Source: Devosia marina (GTDB lineage: Bacteria; Pseudomonadota; Alphaproteobacteria; Rhizobiales; Devosiaceae). From it: a DNA stretch of 64,000 nucleotides. How positions within the stretch are numbered: the first letter of the stretch is position 1; every line of letters starts with the position of its first letter. The position numbers were made by a program, and so were the translations under genes. This document shows positions 1 through 64,000 of the stretch, one piece after another. The notes beneath the pieces are model-generated. The model did no database searches. It saw nothing but the letters and a program-made list of their open reading frames with translations, and had not been told where the DNA came from. The stretch lies in assembly GCF_009758415.1 (NCBI RefSeq), contig NZ_WQRF01000002.1, forward strand, positions 1 to 64,000, given 5' to 3'.

Positions 1-191
1 CCGGCCTCCGCATCGGCGACGCCTGCTCCCGTCTCTCCTCCACCAACGAACCCATCGGCTTTATCGCCGAAGCCGTCGGCTATCCCTCGCTGGCCAACTT
101 CAACCGCCAGTTTAAAGCCCAGCGTGGAATGACGCCCCGGGCCTATAGGGCCATATTCCGTCACGCATCAACACAAAGCCGGCAAAATTAG
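1..191 (+). CDS. AraC-family transcriptional regulator, C-terminal fragment
   Basis: This is the 3' end of a gene that begins before the window; the frame is open from base 3 and stops with TAG at 189-191. The visible 62 residues contain the second helix-turn-helix of an AraC/XylS DNA-binding domain: the run IGFIAEAVGYPSLANFNRQF followed by a basic stretch and TPRAYR is the family signature. The protein would bind DNA and probably regulates a neighbouring gene, but the ligand-binding N-terminus is outside the window, so its target cannot be assigned. Confidence 0.9.
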   Translation, partial: GLRIGDACSRLSSTNEPIGFIAEAVGYPSLANFNRQFKAQRGMTPRAYRAIFRHASTQSRQN

Positions 192-880
192 CTTGCAGGA
201 AACTCATGCCTGCACTCTGTCCAAACGGACTTACGATTTGGTTGCGGAACGGCAGGTTTCGGGTGATCACCAAATCGTCGCGGCCGCAATGGGGTTGCGT
301 TTCTGCCAATCGGCAACGCGCCCATTTCTGCCGTTCAGTTTGCTTGGCAATTCGTGAAAGCTGCCATCCCGATTTAGTGATGAGTGTCATCGGAGGGCGG
401 CTAGCGAACCGTTTCGACTTAGCCAGCAGCCTGAGAAAAATTATGCTGCCGGCTCGAAACCATCGTGATGCTCCAAGGCAGACTGACGAGCAGCGACCAA
501 AGTCTCTTCAACGGACTCGCCACATTGGGACTTTTTGGCGGCGATTCACTTCTGCCGCTGCCGCAGCCGCTGTCGCCGATGACGACGTCCCGGCCCATGC
601 CCGAATAACCTCGAGGCCCGGCTTCATCCGCTCGGTTCATTCACCGCTGGGTAAGTCGGAGAGATTTTCCTCTGCATACGTGGCGGCTTCATAAGCTCGG
701 TGCCGGTGCGGGGTTAGCGCAGAATCTATGACTTCTGCTCTGCCGGCGACCTGAAAACTGCCGTCTGGCCTGCGACGGCATTCCAGCCCCACGGCATGGT
801 GACGGAGATAAAGTGCTCCACCCAACTGCTGTCAGGGGCTGGGGGCCGGCCAACTTTGCCTGAACAAGCGCTGCACAAAC
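192..880. other. Intergenic region with no confident gene
   Basis: About 690 bases separate the AraC fragment from the first catabolic promoter. Open frames exist on both strands but have mixed codon use, weak start sites and no recognised domain. The most protein-like is a minus-strand frame at 637-825, 62 codons from a TTG, with segments such as PHRHRAYEAATYAEENL. It is followed in another frame by a short tail ending in EHHDGFEPAA. These could be remnants of a decayed gene, but I cannot name it. Confidence 0.5.
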
Positions 881-909
881 TTGACATCAGATTTGTCCTA
901 ATCAATAGA
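881..909 (+). promoter_or_regulatory. Candidate promoter of the MFS-thiolase-acyl-CoA synthetase operon
   Basis: TTGACA at 881-886 is a perfect -35 box; seventeen bases later lies AATAGA, a weak -10. The overlapping words GATTTG and CTAATCAAT at 890-907 recur just upstream of the GntR regulator gene (10159-10175), which suggests that regulator binds here. The promoter lies too close to an ATG at 909 for that codon to be the start, which supports initiation at 939. Confidence 0.5.
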
Positions 910-938
910 TGCGAACCAATGCGTCTCGGAGTGATGGC

Positions 939-2117
939 ATGTCGCGCCTAAGAAACATTGATGCGGTGACACGGCATGGAGGTGCGCAGCTATTGCTGTG
1001 GTCAGCATTCTATTACCAGCTTCCCGCGCTTCTGCCTCTCATGAGGGACGCCGGATTGTCTCTCAACGGCCTAACGGGCGCCATTACAATTGCAGTCCTC
1101 GTCTGGGCAGCGCTCATTCCGGTGGGGGGGCGATTGGTCGACAAGGGCCATGGCATTGCCATGATGCGGATCGGCGGCGCACTTGGCGTTGGCCTAATTG
1201 TTCTGATGACGGTCGTACCGCATGGGGCCTTGCCGCTGGTGATTGTGGCGCTTGGCGTTCCCATGGCCGCCACGCTTTATGATCCGTGCTTTGCAATCAT
1301 GTTGCGCACCACCGGTTTGGACGCCAGCCGAGCCATCACCACAGTGACCCTTATTGCCGGTCTTGCCACCTTGCTGACTTTTCCATTGGTCATGCTGGTC
1401 GCTACGATATGGCCGTGGCAAGGCGTGGTGCTGGTTTTTGCAGCCATCGCATTTCTGGGCGTCGCCAGCATCCCCGATTCCAGAAATGACAAGGCCCTAG
1501 CTCGGGTGGATGTCTCTTCGGCGGTGCGGCCGCCGCACCGAACGAAGATTAATGTGGCGCTGATCGCTGTGCCATTCGGGCTGGCGATGTTTTCCCACGC
1601 CGCATTGCTATTCCTACTTCCCCTGGCGTTGCTGCAAGTCAGCGGTGAGAACGGTTGGGCTCTGTACCTGCCGGCCATTCTCGGACCGGCCCAGATTGCC
1701 GGGCGGATGCTGTGGCGCCAAATGGCGCCCCGGAGCAAGCCCAGGGGCGCAGCGCGCGTCATGTTTGTGTTGTTCCTTTTGCCCCCCCTGGTCCTTCTGG
1801 TCGCGCCGTCGCACTGGATGGGCGTCCTGCTCGCGCTTCTCGTGCAGGGGGGGCTCTATGGCGTCCACACTGTCTTGCGCCCGCTGGTTGCGGCTGCCGT
1901 TCTGCCGAAATCCAGCCTCGGTCAAACTCTCGGCTCGGTTGCTACAATAGGTCTTCTGATGATGGCGGTGGCACCGGCCTTGGGGGGCGTTGTGATGCAA
2001 AATCTCGGCTATCAGGGGCTGATCGTCTCGCTTTTGGCAGTCAATCTGACCGCACTTGGCGTTGCCGTGATTGGGAAGTTTGAATCGCAAGGGAGAGCAA
2101 GATGGACCCAGTCGTAG
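939..2117 (+). CDS. MFS transporter
   Basis: A 392-residue polytopic membrane protein with about twelve hydrophobic segments in two six-helix halves, separated by a polar stretch around residues 185-205. A conserved loop between helices 2 and 3 reads GGRLVDKGHG, the MFS motif-A region. The start is placed at ATG 939 because GGAG (928-931) sits seven bases upstream; an in-frame ATG at 909 would overlap the promoter. It is the first gene of a tight operon with a thiolase-like protein, a DUF35 protein and an acyl-CoA synthetase, and overlaps the next gene by 16 bases. It probably imports or exports a substrate or acidic intermediate of that pathway. The substrate is unknown. Confidence 0.85.
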   Translation: MSRLRNIDAVTRHGGAQLLLWSAFYYQLPALLPLMRDAGLSLNGLTGAITIAVLVWAALIPVGGRLVDKGHGIAMMRIGGALGVGLIVLMTVVPHGALPLVIVALGVPMAATLYDPCFAIMLRTTGLDASRAITTVTLIAGLATLLTFPLVMLVATIWPWQGVVLVFAAIAFLGVASIPDSRNDKALARVDVSSAVRPPHRTKINVALIAVPFGLAMFSHAALLFLLPLALLQVSGENGWALYLPAILGPAQIAGRMLWRQMAPRSKPRGAARVMFVLFLLPPLVLLVAPSHWMGVLLALLVQGGLYGVHTVLRPLVAAAVLPKSSLGQTLGSVATIGLLMMAVAPALGGVVMQNLGYQGLIVSLLAVNLTALGVAVIGKFESQGRARWTQS

Positions 2118-3262
2118 TTGCGGGCGGTGCAATGACGCCGTTCAACCGACGCAAGGATGGTTCATCCTGGCGCGATTGGGCGAGAAACACCTTTGTGGCT
2201 GCTCTTGCCGACGCCGATTTAGAGCGGCAGGACATTGACGTCCTGATCGTCGCCAGCGAGAGCGACTTCTTCACCCTCCAGTTGAACCCGGCCAGCGTTC
2301 TGGCCGACGATCTGGCCCTTTTTGGCAAGCCGGTGATGCGCGTGGAAGGCGGCGGAGCTTCCGGGCACTTGGCGGTGCAGGCAGCCACTATGCAGGTGCT
2401 TTCCGGCCAGGCCGACCGTGTCGCGGTCGTTGGCGTCGAGGCGCTGGCGAGCCATTTGCCGGGTGCAACAGTATCAAAGCTCTACGGTCTCTCGTTTGAC
2501 GCCTGGACCGACGGGATGATCGGAATCGACTCGACAGCGCTCTATGCGCTGTCTGCCATGGCGTTTCAGGCACGGACCGGGGCCAATGAGAACGACTTTG
2601 CCGCTGTTGCGGTGCGCAATCGCGACAATGCACGCCTCAATGAATTTGCCCATTTGCCTCTAGCAAGCAGCGTGGACGAGGTTCTCTCCTCCCCGATCAT
2701 TGCGGCTCCCTACCACCGGCTCGACTGCTCGCCACTGAGCGATGGAGCAGCATGTATCATTCTGGGGCGTGGTTCGGGTCTGCCGGACGCTGCGCGCGAT
2801 CGCGCCAGACTGGTGGGTATCGGAGCGGCCAATGATCGCGTCCGTCTGGGGGAGAGGAGCGATCCGGGCCACTTCGGCAGCAAGCGCATCGCCGCTGGGC
2901 GTGCCCTTGCCGGTGCCGGTTGGGCCCACACCGATATCGACATTGCCGAAGTCTATGACAGCTATTCGGGCGCCCAACTCCAGGCGATCGAAGGGCTCGG
3001 CCTGAGCGCAGACGTAATCGCCGATGAGCGTGCCGGGCGGTTTGATGCGCAGGGCGATCTGCCTATCAATCTTTCCGGCGGCCTGCTGGGGCAGGGTGCC
3101 CCGGTCGGGGCGACCGGGGTCGCGCAAGTGCTGGCAATCGCCCGCCAGCTTGAGGGCCGGTATTGGGGGCGTACGCCTTCCCGGACACCCCTCCGGGGTC
3201 TCGTCGATACGCATGGCGGCATCGCCACCTTGTGCGCGGTAAGTATTCTGGAGGCGCCATGA
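2102..3262 (+). CDS. Thiolase-superfamily protein (SCP2/lipid-transfer type) lacking catalytic Cys and His
   Basis: A 386-residue member of the SCP2-thiolase/lipid-transfer branch. The fold markers are present: the nucleophile-elbow segment RVEGGGASG (residues 80-88), NLSGG (323-327) and GAPVGATG (332-339). Thiolases normally carry a nucleophilic Cys at about residue 85 and a His in GHPxGATG; here they are Gly and Ala (A333). Tyrosines at 285 and 288 lie in VYDSYSG. Cys-less homologues paired with DUF35 proteins, such as Ltp2 with ChsH2-type partners in steroid side-chain degradation, act as retro-aldolases. The next gene here is a DUF35 protein overlapping by four bases, so a two-subunit acyl-CoA lyase is a reasonable inference. 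Classical thiolase activity is unlikely. Confidence 0.8.
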   Translation: MDPVVVAGGAMTPFNRRKDGSSWRDWARNTFVAALADADLERQDIDVLIVASESDFFTLQLNPASVLADDLALFGKPVMRVEGGGASGHLAVQAATMQVLSGQADRVAVVGVEALASHLPGATVSKLYGLSFDAWTDGMIGIDSTALYALSAMAFQARTGANENDFAAVAVRNRDNARLNEFAHLPLASSVDEVLSSPIIAAPYHRLDCSPLSDGAACIILGRGSGLPDAARDRARLVGIGAANDRVRLGERSDPGHFGSKRIAAGRALAGAGWAHTDIDIAEVYDSYSGAQLQAIEGLGLSADVIADERAGRFDAQGDLPINLSGGLLGQGAPVGATGVAQVLAIARQLEGRYWGRTPSRTPLRGLVDTHGGIATLCAVSILEAP

Positions 3263-3645
3263 AACGCCAACTGACTTTAGAATATGCCTTCGAATTCGGC
3301 GCGCTGGAGCCGTACTACTCCGCAGTCGCCAGAGGAGTAGCGCTTGCCAGCGTGTGCGAGCAGTGCGGCTATGCGGCGTTTCCCGCCCGCATCCTCTGTC
3401 CGAAATGCGCGAGCAGTTACGTCAAATGGAAACCCCTATTGGGGCGCGCGCAAATCGTCCACCGCACGACGGGGGCCAAACACGAGTTTGCGCTCGTGCG
3501 GTTTGACGGCGCGGATACTCAAACGGTCGTGCGGCTGCACACCATTCCCCCTCACGCTTCGCACGGGTGGCTGATTGTCCCTCGCGACGACCTCATTGGC
3601 CTATGGCTGGGCGCGGCTGCGTCTGATGCCGGAAAGGAAGACTAG
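3259..3645 (+). CDS. DUF35-type zinc-ribbon/OB-fold protein, partner of the thiolase-like protein
   Basis: A 128-residue protein with an N-terminal rubredoxin-like zinc ribbon (Cys33, Cys36, Cys47, Cys50 in CEQC and CPKC) followed by a small beta-rich OB-fold, the standard DUF35 layout. Such proteins bind beside thiolase-superfamily subunits and help hold acyl-CoA substrates. The ATG overlaps the thiolase stop (ATGA) and is preceded by GGAGG at 3250-3254, so the two are translationally coupled and probably form a complex. The acyl-CoA synthetase starts immediately after its stop codon. Confidence 0.85.
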   Translation: MKRQLTLEYAFEFGALEPYYSAVARGVALASVCEQCGYAAFPARILCPKCASSYVKWKPLLGRAQIVHRTTGAKHEFALVRFDGADTQTVVRLHTIPPHASHGWLIVPRDDLIGLWLGAAASDAGKED

Positions 3646-5304
3646 ATGCTGAACGATCTAAATACCGAACAACTCGCCAAGATCGGTCTTGTGCGGGACG
3701 GAGCGGATCTGTCGATCAGCGTCCCCGATGACGCCAACATCTACGCCATGACGGTTGGCGCGCAGATGGCTGCAGGGAATGGCGAACGCGTCGCCATGAT
3801 TTTCGAACAGCCTGATGGTGTGACCACATTGACCTTTGGCGAGGTCGACCGCGCAGCAACTGCCCTGGCGGCGTACCTGCGCGACCTGGGGCTTGGACGG
3901 GGCAGCCTTGTGGCCCTGCACACCGGCAACCGCCCCGAGACGGCAATTGCCCATATGGCAATCTGCAAGATAGGTGGTACTGCCGTAACCCTTTCGCAGC
4001 TCTATGGTCCGGATGCACTCGGCCACGCGCTCAACCACAGCCAAGCAAAATGCCTGCTGACCATTGAAAGGGCTTGGGCGCCGCTGCGCGGCAATGCCGC
4101 TGAGACCTTCACCCAACTCGAACACGTGCTGGTGGCCGAATCCGCGGGGCCGGAAGCAAACCTGACGGAGATACTTTCCGGATCCGCTCCGGCTGACTTC
4201 ATTCTGGAGCTGACGGGTGCCAATGATCCGGCTCTGTTGATGTACACCTCCGGGTCGACCGGCATGCCCAAGGGGATTCTACATGGACACCGGGTGCTCG
4301 CCTCCTACCGGCCCTCGATCAATCTGTTTTTCAATCTGAGCCTTGAGGATGAGGATGCCGTGTATTTCTCTCCCTCTGACTGGGCGTGGGTTGGTGGTCT
4401 GCTCGATATGCTGTTTCCCGCATGGATGGCGGGCCGTCCAGTTGCGACTGCCGAAGCGCGTTTCAAGGCCGAGTGGGCCTACGAATTCATGGCGCGACAC
4501 AAGGTCACCCACACCTTCCTGCCCCCCACTGCGATCAAGCGGCTAGCCGATACCGACAACCCGCGGAGCAAATATGATTTGTCGCTGCGCGTCATTTGCA
4601 GTGGCGGCGAAGCGCTAGCTGCAGAAACGCTCACTTGGGTGGAACGCGAGCTTGGTGCCGTGTGCAACGAGTTTTACGGGATGACCGAGGTCAACCATCT
4701 GATCGGCAATTGTCAGGCCCTCTACCCGCGCCGACCCGGCTCCATGGGACTGGCCTATCCGGGGCATGATGTCCGGTTGGTCAACGACAATGGTGTGGAA
4801 GTCGAACCCGGCCAGGAGGGCGAGATCGTCACGCGGGCGGACGCTCCCACCCGCTATCTCGGCTATCTGAAAAATGCCGAAAAGGAAGCCGAGTTGCGCC
4901 TGGGCGAATGGATGCGAACCTATGACCTGGCCGTTCGCGATGCCGATGGCTATTTCTGGTACAAGGGCCGCAGCGACGACCTGATTAAGTCATCGGGTTT
5001 CCGCATTGGCCCTGCCGAAATCGAAGAATGCCTGATTGCACATCCGGCCGTTGCTGAAGCGGCGGTGGTTGGCAAGCCCGACAAGGATCGTGGCAGCATC
5101 ATCAAGGCCTTCGTGCAGCTGGCTCGCGGATTTGAGCAATCAAATGATCTCACCGAACAATTGCGCGAGCACGTACGTTCGCGCCTGGCACCTTACAAGG
5201 CGCCGCGTGAGATCGCTTATGTCGAGGGCTTCGAGATGACTTCGTCGGGCAAAATCAACCGAAAGAAGCTGCGTCAGGCAGAAATCGACGCCCATAAGCA
5301 TTGA
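3646..5304 (+). CDS. AMP-dependent acyl-CoA synthetase
   Basis: A 552-residue ANL-superfamily enzyme. Visible motifs are the P-loop YTSGSTGMPKG (residues 200-210), YGMTE near 345, the hinge region with YKGRSDDLIKSSGFRIGP, and the C-terminal SGKINRKKLR containing the adenylation lysine. It should activate a carboxylic acid to its CoA thioester using ATP. The operon places it with a Cys-less thiolase homologue and a DUF35 protein, so it probably supplies their acyl-CoA substrate. An aldehyde dehydrogenase in the next transcription unit could provide the acid. It resembles short-chain acid activators, but the substrate cannot be read from the sequence. Confidence 0.9.
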   Translation: MLNDLNTEQLAKIGLVRDGADLSISVPDDANIYAMTVGAQMAAGNGERVAMIFEQPDGVTTLTFGEVDRAATALAAYLRDLGLGRGSLVALHTGNRPETAIAHMAICKIGGTAVTLSQLYGPDALGHALNHSQAKCLLTIERAWAPLRGNAAETFTQLEHVLVAESAGPEANLTEILSGSAPADFILELTGANDPALLMYTSGSTGMPKGILHGHRVLASYRPSINLFFNLSLEDEDAVYFSPSDWAWVGGLLDMLFPAWMAGRPVATAEARFKAEWAYEFMARHKVTHTFLPPTAIKRLADTDNPRSKYDLSLRVICSGGEALAAETLTWVERELGAVCNEFYGMTEVNHLIGNCQALYPRRPGSMGLAYPGHDVRLVNDNGVEVEPGQEGEIVTRADAPTRYLGYLKNAEKEAELRLGEWMRTYDLAVRDADGYFWYKGRSDDLIKSSGFRIGPAEIEECLIAHPAVAEAAVVGKPDKDRGSIIKAFVQLARGFEQSNDLTEQLREHVRSRLAPYKAPREIAYVEGFEMTSSGKINRKKLRQAEIDAHKH

Positions 5305-5346
5305 CGTCACCAATTGGTACATACTAATCTGTAGCTATCAATTGGG
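5301..5346 (+). promoter_or_regulatory. Promoter and candidate GntR operator before the epimerase-kinase-aldolase operon
   Basis: A -35 TTGACG (5301-5306) and a -10 CTAATC (5324-5329) are separated by 17 bases. The spacer contains the perfect 10-base palindrome ACCAATTGGT (5309-5318), and a second CAATTGG lies at 5339-5345. From the -10 onwards the sequence closely matches the promoter at 12415-12436: both read TAAT, then TGTAG, then AATTGG. The shared features suggest one regulator, most simply the GntR protein encoded at 10201. Confidence 0.55.
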
Positions 5347-5353
5347 AGGTCTC

Positions 5354-6193
5354 ATGAAATTCGGCGTACATGCGGGGCTATGGCAACGCGCTTGGAGTGA
5401 CGATCCGGCACCGATCATGAGCCGGGTCAAAGCACTTGGCTACCATGGGGTGGAGCTATCCCTGTTGGGGGTTGGCTTTGCTGACGCAGGAAAATTGCGA
5501 ACCCTGTCGGACAATCTCGATCTCGCGCTCACCTGCTCCACGGGGCTGGGAGTCGGAGAGGACCCCGGTTCATCCGATCCCGAACGGCGTAGTGCAGCGA
5601 TCAAAACCCTGACAGGGGCGGTGAAGACGGCTGGCGCAATGGGCGCACGCAACCTCTCAGGTGTCGTTGCCAGTCCCTGGGGCTATTTCGACCCAGCCCG
5701 CAAGGCCGAACGCGCCAAATACGCTTCCGAAACGCTCGCACAACTTGATGGTGTGTTGCGTGGAGAGGGCGTTGTTCTTGGAATTGAGGCGCTTAACCGA
5801 TTTGAGTCCGACCTGACCAACACCGCTGCCGAGACCACGGCAATCGCGAAGGCAACTGGCAGCCAGAATATCGGGGTGCTGCTCGACACCTTTCATATGA
5901 ATGTCGAGGAAAAGTCGCCCCCTGACGCGATTAACGAGACCGGAAAGGCGTTGGTGCACTTCCATATTTCCGAAAATGACCGCGGCGTTCCCGGTAGCGG
6001 CCAGTATGATTTTGGCGCAGCGGCGCAGGCGCTTTCCCGGATCGGCTATGACGGCTGGGTAGTGGCCGAGATGTTTGTCATGGCCGGGAATCCGGCCAGT
6101 GCTGATGTCAATATCTGGCGCAACATTGAAGCGGACCCCACCGAGGCGGCGCGGACCACACTGTCATTCATGCAAAGGACTTTCTCGCTATGA
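5354..6193 (+). CDS. Sugar phosphate isomerase/epimerase (xylose-isomerase-like TIM barrel)
   Basis: About 280 residues with the AP-endonuclease-2 / ketose 3-epimerase fold. A metal-binding Glu is visible in VLGIEALNRFESD, and LLDTFHMN, VHFHISENDRG and VVAEMF match the later metal and substrate ligands of D-tagatose 3-epimerase-like enzymes. It probably epimerises or isomerises a ketose or ketose phosphate in the cytosol. ATG 5354 is preferred over an upstream TTG (5342) because GGGAGG (5344-5349) precedes it. The gene leads an operon with DhaL, DhaK, a LacD-like aldolase and an aldehyde dehydrogenase; its stop overlaps the dhaL start by four bases. Confidence 0.85.
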   Translation: MKFGVHAGLWQRAWSDDPAPIMSRVKALGYHGVELSLLGVGFADAGKLRTLSDNLDLALTCSTGLGVGEDPGSSDPERRSAAIKTLTGAVKTAGAMGARNLSGVVASPWGYFDPARKAERAKYASETLAQLDGVLRGEGVVLGIEALNRFESDLTNTAAETTAIAKATGSQNIGVLLDTFHMNVEEKSPPDAINETGKALVHFHISENDRGVPGSGQYDFGAAAQALSRIGYDGWVVAEMFVMAGNPASADVNIWRNIEADPTEAARTTLSFMQRTFSL

Positions 6194-6738
6194 CCGTTGC
6201 ACAACAGTATTTTACGCGGTTGCTTGCCGCCATCGAGGCGCGGAAGGACGAGCTCGACGCGCTCGACGCAGCGCTGGGCGATGGCGATCACGGCACAACG
6301 ATGCTGCGCGGCCTCACCAAGGCTGCGCAAGCCGAGTCGGGTATGGGCGCCAAGGCCTTCATGCGCGCTTCGGGCGGGGCAGCAGGCACGCTGTTCGGTC
6401 TAGTACTGATTGCCATCGAGAGACACCTCATCTCTGACGCAGACCTGCCCTCCGAACTGGCGCTTGCCGAAGCCCGCATATGCGACCTGGGTCAGGTAAA
6501 ACCCGGCGACAAGAGCATGATAGATGCGCTCTCCCCCGCCGTCGCGGCGTTCAATGGTGGTAATCTGGATGCCGCTATTGAGGCGGCGCGGCAAGGATGC
6601 CAGGCGACTATCGCGCTTGATGCCCGCAGGGGCCGTGCCCAGTATGTCGAGGGCAAGGGCAGGGGGCATCAGGACCCCGGTGCAACCTCAATCTTAATCC
6701 TGTTTGAAGTACTTCGCGAAACCCGGGAAAGCCAATGA
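6190..6738 (+). CDS. dhaL: DhaL-type kinase subunit (ADP/ATP-binding)
   Basis: A 182-residue DhaL domain. The nucleotide/Mg site is seen in LGDGDHGTT and GDKSMIDALSPA, and the family hallmark GRAQYVEGKGRGHQDPGATS lies near the C-terminus. DhaL transfers phosphate to the ketose held covalently on DhaK. No PTS-type DhaM gene is in the window, so ATP is the likely donor, as in ATP-dependent Dha-like kinases. Related kinases in actinobacteria and rhizobia act on erythrulose isomers, so dihydroxyacetone should not be assumed. The start codon overlaps the epimerase stop and the end overlaps dhaK. Confidence 0.9.
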   Translation: MTVAQQYFTRLLAAIEARKDELDALDAALGDGDHGTTMLRGLTKAAQAESGMGAKAFMRASGGAAGTLFGLVLIAIERHLISDADLPSELALAEARICDLGQVKPGDKSMIDALSPAVAAFNGGNLDAAIEAARQGCQATIALDARRGRAQYVEGKGRGHQDPGATSILILFEVLRETRESQ

Positions 6739-7766
6739 CCAAGCTCTTCAACTCGCAGGAGACCATGGTCGACGACATGATCGACGGCTTCGTTTCCGCA
6801 TTTCCACAAGTCGAACGCGGCAAGATTGACCCGCGTGTCGTCGTTCGCAGCCGGGCTCGCAAGAACCCCGACGAAAAGGTCACCATGCTGATTGGCAATG
6901 GCTCGGGACACGAACCCATAGCCATGGGCTTTGTTGGTGAAGGCCTGCTGGACGCCAATGTGGTTGGGGATGTCTTTGCCGCCCCCTCGGCGGATCTTAT
7001 CCTCGATGGCATCCGCGAAGTAAACGGCGCTGCGGGAACGCTCCTTTTGATCTCGCAGCACTCCGGCGACGTGATCAACGGCCGCGCGGCCATCATGCTC
7101 GCTGAAGACGAGGAGCTCAATGTCCGGGGCCTCTTGATGTACGACGATGTCGCCTCGGCGCCGCCCGAACGGCGCCAGGATCGGCGCGGCGCTCCCGGTA
7201 CCATGTTCATCTACAAGATCCTTGGTGCGGCCGCAGAAGCAGGGCTGGAACTTAATGGTCTGGTGGCGCTGGGTGAAGCGGTGCGCGACCGCACGGTAAG
7301 CCTTTCGGCGGCCATTTCCCCTGGCATCTCTCCGCTGACGGGCAAGCCGATGTTCAAGCTGCCCGAAGGCGAAATCTTCATCGGCATGGGCGTGCATGGC
7401 GAGCCCGGCGCGGGTCGGATGCCACATGGGCCTGTCGGCAAGCTGGTCCGGACCATTGTCGACAAGCTGCTAGAGGACCGGCCCATAGCTGAGGGTGGCC
7501 GCGCTGCCGTCATCATCAATGGCATGGGCGGTACCACCCTGATGGAGCTGTACACGATCTGGAATGAGACCAGCAAAGCTTTGGCGGCACAGGGGGTCGA
7601 GGCGATTGCTCCGATGGTGGGCAGTTTCGTGACCACCCAGGAAATGGGCGGCTTTTCCATCTCTCTGCTCGAGCCGACAGACCAAATGCTGGCCTATTGG
7701 TGTGAACCTTCCGACAGCCCGGCCTTCCCCGCAATCTCATTGCTGACCCAGGAGGCAAAGTCGTGA
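6735..7766 (+). CDS. dhaK: DhaK-type ketose-binding kinase subunit
   Basis: A 343-residue DhaK homologue. GNGSGHEP (residues 54-61) and GMGVHGEPG with His221 are present; the latter His forms the covalent hemiaminal with the substrate carbonyl in DhaK enzymes. Together with the adjacent DhaL it should phosphorylate a small ketose at a terminal hydroxyl, normally C1. The next gene is a class I aldolase that cleaves ketose phosphates, so the product is probably cleaved to dihydroxyacetone phosphate plus an aldehyde. The gene order DhaL-DhaK is reversed relative to the common arrangement. Confidence 0.9.
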   Translation: MTKLFNSQETMVDDMIDGFVSAFPQVERGKIDPRVVVRSRARKNPDEKVTMLIGNGSGHEPIAMGFVGEGLLDANVVGDVFAAPSADLILDGIREVNGAAGTLLLISQHSGDVINGRAAIMLAEDEELNVRGLLMYDDVASAPPERRQDRRGAPGTMFIYKILGAAAEAGLELNGLVALGEAVRDRTVSLSAAISPGISPLTGKPMFKLPEGEIFIGMGVHGEPGAGRMPHGPVGKLVRTIVDKLLEDRPIAEGGRAAVIINGMGGTTLMELYTIWNETSKALAAQGVEAIAPMVGSFVTTQEMGGFSISLLEPTDQMLAYWCEPSDSPAFPAISLLTQEAKS

Positions 7767-8683
7767 TGCCCGCTCCATTCAAACCCCATGAGCCCATCCG
7801 CGGCGTAGCCGTCGATCAGGGCAGTGGCCTGGCTGCAGCAATTGCCGCAGCGCGCGGCGCAGATGCGCGTGATGATGACCTGGAGACCTTCAAGCGGATT
7901 GTCGTGGAAACTGCCAGCCCTGTAGCTACGACCCTTTTGGTCGACTCCACCTACGGGGCGCATTTGCTGCCGCTCATGGCGCCGCCCTGCATTCCCATGC
8001 TGGCTTTCGAAGCCGACGTTTATCACATTGCTGACGAGGACCGGATCACTCGTCTGCCCGATAACCTCACCGTGGAACAGTTTCCGACGCTCGGCGCGCC
8101 TGTCCTGAAATTCTTCCTGTACTATGGCCCCAATGATCCTGCCGAACTGAACCAGCGCAAGTTCGATCTTGTGCGCTCCATAGGTGATCGCTGCAGGGCA
8201 CAGGGCACCACGTTCCTTTTTGAACCAATCGTCTATGACCGCGCCGTTTCCGATGGCGCCTCGAAGGAATACGCGCTTCTCAAGCCCGAGCTCGTTCGTC
8301 GTGCCGTCGAGGATTTTGTCAATCCGGACTACAAGATCGACATCCTCAAGATTGAGATCCCGGTTACGCTCGAATTTGTCGAGGGCTTCGGGACACCCGC
8401 CATGAGCCGTCGCGACGCAGAAGCCGCGGTAGTGGATGTATCCAACGCGGCGGGCGACATGCCCTTTGTCTATCTCAGCGCCGGGGTGACCTACGAGCGG
8501 TTTGTCGAAGGCTTGAAGTTCTGCAAGTCCAGCTCCGGCAAGGCGGCAGGCTACATGTGTGGTCGCGCGCTTTGGAGCGATGCCATCGGCATTTTCGGAT
8601 CAGAGGGCGCAAACGCCATGGCGCGCTGGATGGAAACAACCGGCCGCGACCGGCTGGCGGGCATGAACGAGGCCATCGCATGA
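7766..8683 (+). CDS. Class I aldolase of the LacD/YihT family
   Basis: A 305-residue TIM-barrel protein that follows LacD along its length: RGVAVDQGSG, VLKFFLYYGPNDPAELN, FLFEPIVYD, DILKIEIPV and PFVYLSAGV. Lys195 in DILKIEIPV corresponds to the Schiff-base lysine, and Lys115 to a phosphate-site lysine. Family members cleave tagatose 1,6-bisphosphate or 6-deoxy-6-sulfofructose 1-phosphate to DHAP plus an aldehyde. Here the likely substrate is the ketose 1-phosphate made by DhaKL. GGAGG (7751-7755) serves either GTG 7763 or ATG 7766; I use the ATG. The next gene, an aldehyde dehydrogenase, overlaps by four bases. Confidence 0.85.
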   Translation: MPAPFKPHEPIRGVAVDQGSGLAAAIAAARGADARDDDLETFKRIVVETASPVATTLLVDSTYGAHLLPLMAPPCIPMLAFEADVYHIADEDRITRLPDNLTVEQFPTLGAPVLKFFLYYGPNDPAELNQRKFDLVRSIGDRCRAQGTTFLFEPIVYDRAVSDGASKEYALLKPELVRRAVEDFVNPDYKIDILKIEIPVTLEFVEGFGTPAMSRRDAEAAVVDVSNAAGDMPFVYLSAGVTYERFVEGLKFCKSSSGKAAGYMCGRALWSDAIGIFGSEGANAMARWMETTGRDRLAGMNEAIA

Positions 8684-10170
8684 CCATGCTGGAGCTAAAC
8701 CCAGAAGTTTCCGATTTTCTGGCTTCGGTCCAGGGGCTGCGCATTGGCGCTGAGCAGGTTCAGGCTCGCGAAACCCTTGAGGTTCTCAACCCCTCCACCG
8801 AGGAGCATCTTGCGCGAGTTGCCTGCGGCGATGCCGACCATATCGACGCCGCAGTCGATGCAGCCCGCAAGGCGCTTTCCGGCCCCTGGGGCACCATGTC
8901 CAGCCACGATCGCGGTGTGCTGATCTGGCGCTTGGCTGACGCGATCGAGGCCCGCAAGGACATCTTCGGGCAGTTGGACGCGCTCGACAACGGCAAGCCC
9001 TTTGCAAAGGCGCGTGACGTCGATGCGATCTATTCCGCCCGCCATTTCCGCTATTTCGCCGGCTGGGCCAGCAAGATCGAAGGGCGCACTATTCCTGTCT
9101 CGGATCCAGGCCGTTTCAATTACACCCGTGTGGAGCCAGTCGGCGTGTGCGGATTGATCACGCCATGGAATTATCCGACGCTGATGGTAGCCTGGAAGCT
9201 GGCGCCGGCCCTGGCAGCTGGCAATACCATCGTTCTCAAGCCTGCAGAGCAGACGCCGCTCAGTGCTCTGTATCTCGCCGATCTGGCGCTTGAAGTTGGC
9301 TTCCCGCCCGGCGTACTCAACGTCGTGCCCGGTCTTGGCGCGGGCGCGGGTGCTGCCTTGGCGGGTCACAAGGGTATCGACAAGATCGGCTTCACCGGTT
9401 CGACCGAAACCGGTCGGCGGATCGTCGCCGCTTCGACGGGAAATCTCAAAAAGGTATCGCTCGAGCTCGGTGGCAAGGCTGCCAACATCATATTCCCCGA
9501 CGCGGAAATTGAAGCCGCGATAGAGGGCTCGTTCTGGGCGCTGTTCGGAAACAACGGGCAATCGTGCACGGCGGGCGCTCGGCTCTTTGTGCACAGCTCC
9601 ATTCGCGATCAGGTTGTCGCCGGTCTGGCGAGGCGGGCCAATGCGCTTTCGGTTGGCCCGGGGATGGATTCGGAATCCCATGATCTGGGCCCCGTCATCT
9701 CCCAGCAGCAGATGGACAAAGTTCTTTCCTATGTCGGGCAGGGGCAGGCCGAGGGTGCGCAGTGCGTTGCCGGCGGCAAGCGCGTCCGCAACGCCGGGTA
9801 CTTCGTCGCTCCGACCGTGCTCGATGGAGTAACCGATACCATGTCGGTCGCGAGGGAAGAGATTTTCGGACCCGTCATGGCAGTGCTTTCGTTTGACGAT
9901 GAAGCTGAGGTGCTCGCGCGCGCCAACAATACCGATTTCGGTCTGGCCGCCGGCCTTTGGACCAATGACGTGTCTCGAGCCCACCGGATGGCGGCTCGGC
10001 TGCAGGCTGGTACGATCTGGGTCAACACCTGGGGCGATACGGACGCAGCGTCACCCTTCGGCGGGATGAAACAAAGTGGATATGGCCGTGAAATGGGCCA
10101 AGAGGCGATCGCGCTGTACTCACAAACCAAGAGCGTATGGCTCGGTCTCAAGGAATCTGATTTGATCTAA
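8680..10170 (+). CDS. NAD(P)-dependent aldehyde dehydrogenase
   Basis: A 496-residue ALDH-superfamily enzyme with its catalytic set intact: Asn164 in TPWN, Glu262 in LELGG and the nucleophile Cys296 in GQSCTAG, with the nucleotide-binding FTGSTETG at about 238-245. It oxidises an aldehyde to an acid. Position as the last gene after the aldolase suggests it removes the aldehyde fragment produced by aldol cleavage, and the acyl-CoA synthetase of the upstream operon could then activate the acid. The start ATG overlaps the aldolase stop and has GAGG seven bases upstream. Confidence 0.92.
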   Translation: MTMLELNPEVSDFLASVQGLRIGAEQVQARETLEVLNPSTEEHLARVACGDADHIDAAVDAARKALSGPWGTMSSHDRGVLIWRLADAIEARKDIFGQLDALDNGKPFAKARDVDAIYSARHFRYFAGWASKIEGRTIPVSDPGRFNYTRVEPVGVCGLITPWNYPTLMVAWKLAPALAAGNTIVLKPAEQTPLSALYLADLALEVGFPPGVLNVVPGLGAGAGAALAGHKGIDKIGFTGSTETGRRIVAASTGNLKKVSLELGGKAANIIFPDAEIEAAIEGSFWALFGNNGQSCTAGARLFVHSSIRDQVVAGLARRANALSVGPGMDSESHDLGPVISQQQMDKVLSYVGQGQAEGAQCVAGGKRVRNAGYFVAPTVLDGVTDTMSVAREEIFGPVMAVLSFDDEAEVLARANNTDFGLAAGLWTNDVSRAHRMAARLQAGTIWVNTWGDTDAASPFGGMKQSGYGREMGQEAIALYSQTKSVWLGLKESDLI

Positions 10171-10174
10171 TCAA
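10162..10174 (+). promoter_or_regulatory. Candidate GntR autoregulatory operator
   Basis: TTGAT-CTA-ATCAA is a perfect 5-bp inverted repeat lying across the aldehyde dehydrogenase stop, about 27 bases before the GntR start. The wider words GATTTG and CTAATCAAT also occur at 890-907, before the MFS operon. Self-regulation by a HutC-type regulator from an adjacent site is common. Confidence 0.4.
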
Positions 10175-10200
10175 TTTGTTTTTCTTGAAAGGGTGACCAG

Positions 10201-10962
10201 GTGACGACCAAGTCCATTCCAAAATACCAGTCGGTGCACGACGAAGTACTCAACAGGCTCGAATCCGGCATGTATTCGATCGGAACGCGCCTGCCGACAG
10301 AGGAAGCACTCGCCACGGCGTTCGACGTAAGCCGCGTGACCGTGCGCAAGGCGCTCGATATGCTGGTGCAGTCTGGATACATTACCGCGCGCCAGGGCAG
10401 CGGCTATGTCGTCTCGACGCTTTCGCCACCATCTTCGACCTGTCTTGTCTCGTTCACCGATCAGGTAATCCGCGAGGGGCGGATGCCCGGGGCAAAGCTT
10501 TTGGGTATCGAAGCGCCCGCGACGTCGGTGCCGCCCGAAGTTGCCGCTCTGTTTGATAGCGAACTGACGCTCATCCGTCGGTTGCGAACTGTCGACGGCG
10601 CACCCGTCATGCTTGTTCGCACCTGGGTGCCCAGCCATCTGGTGGATGGCATCAGCGCCGAAGACCTTCCCGAAACGGGTCAGGATCAATCCATCCTGCG
10701 AATTCTCGGGCGTAGGTTCAAGATGCAGTGGACGCGCGCATGCGAAGTGATCAGCTCGCTGGTCGCGGATTCCGAAATCGCTGAACTTTTAGCCGTCAAG
10801 CCAAATGCGCCCATTCTCTCGCAGGCCTGCACCGCGTTCGACGAGGACCAGAAGCCTGTCTTCTACGATCAGGTCTTCCGGCAGTCGCCCATAACCTACA
10901 ACCTCGACAAATCAGCCCCCACGCGAACAGCCGGAAACGCGGCAGGAATCTCTGCGCAATGA
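10201..10962 (+). CDS. GntR-family (HutC/UTRA) transcriptional repressor
   Basis: A 253-residue regulator with an N-terminal GntR winged helix (residues 8-75; GTRLPTEEALATAFDVSRVT and a following GSGYVV wing) and a C-terminal UTRA ligand domain beginning near residue 85, with the typical SFTDQV and LIRRLRTVDGAPVM elements. HutC-type proteins usually repress and release DNA on binding a pathway sugar or sugar phosphate. It lies in the middle of the catabolic cluster, starts with GTG after a purine-rich AAAGGG, and overlaps the next gene. Candidate operators with AATTGG or CTAATC cores precede four transcription units nearby. Confidence 0.92.
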   Translation: MTTKSIPKYQSVHDEVLNRLESGMYSIGTRLPTEEALATAFDVSRVTVRKALDMLVQSGYITARQGSGYVVSTLSPPSSTCLVSFTDQVIREGRMPGAKLLGIEAPATSVPPEVAALFDSELTLIRRLRTVDGAPVMLVRTWVPSHLVDGISAEDLPETGQDQSILRILGRRFKMQWTRACEVISSLVADSEIAELLAVKPNAPILSQACTAFDEDQKPVFYDQVFRQSPITYNLDKSAPTRTAGNAAGISAQ

Positions 10963-12353
10963 CCTTCACCCTCGGCCTGATCAAAGCATCTTTGCCAAGC
11001 TACTTCCCGGAAAAGCATGGTGTTTTTGATCGGGCTGTGTCCGCTCTGGAAGGTCTTGCCGCGGAAGAGGGCGCCCGGTTGGTAGTTGCTCCCGACGTGC
11101 CGATGGATGGACACCAGGCGCGGGCGGCCATGAGCGCCGTCCTCTCGGAGGGCGCGGATTTTGTCATCCTGCTGCACGGCGGCTTCACGATGGGCGATGT
11201 CGCCCGGACGCTTGCCAGTTTTGATATGCCTCTGGGTTTCTGGGCGACGCCTGAGCCCAACCACGAAGGGGATATCCAGCTCAACAATTTCGTTTCGCTC
11301 AATATGAGCATGTCGATTGCCCGCGGTGTCCGCGATCTCGGCAAGTCTCCGGTCCGCTGGTACTTCGGCGCGCCGGACGACGCTGCGTTGCTGGGGCAGT
11401 GGCGCCAGTCGATCAAGGCTCTGACCATGTGCAAGGCCGTGCGCGGGTCGCGGGTTGGGGTTGTCGGTGGGCTGGCTCCGACCTTCTACAACATGGCCGT
11501 AGATCAAGACGCGCTGTTTTCGCGGCTCGGCGTTGAAGTCGAACATGTAGACATCCATCAGGTGACCCAGGCCATGCCTGGTTTTGCTGATGAACTGGTC
11601 GCGAAAGAATTGCGTGCCATGGCCGCTACTGCTGACGTGGATGGGGTGAACGAAGCTCAGATGGACCTGACTGCGCGCATGGTGCTGGCATTGCGCGAAT
11701 TGGCACAGGCCAATCGCTATGACGCGCTGGCTGTGTCCGATTGGCCGGCCCTGCAGCAGGATCCTGGCTTTCATCCGGGCGCCGCTTTCAGCTGGCTGGA
11801 AGAGCATGACGCCATCCCGGTCGCCTCGGAAGGTGATATTATGGGAGCGGTAACTCAGCTTGCCGTCAAATCCATGACAGGCAAGGTTGGTTGCCTGCTC
11901 GACATGACCTCGCCGCAGCTCACGCAGGATCGGATCCTGATGTGGCATGGCGGTGGGGGGCCGCTTCATCTCGCCGAAGGGCGGGCGCGCTGGATCAATC
12001 ACCCGATGATTGGTCGGGGCACCGAGCAAGGGCCGATCTACGGCGCGATCGCGGATTACTGTTTTGCCCTCGGCGCGGTGACGGTGCTCCGATTGGGGCG
12101 GAGTGGTGCCAGTCGCTTCAGCTTCGAAGCAGAGGTGGTAAAGGCACCGGAAACCGGATTTACCGGCTGCCGTGGCTGGGTTTCTCACTTCGCTGCAGAT
12201 GGCCAAGCCCGCAGCGCATACGACGTTGTGGCGGCAGTTCTCGATCACGGCGTCGAGCACCACTTTGTCCTCGTGGCCGGCCATTGGGAACAGGTTCTGT
12301 CAGAGTTTGGCGAATGGTCCGGGCTCGTCACTTTGGGCATCAAAAAGCGCTAG
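10959..12353 (+). CDS. L-fucose/L-arabinose isomerase-like protein
   Basis: A 464-residue cytosolic protein resembling the fucose/arabinose isomerase superfamily: an N-terminal Rossmann-like half (GADFVILLHGGFTMGD, WYFGAPDD) and a C-terminal half with glutamate and histidine-rich segments such as VASEGDIMGAVTQ and LMWHGGGGP, which match the metal-ligand regions. It would convert an aldose to a ketose with a divalent metal, upstream of the DhaKL step. Some sulfoquinovose isomerases belong to this broad superfamily, but the substrate here is not evident. Its ATG overlaps the GntR stop, so regulator and enzyme are co-expressed. Confidence 0.75.
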   Translation: MTFTLGLIKASLPSYFPEKHGVFDRAVSALEGLAAEEGARLVVAPDVPMDGHQARAAMSAVLSEGADFVILLHGGFTMGDVARTLASFDMPLGFWATPEPNHEGDIQLNNFVSLNMSMSIARGVRDLGKSPVRWYFGAPDDAALLGQWRQSIKALTMCKAVRGSRVGVVGGLAPTFYNMAVDQDALFSRLGVEVEHVDIHQVTQAMPGFADELVAKELRAMAATADVDGVNEAQMDLTARMVLALRELAQANRYDALAVSDWPALQQDPGFHPGAAFSWLEEHDAIPVASEGDIMGAVTQLAVKSMTGKVGCLLDMTSPQLTQDRILMWHGGGGPLHLAEGRARWINHPMIGRGTEQGPIYGAIADYCFALGAVTVLRLGRSGASRFSFEAEVVKAPETGFTGCRGWVSHFAADGQARSAYDVVAAVLDHGVEHHFVLVAGHWEQVLSEFGEWSGLVTLGIKKR

Positions 12354-12391
12354 GAATTTCGCCTTTCTCCTCGCCCACGAGGCGTTTGGAG

Positions 12392-12449
12392 TTGACACGT
12401 GGAATTTTTCGGCATTAATTTGTAGTATTGAATTGGATATAACCAATTC
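12392..12449 (+). promoter_or_regulatory. Promoter and candidate GntR operator of the ABC importer operon
   Basis: TTGACA (12392-12397), a 17-base gap and TTAATT (12415-12420) form a good sigma-70-type promoter. Immediately downstream, 12430-12449 is a near-perfect 20-base palindrome, GAATTGG-ATATAA-CCAATTC, with 7-bp arms. Its position over the start of transcription suits a repressor site. The -10-to-AATTGG segment closely matches the promoter at 5324-5345. Confidence 0.6.
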
Positions 12450-12469
12450 ACACATAAGGGAGGGCACGC

Positions 12470-13522
12470 GTGACCGAAGTCCGGCTCAATGCGGTTCAAA
12501 AGCGATTTGGTGCCTTTACGGCAATCGAATCCATTGATCTCGATATCAAGTCCGGGGAGCTGGTTGCTCTTCTGGGGCCCTCCGGCTGCGGCAAGACGAC
12601 AACGCTGCGCATGATTGCCGGGCTCGAAGCGCCGACAAAAGGAGAAGTTCTGTTCGACGGTCATGACGTTTCTGATGTCGCCGTTCAGAAGCGAAACGTC
12701 GGCATGGTCTTTCAGCGCTACGCGCTGTTTCCCCACATGACAGTCGAAAAGAACGTGACGTTCGGGCTCGATGTGCGGGGTCTCCCCAAGAAGGAGATTA
12801 GCGAACGACTTGAGGAGATTCTTGAGGTCGTTCAGCTCAACAAATTCCGCAAACGTTTCCCCGCGCAGCTGTCAGGCGGGCAGATGCAACGCGTTGCAAT
12901 CGCGCGCACGCTGATCACCAAGCCCTCCGTTCTGATGATGGACGAGCCGCTGGCCAACCTCGACACAAAACTTCGTGGCGAGATGCGGCGCTTTATCCGC
13001 GACCTGCAGAAGCGTCTTGGCATCACTACCATCTTTGTGACTCACGATCAGGTCGAAGCCATGGAGCTGGCGGATCGCGTAGCGGTCATCTTCAACGGCA
13101 AGCTCGCCCAGTTTGGCGCCCCACAAGAGCTCTACCAGCAGCCCAATTCCACTGAGGTCGCCGACTTCATGGGGGCCAGCAACATCTTCAGTGCAAAGTT
13201 GGTGGCTGCCGATCGCGCCGAAACATCCTTTGGAACCATTGATATCATGTCTCAGCCCGGCCTTAAGCCTGGCAACGATGTGTATGTGATGCTGCGCAGC
13301 GAAGGTATCGACCTCTACCCCGAATCCGAGGCGCCCCAAGGTGCCCAAAATCTGATCTCTGGCAAGATCAAGGCGCGCGAGTTCTTCGGTGCGTCTGTTC
13401 AGTATGTCGTCGGTGCTGGAGAGGACATCACCGTCGCCGAGCAGTCCCGTCGTCTGCTTGACGTGGGGCAGCCAGTTGTTCTCTCGGTCCAACCGGACCG
13501 GGTGTGGACTATCGCCCGCTAG
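12470..13522 (+). CDS. ABC transporter ATP-binding protein (MalK/PotA type)
   Basis: A 350-residue ATPase with Walker A GPSGCGKTT, the signature LSGGQMQR, Walker B LMMDEPLANLD and the switch His in FVTHDQ, then a TOBE-like C-terminal regulatory region from about residue 240. It powers uptake through the two permeases at 14988 and 15884. It starts with GTG after AAGGGAGGG and is the first gene after the operator at 12430. The C-terminal domain could carry regulatory or inducer-exclusion functions, which is inference. Confidence 0.93.
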   Translation: MTEVRLNAVQKRFGAFTAIESIDLDIKSGELVALLGPSGCGKTTTLRMIAGLEAPTKGEVLFDGHDVSDVAVQKRNVGMVFQRYALFPHMTVEKNVTFGLDVRGLPKKEISERLEEILEVVQLNKFRKRFPAQLSGGQMQRVAIARTLITKPSVLMMDEPLANLDTKLRGEMRRFIRDLQKRLGITTIFVTHDQVEAMELADRVAVIFNGKLAQFGAPQELYQQPNSTEVADFMGASNIFSAKLVAADRAETSFGTIDIMSQPGLKPGNDVYVMLRSEGIDLYPESEAPQGAQNLISGKIKAREFFGASVQYVVGAGEDITVAEQSRRLLDVGQPVVLSVQPDRVWTIAR

Positions 13523-13574
13523 CAATAGGGGTGACGACTAGAAACGATTGTTTTTCAAGAGGAGGAAATTCAAA

Positions 13575-14924
13575 ATGCGTAAACTGGCACTAGGCGTCTC
13601 AATCGCTGCAATGCTCGCAGCCGGCGCCGCACAGGCAGAGGATCCGGCCGCTACCGAATTCCGCGAGAATTTTCTCGCCGGGGACCTCGAATGGTCAGCC
13701 GTGACCGAGCGTGCTCAATCCGAAGGCACCGTGAACCTCTACTATTGGGGTGGTAGCGATCCACTCAACGTATGGATGGACAGTGTCGTCGCTCCGGCAA
13801 TGTTGGAGTTGGGCGTGACCCTCAACCCCGTTCGTATCACCGGCACCAAGGACGCCGTCGACCTGGTTTTGGCCGAGCTTGGTTCCGGCAAGATGGTCGG
13901 CGAAGGCAGCGTCGACGCGATCTGGCTCAACGGGGAGAACTTTTCGACCCTCAAAAAACAAGACGCTCTGTTTGGGGCCTTCGCGCCGCTGTTGCCGAAC
14001 GCAACAAACATCGAGTGGGATGAAAGCGACCCCCGCTCGCTGCTCAATCTGCGCGATTTCGGTGTGCTCACCGATGGAGCGGAAGTCCCCTGGTCCGGCG
14101 AGCAGTATGTTTGCGCCGTGAACACGGATCGTGTGAGCGCCGATGAGGTACCTCACACATTCGAAGAAATGCGGAGCTACCTCGAAGCTAACCCCGGCAA
14201 ATTCATCTACGTCAAGCCGCCGCACTACCTCGGCAACACCTTCGTGCAGGAAGCGATTTATGCGCACAATCCCGATGGTACCGGCGCTGAACCGTTCCAG
14301 CAGTCGCTGGACGAATTGGGCGCAGCCGAACTGGCGCGTCTGATCACTCCTGGTCTGGACTACCTCAAGAACCTCGAGCCTCTGCTTCTCGGCGGTGACA
14401 GTGGCACGCCGCGCTATCCTGAAGATCCCAACGCGCTGGACGGGTTGTTCCTCAATGGTGAGGTCAATTTCAACTGCAAGTTCGGCCTTTATGCAGTGTC
14501 CACCGGCCTCAGCCAAGGAACCTATCCTGAAGGAGCCCAGGAGTTCGTGTTTCCAGAAGGCAACATGATCAAGAACAAGAACTACCTGGCCATCCCGGCC
14601 AATGCGCCCAATCCGGCGGCGGCTCTGGTCTTGGCCGATTACATGACGACCGTTGAAGCGCAGATCTCCAAGCTTGAGTTCACCGGCATGCCAGCGGGTA
14701 TCGATCCGTGGCTGCTTAGCGAGGAAGACGCTGCAGCGCTTGCTGCCGCCTCGCCGGGCCACACAGGGGTCGATGCTTCCGAGCTCGACGCGAACATCGC
14801 GCCCGATACCAACGCAACCCTGGTCGATGTAATCGAAGCCACCTGGCTTGAGTACATCGAACGCGACAGCACGGACTCGATCGAAACGATTGTGACCCGC
14901 GCCGCGGAAAATCTGAACCAGTAA
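13575..14924 (+). CDS. ABC transporter substrate-binding protein, YnjB-like
   Basis: A 449-residue periplasmic binding protein. Residues 1-20 form a signal peptide ending AQA, with GAGGAGG upstream of ATG 13575; an in-frame TTG at 13548 is not needed. The mature protein resembles E. coli YnjB (family 1 binding proteins): YYWGGSDPLNVWMD, DAIWLNGENF and PWSGEQYVCAVN. YnjBCD-type systems have poorly defined substrates, so the ligand is unknown. Its place next to an isomerase, kinase and nucleoside hydrolase suggests a sugar, glycoside or nucleoside-like compound. Confidence 0.88.
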   Translation: MRKLALGVSIAAMLAAGAAQAEDPAATEFRENFLAGDLEWSAVTERAQSEGTVNLYYWGGSDPLNVWMDSVVAPAMLELGVTLNPVRITGTKDAVDLVLAELGSGKMVGEGSVDAIWLNGENFSTLKKQDALFGAFAPLLPNATNIEWDESDPRSLLNLRDFGVLTDGAEVPWSGEQYVCAVNTDRVSADEVPHTFEEMRSYLEANPGKFIYVKPPHYLGNTFVQEAIYAHNPDGTGAEPFQQSLDELGAAELARLITPGLDYLKNLEPLLLGGDSGTPRYPEDPNALDGLFLNGEVNFNCKFGLYAVSTGLSQGTYPEGAQEFVFPEGNMIKNKNYLAIPANAPNPAAALVLADYMTTVEAQISKLEFTGMPAGIDPWLLSEEDAAALAAASPGHTGVDASELDANIAPDTNATLVDVIEATWLEYIERDSTDSIETIVTRAAENLNQ

Positions 14925-14933
14925 GCGCAATTT

Positions 14934-14959
14934 GGTGGCCCGGCGCGGGCCGGGCCACC
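14934..14959 (+). terminator. Strong intercistronic stem-loop after the binding-protein gene
   Basis: GGTGGCCCGG (14934-14943) and CCGGGCCACC (14950-14959) are perfectly complementary 10-base arms around a six-base loop. There is no T-run after it, so it is probably not a full intrinsic terminator. Hairpins at this position often stabilise the binding-protein message or reduce readthrough into the permease genes, giving more binding protein than permease. Confidence 0.7.
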
Positions 14960-14987
14960 TGTCTCTAATTTGTCCCGGAAGTTTGAT

Positions 14988-15884
14988 ATGGCACGCTCCC
15001 ACGACAGCGCACTGAAGGAAAGAATGTGGCTCTGGCTGCAGCTTTCCCCGGTCTTGCTCATCCTTGCCGTGCTCTTTGGTGGCGCTCTGGTGCTTGCCGT
15101 CGTGCAGTCTCTGGGGTTCGCCCCCTGGTTCGGGGTCAACACGTTCCCGAGCTTCCAATATTTCGGTGCGTTGTGGGGCTCTGTCTCCTTCTGGCAATCG
15201 CTCTGGCTGACGCTTTATTACGCGACCGTCTCAACGGTGATTGCCTTGGTCATGGGGATCGCGCTTGCCTTGGCTCTGGTGCGCACTTTTCCGGGCAAAC
15301 ATCTCTACAAATACGTCTATAAGCTCCCGCTGATGATCCCCTATACGGTGGGCATTGCCCTGGCCGTAATCATGTTGGGCAACGGCGGCATGATTTCGCG
15401 ACTGGCCTCGTTCTTCGGCTTTATTTCTGATCCCTCCCATTTTCCGCAGATCCTCAAGACCCATGCCGGCTGGGGCATCATTGCGGTCTATGTCTGGAAG
15501 CAGGTTCCCTTTATCACCCTGGCGATCTATGCGGTGATGCTCGGCATTGGCCGGGAAACCGAAGAGGCAGCGGCCATTCTTGGCGCCAACCGCTGGCAGA
15601 TCCTGTCTCAGGTCACGCTGCCCCAGATCATGCCCGGTGTCGTTTCATCCACCCTGATCTGCTTTGCCTTCAATGTCGGGGCTTTCGAAGCACCGTTCAT
15701 CCTGGGCGGCGGGTTCCCCGACACCTTGCCGGTCGTTGCCTGGCGCTACTTCAACGATGCTGACTACACGCTGCAATTGCAAGGTATGGCCACCGTGGTT
15801 TCCATTGCTCTGGTCGCTGGCATCATCTTGTTCTCATACCTGGCTATCTATCGCCGCTTTGAACGCAAGATCGGGAGAAACTGA
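14988..15884 (+). CDS. ABC transporter permease
   Basis: A 298-residue inner-membrane permease with about six transmembrane helices. The coupling loop ETEEAAAILGANRWQILSQVTLPQIMPG is the EAA motif that contacts the ATPase. ATG 14988 is chosen over TTG 14970 because GGAAG lies six bases upstream. It pairs with the next permease, whose ATG overlaps its stop codon. Confidence 0.9.
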   Translation: MARSHDSALKERMWLWLQLSPVLLILAVLFGGALVLAVVQSLGFAPWFGVNTFPSFQYFGALWGSVSFWQSLWLTLYYATVSTVIALVMGIALALALVRTFPGKHLYKYVYKLPLMIPYTVGIALAVIMLGNGGMISRLASFFGFISDPSHFPQILKTHAGWGIIAVYVWKQVPFITLAIYAVMLGIGRETEEAAAILGANRWQILSQVTLPQIMPGVVSSTLICFAFNVGAFEAPFILGGGFPDTLPVVAWRYFNDADYTLQLQGMATVVSIALVAGIILFSYLAIYRRFERKIGRN

Positions 15885-16747
15885 TGGCCCGCAAATTTTC
15901 AAACACTGCGCTGAACAATCAGCTCTCAGGCTTCCAGAAGGTCTATCTGATCCTCATCGTCGGGTTCATTCTGGGGCCGTTCCTGCCGCTGATCATCCAG
16001 AGCCTGGCGTTCCGTTGGGCATGGCCCGACCTGCTGCCCGGCACCTGGTGGATGGAGCAGCGTGAAGTCTCCAGAATGCCGCTTGCCTGGGACTATGTGC
16101 TCTCGCCCTATAGCCGCATTCTCGAGGCAACGATCAACACCGTGGTGATCGGCAGCATCGTGACCGTGATCTGCCTTGCCATATGCCTTCCGGCAGCGCG
16201 GGTGCTGGCCCGAGAAAGCTTTCGTGGCAAATCGGGCTTTGAGTTCTTCCTGTCCCTGCCACTGATCGTGCCCGAGGCCGCTATCGGTATCGCTTTGCTG
16301 ATGATCTTCATTCGCATGGGCATCGCGGGTAGCTATCTCGGCATCATCATCGCCCATTTGATCCCGACCATTCCCTACATGATCCGCATGCTGACGGCGG
16401 TCTACCAGGGACTGGGCAAGGATTTCGAGGAGCAGGCGATGATCTTGGGCGCAAGCCGGTGGCAGGTGCTGCGGCTGGTCACGCTGCCCATGTTGCTGCC
16501 GGGCGTGGTCGCGGGTGCCTTGTTCACCTTCCTCGTGTCCACCAACATCTTCCTGCTCACCTTTTTCTTGGGGCAGGGCAAGATCATCACCCTGCCAACG
16601 CTCCTGTTTTCTAAGATTTCGGGCGGAACCCTCGATGCGTCTGCTGCTGGCATCACGCTGATCGTGACCCTGCCAGGTGTAATTTTGCTCATCATTTCCG
16701 AACGGTTCATCAAGGAAGAAGCTTTCGGCAAGGGCTTCGGAAACTAG
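15884..16747 (+). CDS. ABC transporter permease
   Basis: A 287-residue permease with about six hydrophobic helices and an EAA loop, DFEEQAMILGASRWQVLRLVTLPMLLPG. It forms the second half of the translocation pore with the upstream permease. The start overlaps the upstream stop by one base, which implies translational coupling and equal amounts of the two subunits. The nucleoside hydrolase begins ten bases downstream in the same operon. Confidence 0.9.
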   Translation: MARKFSNTALNNQLSGFQKVYLILIVGFILGPFLPLIIQSLAFRWAWPDLLPGTWWMEQREVSRMPLAWDYVLSPYSRILEATINTVVIGSIVTVICLAICLPAARVLARESFRGKSGFEFFLSLPLIVPEAAIGIALLMIFIRMGIAGSYLGIIIAHLIPTIPYMIRMLTAVYQGLGKDFEEQAMILGASRWQVLRLVTLPMLLPGVVAGALFTFLVSTNIFLLTFFLGQGKIITLPTLLFSKISGGTLDASAAGITLIVTLPGVILLIISERFIKEEAFGKGFGN

Positions 16748-16757
16748 GATTTCCACT

Positions 16758-17864
16758 ATGCTAGACCAACACGTGCTCGCGCGCTTCCCCAAGCTTGCCG
16801 CTGAGCTGTACCAGAGCCTGCTTACCCATCCGGGGCACTCGGCCCGCGTGATCATCGACACCGACACGGCTAATGAAATCGACGACCAGTATGCGTTGGC
16901 CTGGGCCTTGCTCTCACCCGACCGCGTGCGGCTGGAAGGGGTGACGGCGGTGCCATTCTCCTTCGCCCATCACAAGGACGACCTCATTCGCTCGGTTGCC
17001 ATTCTAAAGCGCGGCGGCCCGGAAAATCCTGACGAAGAAAAGTTCATGGGAGGGTTGGCCGGCTGGGCGCAGCGCATGGTCGATGCTGGGCGCGATCCCA
17101 ACGAAACACTGTTCACGCTCCCCAAGGAGGGAGCCGAGCTTTCCTACCAGGAAATCCTCCGCGTCTTTGAAAAGTGTGGTGTAGACCACGAGGGTAAGGT
17201 TCATCGCGGGTCTCCCGGTTACCTTGAAAACCTGGACGCTCCGCTCGATACTCCCGCCGCCCGCTTCATTATCGAGAGCGTCCGCCGCCGCGAAGATGGC
17301 CCCGTCTATGTGCTGGCCATGGGAGCGCTGACAAACATCGCTTCCGCCTTGCTGATGGCGCCCGATATCATCGACAACATGGTTGTCGTCTGGACCGCCG
17401 GTTTCCCGACCTATGCGCCATTTTCCAACGAGCCATCGCTCAATTTGGTACAGGACCGGCTTTCCTCGCGCCTGCTTTTTGACTGTGGCGTGCCGCAGGT
17501 CTATCTGCCGGGCTATCACGTTGGCGCCCAGTTGAAGATTTCACTTCCGGAAATGGAGCGCTTTGTAAAAGGGCATGGGGCAATCGGCGATTACTTGCAC
17601 CAGCTTTACACCAAAAATCCGCTGCACGAGATGTTCGCCATCACTGGGGCCGAAGCAAAGACCTGGGTGATATGGGACATAATCAATGTCGCTTGGCTCC
17701 TGGATCCGGCCTACGTGTCTACATTCGATACGCATTCGCCCATCCTGGATACGGACCTTTACTGGCGCCAAGACAGTTCGAGGCACCCCATGGTTGAGGC
17801 CTATGACCTCAACCGCGATGCGATCTTTGAGGATTTCTATAGCTGCCTGACCAAGGCCCCCTGA
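16758..17864 (+). CDS. Inosine-uridine-type nucleoside hydrolase family protein
   Basis: A 368-residue enzyme with the calcium-binding N-terminal motif of nucleoside hydrolases, here DTDTANEIDDQYAL, and a later loop MGALTNIASAL corresponding to the LGPLTN segment. It would hydrolyse an N-glycosidic bond to release a base and a pentose-like sugar. Location at the end of the importer operon suggests it acts on the imported compound or on a derivative, and the released sugar could enter the isomerase/DhaKL/aldolase route. The C-terminus is longer than in classical enzymes, so substrate may differ. Confidence 0.88.
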   Translation: MLDQHVLARFPKLAAELYQSLLTHPGHSARVIIDTDTANEIDDQYALAWALLSPDRVRLEGVTAVPFSFAHHKDDLIRSVAILKRGGPENPDEEKFMGGLAGWAQRMVDAGRDPNETLFTLPKEGAELSYQEILRVFEKCGVDHEGKVHRGSPGYLENLDAPLDTPAARFIIESVRRREDGPVYVLAMGALTNIASALLMAPDIIDNMVVVWTAGFPTYAPFSNEPSLNLVQDRLSSRLLFDCGVPQVYLPGYHVGAQLKISLPEMERFVKGHGAIGDYLHQLYTKNPLHEMFAITGAEAKTWVIWDIINVAWLLDPAYVSTFDTHSPILDTDLYWRQDSSRHPMVEAYDLNRDAIFEDFYSCLTKAP

Positions 17865-17934
17865 TAGACCCCAGGTTCGAAATCGGAATGCGTCAACATT
17901 ACGGATCCATGTTCGGAAAGCGATAGGCGATAGC

Positions 17935-18684
17935 ATGACCATAACCGATCTGTGCCAGCTCATGCTGGTCGCAGGCGCGGCCGCCTATCTGCAGACTCTC
18001 ACTGGGTTTGCCTTTGGCCTGGTGATGATGGGCGCAGTAGCCCTCCTTGGCCTCACCTCCCTTGCAGACGCTGCAATTATCGTTGGCATCCTGTCAGTGG
18101 TGAACTCCATCCACATCCTCATCAGAGGCTGGCGGGATGTTGCCTGGCATGAATTCTGGCTGGTGGTCGGCCCGTCGCTTGCCGCAACGATCGTCGGCTA
18201 TGCGATGCTGGAAAGTGTCGCTGCTTCGAACCTCGCTGTCTTGCAACTTATCCTTGGGTGGGTGATCATCGCGGCCGCAGCCCAGCTGGTTTCAAAGCCC
18301 CAGCCTCTGAACATCAGGTCATCAGCGTCACGGTTCATTGTGGCCGGGGCAGCGGGCGGCCTTCTGGGAGGGCTTTTTGCCACGGCAGGGCCACCGCTGG
18401 TCTATTTATTCTATCGCCAGCCCATGGCGATCACGAGCATTCGGGTGACACTTGTCCTAGTGTTCGCGGTCGGGATCCTTTTTCGGACCACATTGGTCGT
18501 TGCGACGGGAGGCTTTCCCTTTGTCGCTGTGTTGTGGAGCTTGCTGGCGGTCCCAGTGATACTCGCCGCTACAGAGATCGCGCATCGATGGCCGCCCGCT
18601 ATGTCACCCAAATCCTTCCGCCGGCTGACATTCGGCCTTCTCCTCGCGTCAGGGCTCAGCCTGAGCCTGAAGGCGCTGATCTAG
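17935..18684 (+). CDS. TauE/SafE-family membrane exporter
   Basis: A 249-residue protein with about eight hydrophobic segments arranged in two repeats. The repeated motif typical of TauE/SafE is seen as LQTLTGFAFGLVMMG in the first half and AGAAGGLLGGLFATAGPPLVY in the second. Characterised members export sulfite, sulfoacetate or related anions after sulfonate breakdown, but the family is broad. It follows the nucleoside hydrolase by 70 bases in the same direction and may be the last gene of the regulon. If so, it is a weak hint of an organosulfur substrate. Confidence 0.85.
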   Translation: MTITDLCQLMLVAGAAAYLQTLTGFAFGLVMMGAVALLGLTSLADAAIIVGILSVVNSIHILIRGWRDVAWHEFWLVVGPSLAATIVGYAMLESVAASNLAVLQLILGWVIIAAAAQLVSKPQPLNIRSSASRFIVAGAAGGLLGGLFATAGPPLVYLFYRQPMAITSIRVTLVLVFAVGILFRTTLVVATGGFPFVAVLWSLLAVPVILAATEIAHRWPPAMSPKSFRRLTFGLLLASGLSLSLKALI

Positions 18685-19083
18685 CGGTCTCCTATATTAC
18701 GTTCAGACACCTCGCACTGAAACACACTTCAGCATTGCTTTCCCTGAGCATTGGGGTTGGCCCCAGTTGCTCTCCCGATACGCAAACCACGTAGCCAGCA
18801 TTTCAATAGCAGTCCCAAACGGTGCAGTAGCGGACCATCGTCGATGCGCGCCAAACTGGTCATTTATACAGTCCTTGCGCCCTGCCTATTGCCGTCGGTC
18901 CGCTTTGTTCGACTTCGATCACCGTTCTCTATGGGCCGTTGGGCAGATTGGTCGGCTCATTCGTCTCGGCGTTCTAGCGTGGGCCAGGCACGCCGTTCAC
19001 TATCGCGACCCCGCCGATTGCTTGGGTTAATCTTGACACGCGGCCAAGATTGAACATCGCCTCACAGATTGCGGCGAGACACC
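18685..19083. other. Intergenic region between convergent genes
   Basis: About 400 bases separate the TauE/SafE gene (+) from the DUF805 gene (-). Several short frames exist but none has a good start site, consistent codon use or a recognisable domain. No clear T-tailed hairpin was found for either flank. I see nothing that can be called a gene. Confidence 0.5.
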
Positions 19084-19479
19084 TCAATCCGGGTCATAGC
19101 CGAAGTCACGGTCGTCAAAGGATCTGTCAAAGGACTTGTCAAAGTGCGGTCCATCCGACGAGCGGTGCGAAACGCGTTCCCGGGCAGACTGCCCTGGCCA
19201 AAACAGCAAGATGAACAGGCAGAACAGATTCACGATTGGGACCAGACTGAGCAGGGCCCACCAGCCGCTACGGCCCAGATCATGCCATCTGCGCACCGTA
19301 AAGGACATTGCGACTAGCAAAGATAGCGCGGCCCACAGAAAAAGAGCGGCGTAGAGCCAGAATTCCGGGACGCCTATGCCGGACAGCAAGGCGACCACCA
19401 CATTGACTGCGGTTCCCGCAATCAGCAGACCGACGACCGCAAAGGCGAAGAAAAATCGTCCAATTCGACCCTTAAACAT
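19084..19479 (-). CDS. DUF805-family inner-membrane protein
   Basis: A 131-residue protein with three or four hydrophobic segments. The DUF805 hallmark RRWHDLGRSGWWALL is present around residues 63-77. A polar, Asp/Phe-rich tail of roughly 30 residues follows the last helix. DUF805 proteins (YhaH/YhaI type) have no established biochemical function. It is the last gene in the minus-strand cluster that begins with the LuxR regulator, 139 bases after the M50 protease gene, so it may be either a cluster member or an unrelated neighbour. Confidence 0.85.
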   Translation of the reverse strand: MFKGRIGRFFFAFAVVGLLIAGTAVNVVVALLSGIGVPEFWLYAALFLWAALSLLVAMSFTVRRWHDLGRSGWWALLSLVPIVNLFCLFILLFWPGQSARERVSHRSSDGPHFDKSFDRSFDDRDFGYDPD

Positions 19480-19618
19480 TGTTCCTCCAGATTGTGTGGG
19501 ATTATTGCCGCCGAAACCACTGGCAGTTGCAGGTTAGGTGTATTGGGGCAAACCAGTGCGGGCGCGGTGCGAGCGATCGCATCAAAAAGGGCGTGCCCGC
19601 CGATCTCTGCTAAAGGCA

Positions 19619-21565
19619 TCATGAACTGGCTATGCCCCTGGACAGCACCGAGCCCAGAGCCAACGCCATGCCGGCGACGATCCAAGGGGCGGTCGAAGTG
19701 CCGAGTTGGCTGGAGAACCAGCTACCGGCTGTCACCGCAATGACCAGATAGAAGAAGGCCGAGGTGAGCACGAGATGAAGCAGTGAGAGGCTGAACAGAA
19801 CTGCCAAACCGCGCAAATGCGCTGCAGCACGTGCCTGTCTGTTCCAGCAATCAACCAGGATTTGTCTCAGGGAGAGCTCTGGCGGCAGCGCCAGCAGGTT
19901 CCGCAGTGCCTGGGCGCCATCGTTCTGCCCATTTGGCGCCAAGGCCAACAGCGCCGTTCCGAAATTGACTGTCGACCAGACCCAAATGAAAGGCTGGAGG
20001 GGGCTCGCAGGGGCGTTGGCCGCGACGAGAGCGGCGATGCCCCCGAAGACAATATTTGCCAGTGGACCGGCCAGTGCCACCATCACCCGCTGCCCCGACG
20101 AGGCTATCCAGGTGTCGGACGTGTCCACATAGGCAATGGGATAGAACCAGAACACCCCGATGCCGATGCCGTGGACTGACAGGCCGAACGCCTTCATGGC
20201 CAAGATATGAGCGGCCTCGTGCAACGCCAATGATATGGCGAGAGCCAGAATGCCAGTCGCTAAGTATGGGAGATTCATACCGGTTGGAATGCTTGTCTGG
20301 GTGAGGGTGCTCAAGCCAGTCACCAGCCCAGCCAAGCCCAGGGCAGTCGCCACAATCACCGCAACGGGTCGGGTAACTATTGCGAAAGCTCGATAGAGGC
20401 TTTCGCTGAAATCATCTGCGGCCTGGCCGCGCAGGAGATCGAACGTTAGATAACCGCGACCTCGGCGTTCGGCCTGGCCCTCAAGAGGGCTATCGGATTG
20501 ACTGTCATGCCCCAGGGTTGCGAACCCCGAAGCGAGCAGTTGCTGCACGACGTTGATCACGCCCTGGGGCGAAAAAGTGCCAAACCGGCTCACGGCGCGG
20601 GCAATAATGGTTGTCAGGCGGGTAGAGCCATCCAATTGCTCCCATACGAAGGTTCCGAACTCGGATAGCTGGAAGTACTTGCGCAGCGTGGTGTGCTTGA
20701 GAACAGCAATGGCTTCTCCATCGTCACCCTTCCTGCGGTGCAACTCCACGTTCAGCGACTGTCGCGGGCGGATTCGCAAGGCGACCTGAGACTGAAGATG
20801 TTCGGTTCCCGGCGCCCGCGCGATACGCTCCAGTTGGGAGCGCGATATGGCCAAAACTTCACCGTCTTCCAGCGCAGTCACCGTTGCACGGCGCGGCTCA
20901 CCAGCCAGCAGTGAAACTTCTCCGACGAGAGATCCCGGACCAAGCACCGCAAGCTGTTGTTCGGCCGCAGGTGCCGGGCCCTTGTGGACCGAAAAGGTTC
21001 CAGAGTGGATCAGATAACAGGTGTCGCCTGGACGGCCTTCTTCTACCAGGGCTGTGCCGGTTTTGATCTTGCGCTGCTGAATCTTAGCCGCCAATTCCTG
21101 AAGGGCTGCGGGGCCGACCCCAGCAAACGGGGCCGCCCGCCTGAGCAACAACATGCGCTCACGCAATCCCTCATCCAGCTTGAGCGCGGGGGCGAGCGCA
21201 GAGGCAATGGCCGGATCGGCCAATGCGGCCGTGGGGACGCACAGGGTGGCGCATTCTTCGAGCGCAACAGCAGTCGAGGCGTATCGCCCAGCGCCTTCGG
21301 TTCGCAGACACTCCTCACCGGCGACGTCGGCAAAAGTCAAAAGCGCGATGGGGACGCGATCATCTTCAACCAGAACGCTTTCTTCGATCGTCCCCCAGAT
21401 CGGCAGATGCACAAGATTTGCTGGCTCTCCTTGGGAAAAAATCACCGCACCCGTGTCGTGGCCGCGCACCACCGTCTGTTCCGCGAGGTCCTTGAGTGTC
21501 GCAATCGGCAAGGTGCCGAAGAGATAGCTTTCGCGGAGCAGGTTGACCCGTTCTTCCTGAAACAT
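19619..21565 (-). CDS. Multidomain protein: two cNMP-binding-like domains, PqqD-like domain and M50 membrane metalloprotease
   Basis: A 648-residue protein. Residues 15-120 and 145-250 are two cyclic-nucleotide-binding-like beta barrels; the second keeps the phosphate-binding pattern GEVSLLAGEPRRAT (215-228), while the first is degenerate. Residues 285-348 form a small helical PqqD-like module, the type that recognises leader peptides in RiPP pathways. The C-terminal half has about six transmembrane helices with the M50 zinc motif HEAAH (449-453) and a downstream NDG (Asp549) as probable third zinc ligand. It should be an intramembrane or membrane-associated peptidase, possibly gated by a nucleotide. 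Its start abuts the polyprenyl synthetase stop, so the two are coupled. I infer it cleaves the three small peptides encoded just upstream. Confidence 0.82.
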   Translation of the reverse strand: MFQEERVNLLRESYLFGTLPIATLKDLAEQTVVRGHDTGAVIFSQGEPANLVHLPIWGTIEESVLVEDDRVPIALLTFADVAGEECLRTEGAGRYASTAVALEECATLCVPTAALADPAIASALAPALKLDEGLRERMLLLRRAAPFAGVGPAALQELAAKIQQRKIKTGTALVEEGRPGDTCYLIHSGTFSVHKGPAPAAEQQLAVLGPGSLVGEVSLLAGEPRRATVTALEDGEVLAISRSQLERIARAPGTEHLQSQVALRIRPRQSLNVELHRRKGDDGEAIAVLKHTTLRKYFQLSEFGTFVWEQLDGSTRLTTIIARAVSRFGTFSPQGVINVVQQLLASGFATLGHDSQSDSPLEGQAERRGRGYLTFDLLRGQAADDFSESLYRAFAIVTRPVAVIVATALGLAGLVTGLSTLTQTSIPTGMNLPYLATGILALAISLALHEAAHILAMKAFGLSVHGIGIGVFWFYPIAYVDTSDTWIASSGQRVMVALAGPLANIVFGGIAALVAANAPASPLQPFIWVWSTVNFGTALLALAPNGQNDGAQALRNLLALPPELSLRQILVDCWNRQARAAAHLRGLAVLFSLSLLHLVLTSAFFYLVIAVTAGSWFSSQLGTSTAPWIVAGMALALGSVLSRGIASS

Positions 21566-22609
21566 TCAGCCGGCTCCGGGACGCAAGAGATCTGCGGTCG
21601 TTCTGCTCTCGGAAAGCCTTGCACACATCCTCCGCCAAGCATCCGAACAAGGGAGTTGCCTCAGGGCTTCTTCGCTGCGCGCCAGATGAACCTGGGAGCG
21701 GAAACCAGCGAACAGCAAAGCTCCGGAGTCTACGATGCAGTCCCTCGCAGCCAGTTGCGCGGCACGGTCCGTTCGGGCGTGATCGAGCAAGCGCAACAGA
21801 TCTTCGCGGCCTATCCTGGAGTGCTTTAGCGCGAAGCCGACGGGGAGGGTTCGCGCTCCAGCCGCGAGGTCCCGCGACCAGTCTGGATCGAGCAGGTCCT
21901 GCATGTCGGAGCCCAATTGTCCTGCAACACCGATACCGTGCGCCCAGCCTGCCCAGAGTTCAGCGCAGGCCAAATCGCAGCCGGCATGCAGGGCTGCAAG
22001 GCGTGCATAGAGTCCCATCTGAGCACCGCTTTTGCCCGCAACCGATTCCTCGACAACGTCGAGATTGACGTTGGTGCCACCTATATTTTGAAGATCCAGG
22101 GCCTGCCCTTCGGCGATGTTCAATAGCCCGTCGCCCAAGGCATTGATCAAGGTGGCGCCGCGTTCCGCGCCGCCGGCTTGAAGCAGCAATTTCTGAGGCA
22201 ATGCCGATGGGAACGCGGCAGCGGCAAGCATCAGCGAGCTCTTGCTTGTTTCACCCCACCAGGGGCGTTGGTCGCCATCCTGCAGATCATCCAACAGGTC
22301 GAAACAAAGAAAGAGAAGCCCCGCCACGACGCTGATGGGTGCAGCATCGGCCGGATCCCCGCCATTGGCGCCATGAACGAGAAGCGGAATGAGCAAAGGC
22401 AGATGTGGCGGCCGAGCGGGCTGGAGGTGTTGATCCAGCGCCCCTTCCAGACAACCAAGCAACGGCTTCAACCCTTGGCCAAGGTTGCAGTCTTGCAGCA
22501 AATCTCTCAACTGCCTGACGCTCTGGTCCATGCTTGCGTGGACCTGTTCGGCGACGTCAGGGCAAGCGCGCTCGCAAAGGGTAGCAGCGGTCATGGCGAT
22601 CGGTGCCAC
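21566..22609 (-). CDS. Polyprenyl synthetase-family protein
   Basis: A 347-residue class I isoprenyl diphosphate synthase homologue. The first aspartate-rich motif is DDLQD (107-111), GQALDLQ follows at 168-174, KSGAQ at 193-197 matches the conserved Lys-Thr/Ser region, and the second aspartate motif is SDMQDLLD (234-241). The metal-binding residues look intact. Such enzymes make prenyl diphosphates; ComQ, a relative, instead prenylates the ComX peptide in Bacillus. It begins nine bases after a leader-like peptide gene and abuts the M50 gene, so peptide prenylation or provision of a prenyl donor is plausible but unproven. The start is GTG 22609; ATG 22594 is an alternative. Confidence 0.85.
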   Translation of the reverse strand: MAPIAMTAATLCERACPDVAEQVHASMDQSVRQLRDLLQDCNLGQGLKPLLGCLEGALDQHLQPARPPHLPLLIPLLVHGANGGDPADAAPISVVAGLLFLCFDLLDDLQDGDQRPWWGETSKSSLMLAAAAFPSALPQKLLLQAGGAERGATLINALGDGLLNIAEGQALDLQNIGGTNVNLDVVEESVAGKSGAQMGLYARLAALHAGCDLACAELWAGWAHGIGVAGQLGSDMQDLLDPDWSRDLAAGARTLPVGFALKHSRIGREDLLRLLDHARTDRAAQLAARDCIVDSGALLFAGFRSQVHLARSEEALRQLPCSDAWRRMCARLSESRTTADLLRPGAG

Positions 22610-22618
22610 CCCATGTGC

Positions 22619-22819
22619 CTAGCCACCAAAGCTGGCCTGGCGCAGGAGCTCTTCGTCGCCAGCGGTCAGGTCGAGCTTGTCGAGGGCCTGCATTTCCTCG
22701 TCCGACAGCTCATATCCTTCCTCCGCGAGCGTCGCTTGTGGCGCGGTCTGCATTCTTGCTCGGAACTCGGCGTCGCTCATCCAACGCTCAATTATGGTTT
22801 CGATCTGCGCTTGGCTCAC
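22619..22819 (-). CDS. NHLP-leader-like small peptide 1 (66 aa)
   Basis: A 66-residue acidic peptide beginning SQAQIETIIERWM, with FRARM, EEGYELSDEEMQALDKLDL and the C-terminus QASFGG. It is about 70% identical over its first 50 residues to peptide 2 and clearly related to peptide 3. The helix-rich pattern with a conserved DxxFRxRM, EEG and LxDEE matches nitrile-hydratase-like/Nif11-type RiPP leaders. It stops where such leaders normally end (GG), so there is no separate core with Cys, Ser or Thr. GTG is the start, eight bases after GAGAGGAG. The polyprenyl synthetase gene follows nine bases downstream. Confidence 0.8.
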   Translation of the reverse strand: MSQAQIETIIERWMSDAEFRARMQTAPQATLAEEGYELSDEEMQALDKLDLTAGDEELLRQASFGG

Positions 22820-22839
22820 TCTGTGGTCTCCTCTCATCC

Positions 22840-22878
22840 AGCCCCGCGAACCGCGGGGCTTCGCCTGCCCGAGCAGGC
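22840..22878 (-). other. Tandem stem-loops between two leader-like peptide genes
   Basis: AGCCCCGCG (22840-22848) and CGCGGGGCT (22852-22860) form a perfect 9-bp stem with a 3-base loop. GCCTGC (22863-22868) and GCAGGC (22873-22878) form a second 6-bp stem with a 4-base loop. Both lie in the transcribed gap between peptide 2 and peptide 1, and no T-run follows on the minus strand. They may limit readthrough or protect the upstream peptide message, producing more peptide 2 and 3 than downstream enzymes. Confidence 0.6.
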
Positions 22879-22902
22879 TGTGCAACACTCGCTCTTGAGC
22901 AT

Positions 22903-23103
22903 TTAGCCCGCGAAATTGGCCTGACGAACAAGGTCTTCACCGCTTCCCGAAAGGTCGAGCCGATCCAGAGCCTGCAATTCCTCATCCGACAGTTCATACC
23001 CTTCTTCCGCCACCGTCGCCTTGGGGGCGGCCCGCATTCTTTCGCGGAATGCGGCGTCGTTCATCCAACGCTCAATTATGGTCTCGATCTGCGCTTGGCT
23101 CAT
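22903..23103 (-). CDS. NHLP-leader-like small peptide 2 (66 aa)
   Basis: A 66-residue peptide starting SQAQIETIIERWM and ending RQANFAG. It shares with peptide 1 the motifs DxxFRERM, AEEGYELSDEELQALD and LDL, and has an ATG start preceded by a strong GGGAGGGGG ribosome site. It has one Trp (residue 13), no Cys and no hydrophobic core segment. The conserved N-terminal half looks like a leader recognised by a PqqD-type domain. The short C-terminal tail ending Asn-Phe-Ala-Gly is the only region that could serve as a product. Confidence 0.82.
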   Translation of the reverse strand: MSQAQIETIIERWMNDAAFRERMRAAPKATVAEEGYELSDEELQALDRLDLSGSGEDLVRQANFAG

Positions 23104-23185
23104 TGTTGCCCCCTCCCCAGGGTCCAGGTTTTATCGGTCGCGCCAGTATTTCTCGGGTCCAGCTGTGCCTGGCTCAACACCGCCT

Positions 23186-23383
23186 TCAGGCGAAATTGGC
23201 CATACCGGCCAGTTCGTCATCCGATTGGTTGAGGTCGAGCGCAGCCAGGGCCCGCTGCTCTTCGTCATCAAGAACGAACCCCTCTTCCTGAGCGGTCTGA
23301 ACCGGCGCCGAGCGCATGCGGTCGCGAAAAGCCTTGTCTTCCATCCATCTTGCGATCAATGCCTCGACTTGTTGGCTCGCCAT
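23186..23383 (-). CDS. NHLP-leader-like small peptide 3 (65 aa)
   Basis: A 65-residue peptide, the most divergent of the three. It keeps the Arg-Trp-Met at residues 12-14, DKAFRDRM, EEGFVLDDEEQRALAALDL and ends GMANFA. An excellent GGGAGGAGGG precedes the ATG. It is the first of three in-line paralogues, separated by 82-83 bases, which implies duplication within the operon. All three share an ASF/ANF near the C-terminus, suggesting this tail matters for processing or function. Confidence 0.82.
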   Translation of the reverse strand: MASQQVEALIARWMEDKAFRDRMRSAPVQTAQEEGFVLDDEEQRALAALDLNQSDDELAGMANFA

Positions 23384-23422
23384 GACAGTCCCTCCTCCCT
23401 TGCTTGTGCCGGATCTTTCTGG

Positions 23423-23776
23423 TCAGGATTTCTGGTCGACTATCTTGAGCTCTGCGGCGACCATGCGAAGATCGCGGTCTTGCCAGCTCAGCGAATAGGC
23501 GATCTGAAAAACTCCCTCGGCGCCGGTGTCGATAAGCGCGCTGCACTGGCGCTGCTGGGCCGCCTTGTCGAAGCTAATCTCCTCGACCTCATCAAGCTGA
23601 TCGAGTTGCACATCAAAGTTCTCGTCGATGATCTGGCTGACAAGCCGGGCAGCGTCCTCGCTCTCGCACTGGGGTAACTGCACTCCACCGAAGAGTCCGC
23701 TGGCGATCTGGATCATGCTCGCGATCCCGATCACCGCGCTCGCCACCGCGACAACAATCTTGACAGCGTTGTTCAT
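23423..23776 (-). CDS. Small membrane-anchored or secreted protein of unknown function
   Basis: A 117-residue protein with a hydrophobic N-terminal segment (residues 5-30) serving as a signal anchor or signal peptide, followed by a polar domain rich in Asp, Gln and Glu with two cysteines (37 and 78). I do not recognise the family. The ATG overlaps the TAA of the ankyrin gene (TAATG), so the two are co-translated and probably act in the same compartment. Peptide 3 follows 39 bases later. A role at the cell envelope, such as display or immunity, is speculation. Confidence 0.7.
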   Translation of the reverse strand: MNNAVKIVVAVASAVIGIASMIQIASGLFGGVQLPQCESEDAARLVSQIIDENFDVQLDQLDEVEEISFDKAAQQRQCSALIDTGAEGVFQIAYSLSWQDRDLRMVAAELKIVDQKS

Positions 23777-24513
23777 TATTGCCCGCCCCACGGTCGGAAT
23801 TCGTTGGTGCAGGCGGTCACGTGGCCATTGACGCAGCTTTCGTGGCACATGGAGCACTGCGTCATGCAGCTGTAGTCGGTCACCCACTGGAAGTTCCCGG
23901 TGAAATAGCCGCAGGTGCTCTGGCAGGATGTATACATCTGCTCGCAGGTCTTTGGCGCTTCGGAGGTCGCCGCTTCCCACGCAGTGGTATCCTGCCCGCT
24001 GGAGAAGAATTCAGAGATTGCCTGGCAATCAGCGACATCGGTGCTCGGTTCACACAACCCGGTTCCGATCTCGGGTTCGTCGCACTCCCCGTCGTTCACA
24101 TATGGGCAAGTTGGGGCAGAAGCGGCGCCGATGTCGGCCGCCGCGCCCTGTGTCGCGGTCACCGTGCCTGTCAGCGCATATTCAATGTCTTCATAGCCAT
24201 GAAGACGGGCAAGGTCCGCCGCGGTATATCCGCTGTCGTCAACCGCGTAGCGGTCGGCACCCAGTTGCAACAATAGCTGAACCGTTTGCAGGCACTCTCC
24301 AAATGCCGCGTTGATCAGCGGTGTATGGCCTCCGGTGCTGCGCGCTTCTATGCTGACACCGCGGTTCAACAGTTCCAGTGTCGTGACGCTGTCACAGGAA
24401 CGCGCGGCGTCCAGCAGTTGCATTTCTTCGATTGTGGCCGACCGGGCCGGAACAACCATGATCATGATTGCCAGAGCCATCGTTGTCAGCCAGCCAAGTA
24501 CCGCCCGCACCAT
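23776..24513 (-). CDS. Secreted ankyrin-repeat, cysteine-rich protein
   Basis: A 245-residue protein with a signal peptide (cleavage near ARS-A, residue 25), then about three ankyrin repeats (residues 28-115; HTPLINAAFGECLQTVQLLL and GYTAADLARLHGYEDI are clear). A Cys-rich C-terminal part follows: it includes CPYVNDGECDEPEIGTGLC, a disulfide motif seen in secreted bacterial proteins, and then four CxxxC-like clusters. It is presumably periplasmic or outer-surface and disulfide-bonded. It lies first after the LuxR regulator and is coupled to the small anchored protein, so it probably belongs to the peptide system, perhaps as a partner or protective factor. Confidence 0.8.
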   Translation of the reverse strand: MVRAVLGWLTTMALAIMIMVVPARSATIEEMQLLDAARSCDSVTTLELLNRGVSIEARSTGGHTPLINAAFGECLQTVQLLLQLGADRYAVDDSGYTAADLARLHGYEDIEYALTGTVTATQGAAADIGAASAPTCPYVNDGECDEPEIGTGLCEPSTDVADCQAISEFFSSGQDTTAWEAATSEAPKTCEQMYTSCQSTCGYFTGNFQWVTDYSCMTQCSMCHESCVNGHVTACTNEFRPWGGQ

Positions 24514-24642
24514 CCCCCCAATGCTTCGTGTCGTTGGATCTTGTGGGCCAGCTAGGCCTCCGAGCTATCGAAGCATGGCGAAACCTGTCTCGAAAGTGTC
24601 GTTTGCGACACCTGAGTGTGGGGCGCGCGCCGACGTGGAATC

Positions 24643-25389
24643 CTAGATCTTCAGCAGACCGGCAGCGATTGCCTTGGCAACGGCTTGCACCCGCGTCTTC
24701 ACGTCCAGCTTCGCCATCGCGGAACCGACATGTTTGCGAACAGTCCGCTCGGTTATCCCCAATATGAGGGCGATCTCCTCGGACGTCTTGCCATAGGCGG
24801 ACCAGCGCAGCGTCTCAAGTTCACGCTCGCTTAGGGGCGCATCCGCTGCCAGTTCCTGAGCAGCAAGTTCTTCGGACCGCTGATGGGCAAGAAGCGCGAC
24901 GAGCGAAATGCTGGCCATGACACCGAACTTTTTTTGCTCCCATAGGTCAGCGGGAAGCGCGGTGGCAGCGCTCACCATGCCAAAGCGCCCAAAGGGCGAG
25001 TGCATTGGCACCACGATACCTTTTTTGAACGGAAACATGGTTTCCATTTCCTGCTGCTCGGGCAGCAGCGGTGGTGTGCAAAACACGTCCTCGAAAAAGA
25101 ATGGCGTGACGCGCACCAGTCCAGCAGTCACCAGCCGGTCAGTGCGCTGATATCCGCGTTCGACATAGCGCTGTAACCAGGCGGGATCCATATTGGTCCA
25201 AAAGCGCTCCACCGTTGGACCTTCGCCAGCCACCATGCGACCAGCACCGTAATTGTATGTTCCAACATCCAGTGACCTCATGGCCGCTGCGAACTTCGCC
25301 TCAAGCGCGCTTTGATCTGACGCGGCGCGGATCTCGCAGAAAAACTTCTCGATCAATTTCGCCTGACTTATCCATAATAACAGCGCCAC
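24643..25389 (-). CDS. LuxR-family quorum-sensing-type transcriptional regulator
   Basis: A 248-residue protein with an N-terminal autoinducer-binding-like domain (about residues 10-165; conserved Trp/Tyr residues in FWTNMDPAWLQRY and PFGRFG) and a C-terminal LuxR/GerE helix-turn-helix (185-245; LSERELETLRWSAYGKTSEE and ITERTVRKHVGSAMAKL). No LuxI synthase is in the window, so it may be a solo receiver. It is the first gene of a co-directional set leading to the leader-like peptides, separated from the next gene by 129 bases. The start is GTG at 25389 with no strong ribosome site, so the true start is uncertain. Confidence 0.88.
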   Translation of the reverse strand: MALLLWISQAKLIEKFFCEIRAASDQSALEAKFAAAMRSLDVGTYNYGAGRMVAGEGPTVERFWTNMDPAWLQRYVERGYQRTDRLVTAGLVRVTPFFFEDVFCTPPLLPEQQEMETMFPFKKGIVVPMHSPFGRFGMVSAATALPADLWEQKKFGVMASISLVALLAHQRSEELAAQELAADAPLSERELETLRWSAYGKTSEEIALILGITERTVRKHVGSAMAKLDVKTRVQAVAKAIAAGLLKI

Positions 25390-26064
25390 CGCGCTAACAG
25401 ATCTATCGCATAGCTATCTATATACTGTTTCCAGTCATGCTTAAGGATGCCGAGCGTGGCTATCAGCGCCCTTGGTTACCCAGGACACTGGAACAACCGC
25501 GCAGCACGGATCATCGCAGCGGTTGCACGGCCGAACGGTCGGCCAGGCGCAGTAATCAACGATACAGTGCGGCTGACCTGGGGTTCGATCAAGGGGGCGT
25601 TGGAGCAGGTCCGGCAGTGTGACCGAACATTCGGGCATGAAAACAAAACCGATTCTCGCCAGAACCATTGTACTGTGCCGCCCAAGCTCGGCCCCGTTCG
25701 TTCCCCAGACTTTGCCGGCGAAGCACTTACGGGCGAAGTCTGCCCATGCCGTTGGCCGGATTTGGACCATTCGTATCACCCGTCTCCGCCCGACAACGTC
25801 TGCGATGCAATCAAGATCAAGGGTAGCTATTCGCCCGTCAGCGCTAAACAGTTGCCAGTCAGCAAGCGGCCCCCTTATGGTCATTAGCCGAGCTCGGTGG
25901 AAGGCAGATTAGGGGCCGTTTTCTGCCGGTCTCCTTCTGATAATGGAGCTTCGAATAGCGGCGCTTATTCAGTTTGTGCCTAATCCTCAGATCCGCCCAA
26001 AGATTTTGGCTAGGTTCAGTGCATTCTTGTGCCGCCTGACGCCTCGAGAGGAGGTTTACGGGAT
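25390..26064. other. Intergenic region with no confident gene
   Basis: About 675 bases between the LuxR gene and the end of the peptide-type ABC operon. Overlapping frames of about 146 codons exist on both strands (25441-25887), but neither has a recognised domain, a convincing ribosome site or typical codon use. The stretch 25390-25440 is A/T-rich and probably contains the promoter of the LuxR operon. A degraded gene is possible. Confidence 0.5.
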
Positions 26065-26091
26065 GGAACAGTGGGGAAGACCTCCCGTTCC
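26065..26091 (-). terminator. Possible terminator hairpin of the Dpp-type operon
   Basis: GGAAC (26065-26069) pairs with GTTCC (26087-26091), and GGG/CCC pairs inside it, giving a bulged stem just downstream of the last ATPase stop codon (26097). There is no obvious U-run, so termination efficiency is uncertain. Confidence 0.4.
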
Positions 26092-26096
26092 GTTCG

Positions 26097-26930
26097 CTAG
26101 GCGATCTTTGCCATGATGATCTTGCGCGCGGCTTCCGGATCCGGTGGCAGCACCGCTTGGCTCAGCGCCTTTGAATAGGCGTGCTGCGGGTTCCCCAGCA
26201 CCTCTTGCGCCACGCCGGACTCAACCACATCACCCTTGTACATGATGATCACACGGTCGGAAATGTAATAGGCCGTCGAGAGGTCATGGGTGATGTAGAT
26301 GATCGATACGCCCAGCCGATCCCGCAGGTCACGGAAGAGATTGACGATAGACATGCGCAGGGATGCATCGACCATGGAGACCGGCTCGTCGGCGACAATC
26401 AGCTTAGGCTCGGGGATCAGCGCCCGCGCCACGGCGATGCGCTGCAATTGCCCGCCTGACAGCTCGTGCGAATAGCGTCCGCGCACTTCGGCCAGCGACA
26501 GACCCACGTGATGAAGAGCCTTGTCGGTCGCCGCGTCAATTGCGGCCTTGTCTCGCAGGCCCAGGAACCGCCTGGCAGTCGAGAACAGAAAATAGTCGAT
26601 GGTGCTCAGCGGATTGAACGCCTCGAACGGGTTCTGAAAAATCGGCTGCGCCTTGGACATGAACTTGAGTTTACCGGCGCGGCTGCGGATCGCGGTAATG
26701 CTTTGCCCCATGAAGCGCAAGCTGCCGCTGGTGGGCGTTTCATTGCCCAGGATCATGCGCGCTGTTGTCGTCTTGCCACTGCCGGATTCGCCTACAATGG
26801 TGAAGATCTCCGGCTTGCTGTCATCCAAGGTGAAGCTGACATTCTTGACTGCGTGCAACGTGGAGCTGTCGAAGAAACCGCCAATCCGGTAGTCCTTGTT
26901 GACATTCCTGAGTTCCAGAAGTGCGCTCAT
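26097..26930 (-). CDS. Oligopeptide/oligosaccharide-type ABC transporter ATP-binding protein (DppF-like)
   Basis: A 277-residue ATPase with Walker A GESGSGKTTT, signature LSGGQLQR, Walker B LIVADEPVSMVD and the switch ITHD. It is the DppF/OppF-like partner in a five-gene importer. ATG 26930 overlaps the stop of the upstream ATPase. The operon lies divergent from a GH39 glycosidase and pentose-oxidation genes, so the cargo is more likely a xyloside or oligosaccharide than a peptide. Confidence 0.9.
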   Translation of the reverse strand: MSALLELRNVNKDYRIGGFFDSSTLHAVKNVSFTLDDSKPEIFTIVGESGSGKTTTARMILGNETPTSGSLRFMGQSITAIRSRAGKLKFMSKAQPIFQNPFEAFNPLSTIDYFLFSTARRFLGLRDKAAIDAATDKALHHVGLSLAEVRGRYSHELSGGQLQRIAVARALIPEPKLIVADEPVSMVDASLRMSIVNLFRDLRDRLGVSIIYITHDLSTAYYISDRVIIMYKGDVVESGVAQEVLGNPQHAYSKALSQAVLPPDPEAARKIIMAKIA

Positions 26931-27943
26931 GCGGTCTGCACCTCCCCGGCGCGCCAGCATGCGACGCGGCCAGTCAGCCGCGCCTCCAGTGGCGGGTTTT
27001 CATTTGTGCATTTGTCCACGGCCAGCGGGCAACGTGGATGGAAGCGGCAGCCGCTCGGCGGATCGGCCAGATTGGGTGGCTTGCCCGGCAGGGCGCTGCG
27101 TTTCTTGTTGTCGCCAATGCGCGGCAGGCTCGAAATCAGATGCGCGGTATAGGGATGTTGCGGGCGCCGAAACACATCAAGTGTGGGGCCCTCCTCGACC
27201 AGTCGACCAGCATAGACAATGCCGATCCGGTCGGCGATGGCGGCATGCACGGTCATGTCATGGGTCACGAAGATTATCGAAGCCCCCATGCGTTGCTGGA
27301 TATCCTTGATCAGCGCCAGAACATCCTGCTGTACCAGCACGTCAAGCGCGGTGGTGGGTTCGTCAGCGATGATGAAGTCAGGTTCGCAAACCGTCGCAAG
27401 CGCGATGGTCAGGCGCTGGCGCATGCCGCCCGACAGCTGGTGCGGAAAGGATTCGAGCACATGCGGGTCCAGACCGATGCGCTGAAGATGCTTTTCCACC
27501 CGCGCCCGGAATGCGGATGGCGACAATCCCATATGCTTGAAGGCAAAATCGTGAAAGGCGTGCTTCACACGGCGCACCGGATTGAGCACATTCATCGAGC
27601 CTTGCATTATGTAACTCAAATTCTGCCAGCGTGCCGCCTTCATGGCCTGCGGATCCGCATAGACATCGAGCTCGCGCCCCGCAAAGTCGAACTTGACCGA
27701 TCCTTCCACCACCCGCAGAGGCGGCGTGATAGCGCCGGCAATGGTCTTGATCAACGAGGATTTACCGGACGAAGATTCACCGGCAATGCCGTAGATTTCA
27801 TTGCGGTTGATCGTCAGGCTTACATCGTCGACGGCCCTAACTTCGCGACGCACGCCGAAATAGTTCATCTGATAATAGGCCTTGAGGCCTTCGACCCGCA
27901 GCATGGAACTGGTGGTGGTCGGTGCCTGGAGAGTATCGAGCAT
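26927..27943 (-). CDS. Oligopeptide/oligosaccharide-type ABC transporter ATP-binding protein (DppD-like)
   Basis: A 338-residue ATPase with Walker A GESSSGKSS, signature LSGGMRQR and Walker B FIIADEPTTALD. The C-terminal extension has the Cys-containing CRFHPRCPLAVDKC motif typical of DppD/OppD subunits, which can hold an iron-sulfur cluster. It partners with the downstream ATPase and the two permeases to energise import. The start ATG is two bases after the permease stop. Confidence 0.9.
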   Translation of the reverse strand: MLDTLQAPTTTSSMLRVEGLKAYYQMNYFGVRREVRAVDDVSLTINRNEIYGIAGESSSGKSSLIKTIAGAITPPLRVVEGSVKFDFAGRELDVYADPQAMKAARWQNLSYIMQGSMNVLNPVRRVKHAFHDFAFKHMGLSPSAFRARVEKHLQRIGLDPHVLESFPHQLSGGMRQRLTIALATVCEPDFIIADEPTTALDVLVQQDVLALIKDIQQRMGASIIFVTHDMTVHAAIADRIGIVYAGRLVEEGPTLDVFRRPQHPYTAHLISSLPRIGDNKKRSALPGKPPNLADPPSGCRFHPRCPLAVDKCTNENPPLEARLTGRVACWRAGEVQTA

Positions 27944-27945
27944 GA

Positions 27946-28803
27946 TCAGGCTCCCATCCGGCTCAGGCGGCTACGCGGATCGATATATTCATTAACCGAT
28001 ATGGCGAGCAGGAAGAGGCCGAGAAACAATAGGACGACGGCGATGATGGGGAAGGCAATCCACCACCAGATGCCGGCGATAATGGCTTGGTGTTGATTGG
28101 CCCAATAGATCATGCCGCCAATGGTCGGGCGGTTGATGTCCGAGAATCCCAGAACTGACAGGGTGACCTCGAGGCCGATGGCCCAGATCAGATTGTTCAT
28201 TGCCGTAAAGAAGATAACCGGCATCACATAGGGCAGATGCTGGCGCACCAGGATTTGCGGTACGCTCATGCCTGCAAAGACGGCGTGGCGGGTGAACTCA
28301 CGATTGCGCAAGCTCAGTGTGACCGAGCGAATCAGGCGCGCATCATAATTCCAGCCCAGTAGGGCCGCCGTCGCGGCCAGAACCGGCCAGCTCATGCTGT
28401 CGCGCATGACGAAATAGACCAGCAGCAGAATGGGGATATTGGGCAGGGCAATCATCGTGTCATTCAGGGTCATCAGCGCCTGGTCCCAGCGGCCACCGAG
28501 ATAGCCCGAAAGCATGCCTACAGCGACTGCCAGCAAGCGGCTGAGGACGGTGACGGTGAGACCGAACAGCATGGTATTCCAGATTGCCGAGCTCATCTGC
28601 CAGAGCACGTCCTGGCCACGCGAGGTGGTGCCAAACCAGTATTGGGCCGATGGCGGCATATCTGGCGGCAGGAGATAAATGGCGGTGTCCGGGAGCGGCG
28701 CCCAGAAATGGGCAAGCGCGAACAGGAAGATGGATAGGGTCAGTACGAAGCCGATGGCGAATTCGATATTGTAGCGCAGCATGTCGCGCAGGATCTTGAA
28801 CAT
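27946..28803 (-). CDS. ABC transporter permease (DppC-like)
   Basis: A 285-residue inner-membrane protein with an N-terminal helix, an extracytoplasmic loop that includes GTTSRGQDVL, and about five further helices. The GTxxxGxDVL motif is typical of DppC/OppC permeases. It forms the pore with the 28807-29811 permease, and the stop and start codons of the pair are three bases apart. Confidence 0.9.
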   Translation of the reverse strand: MFKILRDMLRYNIEFAIGFVLTLSIFLFALAHFWAPLPDTAIYLLPPDMPPSAQYWFGTTSRGQDVLWQMSSAIWNTMLFGLTVTVLSRLLAVAVGMLSGYLGGRWDQALMTLNDTMIALPNIPILLLVYFVMRDSMSWPVLAATAALLGWNYDARLIRSVTLSLRNREFTRHAVFAGMSVPQILVRQHLPYVMPVIFFTAMNNLIWAIGLEVTLSVLGFSDINRPTIGGMIYWANQHQAIIAGIWWWIAFPIIAVVLLFLGLFLLAISVNEYIDPRSRLSRMGA

Positions 28804-28806
28804 GGC

Positions 28807-29811
28807 TCAGCTCAGCCTCACGCGCGGATCGATCAGCGGATAGATCAGATCGATGATGAACACTGCAACGGCGACGGCGATGATCGAAATGGTGGTCACC
28901 CCGAGCACCAGGGCATAGTCGCCCCGATAGATGCCCTGGATCATCAGCCGGCCGACACCGGGATAGTTGAACAGAAATTCGGTGATCACCGCCCCGCCAA
29001 AGACATTGCCCAGGCTCAGCGCCAGGCCCGTCAATTGCGGCAGCAGCGCATTGCGCGCCACATACTGCGAGAAGATCTTGTTAGAGGACACTCCGCCGAG
29101 TTCAGCATAGACCACGTGATCATCGGTGACGATGTTGGAGACCAGTGAGCGCATGGAAATGAACCAACTGCCCAGCCCCACCAGGACCAGGGTCAGTGCC
29201 GGCAGGGTGCCATGCACGATCAGCGACCGCAGATAGTCGAGGGTCAGCCCGGGCTGCAAATTCATCTGCGCGCCGCCCGATATGGGCAGGATCGGCCAGA
29301 TGAACCCGAAGGCCAGCAGCAGACAGAGCCCGATGATATAGGCGGGCACTGGATGCAGGGCCATGACGGCAGCGCCGGAGAGCTTCAAGAGCAGATTGGA
29401 GCGATAGTAGCCCGCCAGCGCGCCGAGCAGATTGCCCAGGGTCCAGGTGATCACCAGCGACAGGGTGAGCAGACCAATGGTCCAGGGCAGCGCGCTCATG
29501 ATCAGGGACATGACTGGGGTGGGAAAGGCAGACAGGGACGGCCCGAAATCTCCTCGGATGACGCGGCCCCAAAACGCCAGATACTGATCCAGCATCGAGC
29601 CTTGCAGACCATAAAGTTCCTGGAGTGCCTGTCGCATCAGTTCGACCGAGCGGGGGTCAGTAGCGCCGAAATTGGTCATCAGGGCGACTGACTGCTCCAC
29701 CGGATCGACCGGCGAGAGGTTGGTGATCAGGAAGGCCAGCGAAACGCCCAGGAAAATCACAAGGAAAAACTGGAAGAGGCGCCGGCCGAGATATTTGGCA
29801 AAGCCGTCCAT
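28807..29811 (-). CDS. ABC transporter permease (DppB-like)
   Basis: A 334-residue permease with about six transmembrane helices. It begins YLGRRLFQFFLVIFLGVSL and has the family feature FNYPGVGRLM near residue 285. With the DppC-like partner it forms the translocation channel. It follows the binding-protein gene by 63 bases in the same operon. Confidence 0.9.
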   Translation of the reverse strand: MDGFAKYLGRRLFQFFLVIFLGVSLAFLITNLSPVDPVEQSVALMTNFGATDPRSVELMRQALQELYGLQGSMLDQYLAFWGRVIRGDFGPSLSAFPTPVMSLIMSALPWTIGLLTLSLVITWTLGNLLGALAGYYRSNLLLKLSGAAVMALHPVPAYIIGLCLLLAFGFIWPILPISGGAQMNLQPGLTLDYLRSLIVHGTLPALTLVLVGLGSWFISMRSLVSNIVTDDHVVYAELGGVSSNKIFSQYVARNALLPQLTGLALSLGNVFGGAVITEFLFNYPGVGRLMIQGIYRGDYALVLGVTTISIIAVAVAVFIIDLIYPLIDPRVRLS

Positions 29812-29874
29812 CTGGGGTCCGCTCTCGTGGATAGGGTGAGAACCGGGCGGGGCCTGATGCCCCGCCCGCAGGCA

Positions 29875-31764
29875 CTATTGGGCGGCCTTGAGCGCAACAA
29901 TCATGTAGCGCAGGTTCGACCAGAACGGCCCCGAAGCCGAATAGGGATCAGCGGCGCTCGGATAGCCGGTCCAGTAGGTCGTGTCGAACGGCGCGAACTT
30001 GTTGTAGGCCATCAGCGGAATGAACGGCATCTCTTCCACGGCCAGCTTGAGATAGTCCATGCCGAGCTGGGCCACTTCGGGCGAGTCGAAGTTCACCGTA
30101 CGGTTGGCTTCGATGATCGCGTCGAGCCGCTCGTCTTCCCAGCGCGTCAAGTTACGCGGCGGCTGCGTTTCACCGGGCTGCTTGATGAAGTCCGAGTGAT
30201 AGCTTTCCAGGAAGAAGGAGAGATCGGGATGACCACCCCAGGTCTCTACTGTCCAGTAGATGGCGACATCGAAGTCACCGCCGCCCAGACGCTGGCCATT
30301 GGTGGGGCCTGCCACATCGACCGTGGTCTGGATGCCTTCCATCGACCATTGCTGGGCGATGATGGTGCCGGCACGCGCCAGAGTGGGGATATTGTCACCC
30401 TCGACCATCAGCTTAATGGTGAACGGGGTGCCATCCGGCTTGAGCCACTGATTGCCATTCTTGGAGAAACCGGCTTTCTGCAGCAGGGCGGTAGCGGCAG
30501 CGGGATCCTGCTTCCACCAGCCGAACCCAAACATGCGCTTGAGCTCTTCGGTATCGCTGGGAATGCTGTCGCCCCATTGCGGCTTCACCAACGCTGCGAT
30601 CTGTTCCGAGATGGTCGGATCATAGGGCTTGATGGCGCCATCGCCGGTATCGAGCTCAAAATTGGCGAGCCAGTCCTGCATCGGCACGTAATAATCGGTA
30701 ATGGCCGTACCGGTCGGCGGGGTTGAAAGCGCTGCCAGATTGGCCGCGCCGCGATAGGATCCCATCGAGACCGAGCGGATATCGATCAACAGCGCCAGTG
30801 CCCAACGCACATCCTTGTCTGCAAACGGTTCGCGCTGATGATTGAACAGCACCGATGGCAGCGTCGGATCGGGGTGGGCGAAGGGGAAGCCCGGGAACCA
30901 GTACTTGGTATTTTCGCCAGCATCGCGGGCAATGGTGAACATGCCTTCGGGAGCGATGTCGTTGATCACGTCGAGATTGTGGTTCATCTGCTCGATCACG
31001 CGAGCATCCGGATTACCGGCATTGCGATAGACCACGTATTTGACCTCCGGCGCCTCACTCAGCGTCATGCCAATCGAGGTGCGCTCCCAGTCATCGCGCA
31101 GCTTCCAGATCACCCAATTGCCAGCCGAGTCATAGCTGTGAAGCTGATAGGCCGACAGGGATACGGGCGGATTGTTGTTATAGGTCAACGGATCCTCGAC
31201 CTGCTCGAACACATGCTTGGGCATGATCCAGGCGGCATTCCAGCGCACGGTGAAGAGCGTGTGGAAACGCGAATTGGGAGCGTTGAGCGTAAAGACCACC
31301 GTATTGCGGTCGGTCGCCTCGACGCTCTCCACATTGACGGTGAAAGGTGCGCTCCAGCCCATGCCCGGATTGGCCATCTGGGTTTGCACAGTGTAGACGA
31401 CGTCGTCCGCCGTGAACTCGACGCCGTCGCTCCAATAGATGCCCTCCTTGAGCTTCACCGTCATTTCGGTGAAATCCTCATTATAGATCGGCTTGTCTGA
31501 GGCCAGGGCATTGGTCCAGGCCGCATCGCCTGTGCCGTCCGGATTAATGAACCAGAACGTGTCGGCAGTGAGCTGCTGCAAGCCGTTATTGCTGGCGCCA
31601 CCGCCCGGGGCCCACAAATTGAACCACTCGGCATTCTGCGCCGCGGGCCCCTGAATGATCAGCGCCTCTTCGCGGGGAATACCCGCGATAAAATCCTGGG
31701 CGGCAACCGGCATCACCGTCGCGGCGATTGCAAATGCAGCTGCGGCCAGCTTCTTCAATAGCAT
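29875..31764 (-). CDS. ABC transporter substrate-binding protein, family 5 (Opp/Dpp-type)
   Basis: A 629-residue periplasmic binding protein. Residues 1-22 form a signal peptide ending VAA, and AGGAGGA precedes ATG 31764. The mature part follows the family 5 fold: WSDGVEFTADDVVYT and YNEDFTEMTVKLKEGIYWSDG are typical. Family 5 proteins bind oligopeptides, but related ones in sugar clusters bind oligosaccharides. The nearby GH39 gene favours a xyloside or similar plant sugar. Confidence 0.9.
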   Translation of the reverse strand: MLLKKLAAAAFAIAATVMPVAAQDFIAGIPREEALIIQGPAAQNAEWFNLWAPGGGASNNGLQQLTADTFWFINPDGTGDAAWTNALASDKPIYNEDFTEMTVKLKEGIYWSDGVEFTADDVVYTVQTQMANPGMGWSAPFTVNVESVEATDRNTVVFTLNAPNSRFHTLFTVRWNAAWIMPKHVFEQVEDPLTYNNNPPVSLSAYQLHSYDSAGNWVIWKLRDDWERTSIGMTLSEAPEVKYVVYRNAGNPDARVIEQMNHNLDVINDIAPEGMFTIARDAGENTKYWFPGFPFAHPDPTLPSVLFNHQREPFADKDVRWALALLIDIRSVSMGSYRGAANLAALSTPPTGTAITDYYVPMQDWLANFELDTGDGAIKPYDPTISEQIAALVKPQWGDSIPSDTEELKRMFGFGWWKQDPAAATALLQKAGFSKNGNQWLKPDGTPFTIKLMVEGDNIPTLARAGTIIAQQWSMEGIQTTVDVAGPTNGQRLGGGDFDVAIYWTVETWGGHPDLSFFLESYHSDFIKQPGETQPPRNLTRWEDERLDAIIEANRTVNFDSPEVAQLGMDYLKLAVEEMPFIPLMAYNKFAPFDTTYWTGYPSAADPYSASGPFWSNLRYMIVALKAAQ

Positions 31765-31887
31765 GGTTGTTCCTCCTGAAGCCCGCAAAGCGGACAGCGC
31801 GCATCCGGGCAACTGCCCCGGATTCGTCGCATCCCTCGTTCCGACACGAGAACGCACAACTCCTCCAGCGCCCTCGGTCGAGTTCCT

Positions 31888-32025
31888 TTATCAACAATTT
31901 CTTACCCAAGAGCAACATGATTATCGACAAAAATTTATCCGTCTTTGCCGATAGTCGCGGTTTTGCGCCGCTAGAGTCACTTCAACTCCATATATTATTG
32001 ACAAACTAATTCTCGCCGATAGGCT
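31888..32025 (+). promoter_or_regulatory. Promoter and candidate FCD-GntR sites before the GH39 gene
   Basis: ATTATTGACA at 31994-32003 contains the -35 TTGACA; TAGGCT follows after 16 bases (32020-32025). The dehydratase promoter (35569-35600) has the same ten bases and the same 16-base gap before TAGGAA. Variants ATTATCGACA (31920-31929) and TTATCAACAA (31888-31897) lie in the same gap between the divergent importer and glycosidase genes. The repeats suggest shared control, perhaps by the GntR gene at 33741. Confidence 0.5.
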
Positions 32026-32091
32026 ACATATCGACGATCGAGGCAGGGACGCCGCGATCCGTTCCAGGACAGACAGGGTGGAGACTCTCAA

Positions 32092-33693
32092 ATGACAGCG
32101 ACTTATGACGTCCGCATCGCGGTCGATGCAGGCGTGAGCCGCGGCGCCTACCGGCCGTTGTGGAATTGGTTTGGCTATGACGAGCCCAATTACACAAATA
32201 CCGAGAATGGCAAGAAGCTATTGAACGCGCTGACCGAGCTCAGCCCCGAGCCACCCCGTATCCGCACGCATAACCTGCTGACGTCTGGCGATGGCAAATA
32301 TTCGCTAAAATGGGGCTCGACCAATGCCTATTCCGAGGACGCGAATGGCAATCCGGTCTATGACTGGACCATAATGGACCAGATCTTCGACGCCTATGTC
32401 GAAGCAGGCAATATCCCGCTGATCCAGGTTGGCTTTACGCCCGAAGCCCTGTCCGATGATCCGGGACCCTACCGGCACAATTGGTCCCTTGAGGACCGCT
32501 ACGCGAGCATCATGACGGGCTGGGCCGCTCCACCAAATGACCTCAAGAAATGGGGCGACCTTGTCCATGCATGGGCGCGCCACCTCGCAGACCGCTACGG
32601 CGAGGACAAGGTCGTGCATTGGCCGTGGGAAGTCTGGAACGAGCCGGACGGGCATTACTGGAAAGGCACCGTCCGCGAATTCTGTGACATGTATGATGTC
32701 ACCGCGCGCGCCATCAAGGCCGCCTTGCCCGCAGCGCGCGTTGGTGGCCCACACACGTGCGGGGCCTTCAACAATCCCAAGGCCCAGGCCTTCCTGCGTG
32801 AATTTCTGCAGTATGTCGTCGACAACAACTCGCCCATCGATTTCATCGCCTTCCACGCCAAGGGCAATCCAGTGATCTGGAAGGATCACGTGCGCATGGG
32901 GCTGCACAAGCAACTCCGCGACATCGAGGCCAATCTCGCCATCGTCAACGAGTTCCCGAGCCTGAAGAATCTACCAACGGTCATTGGCGAATCCGACCCT
33001 GAAGGCTGCGCCGCCTGTTCTGCCCGCGTTCATCCGCAGAACGGCTATCGCAATGGCCCGCTCTACGGCGCCTACGTCGTGGAAAGCATGATCCGTACCT
33101 ATGAACTGTCAAAGCGTGCCGGTATCGAGATCGAAGGCGCGGTGACTTGGGCTTTTCTGTTCGAGGATCAGCCCTGGTATGATGGCTTCCGCGATCTGGC
33201 CACCAATGGTGTCGACAAGGCCGTACTCAACGGCTTCCGCATGCTCGGCAAGCTCAAGGGTGAATGGATCGAGGCTCATTCGGACCATGGCGTTGATATC
33301 GACACCATCATGGAGCATGGCGTTTGTGACCAACCGGATGTCAACGCTGTCGCCACCCGCGACGAGACCGGTGTCTCGATTCTGGTCTGGAATTACCACG
33401 ATGACGACGTCGAGGACGGCGCCGCCAATGTGACTCTGGCCCTGTCCAATCTAAGCCCCGGTCAGCACAAGCTGACCCACTATCGCATGGATAAGGACCA
33501 CTCCAATTCCTTCGGCGTCTGGAAAGCCATGGGCTCTCCGCAATCGGTCATTGGCGAAGACTTCAAAAAGCTTGAAGCCTCTGGCCGGCTCGCCGTTCTG
33601 GAAACCGGCACCGTAGATGCGTCCTCAGGCGCAGCCACCCTTGCCACCAGTCTCCCAAGACAGGGTGTCTCGCTGCTCCGCATCGACTATTAA
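32092..33693 (+). CDS. GH39 family glycosidase, probable beta-xylosidase
   Basis: A 533-residue TIM-barrel glycosidase without a signal peptide, so it is cytosolic. Glu184 in WEVWNEPDG matches the acid/base of GH39, and Glu300 in TVIGESDPEG the nucleophile, about 116 residues apart. C-terminal beta domains follow from about residue 430. GH39 members hydrolyse beta-xylosides or alpha-iduronides; the xylose-like pathway genes downstream favour a beta-xylosidase. GGTGGAGA precedes the ATG. It is divergent from the Opp-type importer and probably cleaves the imported substrate. Confidence 0.88.
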   Translation: MTATYDVRIAVDAGVSRGAYRPLWNWFGYDEPNYTNTENGKKLLNALTELSPEPPRIRTHNLLTSGDGKYSLKWGSTNAYSEDANGNPVYDWTIMDQIFDAYVEAGNIPLIQVGFTPEALSDDPGPYRHNWSLEDRYASIMTGWAAPPNDLKKWGDLVHAWARHLADRYGEDKVVHWPWEVWNEPDGHYWKGTVREFCDMYDVTARAIKAALPAARVGGPHTCGAFNNPKAQAFLREFLQYVVDNNSPIDFIAFHAKGNPVIWKDHVRMGLHKQLRDIEANLAIVNEFPSLKNLPTVIGESDPEGCAACSARVHPQNGYRNGPLYGAYVVESMIRTYELSKRAGIEIEGAVTWAFLFEDQPWYDGFRDLATNGVDKAVLNGFRMLGKLKGEWIEAHSDHGVDIDTIMEHGVCDQPDVNAVATRDETGVSILVWNYHDDDVEDGAANVTLALSNLSPGQHKLTHYRMDKDHSNSFGVWKAMGSPQSVIGEDFKKLEASGRLAVLETGTVDASSGAATLATSLPRQGVSLLRIDY

Positions 33694-33740
33694 GCCGGAC
33701 ACGGCCGCGCCTCCCTCCCGAGGTGCGGCCCCTTTTCCGC

Positions 33741-34397
33741 CTAGCGCTCGACCAGATCGATATAGCGCCGCTTGGAGGGCTGCAGGTGGTCCACGCAGAG
33801 TTGGGCTAGAACCCAATTGTCCCGCCCCGCCAACATCTCGATCATCAGACGGTGTTGGCTGTGCGAAATGTCGAGCGCTGCCCTGTCGGCCATGGAATTG
33901 GCGCGCACTGGCAGGCTGTAGCGCATGTAAAGCTCGATGGTTTGCACGAGGTACTTGTTTCCGCAGGCACCAAATAGCGTCAGATGGAAGCGGTCATTGG
34001 TCTCATGCACCCCACGCAGATAGCCGCATTCGATATGCTCCCCGTGCTCCTTGTGGATCGCGAGCAATTCATCAATCAGGCTTTGCGGGGCCGGCAAGGG
34101 AATGAGCAAGGCCGCCTGACGCTGGACCAGTTCGCGTACAGCATAGATCTGCTGCACTTCGTCCGATGTCAGAGAGCGCACCGTGGCGCCCTTGTTTCGC
34201 TCGCGAACAACGACGCCCATCTGCTCGAGCTGCACCAGCGCCTGACGCACGAAATGCCGCGTCACCGGAAACCGCGAGAGCAGCGAATCTTCCGTCAGGC
34301 GCGCACCGGGCGCCAGCCGTCCGAAAATAATGTCCTCTTCCAGTGCCCTGACGATCTTTTCGTCGTCGAGCTCGGTATGCGTATTCTGGTCAGACAT
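33741..34397 (-). CDS. GntR-family (FCD) transcriptional regulator
   Basis: A 218-residue regulator. The N-terminal winged helix (residues 12-75) includes FGRLAPGARLTEDSLLSRF and the recognition helix VTRHFVRQALVQLEQMG; the C-terminal FCD domain (85-210) is all-helical with metal-ligand histidines such as NDRFHLTLF and HSQHRLMIEML. FCD regulators often sense sugar acids or keto acids. It lies within the xyloside/pentose locus, downstream of the convergent GH39 gene, and probably controls that locus. Confidence 0.9.
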   Translation of the reverse strand: MSDQNTHTELDDEKIVRALEEDIIFGRLAPGARLTEDSLLSRFPVTRHFVRQALVQLEQMGVVVRERNKGATVRSLTSDEVQQIYAVRELVQRQAALLIPLPAPQSLIDELLAIHKEHGEHIECGYLRGVHETNDRFHLTLFGACGNKYLVQTIELYMRYSLPVRANSMADRAALDISHSQHRLMIEMLAGRDNWVLAQLCVDHLQPSKRRYIDLVER

Positions 34398-34436
34398 TGC
34401 GAGCCCCCTCAGCTTGGTAAGTCAAAGCGACAACTA

Positions 34437-35438
34437 TCAGATCGCTGCCTTAGGCTGAAATCCGCTGATGCGATAGGCGGCCTCGACCAGCGCCAGCGTT
34501 CGGAGATTGTCCGCAGCGGCAGTTTCAAAGCGCGCCCCAGTGCCCAGACCTGCCGCAAAATGTGCAATCGCCCCGTCATAGGACGCCTGATAGCTCTGCT
34601 CGGGGTCGAACCGAACCTCTCGCGGCTCCGGCCCCAAGAGACGCAGAACTGTCCCGTCCAGATGGATGGTGCCGCGAGCGCCCCAAATCCACAATTGATC
34701 ACTGGGCGCGGGCGGCGCGCCATGCACTGCCAGATTGCCAGATACCGCAAGGGGAAGGCCATCATCGCGCCGGGTCAGGGACAATGTGGCGCTGTCTTCG
34801 CCAATAATCTCGTCATTACTCCGCGCCAGCCGGGCCAGGTGCAGGTCAAATTCTCCCAGGAGATAGCGCAAGCTGTCGAGGTGGTGGATCAGCACTTCCA
34901 TAACCAGCAGCCGCGCCTCCCTTCGAAAAAAGGGCTGTCGCACCAAAGCGGGTCGCAGCCCATCGGCGCCTGCAAGCATGCCGCTCGAATGAAAATCAAG
35001 GCGCGCAGCCACGAGATCCCCGAGGACGCCCTCATCGAGCCAGTTCCGCAGCGTGCGGTAATATGGTCGGAAGCGCCAGTTCTCATGCACCATGAGCGGC
35101 ACCGCGCCATCCACTTCCGCGACTATGCTCTCGGCCTCCACCAGATCCACGCCCAGCGGCTTCTGGCACAGGATGGGCAGGCCATGCGCACAGCCCGCCC
35201 GCACATTGTCGGCATGGAACTGACGCGGCGTCGCAATATCGAGCATGTCCAGCGTCTCGCTGGCCAGCATGTCGTCAAGGCTCGCATAGCGCCCGGCTAT
35301 GCCGAAGGCATCGGCACGAGCGTGCAGGGCGCGCTTATCAGGATCGCAGATGGCCACAACATCTGCGCCATTGACCCGTTTCCAGGCCGGCAGGTGATAT
35401 TGCGTCACCCAGCCCGCCCCCACCATGCCAACACGCAT
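34437..35438 (-). CDS. Gfo/Idh/MocA-family oxidoreductase
   Basis: A 333-residue NAD(P)-dependent dehydrogenase. The N-terminal Rossmann fold has GMVGAGWVTQYH, and the characteristic CQKPLG (a variant of EKP) lies near residue 95. The C-terminal alpha/beta substrate domain follows. ATG 35438 has AAGAGGTGA upstream and is preferred over TTG 35456. It probably oxidises a sugar or lactone in the pentose pathway whose dehydratase gene is divergent from it. Confidence 0.9.
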   Translation of the reverse strand: MRVGMVGAGWVTQYHLPAWKRVNGADVVAICDPDKRALHARADAFGIAGRYASLDDMLASETLDMLDIATPRQFHADNVRAGCAHGLPILCQKPLGVDLVEAESIVAEVDGAVPLMVHENWRFRPYYRTLRNWLDEGVLGDLVAARLDFHSSGMLAGADGLRPALVRQPFFRREARLLVMEVLIHHLDSLRYLLGEFDLHLARLARSNDEIIGEDSATLSLTRRDDGLPLAVSGNLAVHGAPPAPSDQLWIWGARGTIHLDGTVLRLLGPEPREVRFDPEQSYQASYDGAIAHFAAGLGTGARFETAAADNLRTLALVEAAYRISGFQPKAAI

Positions 35439-35449
35439 CAAGTCACCTC

Positions 35450-35460
35450 TTATCAATAAT
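35450..35460 (-). promoter_or_regulatory. Candidate FCD-GntR motif near the oxidoreductase start
   Basis: On the minus strand this reads ATTATTGATAA, a one-base variant of the ATTATTGACAA word found at the GH39 and dehydratase promoters. It lies just before the ribosome site of the oxidoreductase gene. An operator role is suggested by recurrence only. Confidence 0.35.
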
Positions 35461-35568
35461 ATCGACCCACCAGAGATACGAAGTTGACGCAGAAAATCGG
35501 CAGGTTAAGCCGGATTTAAGCGCAATTTCCCGGACAACACAATCAGCAGTCGGATTTCCGCCCAACAA

Positions 35569-35600
35569 ATTATTGACAATAGTCCATAGGGCTGTAGGAA
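35569..35600 (+). promoter_or_regulatory. Promoter of the dehydratase operon
   Basis: ATTATTGACA (35569-35578) holds a perfect -35 TTGACA; TAGGAA follows after 16 bases (35595-35600). Spacing and sequence match the GH39 promoter at 31994-32025, pointing to common regulation. Confidence 0.5.
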
Positions 35601-35642
35601 TGCTCAAGACAGCCGCACCTCTTCAGCGGCAGGGAGGATTTT

Positions 35643-37340
35643 GTGACGCGCGGGCTTCGCAGACGTTTGACGAGCTATGGCGATCAGGACTTTTCCCTGT
35701 TCCTTCGCAAGGCTTTCATCAAAGCAATGGGCTACACAGATGATGCGCTGGATCGCCCTATTGTTGGCGTTGCCAATACCTATTCCGACTACAATCCCTG
35801 CCACGGCAACGTGCCGCAATTGATCGAGGCTGCCAAGCGCGGGGTCATGCTGGCAGGCGGCATGCCCATGGTCTTTCCGACCATCTCGATCCATGAAAGC
35901 TTTGCCTCGCCGACCTCGATGTTCCTGCGCAATCTGATGGCAATGGAAACCGAAGAGATGGTGCGTGCCCAGCCCATGGACTCGGTGATCCTGATTGGCG
36001 GATGCGACAAGACCATTCCCGCTCAGGTCATGGCGGCCGCCTCCAGTGAGGTGCCTGCCATCGTTTTGCCTACAGGTCCCATGGATACCGGCAACCATCG
36101 TGGCGAACGCCTCGGGGCCTGCACTGACTGTCGTCGTGTTTGGGCGCAATATCGCGCCGAACAGATTGATGGCGATGAAGTCAGCGAGATCAATGGCAAG
36201 CTCGCCAGTTCGGTTGGCACCTGCACCGTGATGGGCACGGCCTCCACCATGGCCACCCTGATGGAGGCCATGGGCCTGACCTTGCCCATGGCTGGCTCCG
36301 CCGCCGCCACATCGGCCGAACGCATGCGACTGGCCGAGGAAACCGGACGAGCCGCCGTCGCTATGACCGAAACAGGCCTGACCACTGCCGAAGTGCTGAC
36401 TCCCGCCGCCCTGCGCAATGGCCTTGTGACCCTGCAGGCCCTTGGCGGCTCGACAAATGCTGTCGTCCACCTCGCCGCCATTTATGGGCGCCTGGGCAAG
36501 AAGCTCGACATGGCAGAGTTTGACGCCATCGGCCAGAAGGTGCCCGTGTTGGTCGATCTCAAGCCCTCCGGCAGCGGCTATATGGGTGAATTTCATGCTG
36601 CTGGCGGTGTTCCGCGCCTCCTATCGGAACTGACCGATCTGCTCGATCTGTCGGCGCCCCGCGCCTTTGGAGGCACGCTCGCCGACACTGTCGGCACCCA
36701 GTCGCAGCGATATGAAGACCAGATAATTCGATCCCGCAGCCGCCCGATCTCATCGTCGGGCGCTATCGCGGTCCTGTCAGGCAATCTCGCGCCGCGCGGC
36801 GCCGTCATCAAGCATTCTGCCGCCGACCCGCAGCTTCTCACCCATGAAGGGCGCGCCATCGTTTTCGACTCGGTTAAGGATATGACAGAACGGCTTGACG
36901 ATCCTTCCCTGGAGATCACCGCCGAGGATGTTCTGGTTCTGCGCAATGCTGGACCTAGGGGGGCGCCCGGCATGCCCGAAGCAGGCTATATCCCGATTCC
37001 GCGCCACCTCGCCCGTCAGGGCGTCAAGGATATGGTGCGCCTGTCCGATGCGCGCATGAGCGGCACCGCCTTTGGCACCATTGTGCTCCACATCACCCCC
37101 GAATCCGCCGATGGCGGGCCATTGGCCGCGGTGAGGACAGGAGACCGCATTCGGCTCGACGTTCCCGGTCGCAAACTCGAATTGCTGGTGAGCGCCAATG
37201 AACTCGCCGCCCGCATGGCCGATCTCCCTCCGCCGCCGCCCGTGCCCGAACGCGGCTACGCTTGGCTTTACGATCAGCATGTGACGCAGGCCGATGACGG
37301 GCTCGACTTCGACTTCCTTATGGCCAAGCCGCATGAGTGA
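35643..37340 (+). CDS. IlvD/Edd-family dehydratase, probable sugar-acid dehydratase
   Basis: A 565-residue Fe-S dehydratase. Cys53 (NPCHGN), Cys121 (GGCDKT) and Cys194 (GTCTVMG) are the expected ligands of the iron-sulfur cluster. GLTTAEVLTPAALRNG and RLSDARMSGTAFGT belong to the conserved core and the catalytic loop. It is closer in style to pentonate/hexonate dehydratases (xylonate, arabinonate) than to amino-acid IlvD, which the context supports. Its product would be a 2-keto-3-deoxy sugar acid for the DapA-like aldolase downstream. It starts with GTG after GGGAGG and overlaps the next gene. Confidence 0.9.
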   Translation: MTRGLRRRLTSYGDQDFSLFLRKAFIKAMGYTDDALDRPIVGVANTYSDYNPCHGNVPQLIEAAKRGVMLAGGMPMVFPTISIHESFASPTSMFLRNLMAMETEEMVRAQPMDSVILIGGCDKTIPAQVMAAASSEVPAIVLPTGPMDTGNHRGERLGACTDCRRVWAQYRAEQIDGDEVSEINGKLASSVGTCTVMGTASTMATLMEAMGLTLPMAGSAAATSAERMRLAEETGRAAVAMTETGLTTAEVLTPAALRNGLVTLQALGGSTNAVVHLAAIYGRLGKKLDMAEFDAIGQKVPVLVDLKPSGSGYMGEFHAAGGVPRLLSELTDLLDLSAPRAFGGTLADTVGTQSQRYEDQIIRSRSRPISSSGAIAVLSGNLAPRGAVIKHSAADPQLLTHEGRAIVFDSVKDMTERLDDPSLEITAEDVLVLRNAGPRGAPGMPEAGYIPIPRHLARQGVKDMVRLSDARMSGTAFGTIVLHITPESADGGPLAAVRTGDRIRLDVPGRKLELLVSANELAARMADLPPPPPVPERGYAWLYDQHVTQADDGLDFDFLMAKPHE

Positions 37341-38193
37341 GGTGGCAGACGCTCCGCTCTGCCTGGCGCCAAGCCCCCTCCGCAACTCGAAAGGGCTGAC
37401 GCTGCCGCCGGGCAGCTGCGACACCCATTTCCATGTTTTCGACCCGGACGCGCCCCTGACCACGCCGCGCAGCTACACGCCGCAGATCAAGATTCTCTCG
37501 GAATGGCTGACCTTGGCCGAGAGCTTTGGCATTACCCGCGGCGTTCTGGTTCAGCCCAGCGTTTATGGATTGGACAATCACGTTCTGGTCGACGCCCTGG
37601 CTCAGGCGCCCGATCGCCTGCGCGGCGTGGTCGTCATCGCCCCCGACACGCCGGACGCTGAACTCGCCCGACTCGATCGAGCCGGTGTCCGTGGTGTTCG
37701 CTTCAACCTGCGCAACAAATCCGGCATCGGTTTTGAGGCACTCGAAGCCCTGGCCCCAAGAATGCGTGAATTGGGCTGGCATGCGCAATTCCAGATCGGA
37801 CCGGAAGCCATTACCACGGTTGGCGAACTGGCTGAGCGACATGATCTCGTCGGGGTGATTGATCACCTGGCATTCATGCCGCTTGACCCGCCCGGCGCGG
37901 CTCTCGACGATCTTTGTCATGTGCTCGAAAGCGACCGGGTCTATGTCAAGATTTCGGCCCCTTACCGTCTCCGGGACACCGAGGGTCATAAAGGCTATTG
38001 CAAAGTCCTTCAAACGTTAGCAGTGCGCTATCAAAATCGGCTTTTGTGGGCCACCGACTGGCCGCACACTGAATTGTTCACCGCAGTGCCCGCGGACGAC
38101 GATCTGATCGCCCTCAGTCTCGACGCGCTGCCGCCCGAGGCTCATGCCGCCACTTTTGCCGACAATGCTCGAACGCTCTATTTTTCACACTGA
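37333..38193 (+). CDS. Amidohydrolase-family (LigI-like) protein, probable lactonase
   Basis: A 286-residue TIM-barrel hydrolase of the amidohydrolase 2 group. CDTHFHVF near residue 30 supplies the first metal or substrate histidines, and WATDWPHT near residue 240 the catalytic Asp. Related enzymes hydrolyse 2-pyrone-4,6-dicarboxylate or isomerise sugar lactones. Between a dehydratase and an aldolase, hydrolysis of a pentono- or hexonolactone is the most likely role. The ATG overlaps the dehydratase stop by eight bases. Confidence 0.85.
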   Translation: MSEVADAPLCLAPSPLRNSKGLTLPPGSCDTHFHVFDPDAPLTTPRSYTPQIKILSEWLTLAESFGITRGVLVQPSVYGLDNHVLVDALAQAPDRLRGVVVIAPDTPDAELARLDRAGVRGVRFNLRNKSGIGFEALEALAPRMRELGWHAQFQIGPEAITTVGELAERHDLVGVIDHLAFMPLDPPGAALDDLCHVLESDRVYVKISAPYRLRDTEGHKGYCKVLQTLAVRYQNRLLWATDWPHTELFTAVPADDDLIALSLDALPPEAHAATFADNARTLYFSH

Positions 38194-38214
38194 AGACCTC
38201 TCGGGAGCCACAGA

Positions 38215-39141
38215 ATGCCCTTGCTGACCGAAGACGCAAAAGGCGTCTATGTCATTGCTGTTACACCCTTTCTGGACAATGGAGAGATCGACTGGACCAG
38301 CGTGGATCGCATGGTCGACTTCTACGAGGAAAAGGGCGTCATCGGCCTGACCATTCTGGGCCAATTGGGTGAAGCCCCCAAAATGACCGCCGATGAATCC
38401 AAGGCCATTGCCAAACGAGTCATTGCGCGAGCCAAAGTGCCAGTCGTGGTCGGCGTCACCGCGCCAGGCCTCGCAGCCATGCGCGAACTGTCCGATTTTG
38501 TGATGGAAATCGGCTCGGCTGGCGTGATGGTTGCTCCACCCTGGACCACCAAAACCGACGATCAGGCTTACGCCTTCTACGCCTCGGTTGGCGAAGCGCT
38601 GGGCCAGACCCCCTTTGTGCTGCAGGACTATCCGCTGACCACCAATGTCACCATCGCGCCGAAGGTTATCGACCGCATCGTGCGCGACGTACCCAATTGC
38701 GTCATGCTCAAGCACGAGGACTGGCCCGGTCTTGGCAAGATTTCGGCGCTACGCGCCTCCTCCGAGAAGGGCGAAACTCGCAGAATTTCAATACTTTGTG
38801 GAAATGGCGGCCTGTTCCTGCCCGAAGAAATGGGTCGCGGCGCCGATGGTGCCATGACCGGTTTCTGTTACCCTGAAATGATGGTTGGTGTGGTCGATAA
38901 ATATGGCAAGGGCGACGTCGAACGCGCCCACGACATTTTCGATGCCTATCTGCCTCTGGCCCGTTACGAACAACAGCAGGGTCTGGGCCTTGCCGCCCGC
39001 AAATATGTGCTTGCCAAGCGCGGTGTCATTTCCTCGGCGGCCCTACGCAAACCGGGTGCAAGCCTTTCCAAAATCGACATCAATGATGTCGAGCGGCTAC
39101 TGGCCAGACAGAAGAAACGCCTCGCGGAGATCGGCGCATGA
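38215..39141 (+). CDS. Dihydrodipicolinate synthase-family aldolase, probable 2-keto-3-deoxy sugar acid aldolase or dehydratase
   Basis: A 308-residue class I aldolase-fold protein. Lys166 in CVMLKHED is the Schiff-base lysine and Tyr139 in VLQDYP the catalytic tyrosine. The canonical GTTGE is replaced by LGQLGEAP near residues 48-55. DapA relatives in sugar clusters cleave or dehydrate 2-keto-3-deoxy-pentonates. Here it would act after the IlvD-type dehydratase, giving pyruvate plus glycolaldehyde, or a semialdehyde. It overlaps the following SDR gene by four bases. Confidence 0.88.
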   Translation: MPLLTEDAKGVYVIAVTPFLDNGEIDWTSVDRMVDFYEEKGVIGLTILGQLGEAPKMTADESKAIAKRVIARAKVPVVVGVTAPGLAAMRELSDFVMEIGSAGVMVAPPWTTKTDDQAYAFYASVGEALGQTPFVLQDYPLTTNVTIAPKVIDRIVRDVPNCVMLKHEDWPGLGKISALRASSEKGETRRISILCGNGGLFLPEEMGRGADGAMTGFCYPEMMVGVVDKYGKGDVERAHDIFDAYLPLARYEQQQGLGLAARKYVLAKRGVISSAALRKPGASLSKIDINDVERLLARQKKRLAEIGA

Positions 39142-39923
39142 AACTCGGACTAGACGGCAAACATGCGCTGGTGCTCGGCGCCAGCAAGGGGCTTGGTGCG
39201 GCCATAGCTCTGGCTCTGGCCAACGAGGGCGCTGCGGTTATCGGCGCGGCCCGCTCGGTTGAGGCTATTGCGGCGCTCGACGCGTCGGTTGATCGCACGC
39301 TGGGCGGCAGCATAAGCGCTCTGCCGCTCGATCTTTCCGACCCTGCCTCGGTCGACACCCTGACCGCCAAATTGGCAGCTATGGGGAATGTCGACGTCCT
39401 GATCAACAATTCCGGCGGTCCGGCGCCGGGTGAGGCCTTGACCCTTCCCGCTAGCGATTATGCCAAGGCTTTCAACACCATGGTCGCTCCGTTGATGGCC
39501 ATTACGCAGGCGGTGCTGCCCGGCATGCGTGCCCGAAAATGGGGTCGCATTGTCACGCTCACCTCGTCCGGCGTTGAAGCTCCTATCCCCCGTCTGGCCA
39601 TTTCCAATGCACTGCGCCAGTCGCTCGTCGGATGGAGCAAAACGCTGGCAAGCGAGGTCGCCTCCGATAATGTCACCGTCAATGTCGTCGTTCAGGGCCG
39701 TATCCATACCGATCGCGTGGTTGAACTGGACGCTGCCGCCGCCAAGCGCCTTGGCAAGAGCATTGATGAGGTCCGCGCTCAGTCGTTGGCCACTATTCCG
39801 GCAGGCCGCTACGGCAAGCCCGAAGAACTGGCGGATTTTGTAACCTTCCTTGTCAGCGATCGCGCAGCTTACACGACCGGCAGTCTGCTTCGCATTGATG
39901 GCGGAATGATCAGGTCGATCTGA
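39138..39923 (+). CDS. Short-chain dehydrogenase/reductase-fold protein without the catalytic Tyr
   Basis: A 261-residue SDR-fold protein with the cofactor motif GASKGLG (residues 14-20), NNSGG (90-94) and Ser143/144. The expected YxxxK is absent: the corresponding segment reads IPRLAISNALR and no tyrosine occurs between residues 144 and 185. A known subset of SDRs has this SNAxR pattern. It may have lost redox activity or use another base. As the last gene of the operon it could oxidise the pathway sugar, but the missing residues make that uncertain. Confidence 0.85.
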   Translation: MKLGLDGKHALVLGASKGLGAAIALALANEGAAVIGAARSVEAIAALDASVDRTLGGSISALPLDLSDPASVDTLTAKLAAMGNVDVLINNSGGPAPGEALTLPASDYAKAFNTMVAPLMAITQAVLPGMRARKWGRIVTLTSSGVEAPIPRLAISNALRQSLVGWSKTLASEVASDNVTVNVVVQGRIHTDRVVELDAAAAKRLGKSIDEVRAQSLATIPAGRYGKPEELADFVTFLVSDRAAYTTGSLLRIDGGMIRSI

Positions 39924-40110
39924 GATTCGCTGAGCGAGGACCGCCGGCTACGGGCGGAAGTCCGCTTGCCCTGGCATCTTGATTAGCCCTCTCAGTACCG
40001 ACAAACGCTCTTCGTACGCTGTCGAAGAAATGGCCAGCATCTGATGGCAGGTTTCAGGGATTCAAGGGACCCTTCTGAATGACCGTTCTGGGGCGCTCTG
40101 CTGCCGGACG

Positions 40111-41124
40111 TCAGTGCGTCCGATCAATCCTGCCACCCTTCGCATCGAACCTCAGGATGGCCTGCTCGCTCGCCTGAAGGACAACATTGTCGCCGTGACT
40201 GAAGGCTGCAGTACCCGATACGCGGGCGATCATCGGCTCTTCCAGACCAATGTCCGCATAAACATAGGATTCTGATCCCAGATTTTCGGTGCGATGTACT
40301 GTCCCCGTCCAACCGTCTCCACTGGACGTGACCGACAGGTGTTCGGGGCGCACACCGATCGTTGAGGCACCAAACCTTGCCGCATGTTTGCCGGTGAGCA
40401 GGTTCATCTTCGGCGAGCCGATGAAACCTGCGACGAACAAAGAGGCGGGGCGTTCATAGAGATCGAGCGGTTTTCCTACCTGCTCGATCCGGCCAGCATT
40501 GAGCACCACTATACGATCCGCCAGGGTCATGGCTTCGACCTGATCGTGCGTCACGTAGATCATCGTCGTGTCGGGGAGCGATTGCTTCAGCGTCGCGATT
40601 TCAAGGCGGGTCTGCACACGCAGGGCCGCATCCAGATTGCTCAACGGCTCGTCGAACAGGAAGACCTTTGGATCCCGCACGATGGCGCGGCCAATAGCGA
40701 CACGCTGGCGCTGGCCGCCCGAAAGCTGTCGCGGCAAGCGGTCCAGCAATGGCTCGAGCTGCAGCTTGCGCGCCGCGTCGCGCACCTTGGAATCAATGTC
40801 CGCTTTGCTCAGTTTCTGGATCTTGAGCGCATAGGCCATGTTGTCGAACACGCTCATATGCGGGTAGAGCGCATAGGACTGAAACACCATGGCAATGCCG
40901 CGCTGGGACGGCGGCACATTGGTGACGTCCTTGCCGTCAATGTTCAGCGTGCCACCGCTGACCGTCTCCAACCCCGAAATACACCGGAGCAGGGTCGACT
41001 TGCCACAGCCGGATGGCCCGACGAAGACAACGAATTCGCCTGACGGAATTTCCAGATTTACATTCCTGAGGATGTCGAAGGCGCCGAAGCGCTTTTCGAG
41101 ATTGCTGATCGTGAGTTTGGCCAT
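40111..41124 (-). CDS. ABC transporter ATP-binding protein (MalK/UgpC type)
   Basis: A 337-residue ATPase with Walker A GPSGCGKST, LSGGQRQR, Walker B VFLFDEPLSNLD and the switch YVTHDQ. A TOBE/OB regulatory domain follows with GVRPEHL. ATG 41124 is the family-like start (AKLTISNLEKRFG). It is the last gene of a MalEFGK-type operon. Such subunits are often shared among several sugar importers. Confidence 0.92.
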   Translation of the reverse strand: MAKLTISNLEKRFGAFDILRNVNLEIPSGEFVVFVGPSGCGKSTLLRCISGLETVSGGTLNIDGKDVTNVPPSQRGIAMVFQSYALYPHMSVFDNMAYALKIQKLSKADIDSKVRDAARKLQLEPLLDRLPRQLSGGQRQRVAIGRAIVRDPKVFLFDEPLSNLDAALRVQTRLEIATLKQSLPDTTMIYVTHDQVEAMTLADRIVVLNAGRIEQVGKPLDLYERPASLFVAGFIGSPKMNLLTGKHAARFGASTIGVRPEHLSVTSSGDGWTGTVHRTENLGSESYVYADIGLEEPMIARVSGTAAFSHGDNVVLQASEQAILRFDAKGGRIDRTH

Positions 41125-41143
41125 GAATGCGGCTCCGGTCGAC

Positions 41144-42178
41144 CTAGCGGACGAACACGGCCTTTTCGGTTTCGCGTTGATCGAAGAGGCGGAAGGCGGT
41201 TTCGGCTTCATCGAGCCGGAAGGTGTGGGTCGCCAGCCGTTCCAGGTCGATCCTGTGCGTCGATAGGGTGGCGAGGATGTCCTGGTATTCGTTGATGCCG
41301 AAATACCACGAGCCGAACACGGTCAGTTGCTTACGAATGAGTTGGTCGCTGGGGCGGATGGTGGTCTGGGCATTTTCTCCGACAAAGGCCATCCGACCAA
41401 GCGGGGCCAACGCGTCGAGTGCCATGTTGTGGGCGGCGGTATTGCCCGAGCAGTCGATGGCGCCGGTGAGCCCCTCGCCTCCGGAGAACTCCCGCATAGC
41501 CTGCGCCGCCTGGGGATCGGTGGGGTCGAGCACCAGGTCGGCGCCAAGATTCTCGGCAAATTGCCGCCTTTCGGCGATGGGGTCGAGGGCCACGACCTGC
41601 CCTCCCAGCGCCTTGGCCGCCAGTACGCCGGCCGATCCCATGGGGCCGAGACCCCAAATGCCGATGCGGGATAGCCCGTTGACGCCGACCTTGCGGCAGG
41701 CGGAGAAAAGTGTGCCGAAGGCATCAGTGGAGATGGCTGCGGCGACGGCAGACATGTGCTCCGGGACCCTGAGCAGATTCCGCGCTGGTACCTTGATGAA
41801 TTCGGCATTGCCGCCATCATAGGTGAAGCCGAGGCACTTCCACTTTGCGCAAAGGTGCATGTCGCCGCGCCGGCAATGGGCGCAGACACCGCAGCCGATG
41901 GCGAGGTAGACCGCGACGCGATCGCCCACGGCAAATTCCGTTACCGCCTCGCCGGCGGCGACAACGGTGCCTGCGGGCTCGTGGCCGCAGACGAAGCCCC
42001 CTGTCGCCTCCCCTCCCCCGACAACGGCATTGCCATAGTAGAGGCTGAGATCGCTGCGGCAGATGCACGAGGCATGCATTTCAAGCAGCACATCGTCCGG
42101 CCCCACTTCGGGCACGGGGATCGAGCGGATTTCCACTTGCTTATTGCCGGGCAGGAAGACGGCTTGCATTTGGGACAC
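41144..42178 (-). CDS. Zinc-dependent alcohol/polyol dehydrogenase (MDR family)
   Basis: A 344-residue medium-chain dehydrogenase. Catalytic zinc ligands are visible in CICRSD and GHEPAG; a structural zinc lobe is present with CGVCAHCRRGDMHLC. The nucleotide-binding motif GIWGLGPMGSAG lies near residue 175. Members oxidise polyols or sugar alcohols such as sorbitol, threonine or L-idonate. The start is set at GTG 42178, seven bases after AGGAGA, rather than the ATG nine bases further on. It lies inside the ABC operon and probably carries out the first oxidation of the imported sugar or polyol. Confidence 0.9.
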   Translation of the reverse strand: MSQMQAVFLPGNKQVEIRSIPVPEVGPDDVLLEMHASCICRSDLSLYYGNAVVGGGEATGGFVCGHEPAGTVVAAGEAVTEFAVGDRVAVYLAIGCGVCAHCRRGDMHLCAKWKCLGFTYDGGNAEFIKVPARNLLRVPEHMSAVAAAISTDAFGTLFSACRKVGVNGLSRIGIWGLGPMGSAGVLAAKALGGQVVALDPIAERRQFAENLGADLVLDPTDPQAAQAMREFSGGEGLTGAIDCSGNTAAHNMALDALAPLGRMAFVGENAQTTIRPSDQLIRKQLTVFGSWYFGINEYQDILATLSTHRIDLERLATHTFRLDEAETAFRLFDQRETEKAVFVR

Positions 42179-42191
42179 GGAATTTCTCCTG

Positions 42192-43010
42192 TTACTTGAC
42201 GGCGCCAGCGGTGAGGCCGCGCACAAAGGATCGCTGCATGGCGAGGAACAGCACGACGAGCGGCGCAAACGCGATGAGACCCGCGGCAGCAATCCCTCCA
42301 TAGTCGACGCCGTAGCGGCCCTGGAGGCTCGCCGCCCCTACCGTCAGCGGCTTGAGGCTTTCGGTCTGGAACACCACGAGCGGCAGCAGGTATTCCTGCC
42401 AGGCGAAAAGGAAGGTGATCAGCCCCAGGGACATAAGGCCAGGCTTGACCACCGGCACGACGATGGTGAGGAAAATCTTGAACAGGCCGGCGCCATCCAT
42501 TACCGCCGCTTCGATGAGTTCGTCGGGCACGTCCTGCATGACCGTGCGCATCATGAAGACCGAGAAGGGCATCAGCAATGCCGCCTGGGGCAGGATCACC
42601 CCGATGCGATTGTCGATGAGGCCCAGCGCCTGAAGGTTACCGTAGAGTGCCACGATCACCGAGGGCGCCGGCACCACGAGACCGGCGAGAAACAGCCCGA
42701 ACAGCGCTTCCTTGCCGCGGAAGTTCATCTTGGCAAAGGCGAACCCTGCCAGAGGCGCCGTCAACACCACGAGAATGGTCACGCTGACGGCGGTGATGAC
42801 GCTGTTCATGAAGAAGGTGGCAAAGCCCGCTTCGCTCCAGATGCGACCAAAATTGTTGAAGTTGATTGGCCAGCTTAAGGTCAGCGGCCCGGAAAACAGG
42901 TCGGCTTCACTGCGAATGGCTGCCAGGAACACCAAGTAGACCGGGACCAGCGCATAGAGCGCAAAAACCAGGAGGATCAGGTTCTGAACGAGACGAGTGC
43001 TCTTGGTCAT
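42192..43010 (-). CDS. Sugar ABC transporter permease (MalG type)
   Basis: A 272-residue permease with six hydrophobic segments and the EAA loop ELIEAAVMDGAGLFKIFLTI. The start overlaps the stop of the MalF-type partner and is preceded by GAGGAA. It forms half of the channel that serves the binding protein at 43932. Confidence 0.92.
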   Translation of the reverse strand: MTKSTRLVQNLILLVFALYALVPVYLVFLAAIRSEADLFSGPLTLSWPINFNNFGRIWSEAGFATFFMNSVITAVSVTILVVLTAPLAGFAFAKMNFRGKEALFGLFLAGLVVPAPSVIVALYGNLQALGLIDNRIGVILPQAALLMPFSVFMMRTVMQDVPDELIEAAVMDGAGLFKIFLTIVVPVVKPGLMSLGLITFLFAWQEYLLPLVVFQTESLKPLTVGAASLQGRYGVDYGGIAAAGLIAFAPLVVLFLAMQRSFVRGLTAGAVK

Positions 43011-43867
43011 GATTTCCTCAAGAGGGCAAAGGCGCCGGCGCTGATGGAAAGAACTATGATGAGCAGCACGACCGAGAGGGTTGCGGCATAGCCGAAGTCA
43101 CCGACAAGGAAGAAGGTCTTGTAGATGTGGGTTGTGAGCACTTCGGTGGAATATCCCGGCCCGCCCTGGGTCGTGACCCAGACCAGGTCGAAGAAGCGCA
43201 TGGCCTCGATCGCGGCATAGAGGCCGAGAAACAGTGTAGAGCCGCGCAGCAGGGGCACGGTGAGGTCCCGGAACTTGCGCCACCAGCTGGCACCGTCGAT
43301 CGAAGCGGCCTCGTAGAGCGAAGGATCGATCGACTGGATAGCGGCCAGGTAGATGATCACGCAGAAGCCGAAGAAGGTCCACGCACCGACGACGTTGAGA
43401 GAGAGCAGCGCGGTATTGTCCTGCGCTAGCCAGGCACCGGCCAGCCCGCCGAGACCAACTGCCTCGAGCGCGAAATTAAGCAGGCCGAAGATGGGATTGT
43501 AGATCCAACCCCAGATGATGCCGGCGACCACCAGCGGGATCGTCCGAGGGATGAAATATATCGCTCCCAACCAGCGCACCACACTGGCGTTGCGCTCGGC
43601 CAGGATTGCGGCAAGGACCAACCCGGCGAGGAGCGGAAAGGCCAAGGTCAATACTACCCAGATGGCATTGTGCCAGAGCGCGGTCCAGAACACACCGTCA
43701 GCGAGCAGCCGCCCGTAATTGGCAAGGCCGATGAAGTCGCCGGCAATGCCGTTGTCCCAGTCAAAGAAGCTGAAGCCGAAGATCTGCAGGATGGGCAGTC
43801 CGACGAACAGCAGGTAGAGGGCCAGTGATGGCGCCAGAAACAGATAGGCAGATCGGGTGGTCAGCAT
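43007..43867 (-). CDS. Sugar ABC transporter permease (MalF type)
   Basis: A 286-residue permease with six hydrophobic segments and an EAA loop, SLYEAASIDGASWWRKFRDL. ATG 43867 has GGAG five bases upstream; the GTG at 43873 is less likely. It pairs with the MalG-type permease, whose start overlaps its stop by four bases. Confidence 0.92.
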   Translation of the reverse strand: MLTTRSAYLFLAPSLALYLLFVGLPILQIFGFSFFDWDNGIAGDFIGLANYGRLLADGVFWTALWHNAIWVVLTLAFPLLAGLVLAAILAERNASVVRWLGAIYFIPRTIPLVVAGIIWGWIYNPIFGLLNFALEAVGLGGLAGAWLAQDNTALLSLNVVGAWTFFGFCVIIYLAAIQSIDPSLYEAASIDGASWWRKFRDLTVPLLRGSTLFLGLYAAIEAMRFFDLVWVTTQGGPGYSTEVLTTHIYKTFFLVGDFGYAATLSVVLLIIVLSISAGAFALLRKS

Positions 43868-43931
43868 GGGCACTCCAACGGGCTAGAGTGGTGGGCCCCC
43901 GAGGGAGCCCACCTGAGACGGCCAGGCGCGG

Positions 43932-45236
43932 TCAGGGCACCCAGCGCTCACCATTGTCAATGGCCGTTTCCCAAGCTGCATCCATGGCGCTCAGGAAATC
44001 ATCGGGGGTCACGTCACCGCCGATGAGCCGCTGCAGTTCGGGGTAGAGCACCTGGGTCACGCTTTCGGGCAGGGTTGTATGCAGATCGTAGAAGTTGGCA
44101 TCCGACGTCGCGAGGCCCTGAGTGAAGAATGACTTGACGATGGGCAGAGTGTCCCACTGCTTGAGTTCCTCAGGGGTCGTGCCGATTGGGACAAGATAGC
44201 CCTTCTCGACCCAGACCTTGCGGCTCTCCGGCGAGATCAGGCAGTTTATGTAGGCAGCGGTTGCGTCCTTCACTTCCTGACTGGCATTGGCGGAAACCTG
44301 CCACTGCGAGCCCTCGCCCCACATGGTGCCCGGCGGCACGCCGTCGGCGATCGGGGGCAGCATGAAGACGCCGAGGTCGAACGAGGCACCTCGCGCCATA
44401 TCCTGCAGCACCCAGGTGCCTGTAATGGTCATGGCGGCCCGGCCCGAGAGGAACAGCGCATTGGCTTCATCATAGCCGATGCCATTGAAGCCTTTGGGGA
44501 AGTAGCCGTTCTTGGCCCAGGACTGGAAGGTCTCCGCCGCCAGCTTGAACTGGTCATTGGTCCAAGACGCATCCCCAAAGAGCACGGCTTCCTCGCCATC
44601 CTTGCCAGCGGTGAGGCCAAGCAGCAGGCTCAAAGTATTGGTCGCTGGCCAGCGGTCGCGGTTGCCGAAGGCGATGGGTGTGATGCCCTTTTCCTTGAAG
44701 GCTTCAACCGCGGCCTGGAACTCGGCATAGGTGGTGGGGACGGCTATGCCGTTTTCCTCGAAGAGGGTCGGATTGTAGTACACCCCCATCAGGTCCTGCT
44801 CCATCGGCACGCCATAGATGGCACCATCGAAGCTGTTGCGACCGCGATAGAAGTCGTTGATGCCCTCCCATCCATACTGCTCATAATAGTCGTCGAGCGG
44901 CGCCAGGGCACCAACTCGGGCATAGCCTGCCAGCACTGATGCGGCCGGCCAGGTATAGGCAAGGTCCGGTGTCTTGTTGGCAGAGACGGCAAGACGATAG
45001 CTGTCGCGGATGCCGATCGAAGGCGCGATTGTGCGCAGCACGGTGGCGCCACCAAGATCGGGCTCGCAGGTGCCAATCAGTTCGTCCATCGCCGGGCCGG
45101 CGGCCGTAATGCCGGCCATGGCAAACTGATCCCATTGCGTCACCACGGTTTGGGCCGTTGCGGTCTGAATCGAGACGCTTGCAGTGATGCCGGCCGCAAG
45201 CAGCACGGGCAGCGACCGTCGGGTCGAAAGTGTCAT
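43932..45236 (-). CDS. Sugar ABC transporter substrate-binding protein, family 1
   Basis: A 434-residue periplasmic protein with an N-terminal signal peptide ending ATA-Q near residue 29 and GAAGGAGG upstream of the ATG. The mature protein has family 1 features such as GAIYGVPMEQDLMGVYYNPTLF and AAMTITGTWVLQDM. It captures a sugar or polyol for the MalF/G-type permeases immediately downstream. Nearby dehydrogenase and epimerase genes support a polyol or rare-sugar ligand. Confidence 0.92.
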   Translation of the reverse strand: MTLSTRRSLPVLLAAGITASVSIQTATAQTVVTQWDQFAMAGITAAGPAMDELIGTCEPDLGGATVLRTIAPSIGIRDSYRLAVSANKTPDLAYTWPAASVLAGYARVGALAPLDDYYEQYGWEGINDFYRGRNSFDGAIYGVPMEQDLMGVYYNPTLFEENGIAVPTTYAEFQAAVEAFKEKGITPIAFGNRDRWPATNTLSLLLGLTAGKDGEEAVLFGDASWTNDQFKLAAETFQSWAKNGYFPKGFNGIGYDEANALFLSGRAAMTITGTWVLQDMARGASFDLGVFMLPPIADGVPPGTMWGEGSQWQVSANASQEVKDATAAYINCLISPESRKVWVEKGYLVPIGTTPEELKQWDTLPIVKSFFTQGLATSDANFYDLHTTLPESVTQVLYPELQRLIGGDVTPDDFLSAMDAAWETAIDNGERWVP

Positions 45237-45280
45237 AGTTTCCTCCTTCTATGAACAATAGTGATCTGGGTGTCCGGCTC

Positions 45281-46108
45281 TCAGGCCAGCAACGAACGGA
45301 TATAGTCGTGAGCGCGCCGGGCTAGGTCGTCCGGCTCCACATTGCGGCGATTGAAGCCGATCTCCATGGTGAGATAGCCTTCAAAACCCTCGGTCTTGAG
45401 GGCATCGAGCAAGCTCCGGTAATCCACCACGCCGCTGCCGGGTGGTTCCCGGTTCACGTCGGCGAAGTGGATATGGGCCAAGTCGCGACCCAGGCGATGC
45501 ACGTAGTCGGTGGGCACTTCGTTGCGGTAGAGCGTATGAAACGTGTCGAACATTGCCTTGACGTTTGGCAGATCGACCTGCGCCAGCATCGCGATAAGGT
45601 CATCGCAATCGTCGACGAGATTGCTGTCGGATGCCGTGGGCTCGACGGCAATTGTAATGCCAAGCGGACGGGCAAACTCGGCGATTTCGCGCAAGGCATC
45701 GCGGCTCCAGCCCCAGGCCTGCTCGCGGCTGGTGCCGTACACCTGCCAGCCGGCGACATAGAGCAGCGTCTTGCCGCCCCATTCAGCGCAAAGCTCGGCG
45801 ACCTGCTTATACTGGTCGATTGCGCCCGCCCGTTCCAGCGGGTTGGCCGATGCGACATTGAAACCGGGGCCGCCGCCTGGGGCAGGCAACATGCTCGAGA
45901 CGGCCAAGCCGTAGTCATCGAGGACCTGGCGGATTTCGCGACGGCGCTCCCTGGTGAGATATTCGGGATAGGCATGGGGGCTGGCGGCGCCGATTTCGAT
46001 ACCGTCATAGCCGATGCGCGCAAGGCGCTTGATGACCTCTTCGAGGGGATAAGCCGGCACCCAGACCGGAAAGCTCGAATAGACCCAGGTGTTGAATGCC
46101 AGTTTCAA
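45281..46108 (-). CDS. Sugar phosphate isomerase/epimerase (TIM barrel)
   Basis: A 275-residue xylose-isomerase-like protein. Metal ligands are suggested by ITIAVEPTASDSNLV, VKAMFDTFH, LAHIHFADVNREPPG and LTMEIGF. It probably isomerises or epimerises a ketose linked to the adjacent transporter. It is the first gene of the minus-strand operon (45281 back to 40111). GGAGGAAAG precedes the ATG. Confidence 0.88.
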   Translation of the reverse strand: MKLAFNTWVYSSFPVWVPAYPLEEVIKRLARIGYDGIEIGAASPHAYPEYLTRERRREIRQVLDDYGLAVSSMLPAPGGGPGFNVASANPLERAGAIDQYKQVAELCAEWGGKTLLYVAGWQVYGTSREQAWGWSRDALREIAEFARPLGITIAVEPTASDSNLVDDCDDLIAMLAQVDLPNVKAMFDTFHTLYRNEVPTDYVHRLGRDLAHIHFADVNREPPGSGVVDYRSLLDALKTEGFEGYLTMEIGFNRRNVEPDDLARRAHDYIRSLLA

Positions 46109-46179
46109 AACTCTTTCCTCCGTCAGGCAAGGCGATCTCGTCGCAGGAAACGAGTTCCCACGAAAGGCCGGCGTTCTTT

Positions 46180-46197
46180 GCGCCAGAGGCGCTTTTT
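46180..46197 (+). other. T-tailed hairpin in the operon promoter region
   Basis: GCGCC (46180-46184), AGA, GGCGC (46188-46192) and TTTTT (46193-46197) have the form of a short plus-strand intrinsic terminator, but no plus-strand gene lies upstream. It may instead be part of an operator for the regulator at 46285 in the 176-base gap before the epimerase gene. Confidence 0.4.
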
Positions 46198-46284
46198 AGT
46201 CATGATCAACGCTTACGGGACTACACTGAGGCGAACCACCCGCGAAGATGTCCAAATTGGATAGAATTTAATGGCATTTTGGTC

Positions 46285-48057
46285 CTACTGCTTGTCCCGC
46301 CCGCGCATGACCGCTTCAGCACGGCTTTGCGCCCTGGCTAGAGCATCGGCGCGGCTCTTCTGCCCACTGAGCATGTCGTGTATTTCTTCTCCGGCTATCG
46401 TGATCAGAGCAGAAATACCGGGAACGGGTGGCCGGGGCCATGCGCGCAGGACACCCTGGCGCGCAATGGTGTCAACGATACCGATTATCGGTGAAATGGC
46501 CCTCACTTCCGGATCGCGATTGACACTGAATCGCGGGCTAGCAAGGCTACCATTGGTCACAAAGAGCTTGGCCGCACTTGCCGATGTCAGCGCTTCCAAG
46601 GCTGCCCAGGCCGGTGCAATCCGTTCCGGCGCGATATTGCTCGGAATTGCCAGGGCGTAGCCGCCCAGGGGTGAAATCGGCCTGCCTGTCAGCCCAGTGG
46701 GCTGCGGGAGATAGCCGGTTTTTCCGTATGCCGGAGAATTGGGATCGCGCTCGAACAGGTTCACAAGCAGGGTATGTGCATAGGCAAGGGCCGCATGGCC
46801 GCTGGTATAGGCGCGCGCACGATCATACCAGGTCATGGAGAGGATGCCTGGTGGCGAAACCGCCAGAAGGGATTGCAGATAGTCAGCCGCCACGTGAGCC
46901 GCTTCGCTGTCGAACATTGGACGCAGGTCGGCGTCGGACATGTCCTCGGGCAGAAAGCCGTCGGCCGCCTGGCTAAGGTTTACGATCGGCTGGCCATGGG
47001 CCGCCATGGTCACCATGAAGGTATGCCCCAGTGCTGTGCCCCTTCCACCATTCCAGGCAATTCCGAACCGGCCGCGCTCAGGCGCATGCAAGGCGCTTGC
47101 CACGGCAAGCGCGTCGGAAGTGGTCCTTGGCGGTTCGAGGCCCGCCTCCTCCAGCAGGTCTGTCCGGTAGACGAGAAGCTCAGCTGTGCTCAGCACGGGA
47201 ATGCCATATTGGTGGCCACGACGGCGGGCGCTGGCCATGGCATCTGGCAGGAAATCGGAGGTATCCATTTCTGACTGGACGATGAGATCGTCTAGTGCGC
47301 GCAGGCGGCCATGCCGGACCATATCGCCGAACCAAGGCAGGTCGCAGGCTATGATGTCGTACGCCGAGGCCGGGCGTTGTCCGTTCTGGACAATTTCGGC
47401 GTGCAGGCGATCTATGGACAGGGCTTTGGACTGGATCGGGACGCCAAGGATCATCTCAAACTGGCGCTTGAGCGTGTTCATGGCCATGAATGTGGGATCC
47501 GCATGAACTAGCAGTCGCAACCCACGCGGCAGCGCCAGTTTGGTTTCCAGCACCGTGGGTGGCGGAATGACAGAAGCGATGTCGGCCACAGGCTTTCGCA
47601 CCACCCCTGCGCCATCGCCGCTCACCTGATCGATCAGGCGGCGAGTATGACCGGCGAACAGTTGCCAGCGGCGTAGAAGTTCCGAGGTGGGATGCAATGA
47701 AAAGGAACGGCCAGTCGCGGTGCGGGTTCGCCTAACAAGGAACCCGTCGGCTACGAGCCCCTCGATCGCTCGAAAGGCGGTGCCGTAACTCAGCCCCGAA
47801 GCTGCGGCCAGGGAGGACATGGTGGTCAGCCGCCCGCTGACGTGATTGCGCATCAGGTGGAGCACGATGCCCAGATCACGCGAGTCTATCCCCAGATGAC
47901 CGCTGGTCGTGCTGCGCAGGGCATCCACAAACTCGATGGTCTGCATCATGGCAACGTTGGAGGCCGACCGTACAGCCGAGGGATCCTGTGCCTCATAGGG
48001 GCCTTCCGGAAGCCCCCCTGTCCGGTCAGGTTTCTGCACTCGAGAAGATCTGGCCAC
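46285..48057 (-). CDS. Winged-helix regulator fused to a solute-binding-protein domain
   Basis: A 590-residue chimera. Residues 60-125 form a MarR/IclR-like winged helix (LAAASGLSYGTAFRAIEGLVADGFLVRR). Residues 175-575 form a family 1 extracellular solute-binding-protein fold (LLVHADPTFMAMNTLKRQFEMI, YGIPVLSTAELLVYRTDLL, SPLGGYALAIPSN). There is no signal peptide and the N-terminus is a DNA-binding domain, so the protein must be cytosolic. The binding domain presumably senses the sugar imported by the adjacent MalEFGK-type transporter and controls its operon. The start is GTG 48057, seven bases after AGGTG. Confidence 0.85.
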   Translation of the reverse strand: MARSSRVQKPDRTGGLPEGPYEAQDPSAVRSASNVAMMQTIEFVDALRSTTSGHLGIDSRDLGIVLHLMRNHVSGRLTTMSSLAAASGLSYGTAFRAIEGLVADGFLVRRTRTATGRSFSLHPTSELLRRWQLFAGHTRRLIDQVSGDGAGVVRKPVADIASVIPPPTVLETKLALPRGLRLLVHADPTFMAMNTLKRQFEMILGVPIQSKALSIDRLHAEIVQNGQRPASAYDIIACDLPWFGDMVRHGRLRALDDLIVQSEMDTSDFLPDAMASARRRGHQYGIPVLSTAELLVYRTDLLEEAGLEPPRTTSDALAVASALHAPERGRFGIAWNGGRGTALGHTFMVTMAAHGQPIVNLSQAADGFLPEDMSDADLRPMFDSEAAHVAADYLQSLLAVSPPGILSMTWYDRARAYTSGHAALAYAHTLLVNLFERDPNSPAYGKTGYLPQPTGLTGRPISPLGGYALAIPSNIAPERIAPAWAALEALTSASAAKLFVTNGSLASPRFSVNRDPEVRAISPIIGIVDTIARQGVLRAWPRPPVPGISALITIAGEEIHDMLSGQKSRADALARAQSRAEAVMRGRDKQ

Positions 48058-48125
48058 GCATTACACCTGTTCGCGCCTTTGCCGCACCGTGCGGCCGTGG
48101 CGGCTATACCGCCACAGCCCGCCTG

Positions 48126-49273
48126 TCAGGGCACCGGCCGCAGATCGGCCTCGGTCAAGACACGCTGCGCATCTTCGGCGAGCAGCCATCCCTCTGCAAG
48201 AAGCTTGTCGACCGAGGCCCCCGCCTTGGCCACGTAGTTCTGGTGCACGCCCACTACGCCATAGAGTTCGTGCAGCTTGGCAGTGCCGAAATCGATCTAG
48301 TGTCCGAAAGACCAGGCATAAGCAACCCTTCGACGGGAGTGGCGCTCTCGAAGTAGGTCGCGGTGGGCACGTCGAGATAGGGGCTTCGCACCCCCCGCAG
48401 CACACTGAGGATTGCTTCTTCAAAGCGAACCAGGGCGTTGGCACCCATGCGGTCGACGAGGACACGTTACCCGGAGATTCCTTCGTTGAGAACGGCCGTT
48501 GGACGTCGCCCTTATCCTGCAGTCGCTTCGCCAGCACATCGGGCCATCGAGTATTTGCGTCTGCGGTAGACCCGTCACCATCGGTGATTGAATCTCCAAA
48601 GGTGACGATGGCGCGCGCGTCTTCCGGAGCGTCCACGGTGATGGCGCTCAGGAAAAGCCGTGCCAGCGTCGTGTTATCAGACACGATCTCAACATCTGCA
48701 GTTTTGTTTCCAGGGACGATATAGGCCATTTGGCGCCCGCCGCTATGAACGGTCGAAGTCGGCGTGACATCCGGAAAATAGAGGCTGACGGCTACTGAAC
48801 CCAGTGGGGGCACATCAAGGTCAACAGGGTCGCTGATCATTGTGGCGCCAGCAGGTATGGTAATGGACTCCATGCCGCTAAACACTGCCGGCCATGGTGA
48901 CTGCGCCTGTACAATGCAGAGCAACGCGCGCCTCACCAACTACCATCGGCTGTTCGCCATATTCGTTGGAAAGTGTAATGCGCACCTGTGTGCCGTCCAT
49001 GGAAACTCGGGCGACCAGGCGGACCGTCTGGTCCCAAAGGTTGCGCGGATAGCCCAACGGGGCCAGGAAGTCGGGGCCCCATACGGGTTGGGGCGCAGCA
49101 GCCCAGGTATCGATCCACCCTTCTGCAAAGGCCGCGCTTCCCCCAGGACTGATGCCTGCGGCTAGAGCCAGGGCGAACGCCAGTTTCTTCCCTGTCCTTT
49201 TCCACCCTCTTAATGAGCCAGCTCCGGCTCTTTGCCCCCTTTCTTGAGACAATACGGACTTGTCGCAACGCAT
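48126..49273 (-). pseudogene. Decayed SGNH/GDSL hydrolase with a foreign alpha/beta-hydrolase tail
   Basis: The 5' part encodes a signal peptide and GWIDTWAAAPQPVWGPDF, the start of a GDSL/SGNH hydrolase. The frame shifts near 48885, continues through VTFGDSITDGDGSTADANTR (the catalytic Ser block), and shifts again near 48480 to GISGN-like and MGANALVRFEEAILSVL remnants. The remainder to the TGA at 48126 reads LHELYGVVGVHQNYVAKAGA, resembling the tail of an unrelated alpha/beta-hydrolase-domain protein, after an in-frame stop. At least two frameshifts plus a deletion fusion make it non-functional. Confidence 0.8.
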
Positions 49274-49388
49274 AGATGTCTCCTCGGTTTTTGGTGTGTG
49301 ATGCGTGCTCTTTTCGGCACGCCTTCACCGTTGGAGAGATCGAATGCCGGCATGTCTGCCAGGGAACCCGGGTCCGACCGCTTGGTAG

Positions 49389-50369
49389 TCAGGCGGGACG
49401 TGTGCCCGCCTGGCTCAAAGCCACGGCGAGAATGATGATCCCGCCGCGAGCGATAAGCTGCTGGGAATATTCGAGGCCCATCAGGATGAGGCCATTGTTG
49501 ATGACACCGATCATCAGGGCGCCGATGATCGAGCCCACCACGGTGCCCTTGCCGCCGAAGAGGCTGGTGCCGCCCAGCACCACGGCCGCGATTACCGACA
49601 ATTCGTCGCCTTCCCCGAGCTGGAACCGCCCCGTCTGCAGCCGCCCGGCATAGAGCATACCCGCTAGGGAGGCGGTGACTGCGGAGATGACAATGACCCA
49701 GAGCTTGATGCGGCTGGTATTGATGCCGCTATAGCGCGCCGCCACGACATTGCCGCCCACAGCCAGGATCTGCCGACCGAACTTGGTGCGGCGCAGGACA
49801 ACGTGGCCGATGACACCCACGACCAGCATCCAGAGCAGCAGGGTTGGGATCGGCCCGATATTGCCGCCGCCGAAAATGGCCGGATAGGTGCGGTCGAGCA
49901 CGGGAATAGCGGCAGTGCCGGAAATCCACATGGCCGTGCCCTTGGCGATGCCCATCATGGCCAGCGTGGTGAGGAAGGTCGGGATCATCAACCGCGTCGA
50001 GAGGAACCCGTTGATCAGCCCAACAGTGACGCCGGTCATGATGCCTGCGGCAATGCCCGCCGGCAGCCCGCCCCAAGCGACAGCCATGGCCGTAGTGACC
50101 GAGGCCAGTCCCGCAACCGCACCGACCGAGAGGTCGATTTCTCCGGACGACAGGACCAGCGTCATTGCCACCGCCATGACGGCGATCATGGCCGTCTGCC
50201 GGGCGATGTTAAGGATGTTGTTGGGCGCCAGGAACCCCTTGTCGTACAGGGTGATGGCAAAGAACGCGAACACAACGACAAAACCGATATAGATGATGTT
50301 CTGCCGCCAGGTGCGCTTGAAATAGCCCAATGGTGTTTCGCGGCCCGCCACTGCCAGATTGTCAGACAT
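49389..50369 (-). CDS. Ribose/myo-inositol-type ABC transporter permease (RbsC-like)
   Basis: A 326-residue permease with eight to ten hydrophobic segments. SSGEIDLSVGAVAGL and the region VLGGTSLFGGKGTVVGSIIGAL are family features of RbsC-type BPD_transp_2 permeases. ATG 50369 overlaps the ATPase stop by eight bases, with GAGGAAACC upstream. It forms the channel for the binding protein at 53159. Confidence 0.92.
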   Translation of the reverse strand: MSDNLAVAGRETPLGYFKRTWRQNIIYIGFVVVFAFFAITLYDKGFLAPNNILNIARQTAMIAVMAVAMTLVLSSGEIDLSVGAVAGLASVTTAMAVAWGGLPAGIAAGIMTGVTVGLINGFLSTRLMIPTFLTTLAMMGIAKGTAMWISGTAAIPVLDRTYPAIFGGGNIGPIPTLLLWMLVVGVIGHVVLRRTKFGRQILAVGGNVVAARYSGINTSRIKLWVIVISAVTASLAGMLYAGRLQTGRFQLGEGDELSVIAAVVLGGTSLFGGKGTVVGSIIGALMIGVINNGLILMGLEYSQQLIARGGIIILAVALSQAGTRPA

Positions 50370-51909
50370 GGTTTCCTCCCCGCTGCACAATCAGCTGCAG
50401 CTTTTGTTCGGCGCGCAATTCGGCTGCGTCGCCAGTCGTGGTCAAAAGGTCCGCCTTGTCGATCGTTTCGACCAGACGCCCGCCTGAAATCACCGCGATA
50501 CGGTCGCTGACGGCGGCAAGCTCGGCAAGTTCGGACGAGATGAAGATGATGGACTTGCCTTCGGCGGCGAGCGCGCGGACCAGCCGCAGCACCTCTCCCT
50601 TGGAGCCGATGTCGATGCCGGCCGTGGGCTCATCCATGATGAGAATGTCGGGATCGGTCGCCAGCCATTTGCCGATCACGATCTTCTGCTGGTTACCGCC
50701 GGAAAGGGAATTGGCAGGCGCTTCGCGCGAAGCCGTCTTGATGGCGAGGCGTTTGATCAAATCGTCCGCTGTGCTGCGCGATTTCATCCGATCGACGAAA
50801 GGGGTCGAACCGAGGCGCTTTAGGATGGGCAGCTCGATGTTGTCCTGGATGGAATGGGCCAGGACCAGCCCCTGCCGCCGCCGGTCTTCGGGCACCAGCG
50901 CCAGGCCGAGTTCGGTGGCATGCCGCGCCGAGCCGATGGAGATTGTTTCTCCCCGCAGCGTAATGGTGCCGCTGGCAATCGGTTCGAGCCCAAAGAGCAT
51001 GCGAGCCAGTCGGCTGCGCCCTGCCCCCAGCAGGCCCGCAATCCCAAGCACCTCGCCGCGCCGGAGCGAAAAGCTGACATCACCATCCCGGCGCAGCTTG
51101 CTCGCGAGGTGCTCGACCTTGAGGATAATGTCGTCCTGTACCGTAGACTCGGTCGCGAATTCGGACAGGTCACGGGTTTCCTTACCCATGATGTCGGCAA
51201 TCAGCGTCGCCAGGGTATAATCGGTGATTGGACGGCTATCGATCAGCCGCCCATCGCGCAACACGGTCGCATGGTCGGCAATGCGGAAGATTTCATCCAT
51301 GCGGTGGCTGACATAGATGATCGCCTTGCCCTCGCTCCGGAGGCGCCGCAGTAGGTCGAAGAGGATATCCACCTCGCTCGCGGTGAGCGCCGAGGTCGGT
51401 TCGTCGAGAACCAGCACCTCGGCATTCTGCGACAGGGCCTTGGCGATTTCCGTCAACTGTTGCTGGCCGGTGGAGAGGTCCGCCACCATGGCAGTGGGAT
51501 CGACGCTCACCCCCATCGAGGCAAAGATGGCGGCACTGCGCTGCTCCATCGCCCGGTCGTCGATCAGTCCCGCCGATGTCAGCGGTTCGCTTGCGAGAAA
51601 CACGTTCTGCGCCACGCTCAGCGTCGGCACCAGGCTCATTTCCTGGAAGATCATGCCGATGCCCTTGTGCCGGGCCAGTTGCGGGGAAAGGCGTTCGAAC
51701 GCCTCCCCTCCAATGATGATGCTGCCGCTATCGGGCGCCTGGACGCCGCGCAGGATCTTGAGAATGGTGGACTTGCCGGCCCCGTTCTCACCCAGCAGCG
51801 CATGGATCTCGCCATTGCAGACGCTGAGGCTGACCTCACGCAGCGCATGGACGCCGCCGAAACGCTTGGAGATCGCATCCATCTCCACCGCGATCGGCTT
51901 GATCGCCAT
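50362..51909 (-). CDS. Sugar ABC transporter ATP-binding protein, two-domain (RbsA-like)
   Basis: A 515-residue protein with two ATPase halves. The first has Walker A GENGAGKST, the signature LSTGQQQL and Walker B LVLDEPTSALT. The second has GLLGAGRSR at the degenerate Walker A, LSGGNQQK and LIMDEPTAGID. This layout is that of RbsA/XylG/MglA. ATG 51909 is used; GTG 51918 overlapping the upstream TGA is an alternative. It energises the RbsC-like permease. Confidence 0.92.
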   Translation of the reverse strand: MAIKPIAVEMDAISKRFGGVHALREVSLSVCNGEIHALLGENGAGKSTILKILRGVQAPDSGSIIIGGEAFERLSPQLARHKGIGMIFQEMSLVPTLSVAQNVFLASEPLTSAGLIDDRAMEQRSAAIFASMGVSVDPTAMVADLSTGQQQLTEIAKALSQNAEVLVLDEPTSALTASEVDILFDLLRRLRSEGKAIIYVSHRMDEIFRIADHATVLRDGRLIDSRPITDYTLATLIADIMGKETRDLSEFATESTVQDDIILKVEHLASKLRRDGDVSFSLRRGEVLGIAGLLGAGRSRLARMLFGLEPIASGTITLRGETISIGSARHATELGLALVPEDRRRQGLVLAHSIQDNIELPILKRLGSTPFVDRMKSRSTADDLIKRLAIKTASREAPANSLSGGNQQKIVIGKWLATDPDILIMDEPTAGIDIGSKGEVLRLVRALAAEGKSIIFISSELAELAAVSDRIAVISGGRLVETIDKADLLTTTGDAAELRAEQKLQLIVQRGGNHV

Positions 51910-51914
51910 CTCGG

Positions 51915-53078
51915 TCACGGAATGTCTACCCACTGGCCGCTCTCGCCCGAGGCGAGGATGGCGTCGGCGATCAGGGCGATCCGATACCCGTCCTCGAAAT
52001 TGGGCGATGGCTGCTGGCCGGTGACGATGGCGGTGCACAGATCGTAGCATTCCACGATCTTGGTCTCGCCATAGCCGATGCCGAGTGCCGGGATGGGCCA
52101 GAGCCCCGATCCGTAGGGATGGGCGGGACCCGTATAGACCGTGCGGAAGCCGCGTGCATCGCCGACGTCATCGGCGAACATGACCTGGAGTTCGTCGCGA
52201 CGCTCGTAGTTGAAAGCCAGTGATCCCTTGGTGCCGTGGATTTCGAAAGTGAGGAAATTATTGCGGCCATAGGCATTGCGGGTGGCTTCTATCGAGCCGA
52301 TGGCACCGTTGGCAAACTTGAGCATGGTCAGCATTTCGTCATCGACGTCGACCGGGCCGCGTTCAGCATTCTTGTCGCCGCCGCCGACGCCGAGCTTGTC
52401 GACGCCTTCCGCCTGCTTGGGGCGGGTGGGGATGTGGTTCTTGACCAGCGCGTTGACCGAGGCGATCTCGCCGATGAGGTAGCGGGCGAAGTCCACGACG
52501 TGTGTCCCGATATCCCCCACGGTGCCGGAGCCTGCAATCGATTTCTGGAAACGCCAGGACAGCGGGCTGTCCGGATCAGCGGACCAGTCCTGCAGATAGG
52601 TGCCGCGAAAGTTGAGAATATCGCCGATGCGGCCTTCCTCGATCAGCTTCTTGGCAAGGGCCACGGCCGGGGTGCGGCGGTAGTTGAAGGCCACCATGTG
52701 GATGGAGCCGGACCCCTGGACCGCGTCGAGCATGCTTTTGGACTCATCTCCTGTCCGAGCCAGCGGTTTCTCGCAGATGATGTGCTTGCCGGCCCTGGCC
52801 GCGGCAATAGCAATCTCGGCATGAGAATTGTTTGGCGTGCAGATGTCGATGATGTCGATGTCGGGCCGGGCAACAACGGCGCGCCAGTCGGCAGTGGCCT
52901 CTTCGAAACCAAAGCGGTCACGTGCCGTCTCGGCCATCTCCTGATTGACGTCCACGACCACCTTGCGCACCGGGATGGCGGGTGCCGGCCAGAAGAACAT
53001 CGGCATGGCGGCATAGGCCATGGCGTGGGCCTTACCCATGAAACCGCCACCGATCATGGCGACATTGAGCTTTCGCAT
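51915..53078 (-). CDS. Gfo/Idh/MocA-family oxidoreductase
   Basis: A 387-residue NAD(P)-dependent dehydrogenase with GGGFMGKAHAMAY at the Rossmann loop, CEKPLA (residues 100-105) with the catalytic Lys, and GTVGDIGTHVVDFARYL with the conserved Asp and His. It belongs to the inositol/glucose-fructose oxidoreductase group. Its place between the binding protein and ATPase of an Rbs-type importer and near an IolE-like epimerase suggests oxidation of an imported cyclitol or sugar. Confidence 0.92.
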   Translation of the reverse strand: MRKLNVAMIGGGFMGKAHAMAYAAMPMFFWPAPAIPVRKVVVDVNQEMAETARDRFGFEEATADWRAVVARPDIDIIDICTPNNSHAEIAIAAARAGKHIICEKPLARTGDESKSMLDAVQGSGSIHMVAFNYRRTPAVALAKKLIEEGRIGDILNFRGTYLQDWSADPDSPLSWRFQKSIAGSGTVGDIGTHVVDFARYLIGEIASVNALVKNHIPTRPKQAEGVDKLGVGGGDKNAERGPVDVDDEMLTMLKFANGAIGSIEATRNAYGRNNFLTFEIHGTKGSLAFNYERRDELQVMFADDVGDARGFRTVYTGPAHPYGSGLWPIPALGIGYGETKIVECYDLCTAIVTGQQPSPNFEDGYRIALIADAILASGESGQWVDIP

Positions 53079-53158
53079 TTTGCTGTCTCGCTTTTGGAAA
53101 TGTTGTGCAGGGACGGCTCGGGAGGTTCCGTCCCCGCAATAGGTGCCGGGAGGCGCAC

Positions 53159-54277
53159 CTAGTTCATGGAGTCCCGGACCGTGGCCGGTGCTTCGGTGGA
53201 ATAGACGGCCTGCCAGGCATCGAGCAGGTTGTCTTTTTCGACCGGCAGGGCGGGCAGGGCCACATAGGCCGGCGCGTCTTTGCCGAGCAGGCCAAAGCCG
53301 GCGAGCTTGGCTTCGGTCACGCCTTGGTCGAACGGCCGCTGCGCGCCCAGACCCTTGACGAAACCGCCGCGTGCCATGTCAATGGCGACATTCTCGCCCA
53401 GATCGATAGTGGTGATGACAAGGTCATCGCGACCATTGGCGCGTGCTGCGGAGATTACGCCTTCGGCAGGCACGTCCCAAACTGCCCAGATACCATCGAT
53501 ACCGGCATTCCCCACCATCATCGCCGAGGCAGCCCTATCGGCATCACCGGTAAAGTCGGGTCCACCTATCCCCTGTTCGGCGACGATCTCGATATCGGGG
53601 TAATTCTGCTCGATGGTGGCCTTGAACGCATCGTAGCGCTGGCGCGTCACGAAGAAATCTGCGGCGTGGTAGACGATGCCGATCTGGCCTTCGCCGTCCA
53701 GCGCCTTGGCCATGAGGTGGGCGGATGCAACGCCATTGCCGTAGTTGTCGGCGGAGACGACACTGATATAGTCGGTACCGGCGGTGAACCCGGCCGGGAC
53801 ATTGTCCATAAAGACCAGCTTGACGCCAGCCTCGGCGGCTTGGCGGTAAGCGCTGGCGGTGGCCGTCGGATCGGTCGGGATCGACACGATGATATCGGGG
53901 TTCTGCGCCATGATGGTTTCGATGTCGGAAACCTGCTTGGCCGAATTGAAGCCGGCATCAGTGGTAGCAATAACCTCGATGCCCATGGCGGCGAACTGGG
54001 TCTGCAGGCCATTGATCTGGGCTTGGCTCCAGTCGTCGCCACCGTAGTGCATGACTATGGCCGCAGTGGCGCCCATAGCCTTGATCTCGGCCAGTTCGTC
54101 ATCTGTGAGATTGATCTCCGAGGGCGAAACCGGGCTTTCGCCGCCCGGGCCGGTGCTCAGTGTCTGGTTGGCGAGGGCCGCCAGTGCCTCGTCCGGGCTC
54201 TGCGCGAAGGCAGCTCCGGCGATCGTCCCCGCGAGCAGTGCCGCACCCAGCAGCGCTGTCATCTTTAGATGTCCCAT
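53159..54277 (-). CDS. Sugar ABC transporter substrate-binding protein (RbsB-like)
   Basis: A 372-residue periplasmic protein with a signal peptide ending AFA-Q near residue 25 and GGGAGG before the ATG. Family 2 features include SIPTDPTATASAYRQAAEAG, FMDNVP, GTDYISVVSADNYGNG and GIWAVWDVPAEG. It delivers a sugar or cyclitol to the RbsA/C-like transporter. A cytosolic paralogue lacking the signal is encoded at 56679, with the same ligand-site motifs. Confidence 0.92.
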   Translation of the reverse strand: MGHLKMTALLGAALLAGTIAGAAFAQSPDEALAALANQTLSTGPGGESPVSPSEINLTDDELAEIKAMGATAAIVMHYGGDDWSQAQINGLQTQFAAMGIEVIATTDAGFNSAKQVSDIETIMAQNPDIIVSIPTDPTATASAYRQAAEAGVKLVFMDNVPAGFTAGTDYISVVSADNYGNGVASAHLMAKALDGEGQIGIVYHAADFFVTRQRYDAFKATIEQNYPDIEIVAEQGIGGPDFTGDADRAASAMMVGNAGIDGIWAVWDVPAEGVISAARANGRDDLVITTIDLGENVAIDMARGGFVKGLGAQRPFDQGVTEAKLAGFGLLGKDAPAYVALPALPVEKDNLLDAWQAVYSTEAPATVRDSMN

Positions 54278-54315
54278 GGTTTTTCCTCCCTGTGGTGACT
54301 TTGGTGTTGGCCTGA

Positions 54316-55131
54316 TCAGGCGAAGTGCCGTTTCAGGAATGCGTGGCTGCGCGTCGCTCCCTCGAAGGGATCGGGCCAGCTATCGAGCTCGGCCATGACC
54401 CAGCCCGAATAATTGATGTCCTTGAGCGCCTGGATGACCGCGCCGTTGTCTAGGTCGCCTCCGTCGAGCGGAGTAAAGCCGAACGGCTCGCGCTGCAGGC
54501 CCTTGAGGTGCACCAGTCCAATGCGCCCCGAAAATTCGCGAACCTGTGCCGCCGGATCACCCCCGGCCGCTGCCAGATGGGCCGTATCGGGACAGAAATC
54601 GAGGTGGGTGAGGCTGAAGATCCTGGTGACTTCAGCCGGGCCCTCGACGATGGTCGACAGGTGCGGGTGGTAATGGGCGCGCAGTCCGGCGCGGCGGACG
54701 ATCTCTCCCGCTTGGTCGAGGGCTTCGCCTAGACGCTTGTAATCGTCATCCTCGATGCCGCCGGCCCGCTTCGCTCCGCCCCCGATGACATAATGGCTAG
54801 CGCCGGCTTCGGCCGCCGCGGCGGCGACGCGCTCGATCCGGGCCAGTTCTTCGTCCAGGATATCGGGGAAGATGAAATTGCCGCCCGAATAGGTCGATAC
54901 CAATTCGAGGCCGGCATCGGAAAGTTGGCGGCGGAGGTCTGCGGGGGTCTGGTCCAGCAAGTTGCCGTCAAAGACCTCCACGCCCTCATAGCCGGCCCGA
55001 GCGATATCGGCGAAGGCACGATCCATGTCGGCAAAGGTTCGGTAGGTCAGCTCGGTGACCGAGGTCACCCCCACGGCATTGCCGCCAAGCGGCCCCCAGC
55101 AATTGGCGTGATAGGCCAGCTTGACGGCCAT
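54316..55131 (-). CDS. Sugar phosphate isomerase/epimerase (IolE/hydroxypyruvate-isomerase-like)
   Basis: A 271-residue TIM-barrel protein of the AP-endonuclease 2 family. It has YHANCWGP near the start and metal-site segments HYHPHLSTIVEG, LDFCPDTAHL, IGLVHLKG and WVMAELDSWPD. Similar proteins include inosose dehydratases and isomerases. It is the first gene of the minus-strand Rbs-type operon and is divergent from the ROK regulator. ATG 55131 has GAGGAC upstream. Confidence 0.88.
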   Translation of the reverse strand: MAVKLAYHANCWGPLGGNAVGVTSVTELTYRTFADMDRAFADIARAGYEGVEVFDGNLLDQTPADLRRQLSDAGLELVSTYSGGNFIFPDILDEELARIERVAAAAAEAGASHYVIGGGAKRAGGIEDDDYKRLGEALDQAGEIVRRAGLRAHYHPHLSTIVEGPAEVTRIFSLTHLDFCPDTAHLAAAGGDPAAQVREFSGRIGLVHLKGLQREPFGFTPLDGGDLDNGAVIQALKDINYSGWVMAELDSWPDPFEGATRSHAFLKRHFA

Positions 55132-55259
55132 GAAGTCCTCCTCAGAACACATCCGGCGCTTGCCGGGAATTGGTTTGGCGTATTCGCCGTTCCGCTATTG
55201 CCCTGAGGTTACGCACCCTAAAAATGCGAAGTCAACACCAAATCAGCATAAGCGTGTTT

Positions 55260-55285
55260 TCTTTTGTCGTAAAATAAACAAAAGA
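55260..55285. promoter_or_regulatory. Candidate ROK operator between divergent operons
   Basis: TCTTTTGT (55260-55267) and ACAAAAGA (55278-55285) are perfect 8-bp inverted repeats separated by 10 A/T-rich bases. The site is between the ROK gene and the Rbs-type operon it faces. Mlc/NagC-type ROK proteins bind A/T-rich inverted repeats of similar spacing. Confidence 0.6.
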
Positions 55286-55350
55286 GGTGACTTGAAGCAA
55301 AAAAGCGACCGAGCTAGGTTGTGTAGAAAGCCAGATGAAGGGGTGGATTC

Positions 55351-56682
55351 GTGGCGGAGGAGAAAACAACGCTGCGATCGGTCGGCCGCCCCCGCAGCGT
55401 CGACGCGGCCCAGGCAAGCCTCGCCTTGCTGCTCAATCTGGTGCGAACCGGAGCGGCCACGACGCGGCAGGAACTTGAACGCAGGTCCGAACTGGGCAGA
55501 GCAGTCGTCGCCGACCGGTTGGCAACGATGATCGAACTAGGCCTGCTCAAAGAGGGCGAACTGGGCCAAGCCACCGGCGGACGAGCGCCCCGGCAGATGC
55601 GGTTCCGACAGGATGCCGGCTCGCTGCTGGTTTCCGCGATTGACCAGAGTTCCATCGCGCTCGGCATTGCGGATCTCAACGGCCAGATGCTGGTGGAGCA
55701 TCACGAAGCGGCCCAGCTCGATGCCGGACCCGAGGCCATTCTGGACCGGCTGGCAACCATCTTCGACTGGCTGCTCCAGGAAACCGAGAAACCTGCCCCA
55801 TGGGGCATCGGCCTCGCCCTGCCAGGTCCGATCGAAAAGCCAGCGGCAGATTTCGAGATCGTGCCGGTCCTGCAGACCATACAATCATGGCAGGGATTTC
55901 CCTTTCTCGAGCGTCTCTCGATGCGGTTTGGCGTGCCGATCTTTGCGCGCAGCGGCGTCCAGACCATGACCATGGGCGAAGCCAAGGCGGGCGGTGGCCG
56001 CGGGCTTAGCGACATCATCTATGTCAAATTGGGCCGTTCGATCAGCGCTGGCCTGATTTCCGAAGGCCAGTTGCATCGTGGCGCCCAGGGCGCAGCCGGC
56101 ATGATCGGACACAGCAGGGTTGGCGACGAGCTACTCGAGGCGGTGGCAGGTGCAGAAGCCATCGCCCGTGAAGGCAAGGCGGCCGCCGAGGATGGGCGCA
56201 GTCCCTATCTGGCACAGACGTTGGAGCGGCAGGGCGAACTGTCCGTCGTCGATATCGGGCATGCGGCGCAACTGGGCGACCTGTTCTGCGTCGAGCTGCT
56301 GGGAAGGTGCGGTCGCCTGGTGGGTGAAGCGCTCGCGCCGCTCACCAACCTGGTCAATCCGTCGCTGATCGTTGTCGGTGGGGTCGTCGCCGAATCGGGA
56401 GGCGACAGCCTGCTCGCCGGCATTCGCGAGGCGGTGTATCGTCAGTCCCATCCCATGGTGTCGCGCGACCTCCAGATCATGCGCTCGCAGATGGGCGCGT
56501 CCTCCGGTCTTGTCGGCGCCGCTCAGGTAGTGTTGGAAGAGCTGTTCGCCCCCGCCATGTTGCAGGGCTGGGTCGGACATGGATCACCACTGCACCATCC
56601 CGAATTCCAGAAAAGCTTGGAGCGCGTCACCGCCGCACTGGCATCCAAGGCAGCGCAACCTACGGGGCGCGTTGCGCCATGA
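55351..56682 (+). CDS. ROK-family transcriptional regulator
   Basis: A 443-residue protein with an N-terminal winged helix (about 20-85; TRQELERRSELGRAVVADRLATMIELGLL) and a C-terminal ROK domain. The phosphate-type motifs are divergent: the DxGxT equivalent is AIDQSSIALGI, and the zinc motif CGxxGC is missing, so glucokinase activity is unlikely. AAGMIGH and LVNPSLIVVGG are retained. It is divergent from the Rbs-type operon, overlaps the cytosolic binding-protein-like gene by four bases and starts with GTG. It probably represses the operon in response to the imported sugar. Confidence 0.88.
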   Translation: MAEEKTTLRSVGRPRSVDAAQASLALLLNLVRTGAATTRQELERRSELGRAVVADRLATMIELGLLKEGELGQATGGRAPRQMRFRQDAGSLLVSAIDQSSIALGIADLNGQMLVEHHEAAQLDAGPEAILDRLATIFDWLLQETEKPAPWGIGLALPGPIEKPAADFEIVPVLQTIQSWQGFPFLERLSMRFGVPIFARSGVQTMTMGEAKAGGGRGLSDIIYVKLGRSISAGLISEGQLHRGAQGAAGMIGHSRVGDELLEAVAGAEAIAREGKAAAEDGRSPYLAQTLERQGELSVVDIGHAAQLGDLFCVELLGRCGRLVGEALAPLTNLVNPSLIVVGGVVAESGGDSLLAGIREAVYRQSHPMVSRDLQIMRSQMGASSGLVGAAQVVLEELFAPAMLQGWVGHGSPLHHPEFQKSLERVTAALASKAAQPTGRVAP

Positions 56683-57740
56683 ACAGCAAGACGCCAGGGG
56701 ATACCGCCATGTCGATTGCAGGCCTCGGCCCCCACGGGGAGCGCGCCGTACCCGCTGATCAGATCCAGTTGACCCAGACAGACGCCGCCCAGGCGCGAGG
56801 CCGACGGTTTTCGGTAGCAGTGGTTCTGCACACCACAACCAGCGACTGGTCCAAGCAGGAACTGGCCGGCATCGCCGCAGCGCTGGGCCTTTACTCTGCT
56901 GCCTTGGTGGAAGTGGTCGACTGCAATTTCGACTTCGAATTGCAGGTGGCTGCGCTGGCAAGACTGGCGCGCGAGAAAGTGGATGCGGTCATCTCCATAC
57001 CCATCGGCAATGCGCGCGTTGCGCAGGCGCATCGCGCTCTGACCCAGAGCGGTCGCAGGCTGGTGCTGCTCGACAACGCTCCTACCGGCATGCTTCCGGG
57101 CACCGACTATGCCAGCGTCGTCTCCACCGACAATTTCGGCCTGGGGCAGAGTTGTGCGGCGATGCTGTCGGCGCACATTCCACAAGGCGGGGCCGCCGGC
57201 ATCCTTGGCTATGGCATCGATTTCTTCGCCACGCATGAACGCGAGATCGCTTTCCGTAAATGGATGGGTAGTCACCGGCCCGACGTCACCCTCGTGCGGG
57301 AGCGGTTCGCGGACCTGGATGGTGCCGGTGCGGCAGCATTGGCGATGGTAGAAAAGACCCCCGGTCTCTCAGGCATTTTCGCGGTCTGGGACGTGCCTGC
57401 GATGAAGGCGGTGCAGGCACTTGCTCAGAAGAATATCGACATTCCCATCACCACGGTGGACCTTGGCAATGAGGTGGCCCTCGACATGGCGCGCCACGGA
57501 ATGATCAAGGGGGTGGGCGCTCAATTGCCATATGACCAAGGCAGCGCCGCAGCGCGGGTGACACTGGCCGCCCTGCTGGGGCTGCCTGTGCCACCATGGG
57601 TGGCGCTGGCCGGCCGGGAGGTTACACCATCAGATGTCATCGAGGCCTATCAGGTGATCTGGCACCTGCCGGCGCCCAGGACCATCATCGAAAGCGTGCG
57701 GTCATCGTTCGCCGCACAGATCCAAGATGCAGGCGAATAG
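56679..57740 (+). CDS. Cytosolic RbsB-like sugar-binding protein without signal peptide
   Basis: A 353-residue periplasmic-binding-protein-fold protein. The N-terminus is polar (MNSKTPGDTAMSIAGLGPHG) with no hydrophobic export signal, so it should stay in the cytosol. It is clearly paralogous to the secreted protein at 53159: LLDNAPTGMLPGTDYASVV, GIFAVWDVPA and ITTVDLGNEVALDMARHGMI all have near-matching counterparts. Its ATG overlaps the ROK stop, so it is co-translated with the regulator. I infer a cytosolic sensor or carrier that presents the same ligand to, or works beside, the ROK protein. Confidence 0.8.
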   Translation: MNSKTPGDTAMSIAGLGPHGERAVPADQIQLTQTDAAQARGRRFSVAVVLHTTTSDWSKQELAGIAAALGLYSAALVEVVDCNFDFELQVAALARLAREKVDAVISIPIGNARVAQAHRALTQSGRRLVLLDNAPTGMLPGTDYASVVSTDNFGLGQSCAAMLSAHIPQGGAAGILGYGIDFFATHEREIAFRKWMGSHRPDVTLVRERFADLDGAGAAALAMVEKTPGLSGIFAVWDVPAMKAVQALAQKNIDIPITTVDLGNEVALDMARHGMIKGVGAQLPYDQGSAAARVTLAALLGLPVPPWVALAGREVTPSDVIEAYQVIWHLPAPRTIIESVRSSFAAQIQDAGE

Positions 57741-58050
57741 GCTTGCGCCCAGGCCCGTGACTCAACGGCCCCAAAGTGCGCGGATACGGCTAGAATTCTT
57801 CTACTAGGTCCGCCTGAGCGCGGCAAACCTCTCAATCGCAGGCGCCTCCCAGTTTCGGTGAGAGGGCATGAGATTGGCCGGCGCGTCTGCAACTGATGCA
57901 TCAGGGCGTAAGCCGATTGGCGCGACCCGAAAAGACTCAGCTCCGATGGCACCGCCAAAGTCAGCGTCGGCTTTCAGGATAATGTGTGAGCGGCTTGGGC
58001 GACCGGCAAGGGGCGCGTTTCAGTCGCCTAAGCGGGGTGTCCACGGGCCG
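57741..58050. other. Intergenic region with a short gene remnant
   Basis: No intact gene is visible. On the minus strand, 57804-58019 is an uninterrupted frame of about 72 codons without a good start, ending in NWEAPAIERFAALRRT before a TAG. Its composition is protein-like, so it may be the tail of a deleted gene, but I cannot assign a family. Confidence 0.4.
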
Positions 58051-58878
58051 TCAGATGCCGATCAGCAGTCCGGCATACATCTTGATGGCGGTGAGTGTGA
58101 GAAAAGCGCCAAAGCCATAGGCTAGGGCTTCGCGGGGAATCGTGTGGGCGGTCCTGGCGCCCCAGGGCGCGGCCAGCATCGAAAGCGGAATGATCGCCGT
58201 GACCGCGACCAGATTGACATAGCCCAGCGAAAATGGCGGCAGGCCGGCGACGTCCCAGCCGGTGATGACGTAGCCAATCGTACCGGGAATGGCGATGATG
58301 AAGCCGATGGCCGAGGCGGTGCCAACGGCACGGCGGATATCGGTACCGAAAATAGTCAGGATCGGCACACCCAGTGTGCCTCCGCCAATGCCCATCATTG
58401 CTGAGATGGTGCCGACCAGGATGCCCAGGGCGGATTTGACCACGCCGTTGGGGAAGTCATCGAAGAGTTTGTGACTTTTGGCCCGAAGCACCATGTTCGC
58501 GGACACGATGAGCGCAGTCGTCGCAAAGACCACCGACAAAACCTGTCCATCCACCATACCCGCAATGATCGTGCCCAGCACGACACCGACAAAAATCATC
58601 GGCCCCCAACTTTTGAGCAGCGCAAGATCGACTGCGCCAGCCCTGTGGTGGGCCCGGGCAGAGGCGAGCGAAGTTGCCATGATCGTCGCCAGGGAGGTAG
58701 CGACGGCCACTTTCATGCGAATGGACGGGTCAACGTTGAAGGCGCCGAGCGCAATGTCGAGCACCGGCACGATGACGATACCACCCCCGACCCCCAGCAG
58801 GCCCGCGACGAAACCGGCGACCAGTCCGGTGACGGCCATGGCAGCGATCCAGCCGCCAATTTGAATGATCAGATCCAC
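58051..58878 (-). CDS. TauE/SafE-family membrane exporter
   Basis: A 275-residue protein with about eight hydrophobic segments. The duplicated motif is clear: GFVAGLLGVGGGIVIVPVL in the first half and GTISAMMGIGGGTLGVPIL in the second. Family members move sulfite, sulfonates or other anions out of the cell. It lies eleven bases after the gamma-glutamyltransferase gene, at the end of a nucleoside-type transporter operon, which leaves its cargo open. Confidence 0.88.
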   Translation of the reverse strand: MDLIIQIGGWIAAMAVTGLVAGFVAGLLGVGGGIVIVPVLDIALGAFNVDPSIRMKVAVATSLATIMATSLASARAHHRAGAVDLALLKSWGPMIFVGVVLGTIIAGMVDGQVLSVVFATTALIVSANMVLRAKSHKLFDDFPNGVVKSALGILVGTISAMMGIGGGTLGVPILTIFGTDIRRAVGTASAIGFIIAIPGTIGYVITGWDVAGLPPFSLGYVNLVAVTAIIPLSMLAAPWGARTAHTIPREALAYGFGAFLTLTAIKMYAGLLIGI

Positions 58879-58889
58879 GTCAGAAGTCC

Positions 58890-60479
58890 TTAATAGCCGA
58901 GGGCGAGGCCGTCCTTGCGGTGGTCCGACCCACCAATCAACAGCCCACGTTGGTGGTCGATATAGATGGCCTGGCAGCCTCCAATCGGATCACTGGCCCA
59001 GGCGACCTGGTGGCCGCGCCGCTCAAGATCGGCCCGCACAGCATCGCCAAATCCTGCCTCCAGGGTCAGCGTGCCATTGAAGGCAAAGCTTCGCGGCACC
59101 TCATTGGCGCGCTGCGGGTCGTAGCCGCGATCGAACATATGCGAGAGAAAATGGGCGTGCCCCACGGGCTGAAATTGCCCGCCCATGACCCCGAAGGGCA
59201 CGAGTGGGCGCCCATCCTTCATTACCAAAGCCGGAATGATGGTGTGGAGCGGGCGCTTGTCCGGCGCCAATTCATTGGGGTGGCCCTCTACCAGCGAGAA
59301 ACCACTGCCACGGTTCTGAAGCAGGACGCCGCTGTTGGGCGCAAGTATGCCGCTGCCAAAGGCGTTGAAGAGCGAATTGATCAGCGAGACGACGTTGCGA
59401 TCCTTGTCGACAACTGTCAGATAGACCGTGTCGCGATGCATCGCTTCGCTCCAGATCGCCGGCGGTTGGACGCGGTCGAGTGCAATCCTGCTGCGCAACC
59501 CCTCAATGAACCCGTCCGATAGGATGTCGTCCACCGGCATGGGCATGGTCGCGGGGTCGGAGATCAGAAGATCGCGCAATGTATAGGCGGCATTGCTGGC
59601 TTCGGCGAGCAGGTGCACCCGGTCGGCCTCGGAGATGGCGCCGTCTGAAAGATCGAAACCGTCGAGAATGCGCAGCATGACCAGCGCGGCCAGCCCCTGA
59701 CCATTGGGCGGGCACTCAAGCACATCATAGCCGCGGAATTTTGCGGCAATCGGCTCGACGAAATTGCCTCCATGGTCAGCAAAATCGGCTAGTTCGTGCG
59801 TGCCGCCCATGGCGTTGAGCCTGGAGACGACCTCCTCCGCGACCGGGCCTTCGTAAAATCCCGTGCGCCCCTCTTTGGCGACGCGGCGCAGGGTTTCGGC
59901 CAGCTGCGGATGCGTGAAGATGTCACCAGTGCGCGGCGGTGTTCCGTCCTGCAAGTAGCAGCCGGCGGCATCAGCATCAGCTGCGACAGTGGACTTGTAG
60001 CGCGCCCAGTCCAATGCAACGCGCCCGGTGACGCGATAGCCCTTCTCAGCCAGATTGATTGCCGGTTGCAGGAGCCGGTCGAGGCCCATGCTGCCATAGG
60101 CCTCGGACAGATGACACCAGGCGTCGACAGCGCCGGGCACGGTGACGGCATGCGGACTGCCGGCATCGATCTGTGTCATCCCCTGTGCGCGCAGTTGTTC
60201 GGCGGATATGCGTCTTGGCGCGCGCCCCGAGCCATTGAAAGCAGTGGGCGCCTTTCCTGCGGAGGCGACAATGGCAAAGCAGTCGCCGCCGATCCCCGTC
60301 ATGGCTGGCTCGACCACGCATTGCACCGCGACGGCCGCAAGGGCTGCGTCCATGGCATTGCCGCCCGCCCGCAGGATGTCGATGGCCGCCATGGTCGCCA
60401 GGGGATGCGAGGTCGCCGCCATGCCGTTTTCGCCCAATGCGGCGGAGCGGCCGGGAGCAATATAGTCGCGTTCGAGCAT
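58890..60479 (-). CDS. Gamma-glutamyltransferase family protein
   Basis: A 529-residue N-terminal nucleophile hydrolase. Thr351 in HRDTVYLTVVD aligns with the Thr at the autocatalytic cleavage site, and NSLFNAFGSGILAPNSGVLLQNR follows as in GGT small subunits. GGNAMDAALA and GIGGDCFAIV belong to the large subunit. No signal peptide is evident, so it may act in the cytosol, unlike classical exported GGT; many such paralogues have uncharacterised amide substrates. It is coupled to a nucleoside-type transporter and a TauE/SafE gene. CAGGA precedes the ATG. Confidence 0.88.
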   Translation of the reverse strand: MLERDYIAPGRSAALGENGMAATSHPLATMAAIDILRAGGNAMDAALAAVAVQCVVEPAMTGIGGDCFAIVASAGKAPTAFNGSGRAPRRISAEQLRAQGMTQIDAGSPHAVTVPGAVDAWCHLSEAYGSMGLDRLLQPAINLAEKGYRVTGRVALDWARYKSTVAADADAAGCYLQDGTPPRTGDIFTHPQLAETLRRVAKEGRTGFYEGPVAEEVVSRLNAMGGTHELADFADHGGNFVEPIAAKFRGYDVLECPPNGQGLAALVMLRILDGFDLSDGAISEADRVHLLAEASNAAYTLRDLLISDPATMPMPVDDILSDGFIEGLRSRIALDRVQPPAIWSEAMHRDTVYLTVVDKDRNVVSLINSLFNAFGSGILAPNSGVLLQNRGSGFSLVEGHPNELAPDKRPLHTIIPALVMKDGRPLVPFGVMGGQFQPVGHAHFLSHMFDRGYDPQRANEVPRSFAFNGTLTLEAGFGDAVRADLERRGHQVAWASDPIGGCQAIYIDHQRGLLIGGSDHRKDGLALGY

Positions 60480-60495
60480 GTCTATCGGTCCTGAC

Positions 60496-61419
60496 CTATT
60501 GGAAGACGGCTTTGAGATCAGCGGGCATGGCGGAGGCGCGACGCGCGAAGATGTGGCTGGCAACGAGAACAGCGAGCACAACGAGATAGGGTGCCGTACC
60601 CAAAAGGTGCGGCGAGAGCTCGAAGCCTGCTGATTGCAGGCGCAGCGTGGCGACTTCCGTCAATCCAAAGAGCAGACAGACAGGCAGCACCAGAGCCGGT
60701 TTCCAGCGCGCCACGATCACCAGGCCCACGGCCACCAGACCGCGGCCCTTGGTCATCTCCTGTGCCCAGGTCTGGGTATAGTCGACTGAGAGGATGGCGC
60801 CACCAAAGCCAGCCAGCAGGCCGCCCACCATGATGGCGGTCACCCGGACCCTTGTGGGTCTTATACCGTTCTCGGCGGCAACCAGAGCGGATTCACCCAC
60901 AGCCTTCCAGTGAAGGCCGGGGCGCGTCTGGTTGAGCCACCATGCCGCAAAGATCACGGCCAGCAGCGCCAGCGGGGCCGCAAGGGTCATCTGCGAAAGA
61001 ACCTCGCCAATGATAGGTATTCCGTCGGTCCAGTCCGTGCCCAGCGCCGGCAGGGGCGTGACCTGCTGGCCGACCAAAGTGCGACCGACATAGGAGGTGG
61101 CGCCCAGCGCGATCATCCAGACAGCAAGGCCGGAGCCAATCTGGTTGGCGCCCGCACCCAGAACCAGCCCCGCATGCAGGAGTGAGAGCGTGGCCCCTGC
61201 GAGCGCGCCGGCCGTAAGCCCAAGCCACGGATTGCCGGTGGCGACGCCGACAGCAAAGCCGACACAAGCCCCCAGCAGCATTTCGCCTTCTGTTCCCAGG
61301 TTAATGATGCCGACCCGCTGCACCAGCGTTTCGCCCAAAGTGGCAAAGATCAATGGCGTGGCACTGCGCAGTGTCGCAATGCCCCAACTGGCCAGTATGG
61401 CGATCAGTTCTGTACTCAC
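60496..61419 (-). CDS. ABC transporter permease (nucleoside/BMP-type)
   Basis: A 307-residue permease of the BPD_transp_2 type used by BMP-class nucleoside importers. GTEGEMLLGACVGFAVGV and ENGIRPTRVRVTAIMVGGLLAG are family features, with about eight transmembrane helices. GTG 61419 overlaps the upstream stop (GTGA) and has GGAGG eight bases upstream. It pairs with the permease at 61416-62444. Confidence 0.88.
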   Translation of the reverse strand: MSTELIAILASWGIATLRSATPLIFATLGETLVQRVGIINLGTEGEMLLGACVGFAVGVATGNPWLGLTAGALAGATLSLLHAGLVLGAGANQIGSGLAVWMIALGATSYVGRTLVGQQVTPLPALGTDWTDGIPIIGEVLSQMTLAAPLALLAVIFAAWWLNQTRPGLHWKAVGESALVAAENGIRPTRVRVTAIMVGGLLAGFGGAILSVDYTQTWAQEMTKGRGLVAVGLVIVARWKPALVLPVCLLFGLTEVATLRLQSAGFELSPHLLGTAPYLVVLAVLVASHIFARRASAMPADLKAVFQ

Positions 61420-62444
61420 GACGCGTTCCTCCAGCGTGCCAACAGGCCCGGAACCGCCAGCGCGGCTGCAAAGAGCAGGCCCTGCAAGATGACGGCACTG
61501 GCCGCGGGAACTTTTGCGAACATCTGCAAGGCATCGCTGCCGGCCACCAAGCCGCCGACGCAGAGCGACACGGGCAGGATGATCAAGGGTTGGTGGCGGG
61601 AGAGCCAACTGACGAGGAAGCCAGTGAGGCCATAGCCCAGGGATATGGATTGTTGCAGGCGGCCCTGAATGGCGGAGACTTCGGAAATGCCGGCCAGGCC
61701 CGCCAGCGCGCCTCCGACACTCATCAGCACGATCACCCAGAAGCCGAAACTGAGCCCAAATGTTTCGCCAACCTTGCGATTGCCAGCGAGGATGCGAACC
61801 TTGTCGGCCCAGCGGCTGTGATTGAAATAGACATGAAGCGCCAGGGCGGCGATTACTCCGAGCAGCAATCCGAGATGAATGCGACTACCGGGCAGTGCTG
61901 GCAGCACGGCAGCGGGCGGGAATTGCATGGTGGCCGGCCAGCCCTGACTGGCTGGATCACGCCATGGTCCAAAGACCAGGGCCGCCACAAGCAAGACGCT
62001 GACATAGTTCATCAGCAGCGTCACGATCGTCTCGTTGACATCGAGACGTGCCCGCAAAAGCCCGGGAACATAGCCATACAGCGCCCCACCGGCCGCGGCG
62101 CAGAGCAGCATGAGAGGGAGCAGAACCGGGGCGGGCCAGGTCGGGGCCAGGAGAACAATCGCCGTACCGGCAATCGCGCCAGCATGCAGTTGCCCTTCTG
62201 CGCCCACCGAGATCAGGCCCAGTCGCCCTGGTACCGCAGCGGCCAAGGCGCAGAGGAGGATCGGGCCAGTCTTGGCCAGCGTCTGCGACAGGGAGTAGCT
62301 GTCCCCGACGGCAAATTGCACCAGCGCCGCCAGCGTTTGCAGCGGCGGTTGGCCCAGACCGATGAACAAAGCGATCGCCAGGGCAAGAAAGACGAGAACT
62401 GTCAGAATAAAGGGCGCTGACGCGCTCAGAAGGCGGGTACTCAC
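61416..62444 (-). CDS. ABC transporter permease (nucleoside/BMP-type)
   Basis: A 342-residue permease with eight or more transmembrane helices. GLISVGAEGQLHAGAIAGT and NETIVTLLMNYVSVLL are typical of YufP/NupB-like permeases that serve BMP-type purine-nucleoside binding proteins. GTG 62444 overlaps the ATPase stop by four bases. It forms a heterodimeric channel with the downstream permease. Confidence 0.88.
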   Translation of the reverse strand: MSTRLLSASAPFILTVLVFLALAIALFIGLGQPPLQTLAALVQFAVGDSYSLSQTLAKTGPILLCALAAAVPGRLGLISVGAEGQLHAGAIAGTAIVLLAPTWPAPVLLPLMLLCAAAGGALYGYVPGLLRARLDVNETIVTLLMNYVSVLLVAALVFGPWRDPASQGWPATMQFPPAAVLPALPGSRIHLGLLLGVIAALALHVYFNHSRWADKVRILAGNRKVGETFGLSFGFWVIVLMSVGGALAGLAGISEVSAIQGRLQQSISLGYGLTGFLVSWLSRHQPLIILPVSLCVGGLVAGSDALQMFAKVPAASAVILQGLLFAAALAVPGLLARWRNAS

Positions 62445-63937
62445 GCTGCGGCCTCCGTCTCGGTCAGGCCGATCATATGGGCCCCGACAACTTCCCTGGT
62501 CAGTGTGCTGCTATTGTCCAGAAGCGCCACCAACTGCCCCTCTCGCATCACAGCAATGCGATGGCATCCAGCGAGCAGGTCATCGAGATCCTCGGATATC
62601 CACAGAACGGCCGCACCGGCAGCGGCCTGGGCGAACATGGCGGCATAGACCATTTCTATGGCCGCCAGATCGAGGCCCATTGTCGGGTAGCAGGCTAGAA
62701 CGGCCTGGCGCTGGCCGCCCAGCTCGCGGGCGCTGACCAGCTTCTGGATATTGCCGCCCGACAGGGTTCCGGCCGTCTTCATCGGATCTGGTGGATTGAC
62801 GTTGAAGCGAAAGAGCAGGTCACGACCTGTGACTGGGGGCCGATTGCCCTGGGCAAGTTCGCGCAAGGCCAGGTTGCGGGCCAGGGTCATGGTGCCAACC
62901 ACGCCATTGTCGCGTGGCTGCTCCGGAATGTAGCCCAAGGGCGTGGCCACGGCGTCGTAGGGGTTGTGCCGGGCAATCGACACGCCGTCTAGCAGCACGT
63001 CCCCTCCGGTCAACGGCTCCACCCCGGCAACGACTTCGGCCAGCAGCGCCTGACCGTTTCCGGCCACCCCGGCGACCCCGACGATTTCACCGGCGGCGAT
63101 GCTGAGAGACACATTCTGCAATGCCATTTCGGGACGGCGTGCCGATAGATTTTCAAGCACAAGTCTAGGGACGATCTTCTCAAGCACCGGTGGGCGCTGA
63201 AGCTTGCGTTCAACGCTTTGCCCCATCATCAGGGCCACAGTCTCGGTTATGCTGCGAGCACCGCGTTCGGCAATGTCCACCACGCGGCCGCGCCGCATGA
63301 CCACGATCCGGTCGGCGCAGGCCTCGACATCGGCCAGCTTGTGGGTAATCAGCGCGACAGCCACGCCCCGACCCGCCAGTTGCTTGATGAAACCATGCAG
63401 ACGCTCCGCTTCGTCTGGCGTCAGCACAGAAGTAGGCTCATCGAGGATGACGAGACGTGCATCGATGTTGAGAACCTTGCAGAGCTCAACCAATTGCTGC
63501 TCTCCAACCGAGAGCGACCCCACAGGACAGTCCGGGTCGATGTGCGGCGCCAGCTCAGCCAACGTCGCGAGGACGTCAGCAGTGTCGGTATTGCGCCGAC
63601 TTTTCCAGAACGGTGTCCTAGGCCAGGAGAGCAGCAAATTGTCCCGCACCGACAAGGCCGGCAGCAGTGAAAAATGCTGGAACACCATGCCAATGCCGGC
63701 GCGCATGGCGTCGGCAGGCCCGTTGATCTTGTCGGGCGCATCATGGATCAGGATTTCCCCTGCGCTGGCCGGGTAGAGGCCGTAAAGCATCTTCATCAAC
63801 GTGGATTTGCCCGCGCCGTTCTCGCCCAATATGGCGAGGACCTCACCGGCGCGGATGTCGAGGCTGGCGTTGTCGACGGCCACCAGATCGCCGAACCGGC
63901 GTGTAACGCCCTCGAACTGCACAAGGCTGTCAGGCAT
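62441..63937 (-). CDS. ABC transporter ATP-binding protein, two-domain (nucleoside/BMP-type)
   Basis: A 498-residue double ATPase. The first half has Walker A GENGAGKST, LSVGEQQL and Walker B LVILDEPTSVLT. The second has GVAGNGQ at Walker A, LSGGNIQK and a divergent Walker B, VLACYPTMGLD, without the DE pair. This layout is that of YufO/NupA. The BMP-type binding protein is not in the window. The cargo may be a nucleoside or purine, and the GGT and RidA genes suggest a nitrogen-containing compound. Confidence 0.9.
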   Translation of the reverse strand: MPDSLVQFEGVTRRFGDLVAVDNASLDIRAGEVLAILGENGAGKSTLMKMLYGLYPASAGEILIHDAPDKINGPADAMRAGIGMVFQHFSLLPALSVRDNLLLSWPRTPFWKSRRNTDTADVLATLAELAPHIDPDCPVGSLSVGEQQLVELCKVLNIDARLVILDEPTSVLTPDEAERLHGFIKQLAGRGVAVALITHKLADVEACADRIVVMRRGRVVDIAERGARSITETVALMMGQSVERKLQRPPVLEKIVPRLVLENLSARRPEMALQNVSLSIAAGEIVGVAGVAGNGQALLAEVVAGVEPLTGGDVLLDGVSIARHNPYDAVATPLGYIPEQPRDNGVVGTMTLARNLALRELAQGNRPPVTGRDLLFRFNVNPPDPMKTAGTLSGGNIQKLVSARELGGQRQAVLACYPTMGLDLAAIEMVYAAMFAQAAAGAAVLWISEDLDDLLAGCHRIAVMREGQLVALLDNSSTLTREVVGAHMIGLTETEAAA

Positions 63938-63939
63938 TC

Positions 63940-64000
63940 TCAGTCGACCACAAAGATTGCGTCGACCTCCACGGAGGCTCCCTGGGGCAATTGCGCCACC
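63940..64000 (-). CDS. ridA: RidA-family protein, C-terminal fragment
   Basis: The minus strand encodes the last 19 residues before TGA at 63940-63942: VAQLPQGASVEVDAIFVVD, the typical end of RidA/YjgF/Rid proteins. RidA removes reactive enamine or imine intermediates. The gene begins outside the window. It ends three bases before the ATPase start, so it probably belongs to the same operon. Confidence 0.75.
   Translation of the reverse strand, partial: VAQLPQGASVEVDAIFVVD

Follow-up and report, generated by a model that had tools for sequence, protein, structure and literature searches.

We report a cassette of nine genes in Devosia marina that we judge, with the arguments for and against in rough balance, to encode an orphan, self-contained and horizontally moving RiPP-type pathway under a LuxR solo, working by the steps proposed below. 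The genes occupy positions 19084-25389 on the minus strand of the window, the 64,000-nt stretch of DNA analyzed here (Table 1). An earlier interpretation made from the DNA without database searches (the sequence-only reading) held that this exact gene set is not known to match any characterised system, and our literature searches likewise found no described cluster with this set. As it also stated, no YcaO, LanM or radical-SAM enzyme is encoded among the nine genes.

Gene content and layout of the cassette

All nine genes lie where the sequence-only reading had placed them, and family matches support all but the small anchored protein, for which we found no Pfam or NCBIfam match with a longer reading of the ORF tested. 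The core genes are tightly packed: the ankyrin and small-protein genes overlap by 1 nt, gaps of 39, 82 and 83 nt precede p1, p2 and p3, respectively, p3 is followed after 9 nt by the synthetase gene, and the synthetase and M50 genes adjoin with a gap of 0 nt. The LuxR gene is set off from the ankyrin gene by 129 nt, and the downstream DUF805 gene from the M50 gene by 139 nt. Because these gaps separate both genes from the packed core, each may have its own promoter; promoter and terminator scans gave results no better than chance. The DUF805 gene may be a passenger, though it lies within the transferred block described below. The RiPP context is provided by the gene for the PqqD-bearing protease (PF05402, 26.7 bits; cut-off 23.4), which lies 1.1-1.6 kb from the peptide genes. 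No dedicated exporter gene was found in the cassette.

Table 1. Features of the cassette, in window coordinates.
Feature	Position	Strand	Supporting detail
LuxR-type regulator with autoinducer-binding domain, GTG start	24643..25389	-	PF03472 (Autoind_bind) 63.6 bits; PF00196 (GerE) 59.8 bits
Inverted repeat, candidate LuxR-type operator	24596..24611	.	perfect GTGTCG-N4-CGACAC
Ankyrin-repeat protein, secreted/periplasmic, Cys-rich C-terminus, 245 aa	23776..24513	-	PF12796 28.7 bits/PF13637; N-terminal hydrophobic segment 1-24
Small membrane-anchored protein, 117 aa	23423..23776	-	hydrophobic N-terminus; dN/dS 0.11
Precursor-like peptide p1, 65 aa	23186..23383	-	NF038399 49.2 bits; dN/dS 0.08
Precursor-like peptide p2, 66 aa	22903..23103	-	NF038399 58.6 bits; predicted 5-helix fold
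Precursor-like peptide p3, 66 aa, GTG start	22619..22819	-	NF038399 58.5 bits
Divergent polyprenyl-synthetase homologue, 347 aa	21566..22609	-	PF00348 38.0 bits, cut-off 27; FARM DDLQD 107-111, pseudo-SARM SDMQD 234-238
CNB-CNB-PqqD-M50 membrane protein, 648 aa	19619..21565	-	PF00027, PF05402, PF02163; HEAAH 449-453, NDG 548-550
DUF805 membrane protein, 131 aa	19084..19479	-	PF05656 61.5 bits; identical protein in D. subaequoris
Whole transferred cassette, ~7,000 bases	18846..25880	.	ends are the points where similarity to D. subaequoris stops

The regulator is apparently a LuxR solo. No match to an AHL synthase (luxI) was found within the window, and the one convincing luxI of the genome lies on a different contig, paired with its own second luxR. 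Measured against this luxI-paired LuxR, two of the usual ligand-pocket residues are replaced in the cassette protein, Pro by Arg and Trp by Phe. Given these results, the quorum regulation put forward in the sequence-only reading was not borne out. A perfect inverted repeat, GTGTCGCAAACGACAC, sits in the gap before the ankyrin gene; its exact pattern occurs at only two sites in the D. marina genome and at a single site, identically placed within the cassette, in D. subaequoris, and we regard it as a candidate operator only.

By eye, a Cys-rich stretch of the ankyrin protein (CPYVNDGECDEP...DC) resembles a Notch-type LNR repeat, with no family match. A defence system was also considered and rejected, as PADLOC matches were restricted to CNB, ankyrin and HTH regions.

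Precursor-like peptides, synthetase homologue and membrane protease

The three paralogous leader-type peptides described in the sequence-only reading all exceed the curated cut-off (40 bits) of NF038399, the NCBIfam family of Os1348-type NHLP-clan RiPP precursors (Table 1), which supports that description. The predicted structure of p2 comprises five helices (pLDDT 80), and its top Foldseek match was Os1348 (6lk7; probability 0.90, TM 0.64-0.66, with a weak E-value of 0.45), followed by a proteusin NHLP precursor and the borosin precursor SonA, at fair probabilities and weak E-values. In an alignment of the peptides from both Devosia copies (six sequences, 66 columns), 27/51 leader columns were invariant vs 3/15 in the tail (Fisher p = 0.038; six peptides), and the peptides are predicted to consist of a conserved helical leader (approximately residues 1-51) and a variable tail. 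The sole tryptophan, W13, is invariant in 6/6 peptides and falls in the first leader helix. No Trp or Cys occurs in the tails of the six aligned peptides, and no Trp after residue 13; ComX-type prenylation is therefore not directly supported, and the prenylated peptide anticipated by the sequence-only reading did not find confirmation. The C-termini read FAG, FGG or FA, and the peptides stop just past a conserved A-[NS]-F motif.

The polyprenyl-synthetase homologue is the third and weakest PF00348 member of the genome, scoring 38 bits where the two ordinary synthases reach 244 and 176 bits. Phmmer aligned its DDLQD motif without gaps to the FARM DDIMD of 1wy0 and its SDMQD motif to the SARM, while MAFFT placed the FARM less cleanly; since the AlphaFold model was poor (pLDDT 40.5), motif placement rests on sequence alignment. 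In prenyl synthases, the GGKxxRP and post-FARM RR residues bind isopentenyl diphosphate (IPP). Relative to the two housekeeping enzymes, the homologue has lost both of these, its SARM DDxxD has become SDMQD and the GD of the next helix is altered, with Lys193, the QxxD motif and Asp235 kept. These changes rule out an ordinary housekeeping polyprenyl diphosphate synthase, an identity that the sequence-only reading had raised as a test of its proposal and that two other genes of the genome already fill. The motif pattern would fit an enzyme that uses a prenyl donor with an acceptor other than IPP. The best NCBIfam match was to a polyprenyl transferase cargo protein (49.7 bits vs a cut-off of 450).

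The last core gene encodes a membrane protein with matches to cNMP_binding (104.8 bits over two stretches), PqqD (residues 295-344) and Peptidase_M50 (36.3 bits; cut-off 27.2), and with several hydrophobic segments from residue 393 onward. The PqqD recognition domain is fused to the peptidase in one chain, as the sequence-only reading also had it. The HExxH motif is kept, and NDG is a plausible third metal ligand; the phosphate-binding cassette Glu and Arg are present in both CNB domains (GE 83/R94; GE 215/R225). Among curated families, the daptide intramembrane protease NF041824 comes closest (93 bits over residues 272-561; cut-off 300). No other protein with the domain order CNB-CNB-PqqD-M50 appeared in the searches made.

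A second copy in Devosia subaequoris

Two of the 136 genomes searched in the family, those of Devosia marina and Devosia subaequoris DSM 23447, contain NF038399 peptides above the cut-off. Blastn showed 94% identity between the two copies over 18846-25670 and 92% over 25671-25880, with the match ending sharply on both sides, no similarity between the flanks, and different chromosomal insertion sites in the two species. When the wider regions were compared (144 kb vs 107 kb), only two stretches of ~650 bp at ~70% identity matched outside the cassette and a 293-bp piece. One 3-kb housekeeping locus of the same two genomes was 87% identical, vs ~94% for the cassette. Because the two cassettes resemble each other more than the copies of this single background locus do and lie in different surroundings, transfer or recombination as one unit is the simplest reading. 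Joint movement of the leader peptides, the PqqD-protease and the synthetase strengthens the case for one system made by the sequence-only reading.

Between the two species, dN/dS was 0.04 for LuxR, 0.10 for the ankyrin protein, 0.10 for the synthetase, 0.28 for p2 and 0.23 for the M50 protein (p1 and the small protein in Table 1); p3 and DUF805 held too few changes to judge. These values indicate that each gene for which dS could be measured is under purifying selection; at 0.04-0.28 wherever computable, they argue that the cassette genes are no chance ORFs. Synonymous divergence between the copies was ~0.3-0.4 from LuxR to p1 and near 0 for p2, p3 and DUF805, a drop that suggests recombination inside the cassette (18846-25670).

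A dispersed intergenic repeat of ~75 bp occurs several times in both Devosia genomes. Imperfect direct copies bracket the D. subaequoris cassette (locus positions 6238-6313 and 13392-13470), and a 40-bp remnant lies at one cassette edge in the window (25841-25880); folding of the repeat was no better than that of shuffled DNA. Separately, window positions 1-293 match, at 95% identity, a stretch of D. subaequoris that lies 5 kb past its cassette, in the region of an AraC-type regulator gene, in the same relative orientation and with nothing in between common to both genomes.

Relatives of the single components were scarce. No full-length relative of the CNB-PqqD-M50 protein was found among plasmids or 385 genomes of the class; matches in these sets (97 plasmid records, 385 class genomes) were mostly to single CNB domains and some to M50 only, the latter, where examined, being proteins of 720-760 aa with similarity in or near the M50 region. 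Synthetase relatives were absent from plasmids and viral contigs and, in 397 genomes of the order searched at 1e-10, from all but the two Devosia genomes; among 398 genomes of the phylum there was one match, an ordinary octaprenyl-type enzyme. On plasmids, neither the peptide nor the small protein had a match, and the ankyrin protein had one, to ankyrin only. A pattern scan of genome contigs found only D. subaequoris and one unrelated protease, a weak negative given the two patterns used. Since just two close copies are known, co-occurrence of peptides and enzymes carries little statistical power.

Known systems, the proposed pathway and its alternatives

The closest likeness among precursors is to the Os1348 cluster OS3 of Pseudomonas sp. 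Os17 (PMC7726476; PDB 6LK7), which has NF038399 precursors, whose fold the predicted one may resemble, is likewise a small cluster of patchy distribution, and is linked to antibiotic activity in Os17. Its partners, however, are GNAT, HEXXH-domain and SagB-type proteins beside an efflux pump, without the prenyl synthetase, CNB, PqqD or M50 of the cassette. In another proteobacterial locus (1318-2329), we noted an NF038399 peptide (65 bits) followed by an ORF resembling a GNAT acetyltransferase by eye, as in Os17. ComQXPA (PMC5331326) and PalQ (PMC10853753), the latter a second isoprenoid-synthase-fold enzyme acting on Trp, resemble the cassette in placing such an enzyme beside a peptide gene, with the FARM kept and the first Asp of the SARM lost. 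ComQ keeps the FARM and carries [NG]D in its pseudo-SARM, where changing the first residue to Asp lowers or abolishes activity (PMC5331326), whereas the cassette enzyme has SD (first Asp to Ser). Membership in ComQXPA was rejected, as the precursors lack a C-terminal Trp and no histidine kinase or response regulator (comP/comA) is among the nine genes; the cassette further differs in its Gram-negative host, leader-type peptides and RRE. We draw the analogy to the ComQ synthetase in kind only and do not claim membership in ComQ.

The protease recalls several systems. Like the cassette protein, the daptide protease MpaP (NF041824) joins PqqD-like and M50 domains in one chain, but daptide membership was rejected owing to the low score given above, the two extra CNB domains and the lack of any other daptide enzyme. 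Membrane M50 proteases also cut epipeptides and pearlins (EpeP/YydH-LiaK and TglG/TmoG; PMC10885120), and NF058609 scored 31.7 bits; unlike those systems, the cassette has no radical SAM epimerase or PEARL enzyme and carries a CNB and PqqD fusion. TIGR03896, a bacteriocin-type transport-associated protein, places CNB in a bacteriocin-type context, although its match (47 bits; cut-off 161) covered only the CNB region and the border of it. Family 2 encapsulins (PMC8346489) genetically pair a polyprenyl-transferase cargo with a CNB-bearing shell, much as the cassette pairs a synthetase fold with CNB; this reading was dismissed, with no capsid or shell gene among the nine and scores of 49.7 vs 450 and 61.5 vs 400.

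The DNA itself shows what the genes are, that the metal- and Mg-binding motifs are intact and the IPP site is lost, that the cassette moves as one unit and that selection on it is purifying; we infer every functional step of the pathway. The LuxR solo, sensing an AHL-like or other small ligand, would bind GTGTCG-N4-CGACAC and turn on the operon. The three Os1348/NHLP-type precursors would then be made, and their leaders bound by the membrane protease through its PqqD domain. The synthetase homologue may modify the peptide, or a peptide-carried small molecule, with an allylic diphosphate and no IPP elongation, and the M50 site, putatively gated by cyclic nucleotides via the two CNB domains, would cleave the peptide at the membrane for release. 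The ankyrin/Cys-rich and small membrane proteins could act as immunity or release factors outside the cytoplasm. Peptide prenylation is an attractive but the least supported step, and we think it rather unlikely. We are equally doubtful of Gram-negative peptide prenylation as a whole, in which an elongation-less isoprenoid-synthase-fold enzyme would put an allylic group on NHLP-type precursors that a cyclic-nucleotide-gated, RRE-bearing intramembrane protease then releases. Confidence in the mechanism is limited by there being only two, closely related copies.

The lack of an obvious acceptor residue in the peptide tails would suit a joint terpenoid and peptide pathway, in which the small terpenoid or prenyl compound made by the synthetase stays unattached to the peptides, which serve as carrier, chaperone or separate product. 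The synthetase's best family match, far under cut-off, to a transferase cargo protein points the same way, and class I terpene cyclases also depend on a FARM-type motif. However, the synthetase gene is placed between p3 and the PqqD-M50 gene, which suggests a shared substrate, and the cassette holds no other terpene-pathway gene; we consider an unattached product possible, if on the improbable side. Regulated intramembrane proteolysis, with the CNB-PqqD-M50 protein as a cAMP/cGMP-gated site-2-like protease, the peptides as regulators and no secreted natural product, would account for two CNB domains, unusual in a RiPP protease, that both retain the phosphate-cassette residues. We find it quite unlikely: PqqD/RRE and NHLP-clan precursors are hallmarks of RiPP pathways, and the three paralogous peptides have variable tails.

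A pearlin-like scaffold, in which reusable peptides ending FAG/FGG/FA would have a small molecule assembled on their C-terminus and clipped off by the M50 protein, would draw on the A-[NS]-F motif just after which the peptides stop and on the precedent of TglG and TmoG, which remove modified residues from scaffold C-termini (PMC10885120). It is very unlikely, and pearlin membership unsupported: the cassette has no aminoacyl-adding enzyme and PF04738 (PEARL/LanB-type) was unmatched in both Devosia genomes, a weak point since the profile was equally silent in control genomes. Unrelated genes travelling by accident on one mobile block would be compatible with just two known copies and with LuxR and DUF805 lying >125 nt from the core, yet purifying selection on all genes with measurable dS, the tight or overlapping core and the functional coherence of peptide, RRE and protease make such an assembly highly improbable.

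The small size of the cassette makes testing of the proposed RiPP-type pathway under a LuxR solo feasible in a laboratory strain. Bacillus and Paenibacillus already offer examples of ribosomal peptide pathways that include an isoprenoid-synthase-fold enzyme. If our reading is true, an alphaproteobacterial RiPP pathway combining such an enzyme with Os1348-type precursors would widen that chemistry, and a RiPP protease with a built-in cyclic-nucleotide switch would tie peptide release to cell physiology in a new way.

Follow-up and report, generated by a model that had tools for sequence, protein, structure and literature searches.

An Os1348-type precursor module in Devosia that may attach a terpene group to peptide tails and then free them

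Does a peptide that resembles a RiPP leader, with hardly anything behind it, act as a carrier, or is its short tail the product? The question is raised by three tandem minus-strand open reading frames (ORFs) in a 64,000-nt stretch of Devosia marina DNA, referred to here as the window. The original prediction described them as leader-like peptides that stop at the leader cleavage point, and proposed either leader-only carriers acting in trans or a C-terminal tail that is itself the product. The ORFs, together with the sequence motifs and C-termini quoted for them, were verified: precursor peptide A (23186-23383, minus strand) has 65 amino acids, an ATG start and the tail end ANFA; peptide B (22903-23103, minus strand) has 66 amino acids, an ATG start and the tail end ANFAG; and peptide C (22619-22819, minus strand) has 66 amino acids, a GTG start and the tail end ASFGG. 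A six-frame search of the window gives three occurrences of the motif RWM.D..FR.RM, as many as the three peptide ORFs should give. Membership of the Os1348/NHLP clan also stood up to analysis, but the stop at the cleavage point did not, and we favour the tail as product over leader-only carriers.

Comparison with profiles of NHLP-clan families, which had been suggested as a check, gave a divided answer. All three peptides score above the NCBIfam cut-off of 40 bits for NF038399, 'Os1348 family NHLP clan protein' (C 59.6, B 58.6 and A 49.2 bits), whereas they fall below the thresholds of three other models: the NHLP leader TIGR03793 (20.3, 20.2 and 14.2 bits against a curated 50.9), the Nif11-like leader TIGR03798 (B 22.9 and A 25.1 bits against a curated 32.3, with no listed match for C) and Frankia_peptide PF14407 (42.9, 41.9 and 28.5 bits against a gathering score of 48). 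Judged by family profile, all three ORFs encode RiPP precursors of the Os1348/NHLP clan. The NF038399 match stops at residues 51-53, with the domain ending near residue 51, and 13-15 residues remain beyond it, at odds with the statement that nothing follows the leader. NHLP leaders in other genomes show an LS.E.L.A helix, then GG and then the core; the corresponding helix in the Devosia peptides is formed by residues 39-48, which places their tail after the leader and not at its end. The GG with which the leaders were said to end is present in only one of the three peptides, at the very end of C. Elsewhere, an alphaproteobacterial genome contains a run of seven NHLP-type precursor matches (L032, G361:C1:1019244-1023715), and the ORFs inspected at that locus consist of a leader, GG and a short core.

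Invariant columns among the three paralogues number 30 of 66 and include 27 of the 51 in the domain, one of ten at residues 52-61 and two of four at residues 62-65. The question of whether the tail is the conserved or the variable part thus has a mixed answer, as a variable linker leads to a short conserved motif at the C-terminus, A-[N/S]-F-[A/G], which is suggestive but, coming from three paralogues only, not significant. The peptides carry a net charge of -7 to -10, contain neither Cys nor His and have a single Trp each (W13); no hydrophobic segment was found in any of the three, and their residues 52-66 are devoid of Trp as well as of Cys.

An AlphaFold2 (AF2) model of peptide B, computed from six sequences, has a mean pLDDT of 80 and five helices (residues 3-15, 17-25, 27-34, 40-48 and 55-62), with the last four residues (NFAG) free of any helix. 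Its best match in the PDB is Os1348 (6lk7; Z 5.8, r.m.s.d. 2.5 Å, 57 aligned residues), ahead of the borosin precursor SonA (Z 5.3, r.m.s.d. 2.6 Å, 52 aligned residues), the dioxygenase DesB (Z 3.8), a proteusin precursor (Z 3.7) and nitrile hydratase (Z 2.2). Foldseek E-values are weak (best 0.45) and modest evidence alone, and Z scores below 13 can be common among helical bundles; even so, the top structural matches of the predicted model are the families anticipated from sequence. A stable unrelated fold, named at the outset as a finding that would overturn the leader reading, is absent: the model shows the fold to be expected of a leader.

Short tails behind such a domain have precedents. 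The five-helix domain of SonA is described as residues 1-53, followed by a linker and then the core (PMC8429565); the last six residues of Os1348 are reported as disordered in the crystal (PMC7726476); and the core of PalX is given as eight residues (PMC10853753). A short-tailed precursor therefore has precedent in the clan, which makes 'nothing follows' incorrect. Of the two alternatives originally offered, the tail as product fits best, with its 14-15 residues and the NFAG end free in the model. Residues 1-51 would form a helical domain for docking, with the substrate part in the final 14-15 residues, a division that is well supported, although not proven. Leader-only carriers acting in trans, by contrast, received no positive support, and the module contains no recognisable long-core precursor.

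What decides between product and carrier is the pair of adjoining enzymes, whose genes lie just outside 22619-23383, the interval of the original prediction, and were missed by it. On the minus strand, the order is LuxR, ankyrin, 117-aa protein, peptides A, B and C, synthetase-like protein, PqqD-M50 protein and DUF805. The first gene of the module encodes a LuxR-type regulator with an autoinducer-binding domain (24643-25389, minus strand; PF03472 and PF00196), and the next an ankyrin-repeat protein (23776-24513, minus strand; PF12796 and PF13637) whose N-terminus carries a hydrophobic segment and whose C-terminus is rich in Cys. The latter overlaps by one base with the gene of a 117-aa protein (23423-23776, minus strand) that has one N-terminal hydrophobic segment and no assigned family. 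After the peptides come a trans-isoprenyl-diphosphate-synthase-like protein (21566-22609, minus strand; 347 amino acids from a GTG start, or 342 from an ATG at 22594; PF00348) and a protein of 648 amino acids (19619-21565, minus strand) that combines two cyclic-nucleotide-binding domains (PF00027) with a PqqD-type, RRE-like domain (PF05402) and an M50 intramembrane metalloprotease (PF02163). A DUF805 membrane protein (19084-19479, minus strand; PF05656) marks the end of the module. By coordinates, 9 nt separate the stop of peptide C from the GTG of the synthetase-like gene, and 0 nt separate the latter from the protease gene. Strong purine-rich ribosome-binding sites lie before the starts of all three peptides and are, by eye, stronger than those of the enzymes. 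No Rfam match was found in 18600-26100, and promoter and terminator scans of the locus gave scores no better than shuffles. PADLOC matches are confined to the cyclic-nucleotide-binding and ankyrin parts. A full LuxI-type gene is located elsewhere in the genome (C26:4106-4621), with none found in the window stretch of the contig that bears the module. Genes of a dipeptide/oligopeptide-type ABC transporter lie upstream of the module on the same strand (26097-31857), outside the block held in common with Devosia subaequoris.

The synthetase-like protein is a remote member of its family, scoring 38 bits against the PF00348 cut-off of 27. Alignment to solved synthases sets DDLQDGD on the first Asp motif, with DDLQD (residues 107-111) intact, and the second Asp motif, DDxxD, reads SDMQD, with S234 in place of the first Asp. 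K193, Q231, D235 and D238 are kept, the IPP-binding motif GGKRxRP is absent anywhere in the protein, and the GK after the second Asp motif is missing. All of 31 housekeeping synthases from 30 genomes (one each, plus a second from D. marina) differ from it in the IPP motif, the second Asp motif and the GK, with the qualification that the local match of the housekeeping profile covers residues 164-324 only, so that the N-terminal alignment is uncertain and the comparison there is one of motif absence. This reading of the active site comes from alignment to remote relatives, and the AF2 model of the protein reaches a pLDDT of only 38. A retained allylic-diphosphate site combined with a lost IPP site fits the transfer of a prenyl group to an acceptor other than IPP, and two further PF00348 genes elsewhere in the D. 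marina genome, which presumably serve primary metabolism, can supply prenyl donors. An intact first Asp motif with an altered second motif and IPP site is the ComQ/PalQ-type pattern, and it is found here; the Trp acceptor in the core that goes with this type is not. We infer a putative peptide prenyltransferase of ComQ/PalQ type that would prenylate the tail.

All domains of the 648-aa protein score above their gathering thresholds, with PF00027 matching twice, PF05402 at 26.7 bits (cut-off 23.4) and PF02163 at 36.3 bits (cut-off 27.2). HEAAH and NGQNDG are intact, and five hydrophobic segments are found in the C-terminal half. A PqqD-type domain joined to intact M50 motifs is the combination by which we recognise an RRE-bearing RiPP protease, and the PqqD-type domain within the protease suggests that the protein binds the precursor; binding and cutting are thus putative activities. 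The PqqD-M50 part scores 93 bits with the daptide biosynthesis protease model NF041824, far below the curated 300, and 31.7 bits with the YydH/LiaK protease model NF058609, likewise far below the cut-off of 225. For the second cyclic-nucleotide-binding domain (residues 150-280), models of a family-2B encapsulin shell and of Pycsar TIR outscore the CRP model, although these models come from different libraries. As relatives of both enzymes included encapsulin-system models, kinship with encapsulin systems was considered; it was rejected, the scores being far below the cut-offs.

The module is present in two Devosia soil bacteria, D. marina and D. subaequoris. By blastn, the 6.7 kb from 18846 to 25552 are 94.6% identical in DNA to D. 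subaequoris, and all nine genes stand in identical order; there is no match between the two outside this block, and the flanks differ. The left flank is conserved in two other Devosia genomes up to 18686-18692, where synteny stops. The differing flanks and this break point to a mobile or variable unit. No plasmid matches were obtained for three queries, and no viral contig matched. By tblastn, peptide B is 97% identical in D. subaequoris and peptide C 98%, its sole difference being the GTG start, and the DUF805 protein is identical. The three peptide genes differ between the species by 15 synonymous and 7 non-synonymous changes (pooled pN/pS about 0.13). Peptide A shows a pN of 0.033 and a pS of 0.313, and peptide C, unchanged apart from its start codon, is uninformative for selection. 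Ratios for the LuxR, ankyrin, 117-aa, synthetase-like and protease genes range from 0.05 (LuxR) to 0.24, and that of DUF805 is 0. Synonymous change per site exceeds non-synonymous change in eight of the nine module genes, the ninth being the unchanged peptide C. As judged from these sequence comparisons, the peptides and the module are under purifying selection between the two species.

Beyond this pair the module is rare. The peptides occur in 2 of 75 genomes of the genus and in 2 of 101 relatives, and a search with the peptide alignment of genome contigs from 84,980 species returned D. subaequoris only (1 relative among 99 pattern matches; the patterns were narrow, and distant relatives are possible). 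Long-core homologues, which would have meant truncation here, were not found; the only close relatives, those of D. subaequoris, bear the same tails. Across the class, NF038399 matches 52 of 385 genomes at E 1e-4, with only D. marina above the cut-off, and most of the sub-threshold matches that we inspected, labelled by eye, are either alpha subunits of nitrile hydratase or NHLP leaders followed by GG and a core. At E 1e-15 the PqqD-M50 part is found in 1 of 385 class genomes, that of D. marina itself; at E 1e-6 it is found in 85 of 398 phylum genomes, mostly in proteins of ~700 amino acids, the best besides D. marina being a partial match at 2e-15 and 30% identity. The synthetase-like protein has matches in 5 of 327 order genomes, which are the two module holders and three weak 28-bit matches. 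This rarity is the chief weakness of the case: with only two near-identical modules, conservation of the tail part and co-variation of tail and enzyme lack distant homologues to compare. Open-access literature searched for the parts and for their combination gave no description of this module, which is weak evidence of absence, and no paper there combined 'polyprenyl synthetase', RiPP and M50.

Among characterised systems, PalX/PalQ of Paenibacillus alvei, as described in PMC10853753, is by analogy the closest known logic to the Devosia module. It likewise joins an NHLP-type precursor that has a short C-terminal core to an adjoining enzyme of the isoprenoid-synthase superfamily, and in both enzymes a Gln stands three residues before a changed second Asp motif (Q197 and D200 in PalQ, Q231 and S234 in Devosia; the equivalent positions in PalQ are occupied by Q197, D200 and D204). 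The shared Gln is not diagnostic, as housekeeping synthases have it too. According to the same account, PalX ends in Trp and PalQ takes Trp only, rejecting other residues substituted for it, whereas the Devosia tails are without Trp and the first Asp is Ser. The cluster of PalQ is described there with a histidine kinase and no protease, in contrast to the PqqD-M50 protein, three precursors and LuxR-type regulator in Devosia. ComQ/ComX of Bacillus, compared by description, is likewise trans-IDS-like with an intact first motif and an altered second one; its acceptor is an internal Trp, and an Os1348-type domain is not described for ComX in what PMC10853753 and PMC13290415 say of it. The Os1348 cluster OS3 of Pseudomonas sp. 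Os17, as presented in PMC7726476, has the precursor family NF038399 and the helical fold in common with Devosia, but its acetyltransferase, gluzincin-like peptidase and SagB-type dehydrogenase are all lacking from the Devosia module. The split borosin pair SonA/SonM offers a similar fold of five-helix docking domain, linker and short core, but the partner SonM is reported to be an N-methyltransferase (PMC8429565), and none was recognised in the Devosia module. The YydH/LiaK and daptide proteases, which according to their NCBIfam names mature other RiPPs, are of M50 type like the Devosia protein, which differs from them in being fused to a PqqD domain and a pair of cyclic-nucleotide-binding domains. 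CaaX processing is alike in logic only, in its order of prenylating a C-terminus and then cutting at the membrane.

We propose a pathway for which we see an even balance of probabilities, in which Os1348-type precursors are prenylated on the tail by the synthetase-like enzyme and then cut at the membrane by the PqqD-M50 protein. The synthetase-like enzyme would most likely take a prenyl group supplied by the cell's own synthases and pass it to the tail of the peptide; the PqqD-M50 protein would most likely use its PqqD (RRE-like) domain to recognise the peptide, which it would cleave at the membrane, and its cyclic-nucleotide-binding domains may gate the cleavage. The released lipopeptide, which would be exported, might act as a signal or as an antibiotic, a role at which the LuxR-type regulator heading the module weakly hints. 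In favour of this pathway we count the family membership, the tail beyond the domain, the fold, the motif pattern, the gene spacing, the available donors, the PqqD and M50 domains, the conserved block, the purifying selection on its genes and the precedent of PalX/PalQ. Against it we count that precedents are limited to Trp whereas the tails are Trp-less, that the only Trp (W13) is in helix 1, that tail conservation comes from three paralogues, that the active site is read from a remote alignment and that the peptides have no hydrophobic segment. The last point bears on a tentative elaboration, which we regard as possible rather than probable, that prenylation of the tail falls on a residue that is neither Trp nor Cys and that the lipid anchor presents the peptide, in a CaaX-like manner, to a cyclic-nucleotide-gated intramembrane protease bearing a recognition domain; a prenyl group would account for how peptides without a hydrophobic segment gain access to such a protease. 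With tails that lack Trp and a Ser for the first Asp, the tail as acceptor would be a new acceptor.

The same genes can be read in other ways. It is somewhat unlikely that the tail belongs to RiPP precursors processed by the PqqD-M50 protein and that the synthetase-like enzyme makes a separate free terpenoid or prenyl diphosphate, or modifies the product later. The isoprenoid-synthase superfamily is described as including terpene cyclases (PMC13290415), the FARM and D235/D238 are kept, and the best NCBIfam relative of the enzyme is the family-2 encapsulin cargo polyprenyl transferase NF041169 (49.7 bits against a curated 450); however, loss of the IPP-binding motif speaks against chain elongation, and the gene sits between peptides and protease with almost no spacing. 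We consider it improbable that the peptides act in trans as uncut carriers or regulators, helical scaffolds that bear a built-on group or regulate the enzymes. The short tail, the self-contained bundle fold of the AF2 model and the stable dimer reported for Os1348 (PMC7726476) agree with such a role, but one of the operon's genes codes for a protease that bears an RRE-like domain, the module shows no recognisable separate core peptide, and a search of the genome for a PEARL-type Lant_dehydr_N gene found none, although its control was equally silent.

Were the acceptor instead Trp13, as Trp is in ComX and PalX, the tail would be a recognition handle only. Enzymes of this class are known to modify Trp and no other residue: according to a 2026 review (PMC13290415), every characterised trans-IDS-like peptide prenyltransferase acts on it. 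W13 is invariant in all six sequences. We nevertheless think this very improbable: in the AF2 model W13 is inside the helical domain, a Trp at the matching place in nitrile hydratase alpha subunits makes it look structural, and the first Asp of the second motif, which together with the Gln recognises indole in the network proposed in that review, is Ser here. A decaying or non-functional gene island, to which the rarity of the peptides might point, is hardly credible against open frames, strong peptide ribosome-binding sites, purifying selection across the module and intact catalytic motifs.

Prenylation of the tail followed by cleavage at the membrane remains the reading that we carry forward, and the module has the look of a pathway not yet characterised, in which the peptide tails may receive a terpene group before being cut free. 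Should the enzyme indeed modify the tail, this would be the first case of a non-Trp acceptor among trans-IDS-like peptide prenyltransferases, given the Trp-only record in the review (PMC13290415). If true, the pathway would combine RiPP recognition, lipidation, intramembrane proteolysis and cyclic-nucleotide control in one small operon.

Follow-up and report, generated by a model that had tools for sequence, protein, structure and literature searches.

Genes and features at the locus

The window, by which the whole analysed stretch of 64,000 nucleotides from Devosia marina is meant, contains a minus-strand ORF whose 590-aa product joins an N-terminal winged helix to a complete family 1 solute-binding domain. 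The first-pass annotation had reported this arrangement at the same position, and its limits for the two parts (residues 60-125 and 175-575) prove close, the DNA-binding domain being larger, at about 33-145. A presumed target operon lies downstream and an Rbs-type operon upstream, as follows.

46285..48057, minus strand: putative regulator gene, 590 aa, GTG start (ORF and translation, Pfam, family alignment, structure model)
47608..47961, minus strand: MarR-type winged-helix domain, residues 33-150, with both flanking dimer-type helices (domain model and structure searches; Pfam)
47749..47787, minus strand: predicted recognition helix, residues 91-103, with invariant A94 and R96 (family alignment and model)
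46306..47544, minus strand: family 1 solute-binding (MalE-type) domain, residues 172-584 (Pfam and structure search)
46249..46263, no strand assigned: predicted operator, reading TATCCAATTTGGACA on the minus strand and lying after the regulator stop (46285) and ahead of the isomerase start (46108)
47378..47392, no strand assigned: second copy, TGTCCGTTCTGGACA, within the regulator coding sequence, conserved in the nearest Devosia loci
45281..46108, minus strand: sugar isomerase/epimerase-like gene, first of the presumed target operon (Pfam, similarity, comparison of loci)
43932..45236, minus strand: transporter solute-binding protein (Pfam SBP_bac_8 and SBP_bac_1), export signal seen by eye
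43007..43873, minus strand: MalF/UgpA-type permease
42192..43010, minus strand: MalG/UgpE-type permease
41144..42169, minus strand: zinc-dependent dehydrogenase, start codon chosen in the analysis
40111..41124, minus strand: UgpC/MalK-type ATPase, start codon chosen in the analysis
49389..54277, minus strand: upstream Rbs-type operon (binding protein, Gfo/Idh, ATPase, permease), named by similarity to annotated records

The enzymes of the downstream operon are an epimerase-like TIM barrel and a dehydrogenase that comes nearest to the threonine and scyllo-inosose dehydrogenase models, with both matches below the family cut-offs. On the other side of the regulator gene, about 3.3 kb separate an Rbs-type permease gene from the regulator in two related loci (L025 and L026); this stretch, as read in L025, contains two large ORFs in tandem and on the same strand. 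At 48058-49388 of the window only the start of the first ORF and the end of the second are left, with broken frames and a GDSL-lipase-like match, and this segment seems to be a remnant in which the tandem pair was fused by deletion.

Domain architecture of the putative regulator

An AlphaFold2 model of the whole protein, built from an alignment of 32 family members, reached a pLDDT of 85.7 and a pTM of 0.83. It places helices at residues 33-55, 59-74, 80-86 and 91-103, a two-stranded wing at 107-123 and a further helix at 125-145, after which the binding-protein domain begins. Structure prediction had been proposed as a check of the two-domain claim, and both parts folded as expected, into a MarR fold and a complete family 1 binding-protein fold, respectively.

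Searches with the whole protein list binding proteins only, so the N-terminal domain was modelled and searched separately (pLDDT 90.2). Its best structural match was the MepR-DNA complex 5fb2_A (VIA search; Z 13.5, rmsd 2.4, 114 of 118 residues), followed mostly by other MarR proteins, and the best Foldseek hit was MarR itself (3bpx, E 1.1e-4). The domain model has the winged helix between dimer-forming helices that defines the MarR fold. Pfam detects this region below its cut-offs, with MarR/IclR-type matches at about residues 65-117 that include MarR_2 at 65-117 (E 0.001, 23.2 bits against 27) and MarR (18.6 bits against 24.6); MarR_2 was detected in 20 of 27 family members at E <= 0.1. Since these gathering scores are not reached, the term MarR-type domain is used here rather than MarR protein. 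Among the residues of the domain that never vary are A94 and R96, both in the predicted recognition helix, and three wing residues, R110, G116 and S118; helix 91-103 would be expected to read DNA by analogy with the MarR fold.

The C-terminal part belongs to the family 1 solute-binding fold by both Pfam and structure. SBP_bac_1 matches residues 227-496 (E 8.7e-23, 82.2 bits against a cut-off of 26), and residues 172-584 align to 5iai over 395 residues (VIA-align 2; Z 46.0, rmsd 2.4). The complete fold is held in common with Arad_9887 (5iai), the trehalose/maltose-binding protein (1eu8) and AVI_3567 (4rya), at about 20-25% identity. Those three proteins are parts of transporters, whereas the window protein is without an export signal and possesses a DNA-binding domain.

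Mean column identity over the whole family alignment is 66%, with many invariant residues in the solute-binding domain. The motif PEGP(Y/F)E at residues 17-22 (47992-48009), in the disordered N-terminal tail, is nearly invariant in alignment A1 and missing from more distant family members. The GTG start is supported because PEGP falls at residues 17-20 and is nearly invariant in that alignment. No signal peptide is visible at the N-terminus, as judged by hydrophobicity and by eye, and the first-pass annotation was right on this point too. The product is thus probably a cytosolic-type protein in which a MarR-type DNA-binding domain is fused to a MalE-type sugar-binding domain, as judged from sequence and model.

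Family distribution and annotation

Full-length relatives occur in Devosia, Kaistia, Rhizobiaceae, Rhodobacterales, Skermanella, Paraburkholderia and low-GC genomes of 1.4 Mb. One scan of genome contigs gave 31 loci, 30 of them near full length and one partial (L055), in genera that include Devosia, Mesorhizobium, Kaistia, Aureimonas, Bauldia, Bosea, Roseibium, Silicimonas, Cypionkella and others. A full-length copy is present in 8 of the 37 genomes searched of the window's genus (its own included), and the protein of D. subaequoris DSM 23447 is 95% identical to that of the window. For the order, 30 nearly full-length copies were found in at least 28 of 297 genomes, a lower bound since four candidates were scored per genome. 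At E <= 1e-60, matches were obtained in 8 of 385 genomes at the class level and in 6 of 398 at the phylum level, the window's own genome being counted in both and one of the six lying outside the class. In three of the class-level genomes, which are 1.4 Mb in size, GC content near the gene is about 34%, and the protein there retains its DNA-binding domain. Among plasmids, 213 records match, 32 of them at >= 80% coverage. The fusion is an old and widespread family, not a local oddity.

Public annotation presents these proteins differently. Twelve regions were fetched from annotated records, and the protein is annotated in 11: nine times as "extracellular solute-binding protein", once as a periplasmic component of a sugar transport system, and once as hypothetical. 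None of the 11 names it a regulator, which suggests a systematic annotation error.

Gene neighbourhoods

Two arrangements dominate among the 31 loci. In 13 of them (L025-L037), the order regulator, isomerase, SBP1, MalF, MalG and zinc-dependent dehydrogenase is kept on one strand, with UgpC next in nine of the 13; the isomerase operon is divergent from the regulator in L054, and the same genes are rearranged in L042. The remaining 16 loci have Rbs-type permease genes directly upstream of the regulator, so that the Rbs-type operon seen upstream in the window recurs beside the regulator in related loci. On plasmids of Skermanella, Phaeobacter, Marinovum and Shinella the regulator is divergent from the Rbs-type operon, and likewise in L090, L091, L094 and L095. 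In L051, two family members (1849-3588 and 7861-9531; 52% and 37% identical to the window protein, respectively) lie about 4 kb apart on opposite strands and flank an Rbs-type operon.

A separate branch of the family, seen in L060, L062, L064, L065, L066 and L071, lies within or next to gene clusters for intradiol dioxygenase, maleylacetate reductase, YciI, Gfo/Idh and dehydrogenase proteins, although individual loci may have only some of these genes. The linkage suggests a pathway via a hydroxylated aromatic.

Predicted operator

The strongest evidence for a regulatory role is a common inverted repeat, TRTCCANNNTGGAYA, that recurs across the family at the promoter regions where a regulator of these operons would be expected to bind. 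It was first seen when the 15 intergenic regions that precede the isomerase in the window and in 14 loci were aligned: the Devosia and Kaistia-like loci have one short block in common despite otherwise diverged flanks, and in the window it reads TATCCAATTTGGACA. In the window this site, at 46249-46263, lies 141 bp upstream of the isomerase start and inside the interval 46109-46284 that the first-pass annotation had singled out, a position that fits its proposal that the protein controls the adjacent operon. The strict pattern occurs twice in the window at one mismatch or fewer, against 0.26 expected. Because a conserved peptide is encoded by the second occurrence (47378-47392), a function for that site is doubtful, and it was not counted.

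In loci with Rbs-type neighbours, operator scans placed the motif before the regulator gene and also between divergent SDR and SBP4 genes. Within 300 bp upstream of the regulator match, TRTCCANNNTGGAYA was present at one mismatch or fewer in 15 of 17 loci (L038-L041 and L043-L055, among which L054 has the divergent isomerase operon and L055 is partial; L042, with different neighbours, was left out); it was not found there in L043 and L046. The mean over all 180 permutations of the arm was 0.18, the true arm and the near-identical TATCCR included; TATCCR scored 12, and no other permutation exceeded 1. Among 24 further regions that, except for L057 (part of the original alignment), were not used to define the motif, seven reach 11 of 12 matches, against an average of 0.07 for the 179 other permutations, the best of which is again TATCCR with 9. 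The other 17 regions have no site at this level, and some of them hold variant palindromes.

The symmetry of the site appears to be conserved. When 13 sites before the isomerase gene, picked by where they fell in the alignment or the scan, were taken together, 67 of 78 arm pairs were complementary; with the pairing slid, the counts were 18 and 21 of 78. The only site that differs at pair 4, that of L036, is changed on both sides (TGTTC...GAACA; variant TGTTCGTAATGAACA). More distant members show symmetric variants in the same promoter regions, namely TATTCAATTTGAATA in L090, TATTCAAATTGAATA in L091 and TATCCGAAACGGATA in L065 and L066; as these palindromes were picked partly for their symmetry, they are at most suggestive. 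In L090 and L091, from the low-GC 1.4-Mb genomes, a perfect 17-bp palindrome sits between the regulator and the divergent Rbs-type operon.

In the Devosia loci the scan found no operator in front of either the regulator or the Rbs operon, and autoregulation is therefore not supported in the window's own genus. A consensus scan found no sigma-70-like promoter near the operator. Elsewhere in the window's genome, seven regions with perfect or near-perfect sites were examined; six lie within called ORFs, and the seventh, at C2:57062, falls outside any called ORF and precedes a gene whose start looks GAF-like from its sequence. A wider regulon was rejected, these other sites being read as chance or undecided, and an excess of 52 against 7 (operator against backwards pattern) was disregarded, as it may reflect codon bias.

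Proposed mode of action

Both folds are present, no signal peptide is visible, the family is old with sugar-operon neighbours, and a conserved symmetric site stands at the right promoters. It is highly likely that the protein acts as a one-component cytosolic regulator, probably a repressor, whose MarR-type domain sits on the predicted operator and whose family 1 domain senses a sugar, polyol or catabolic intermediate. From the folds and the site we infer dimerisation, DNA binding by the regulator, ligand binding and the sign of control. Specifically, the N-terminal domain would dimerise through its MarR helices and bind the inverted repeat; the family 1 domain would close on a cytosolic sugar, polyol or intermediate; and closure would change how the two winged helices are spaced or oriented, thereby altering the DNA-binding state. 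Ligand would thus release the repressor and free the transport and catabolic genes. The likely target in the window is the downstream operon of isomerase, MalEFG-type transporter, dehydrogenase and ATPase, while in relatives the regulator would act, among other targets, on its own promoter and on Rbs-type transporter operons. The nature of the ligand, probably a sugar, polyol or intermediate, is suggested by the nearest solved relatives, which bind sugars or polyols, and by the enzyme genes of the operon.

The alternative with most in its favour, although we consider it somewhat unlikely, is that the protein is an activator, bound upstream of the promoter and recruiting RNA polymerase upon ligand binding. 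The 141 bp between site and isomerase start in the window would be far enough for an upstream activator site. However, in most loci with Rbs neighbours no more than about 40 bp separate the site from the regulator's first in-frame start codon, which suits a repressor, and most MarR proteins repress.

The regulator could also act mainly on the Rbs-type operon that lies upstream (49389-54277) or on its own gene, with control of the MalEFG-type operon incidental. Rbs-type genes are the commonest neighbours, adjoining the regulator in all 16 loci that are without the isomerase-MalEFG operon, and the operator is present at Rbs-type promoters in several loci. Nevertheless, the conserved site sits between regulator and isomerase in the window and the other isomerase-operon loci, and the Devosia loci showed no such site at the Rbs promoter, so this choice of target is unlikely. 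It is also quite unlikely that the solute-binding domain binds no small molecule and serves only for dimerisation or protein docking in what would still be a DNA-binding regulator: the domain is complete, as its alignment to 5iai attests, and highly conserved.

Finally, an exported or membrane-bound binding protein with an N-terminal region that does not bind DNA, as the automatic annotation of relatives would have it, is very improbable against the lack of a visible signal peptide, the match of the MarR fold to a DNA complex and the conserved predicted operator. A hydrophobic stretch in the first 60 residues of the L066 member aligns with the second helix of the DNA-binding domain.

Origin of the sensor domain

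The first-pass annotation had proposed a cytosolic sensor that controls the adjacent operon and arose by recent conversion of a transporter binding protein. Its cytosolic-type character, DNA-binding fold and MalE-type sensor are upheld, but the recent conversion is not. A converted copy of the neighbouring transporter's protein (43932-45236) might be imagined from the presence of both proteins in Pfam SBP_bac_1/SBP_bac_8; yet the two match with only 26.9 bits over 83 residues, the tree speaks against a local event and the fusion family is old and widely spread, so that we reject this origin as exceedingly improbable. With such a short and weak match, the ligand competition proposed between the two proteins rests on no close sequence kinship. 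More generally, the MalE-type domain is kept while the neighbouring transporter often uses another binding-protein family, so the sensor would not simply copy the transporter's specificity.

The tree was built from 59 rows, near-duplicates, the partial L055 and weak hits being left out. It unites 45 fused proteins and one exported protein, that of L068, on a single branch (support 100/98). Branches are long, and 42% of bootstrap trees show the one-origin topology; the exported protein may have given rise to the sensors or may derive from one of them. A score of more than 200 bits with the profile of the family's binding domain is reached by 58 ORFs (several loci counted twice); 57 of these also carry the DNA-binding domain, and the exported L068 protein is the sole exception. 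This locus, in a genome of the same order, has a family member followed by a signal-peptide-bearing 448-aa protein, MalF, MalG and two UgpC genes. Aligned over 418 columns, the exported protein and the window's sensor domain are 38% identical.

L068:7955-11176: putative operon with a family member directly upstream of the exported binding protein; identity between the latter's domain and the sensor domain of the family is about 40%

A broader reading, speculative but possible, is that these proteins form an unnoticed and widespread regulator class, mislabelled as secreted, that senses a common class of cytosolic catabolic intermediates rather than the imported sugar, and that in at least one lineage, that of L068, the sensor and the exported protein have swapped the same domain. 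If this is true, a cell of that lineage would read the same kind of ligand inside and outside the cell with sister domains.

Comparison with known systems

Several known regulators are built along related lines. MarR proteins are of about 140 aa and bind their ligand within the MarR domain itself. With the members MepR, MexR, SlyA and MarR, the window protein has in common the complete MarR fold with flanking helices and palindromic sites; in contrast to these single-domain proteins, it is 590 aa long with a separate, complete sensor domain of about 410 aa. LacI/GalR proteins are sugar regulators with the same two-part build of a DNA-binding domain and a periplasmic-binding-type domain, but both their DNA-binding domain and their binding-protein fold class are different, and neither the LacI-type helix-turn-helix nor the family 2 binding-protein domain matches the window protein (Pfam, E <= 1).

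GntR-family fusions with SBP_bac_1 may exist in Firmicutes; a literature search gave no confirmation of them, and if real they would lower the novelty of the family described here. A search of open-licence papers found no description of a fusion between a MarR-type domain and a family 1 binding protein. The family is apparently undescribed, although the joining of DNA-binding and solute-binding domains is itself a known kind, seen in SgrR and DsvR.

Of the known kinds, SgrR, in which a DNA-binding domain is joined to a family 5 binding protein, comes closest. In PMC13060122 its relative DsvR is given an N-terminal HTH domain and a C-terminal SBP_bac5 domain, and the likeness to the window protein extends to an N-terminal DNA-binding domain, a C-terminal domain of the ABC-transporter solute-binding type and a carbohydrate-related regulon. 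In contrast to the helix-turn-helix and SBP_bac_5 domains of SgrR/DsvR, the window protein has a MarR-type domain and a family 1 (MalE-type) sensor, and Pfam finds neither SgrR_N nor SBP_bac_5 in it at E <= 1. The MalE-type fold is thereby added to the sensor domains of bacterial regulators, in a conserved family with a predicted operator. Laboratory chimaeras in which periplasmic binding proteins are fused to DNA-binding domains follow the same design principle, according to PMC6079105, whereas the present family is natural and conserved, and could provide a natural template for biosensors of that built kind.
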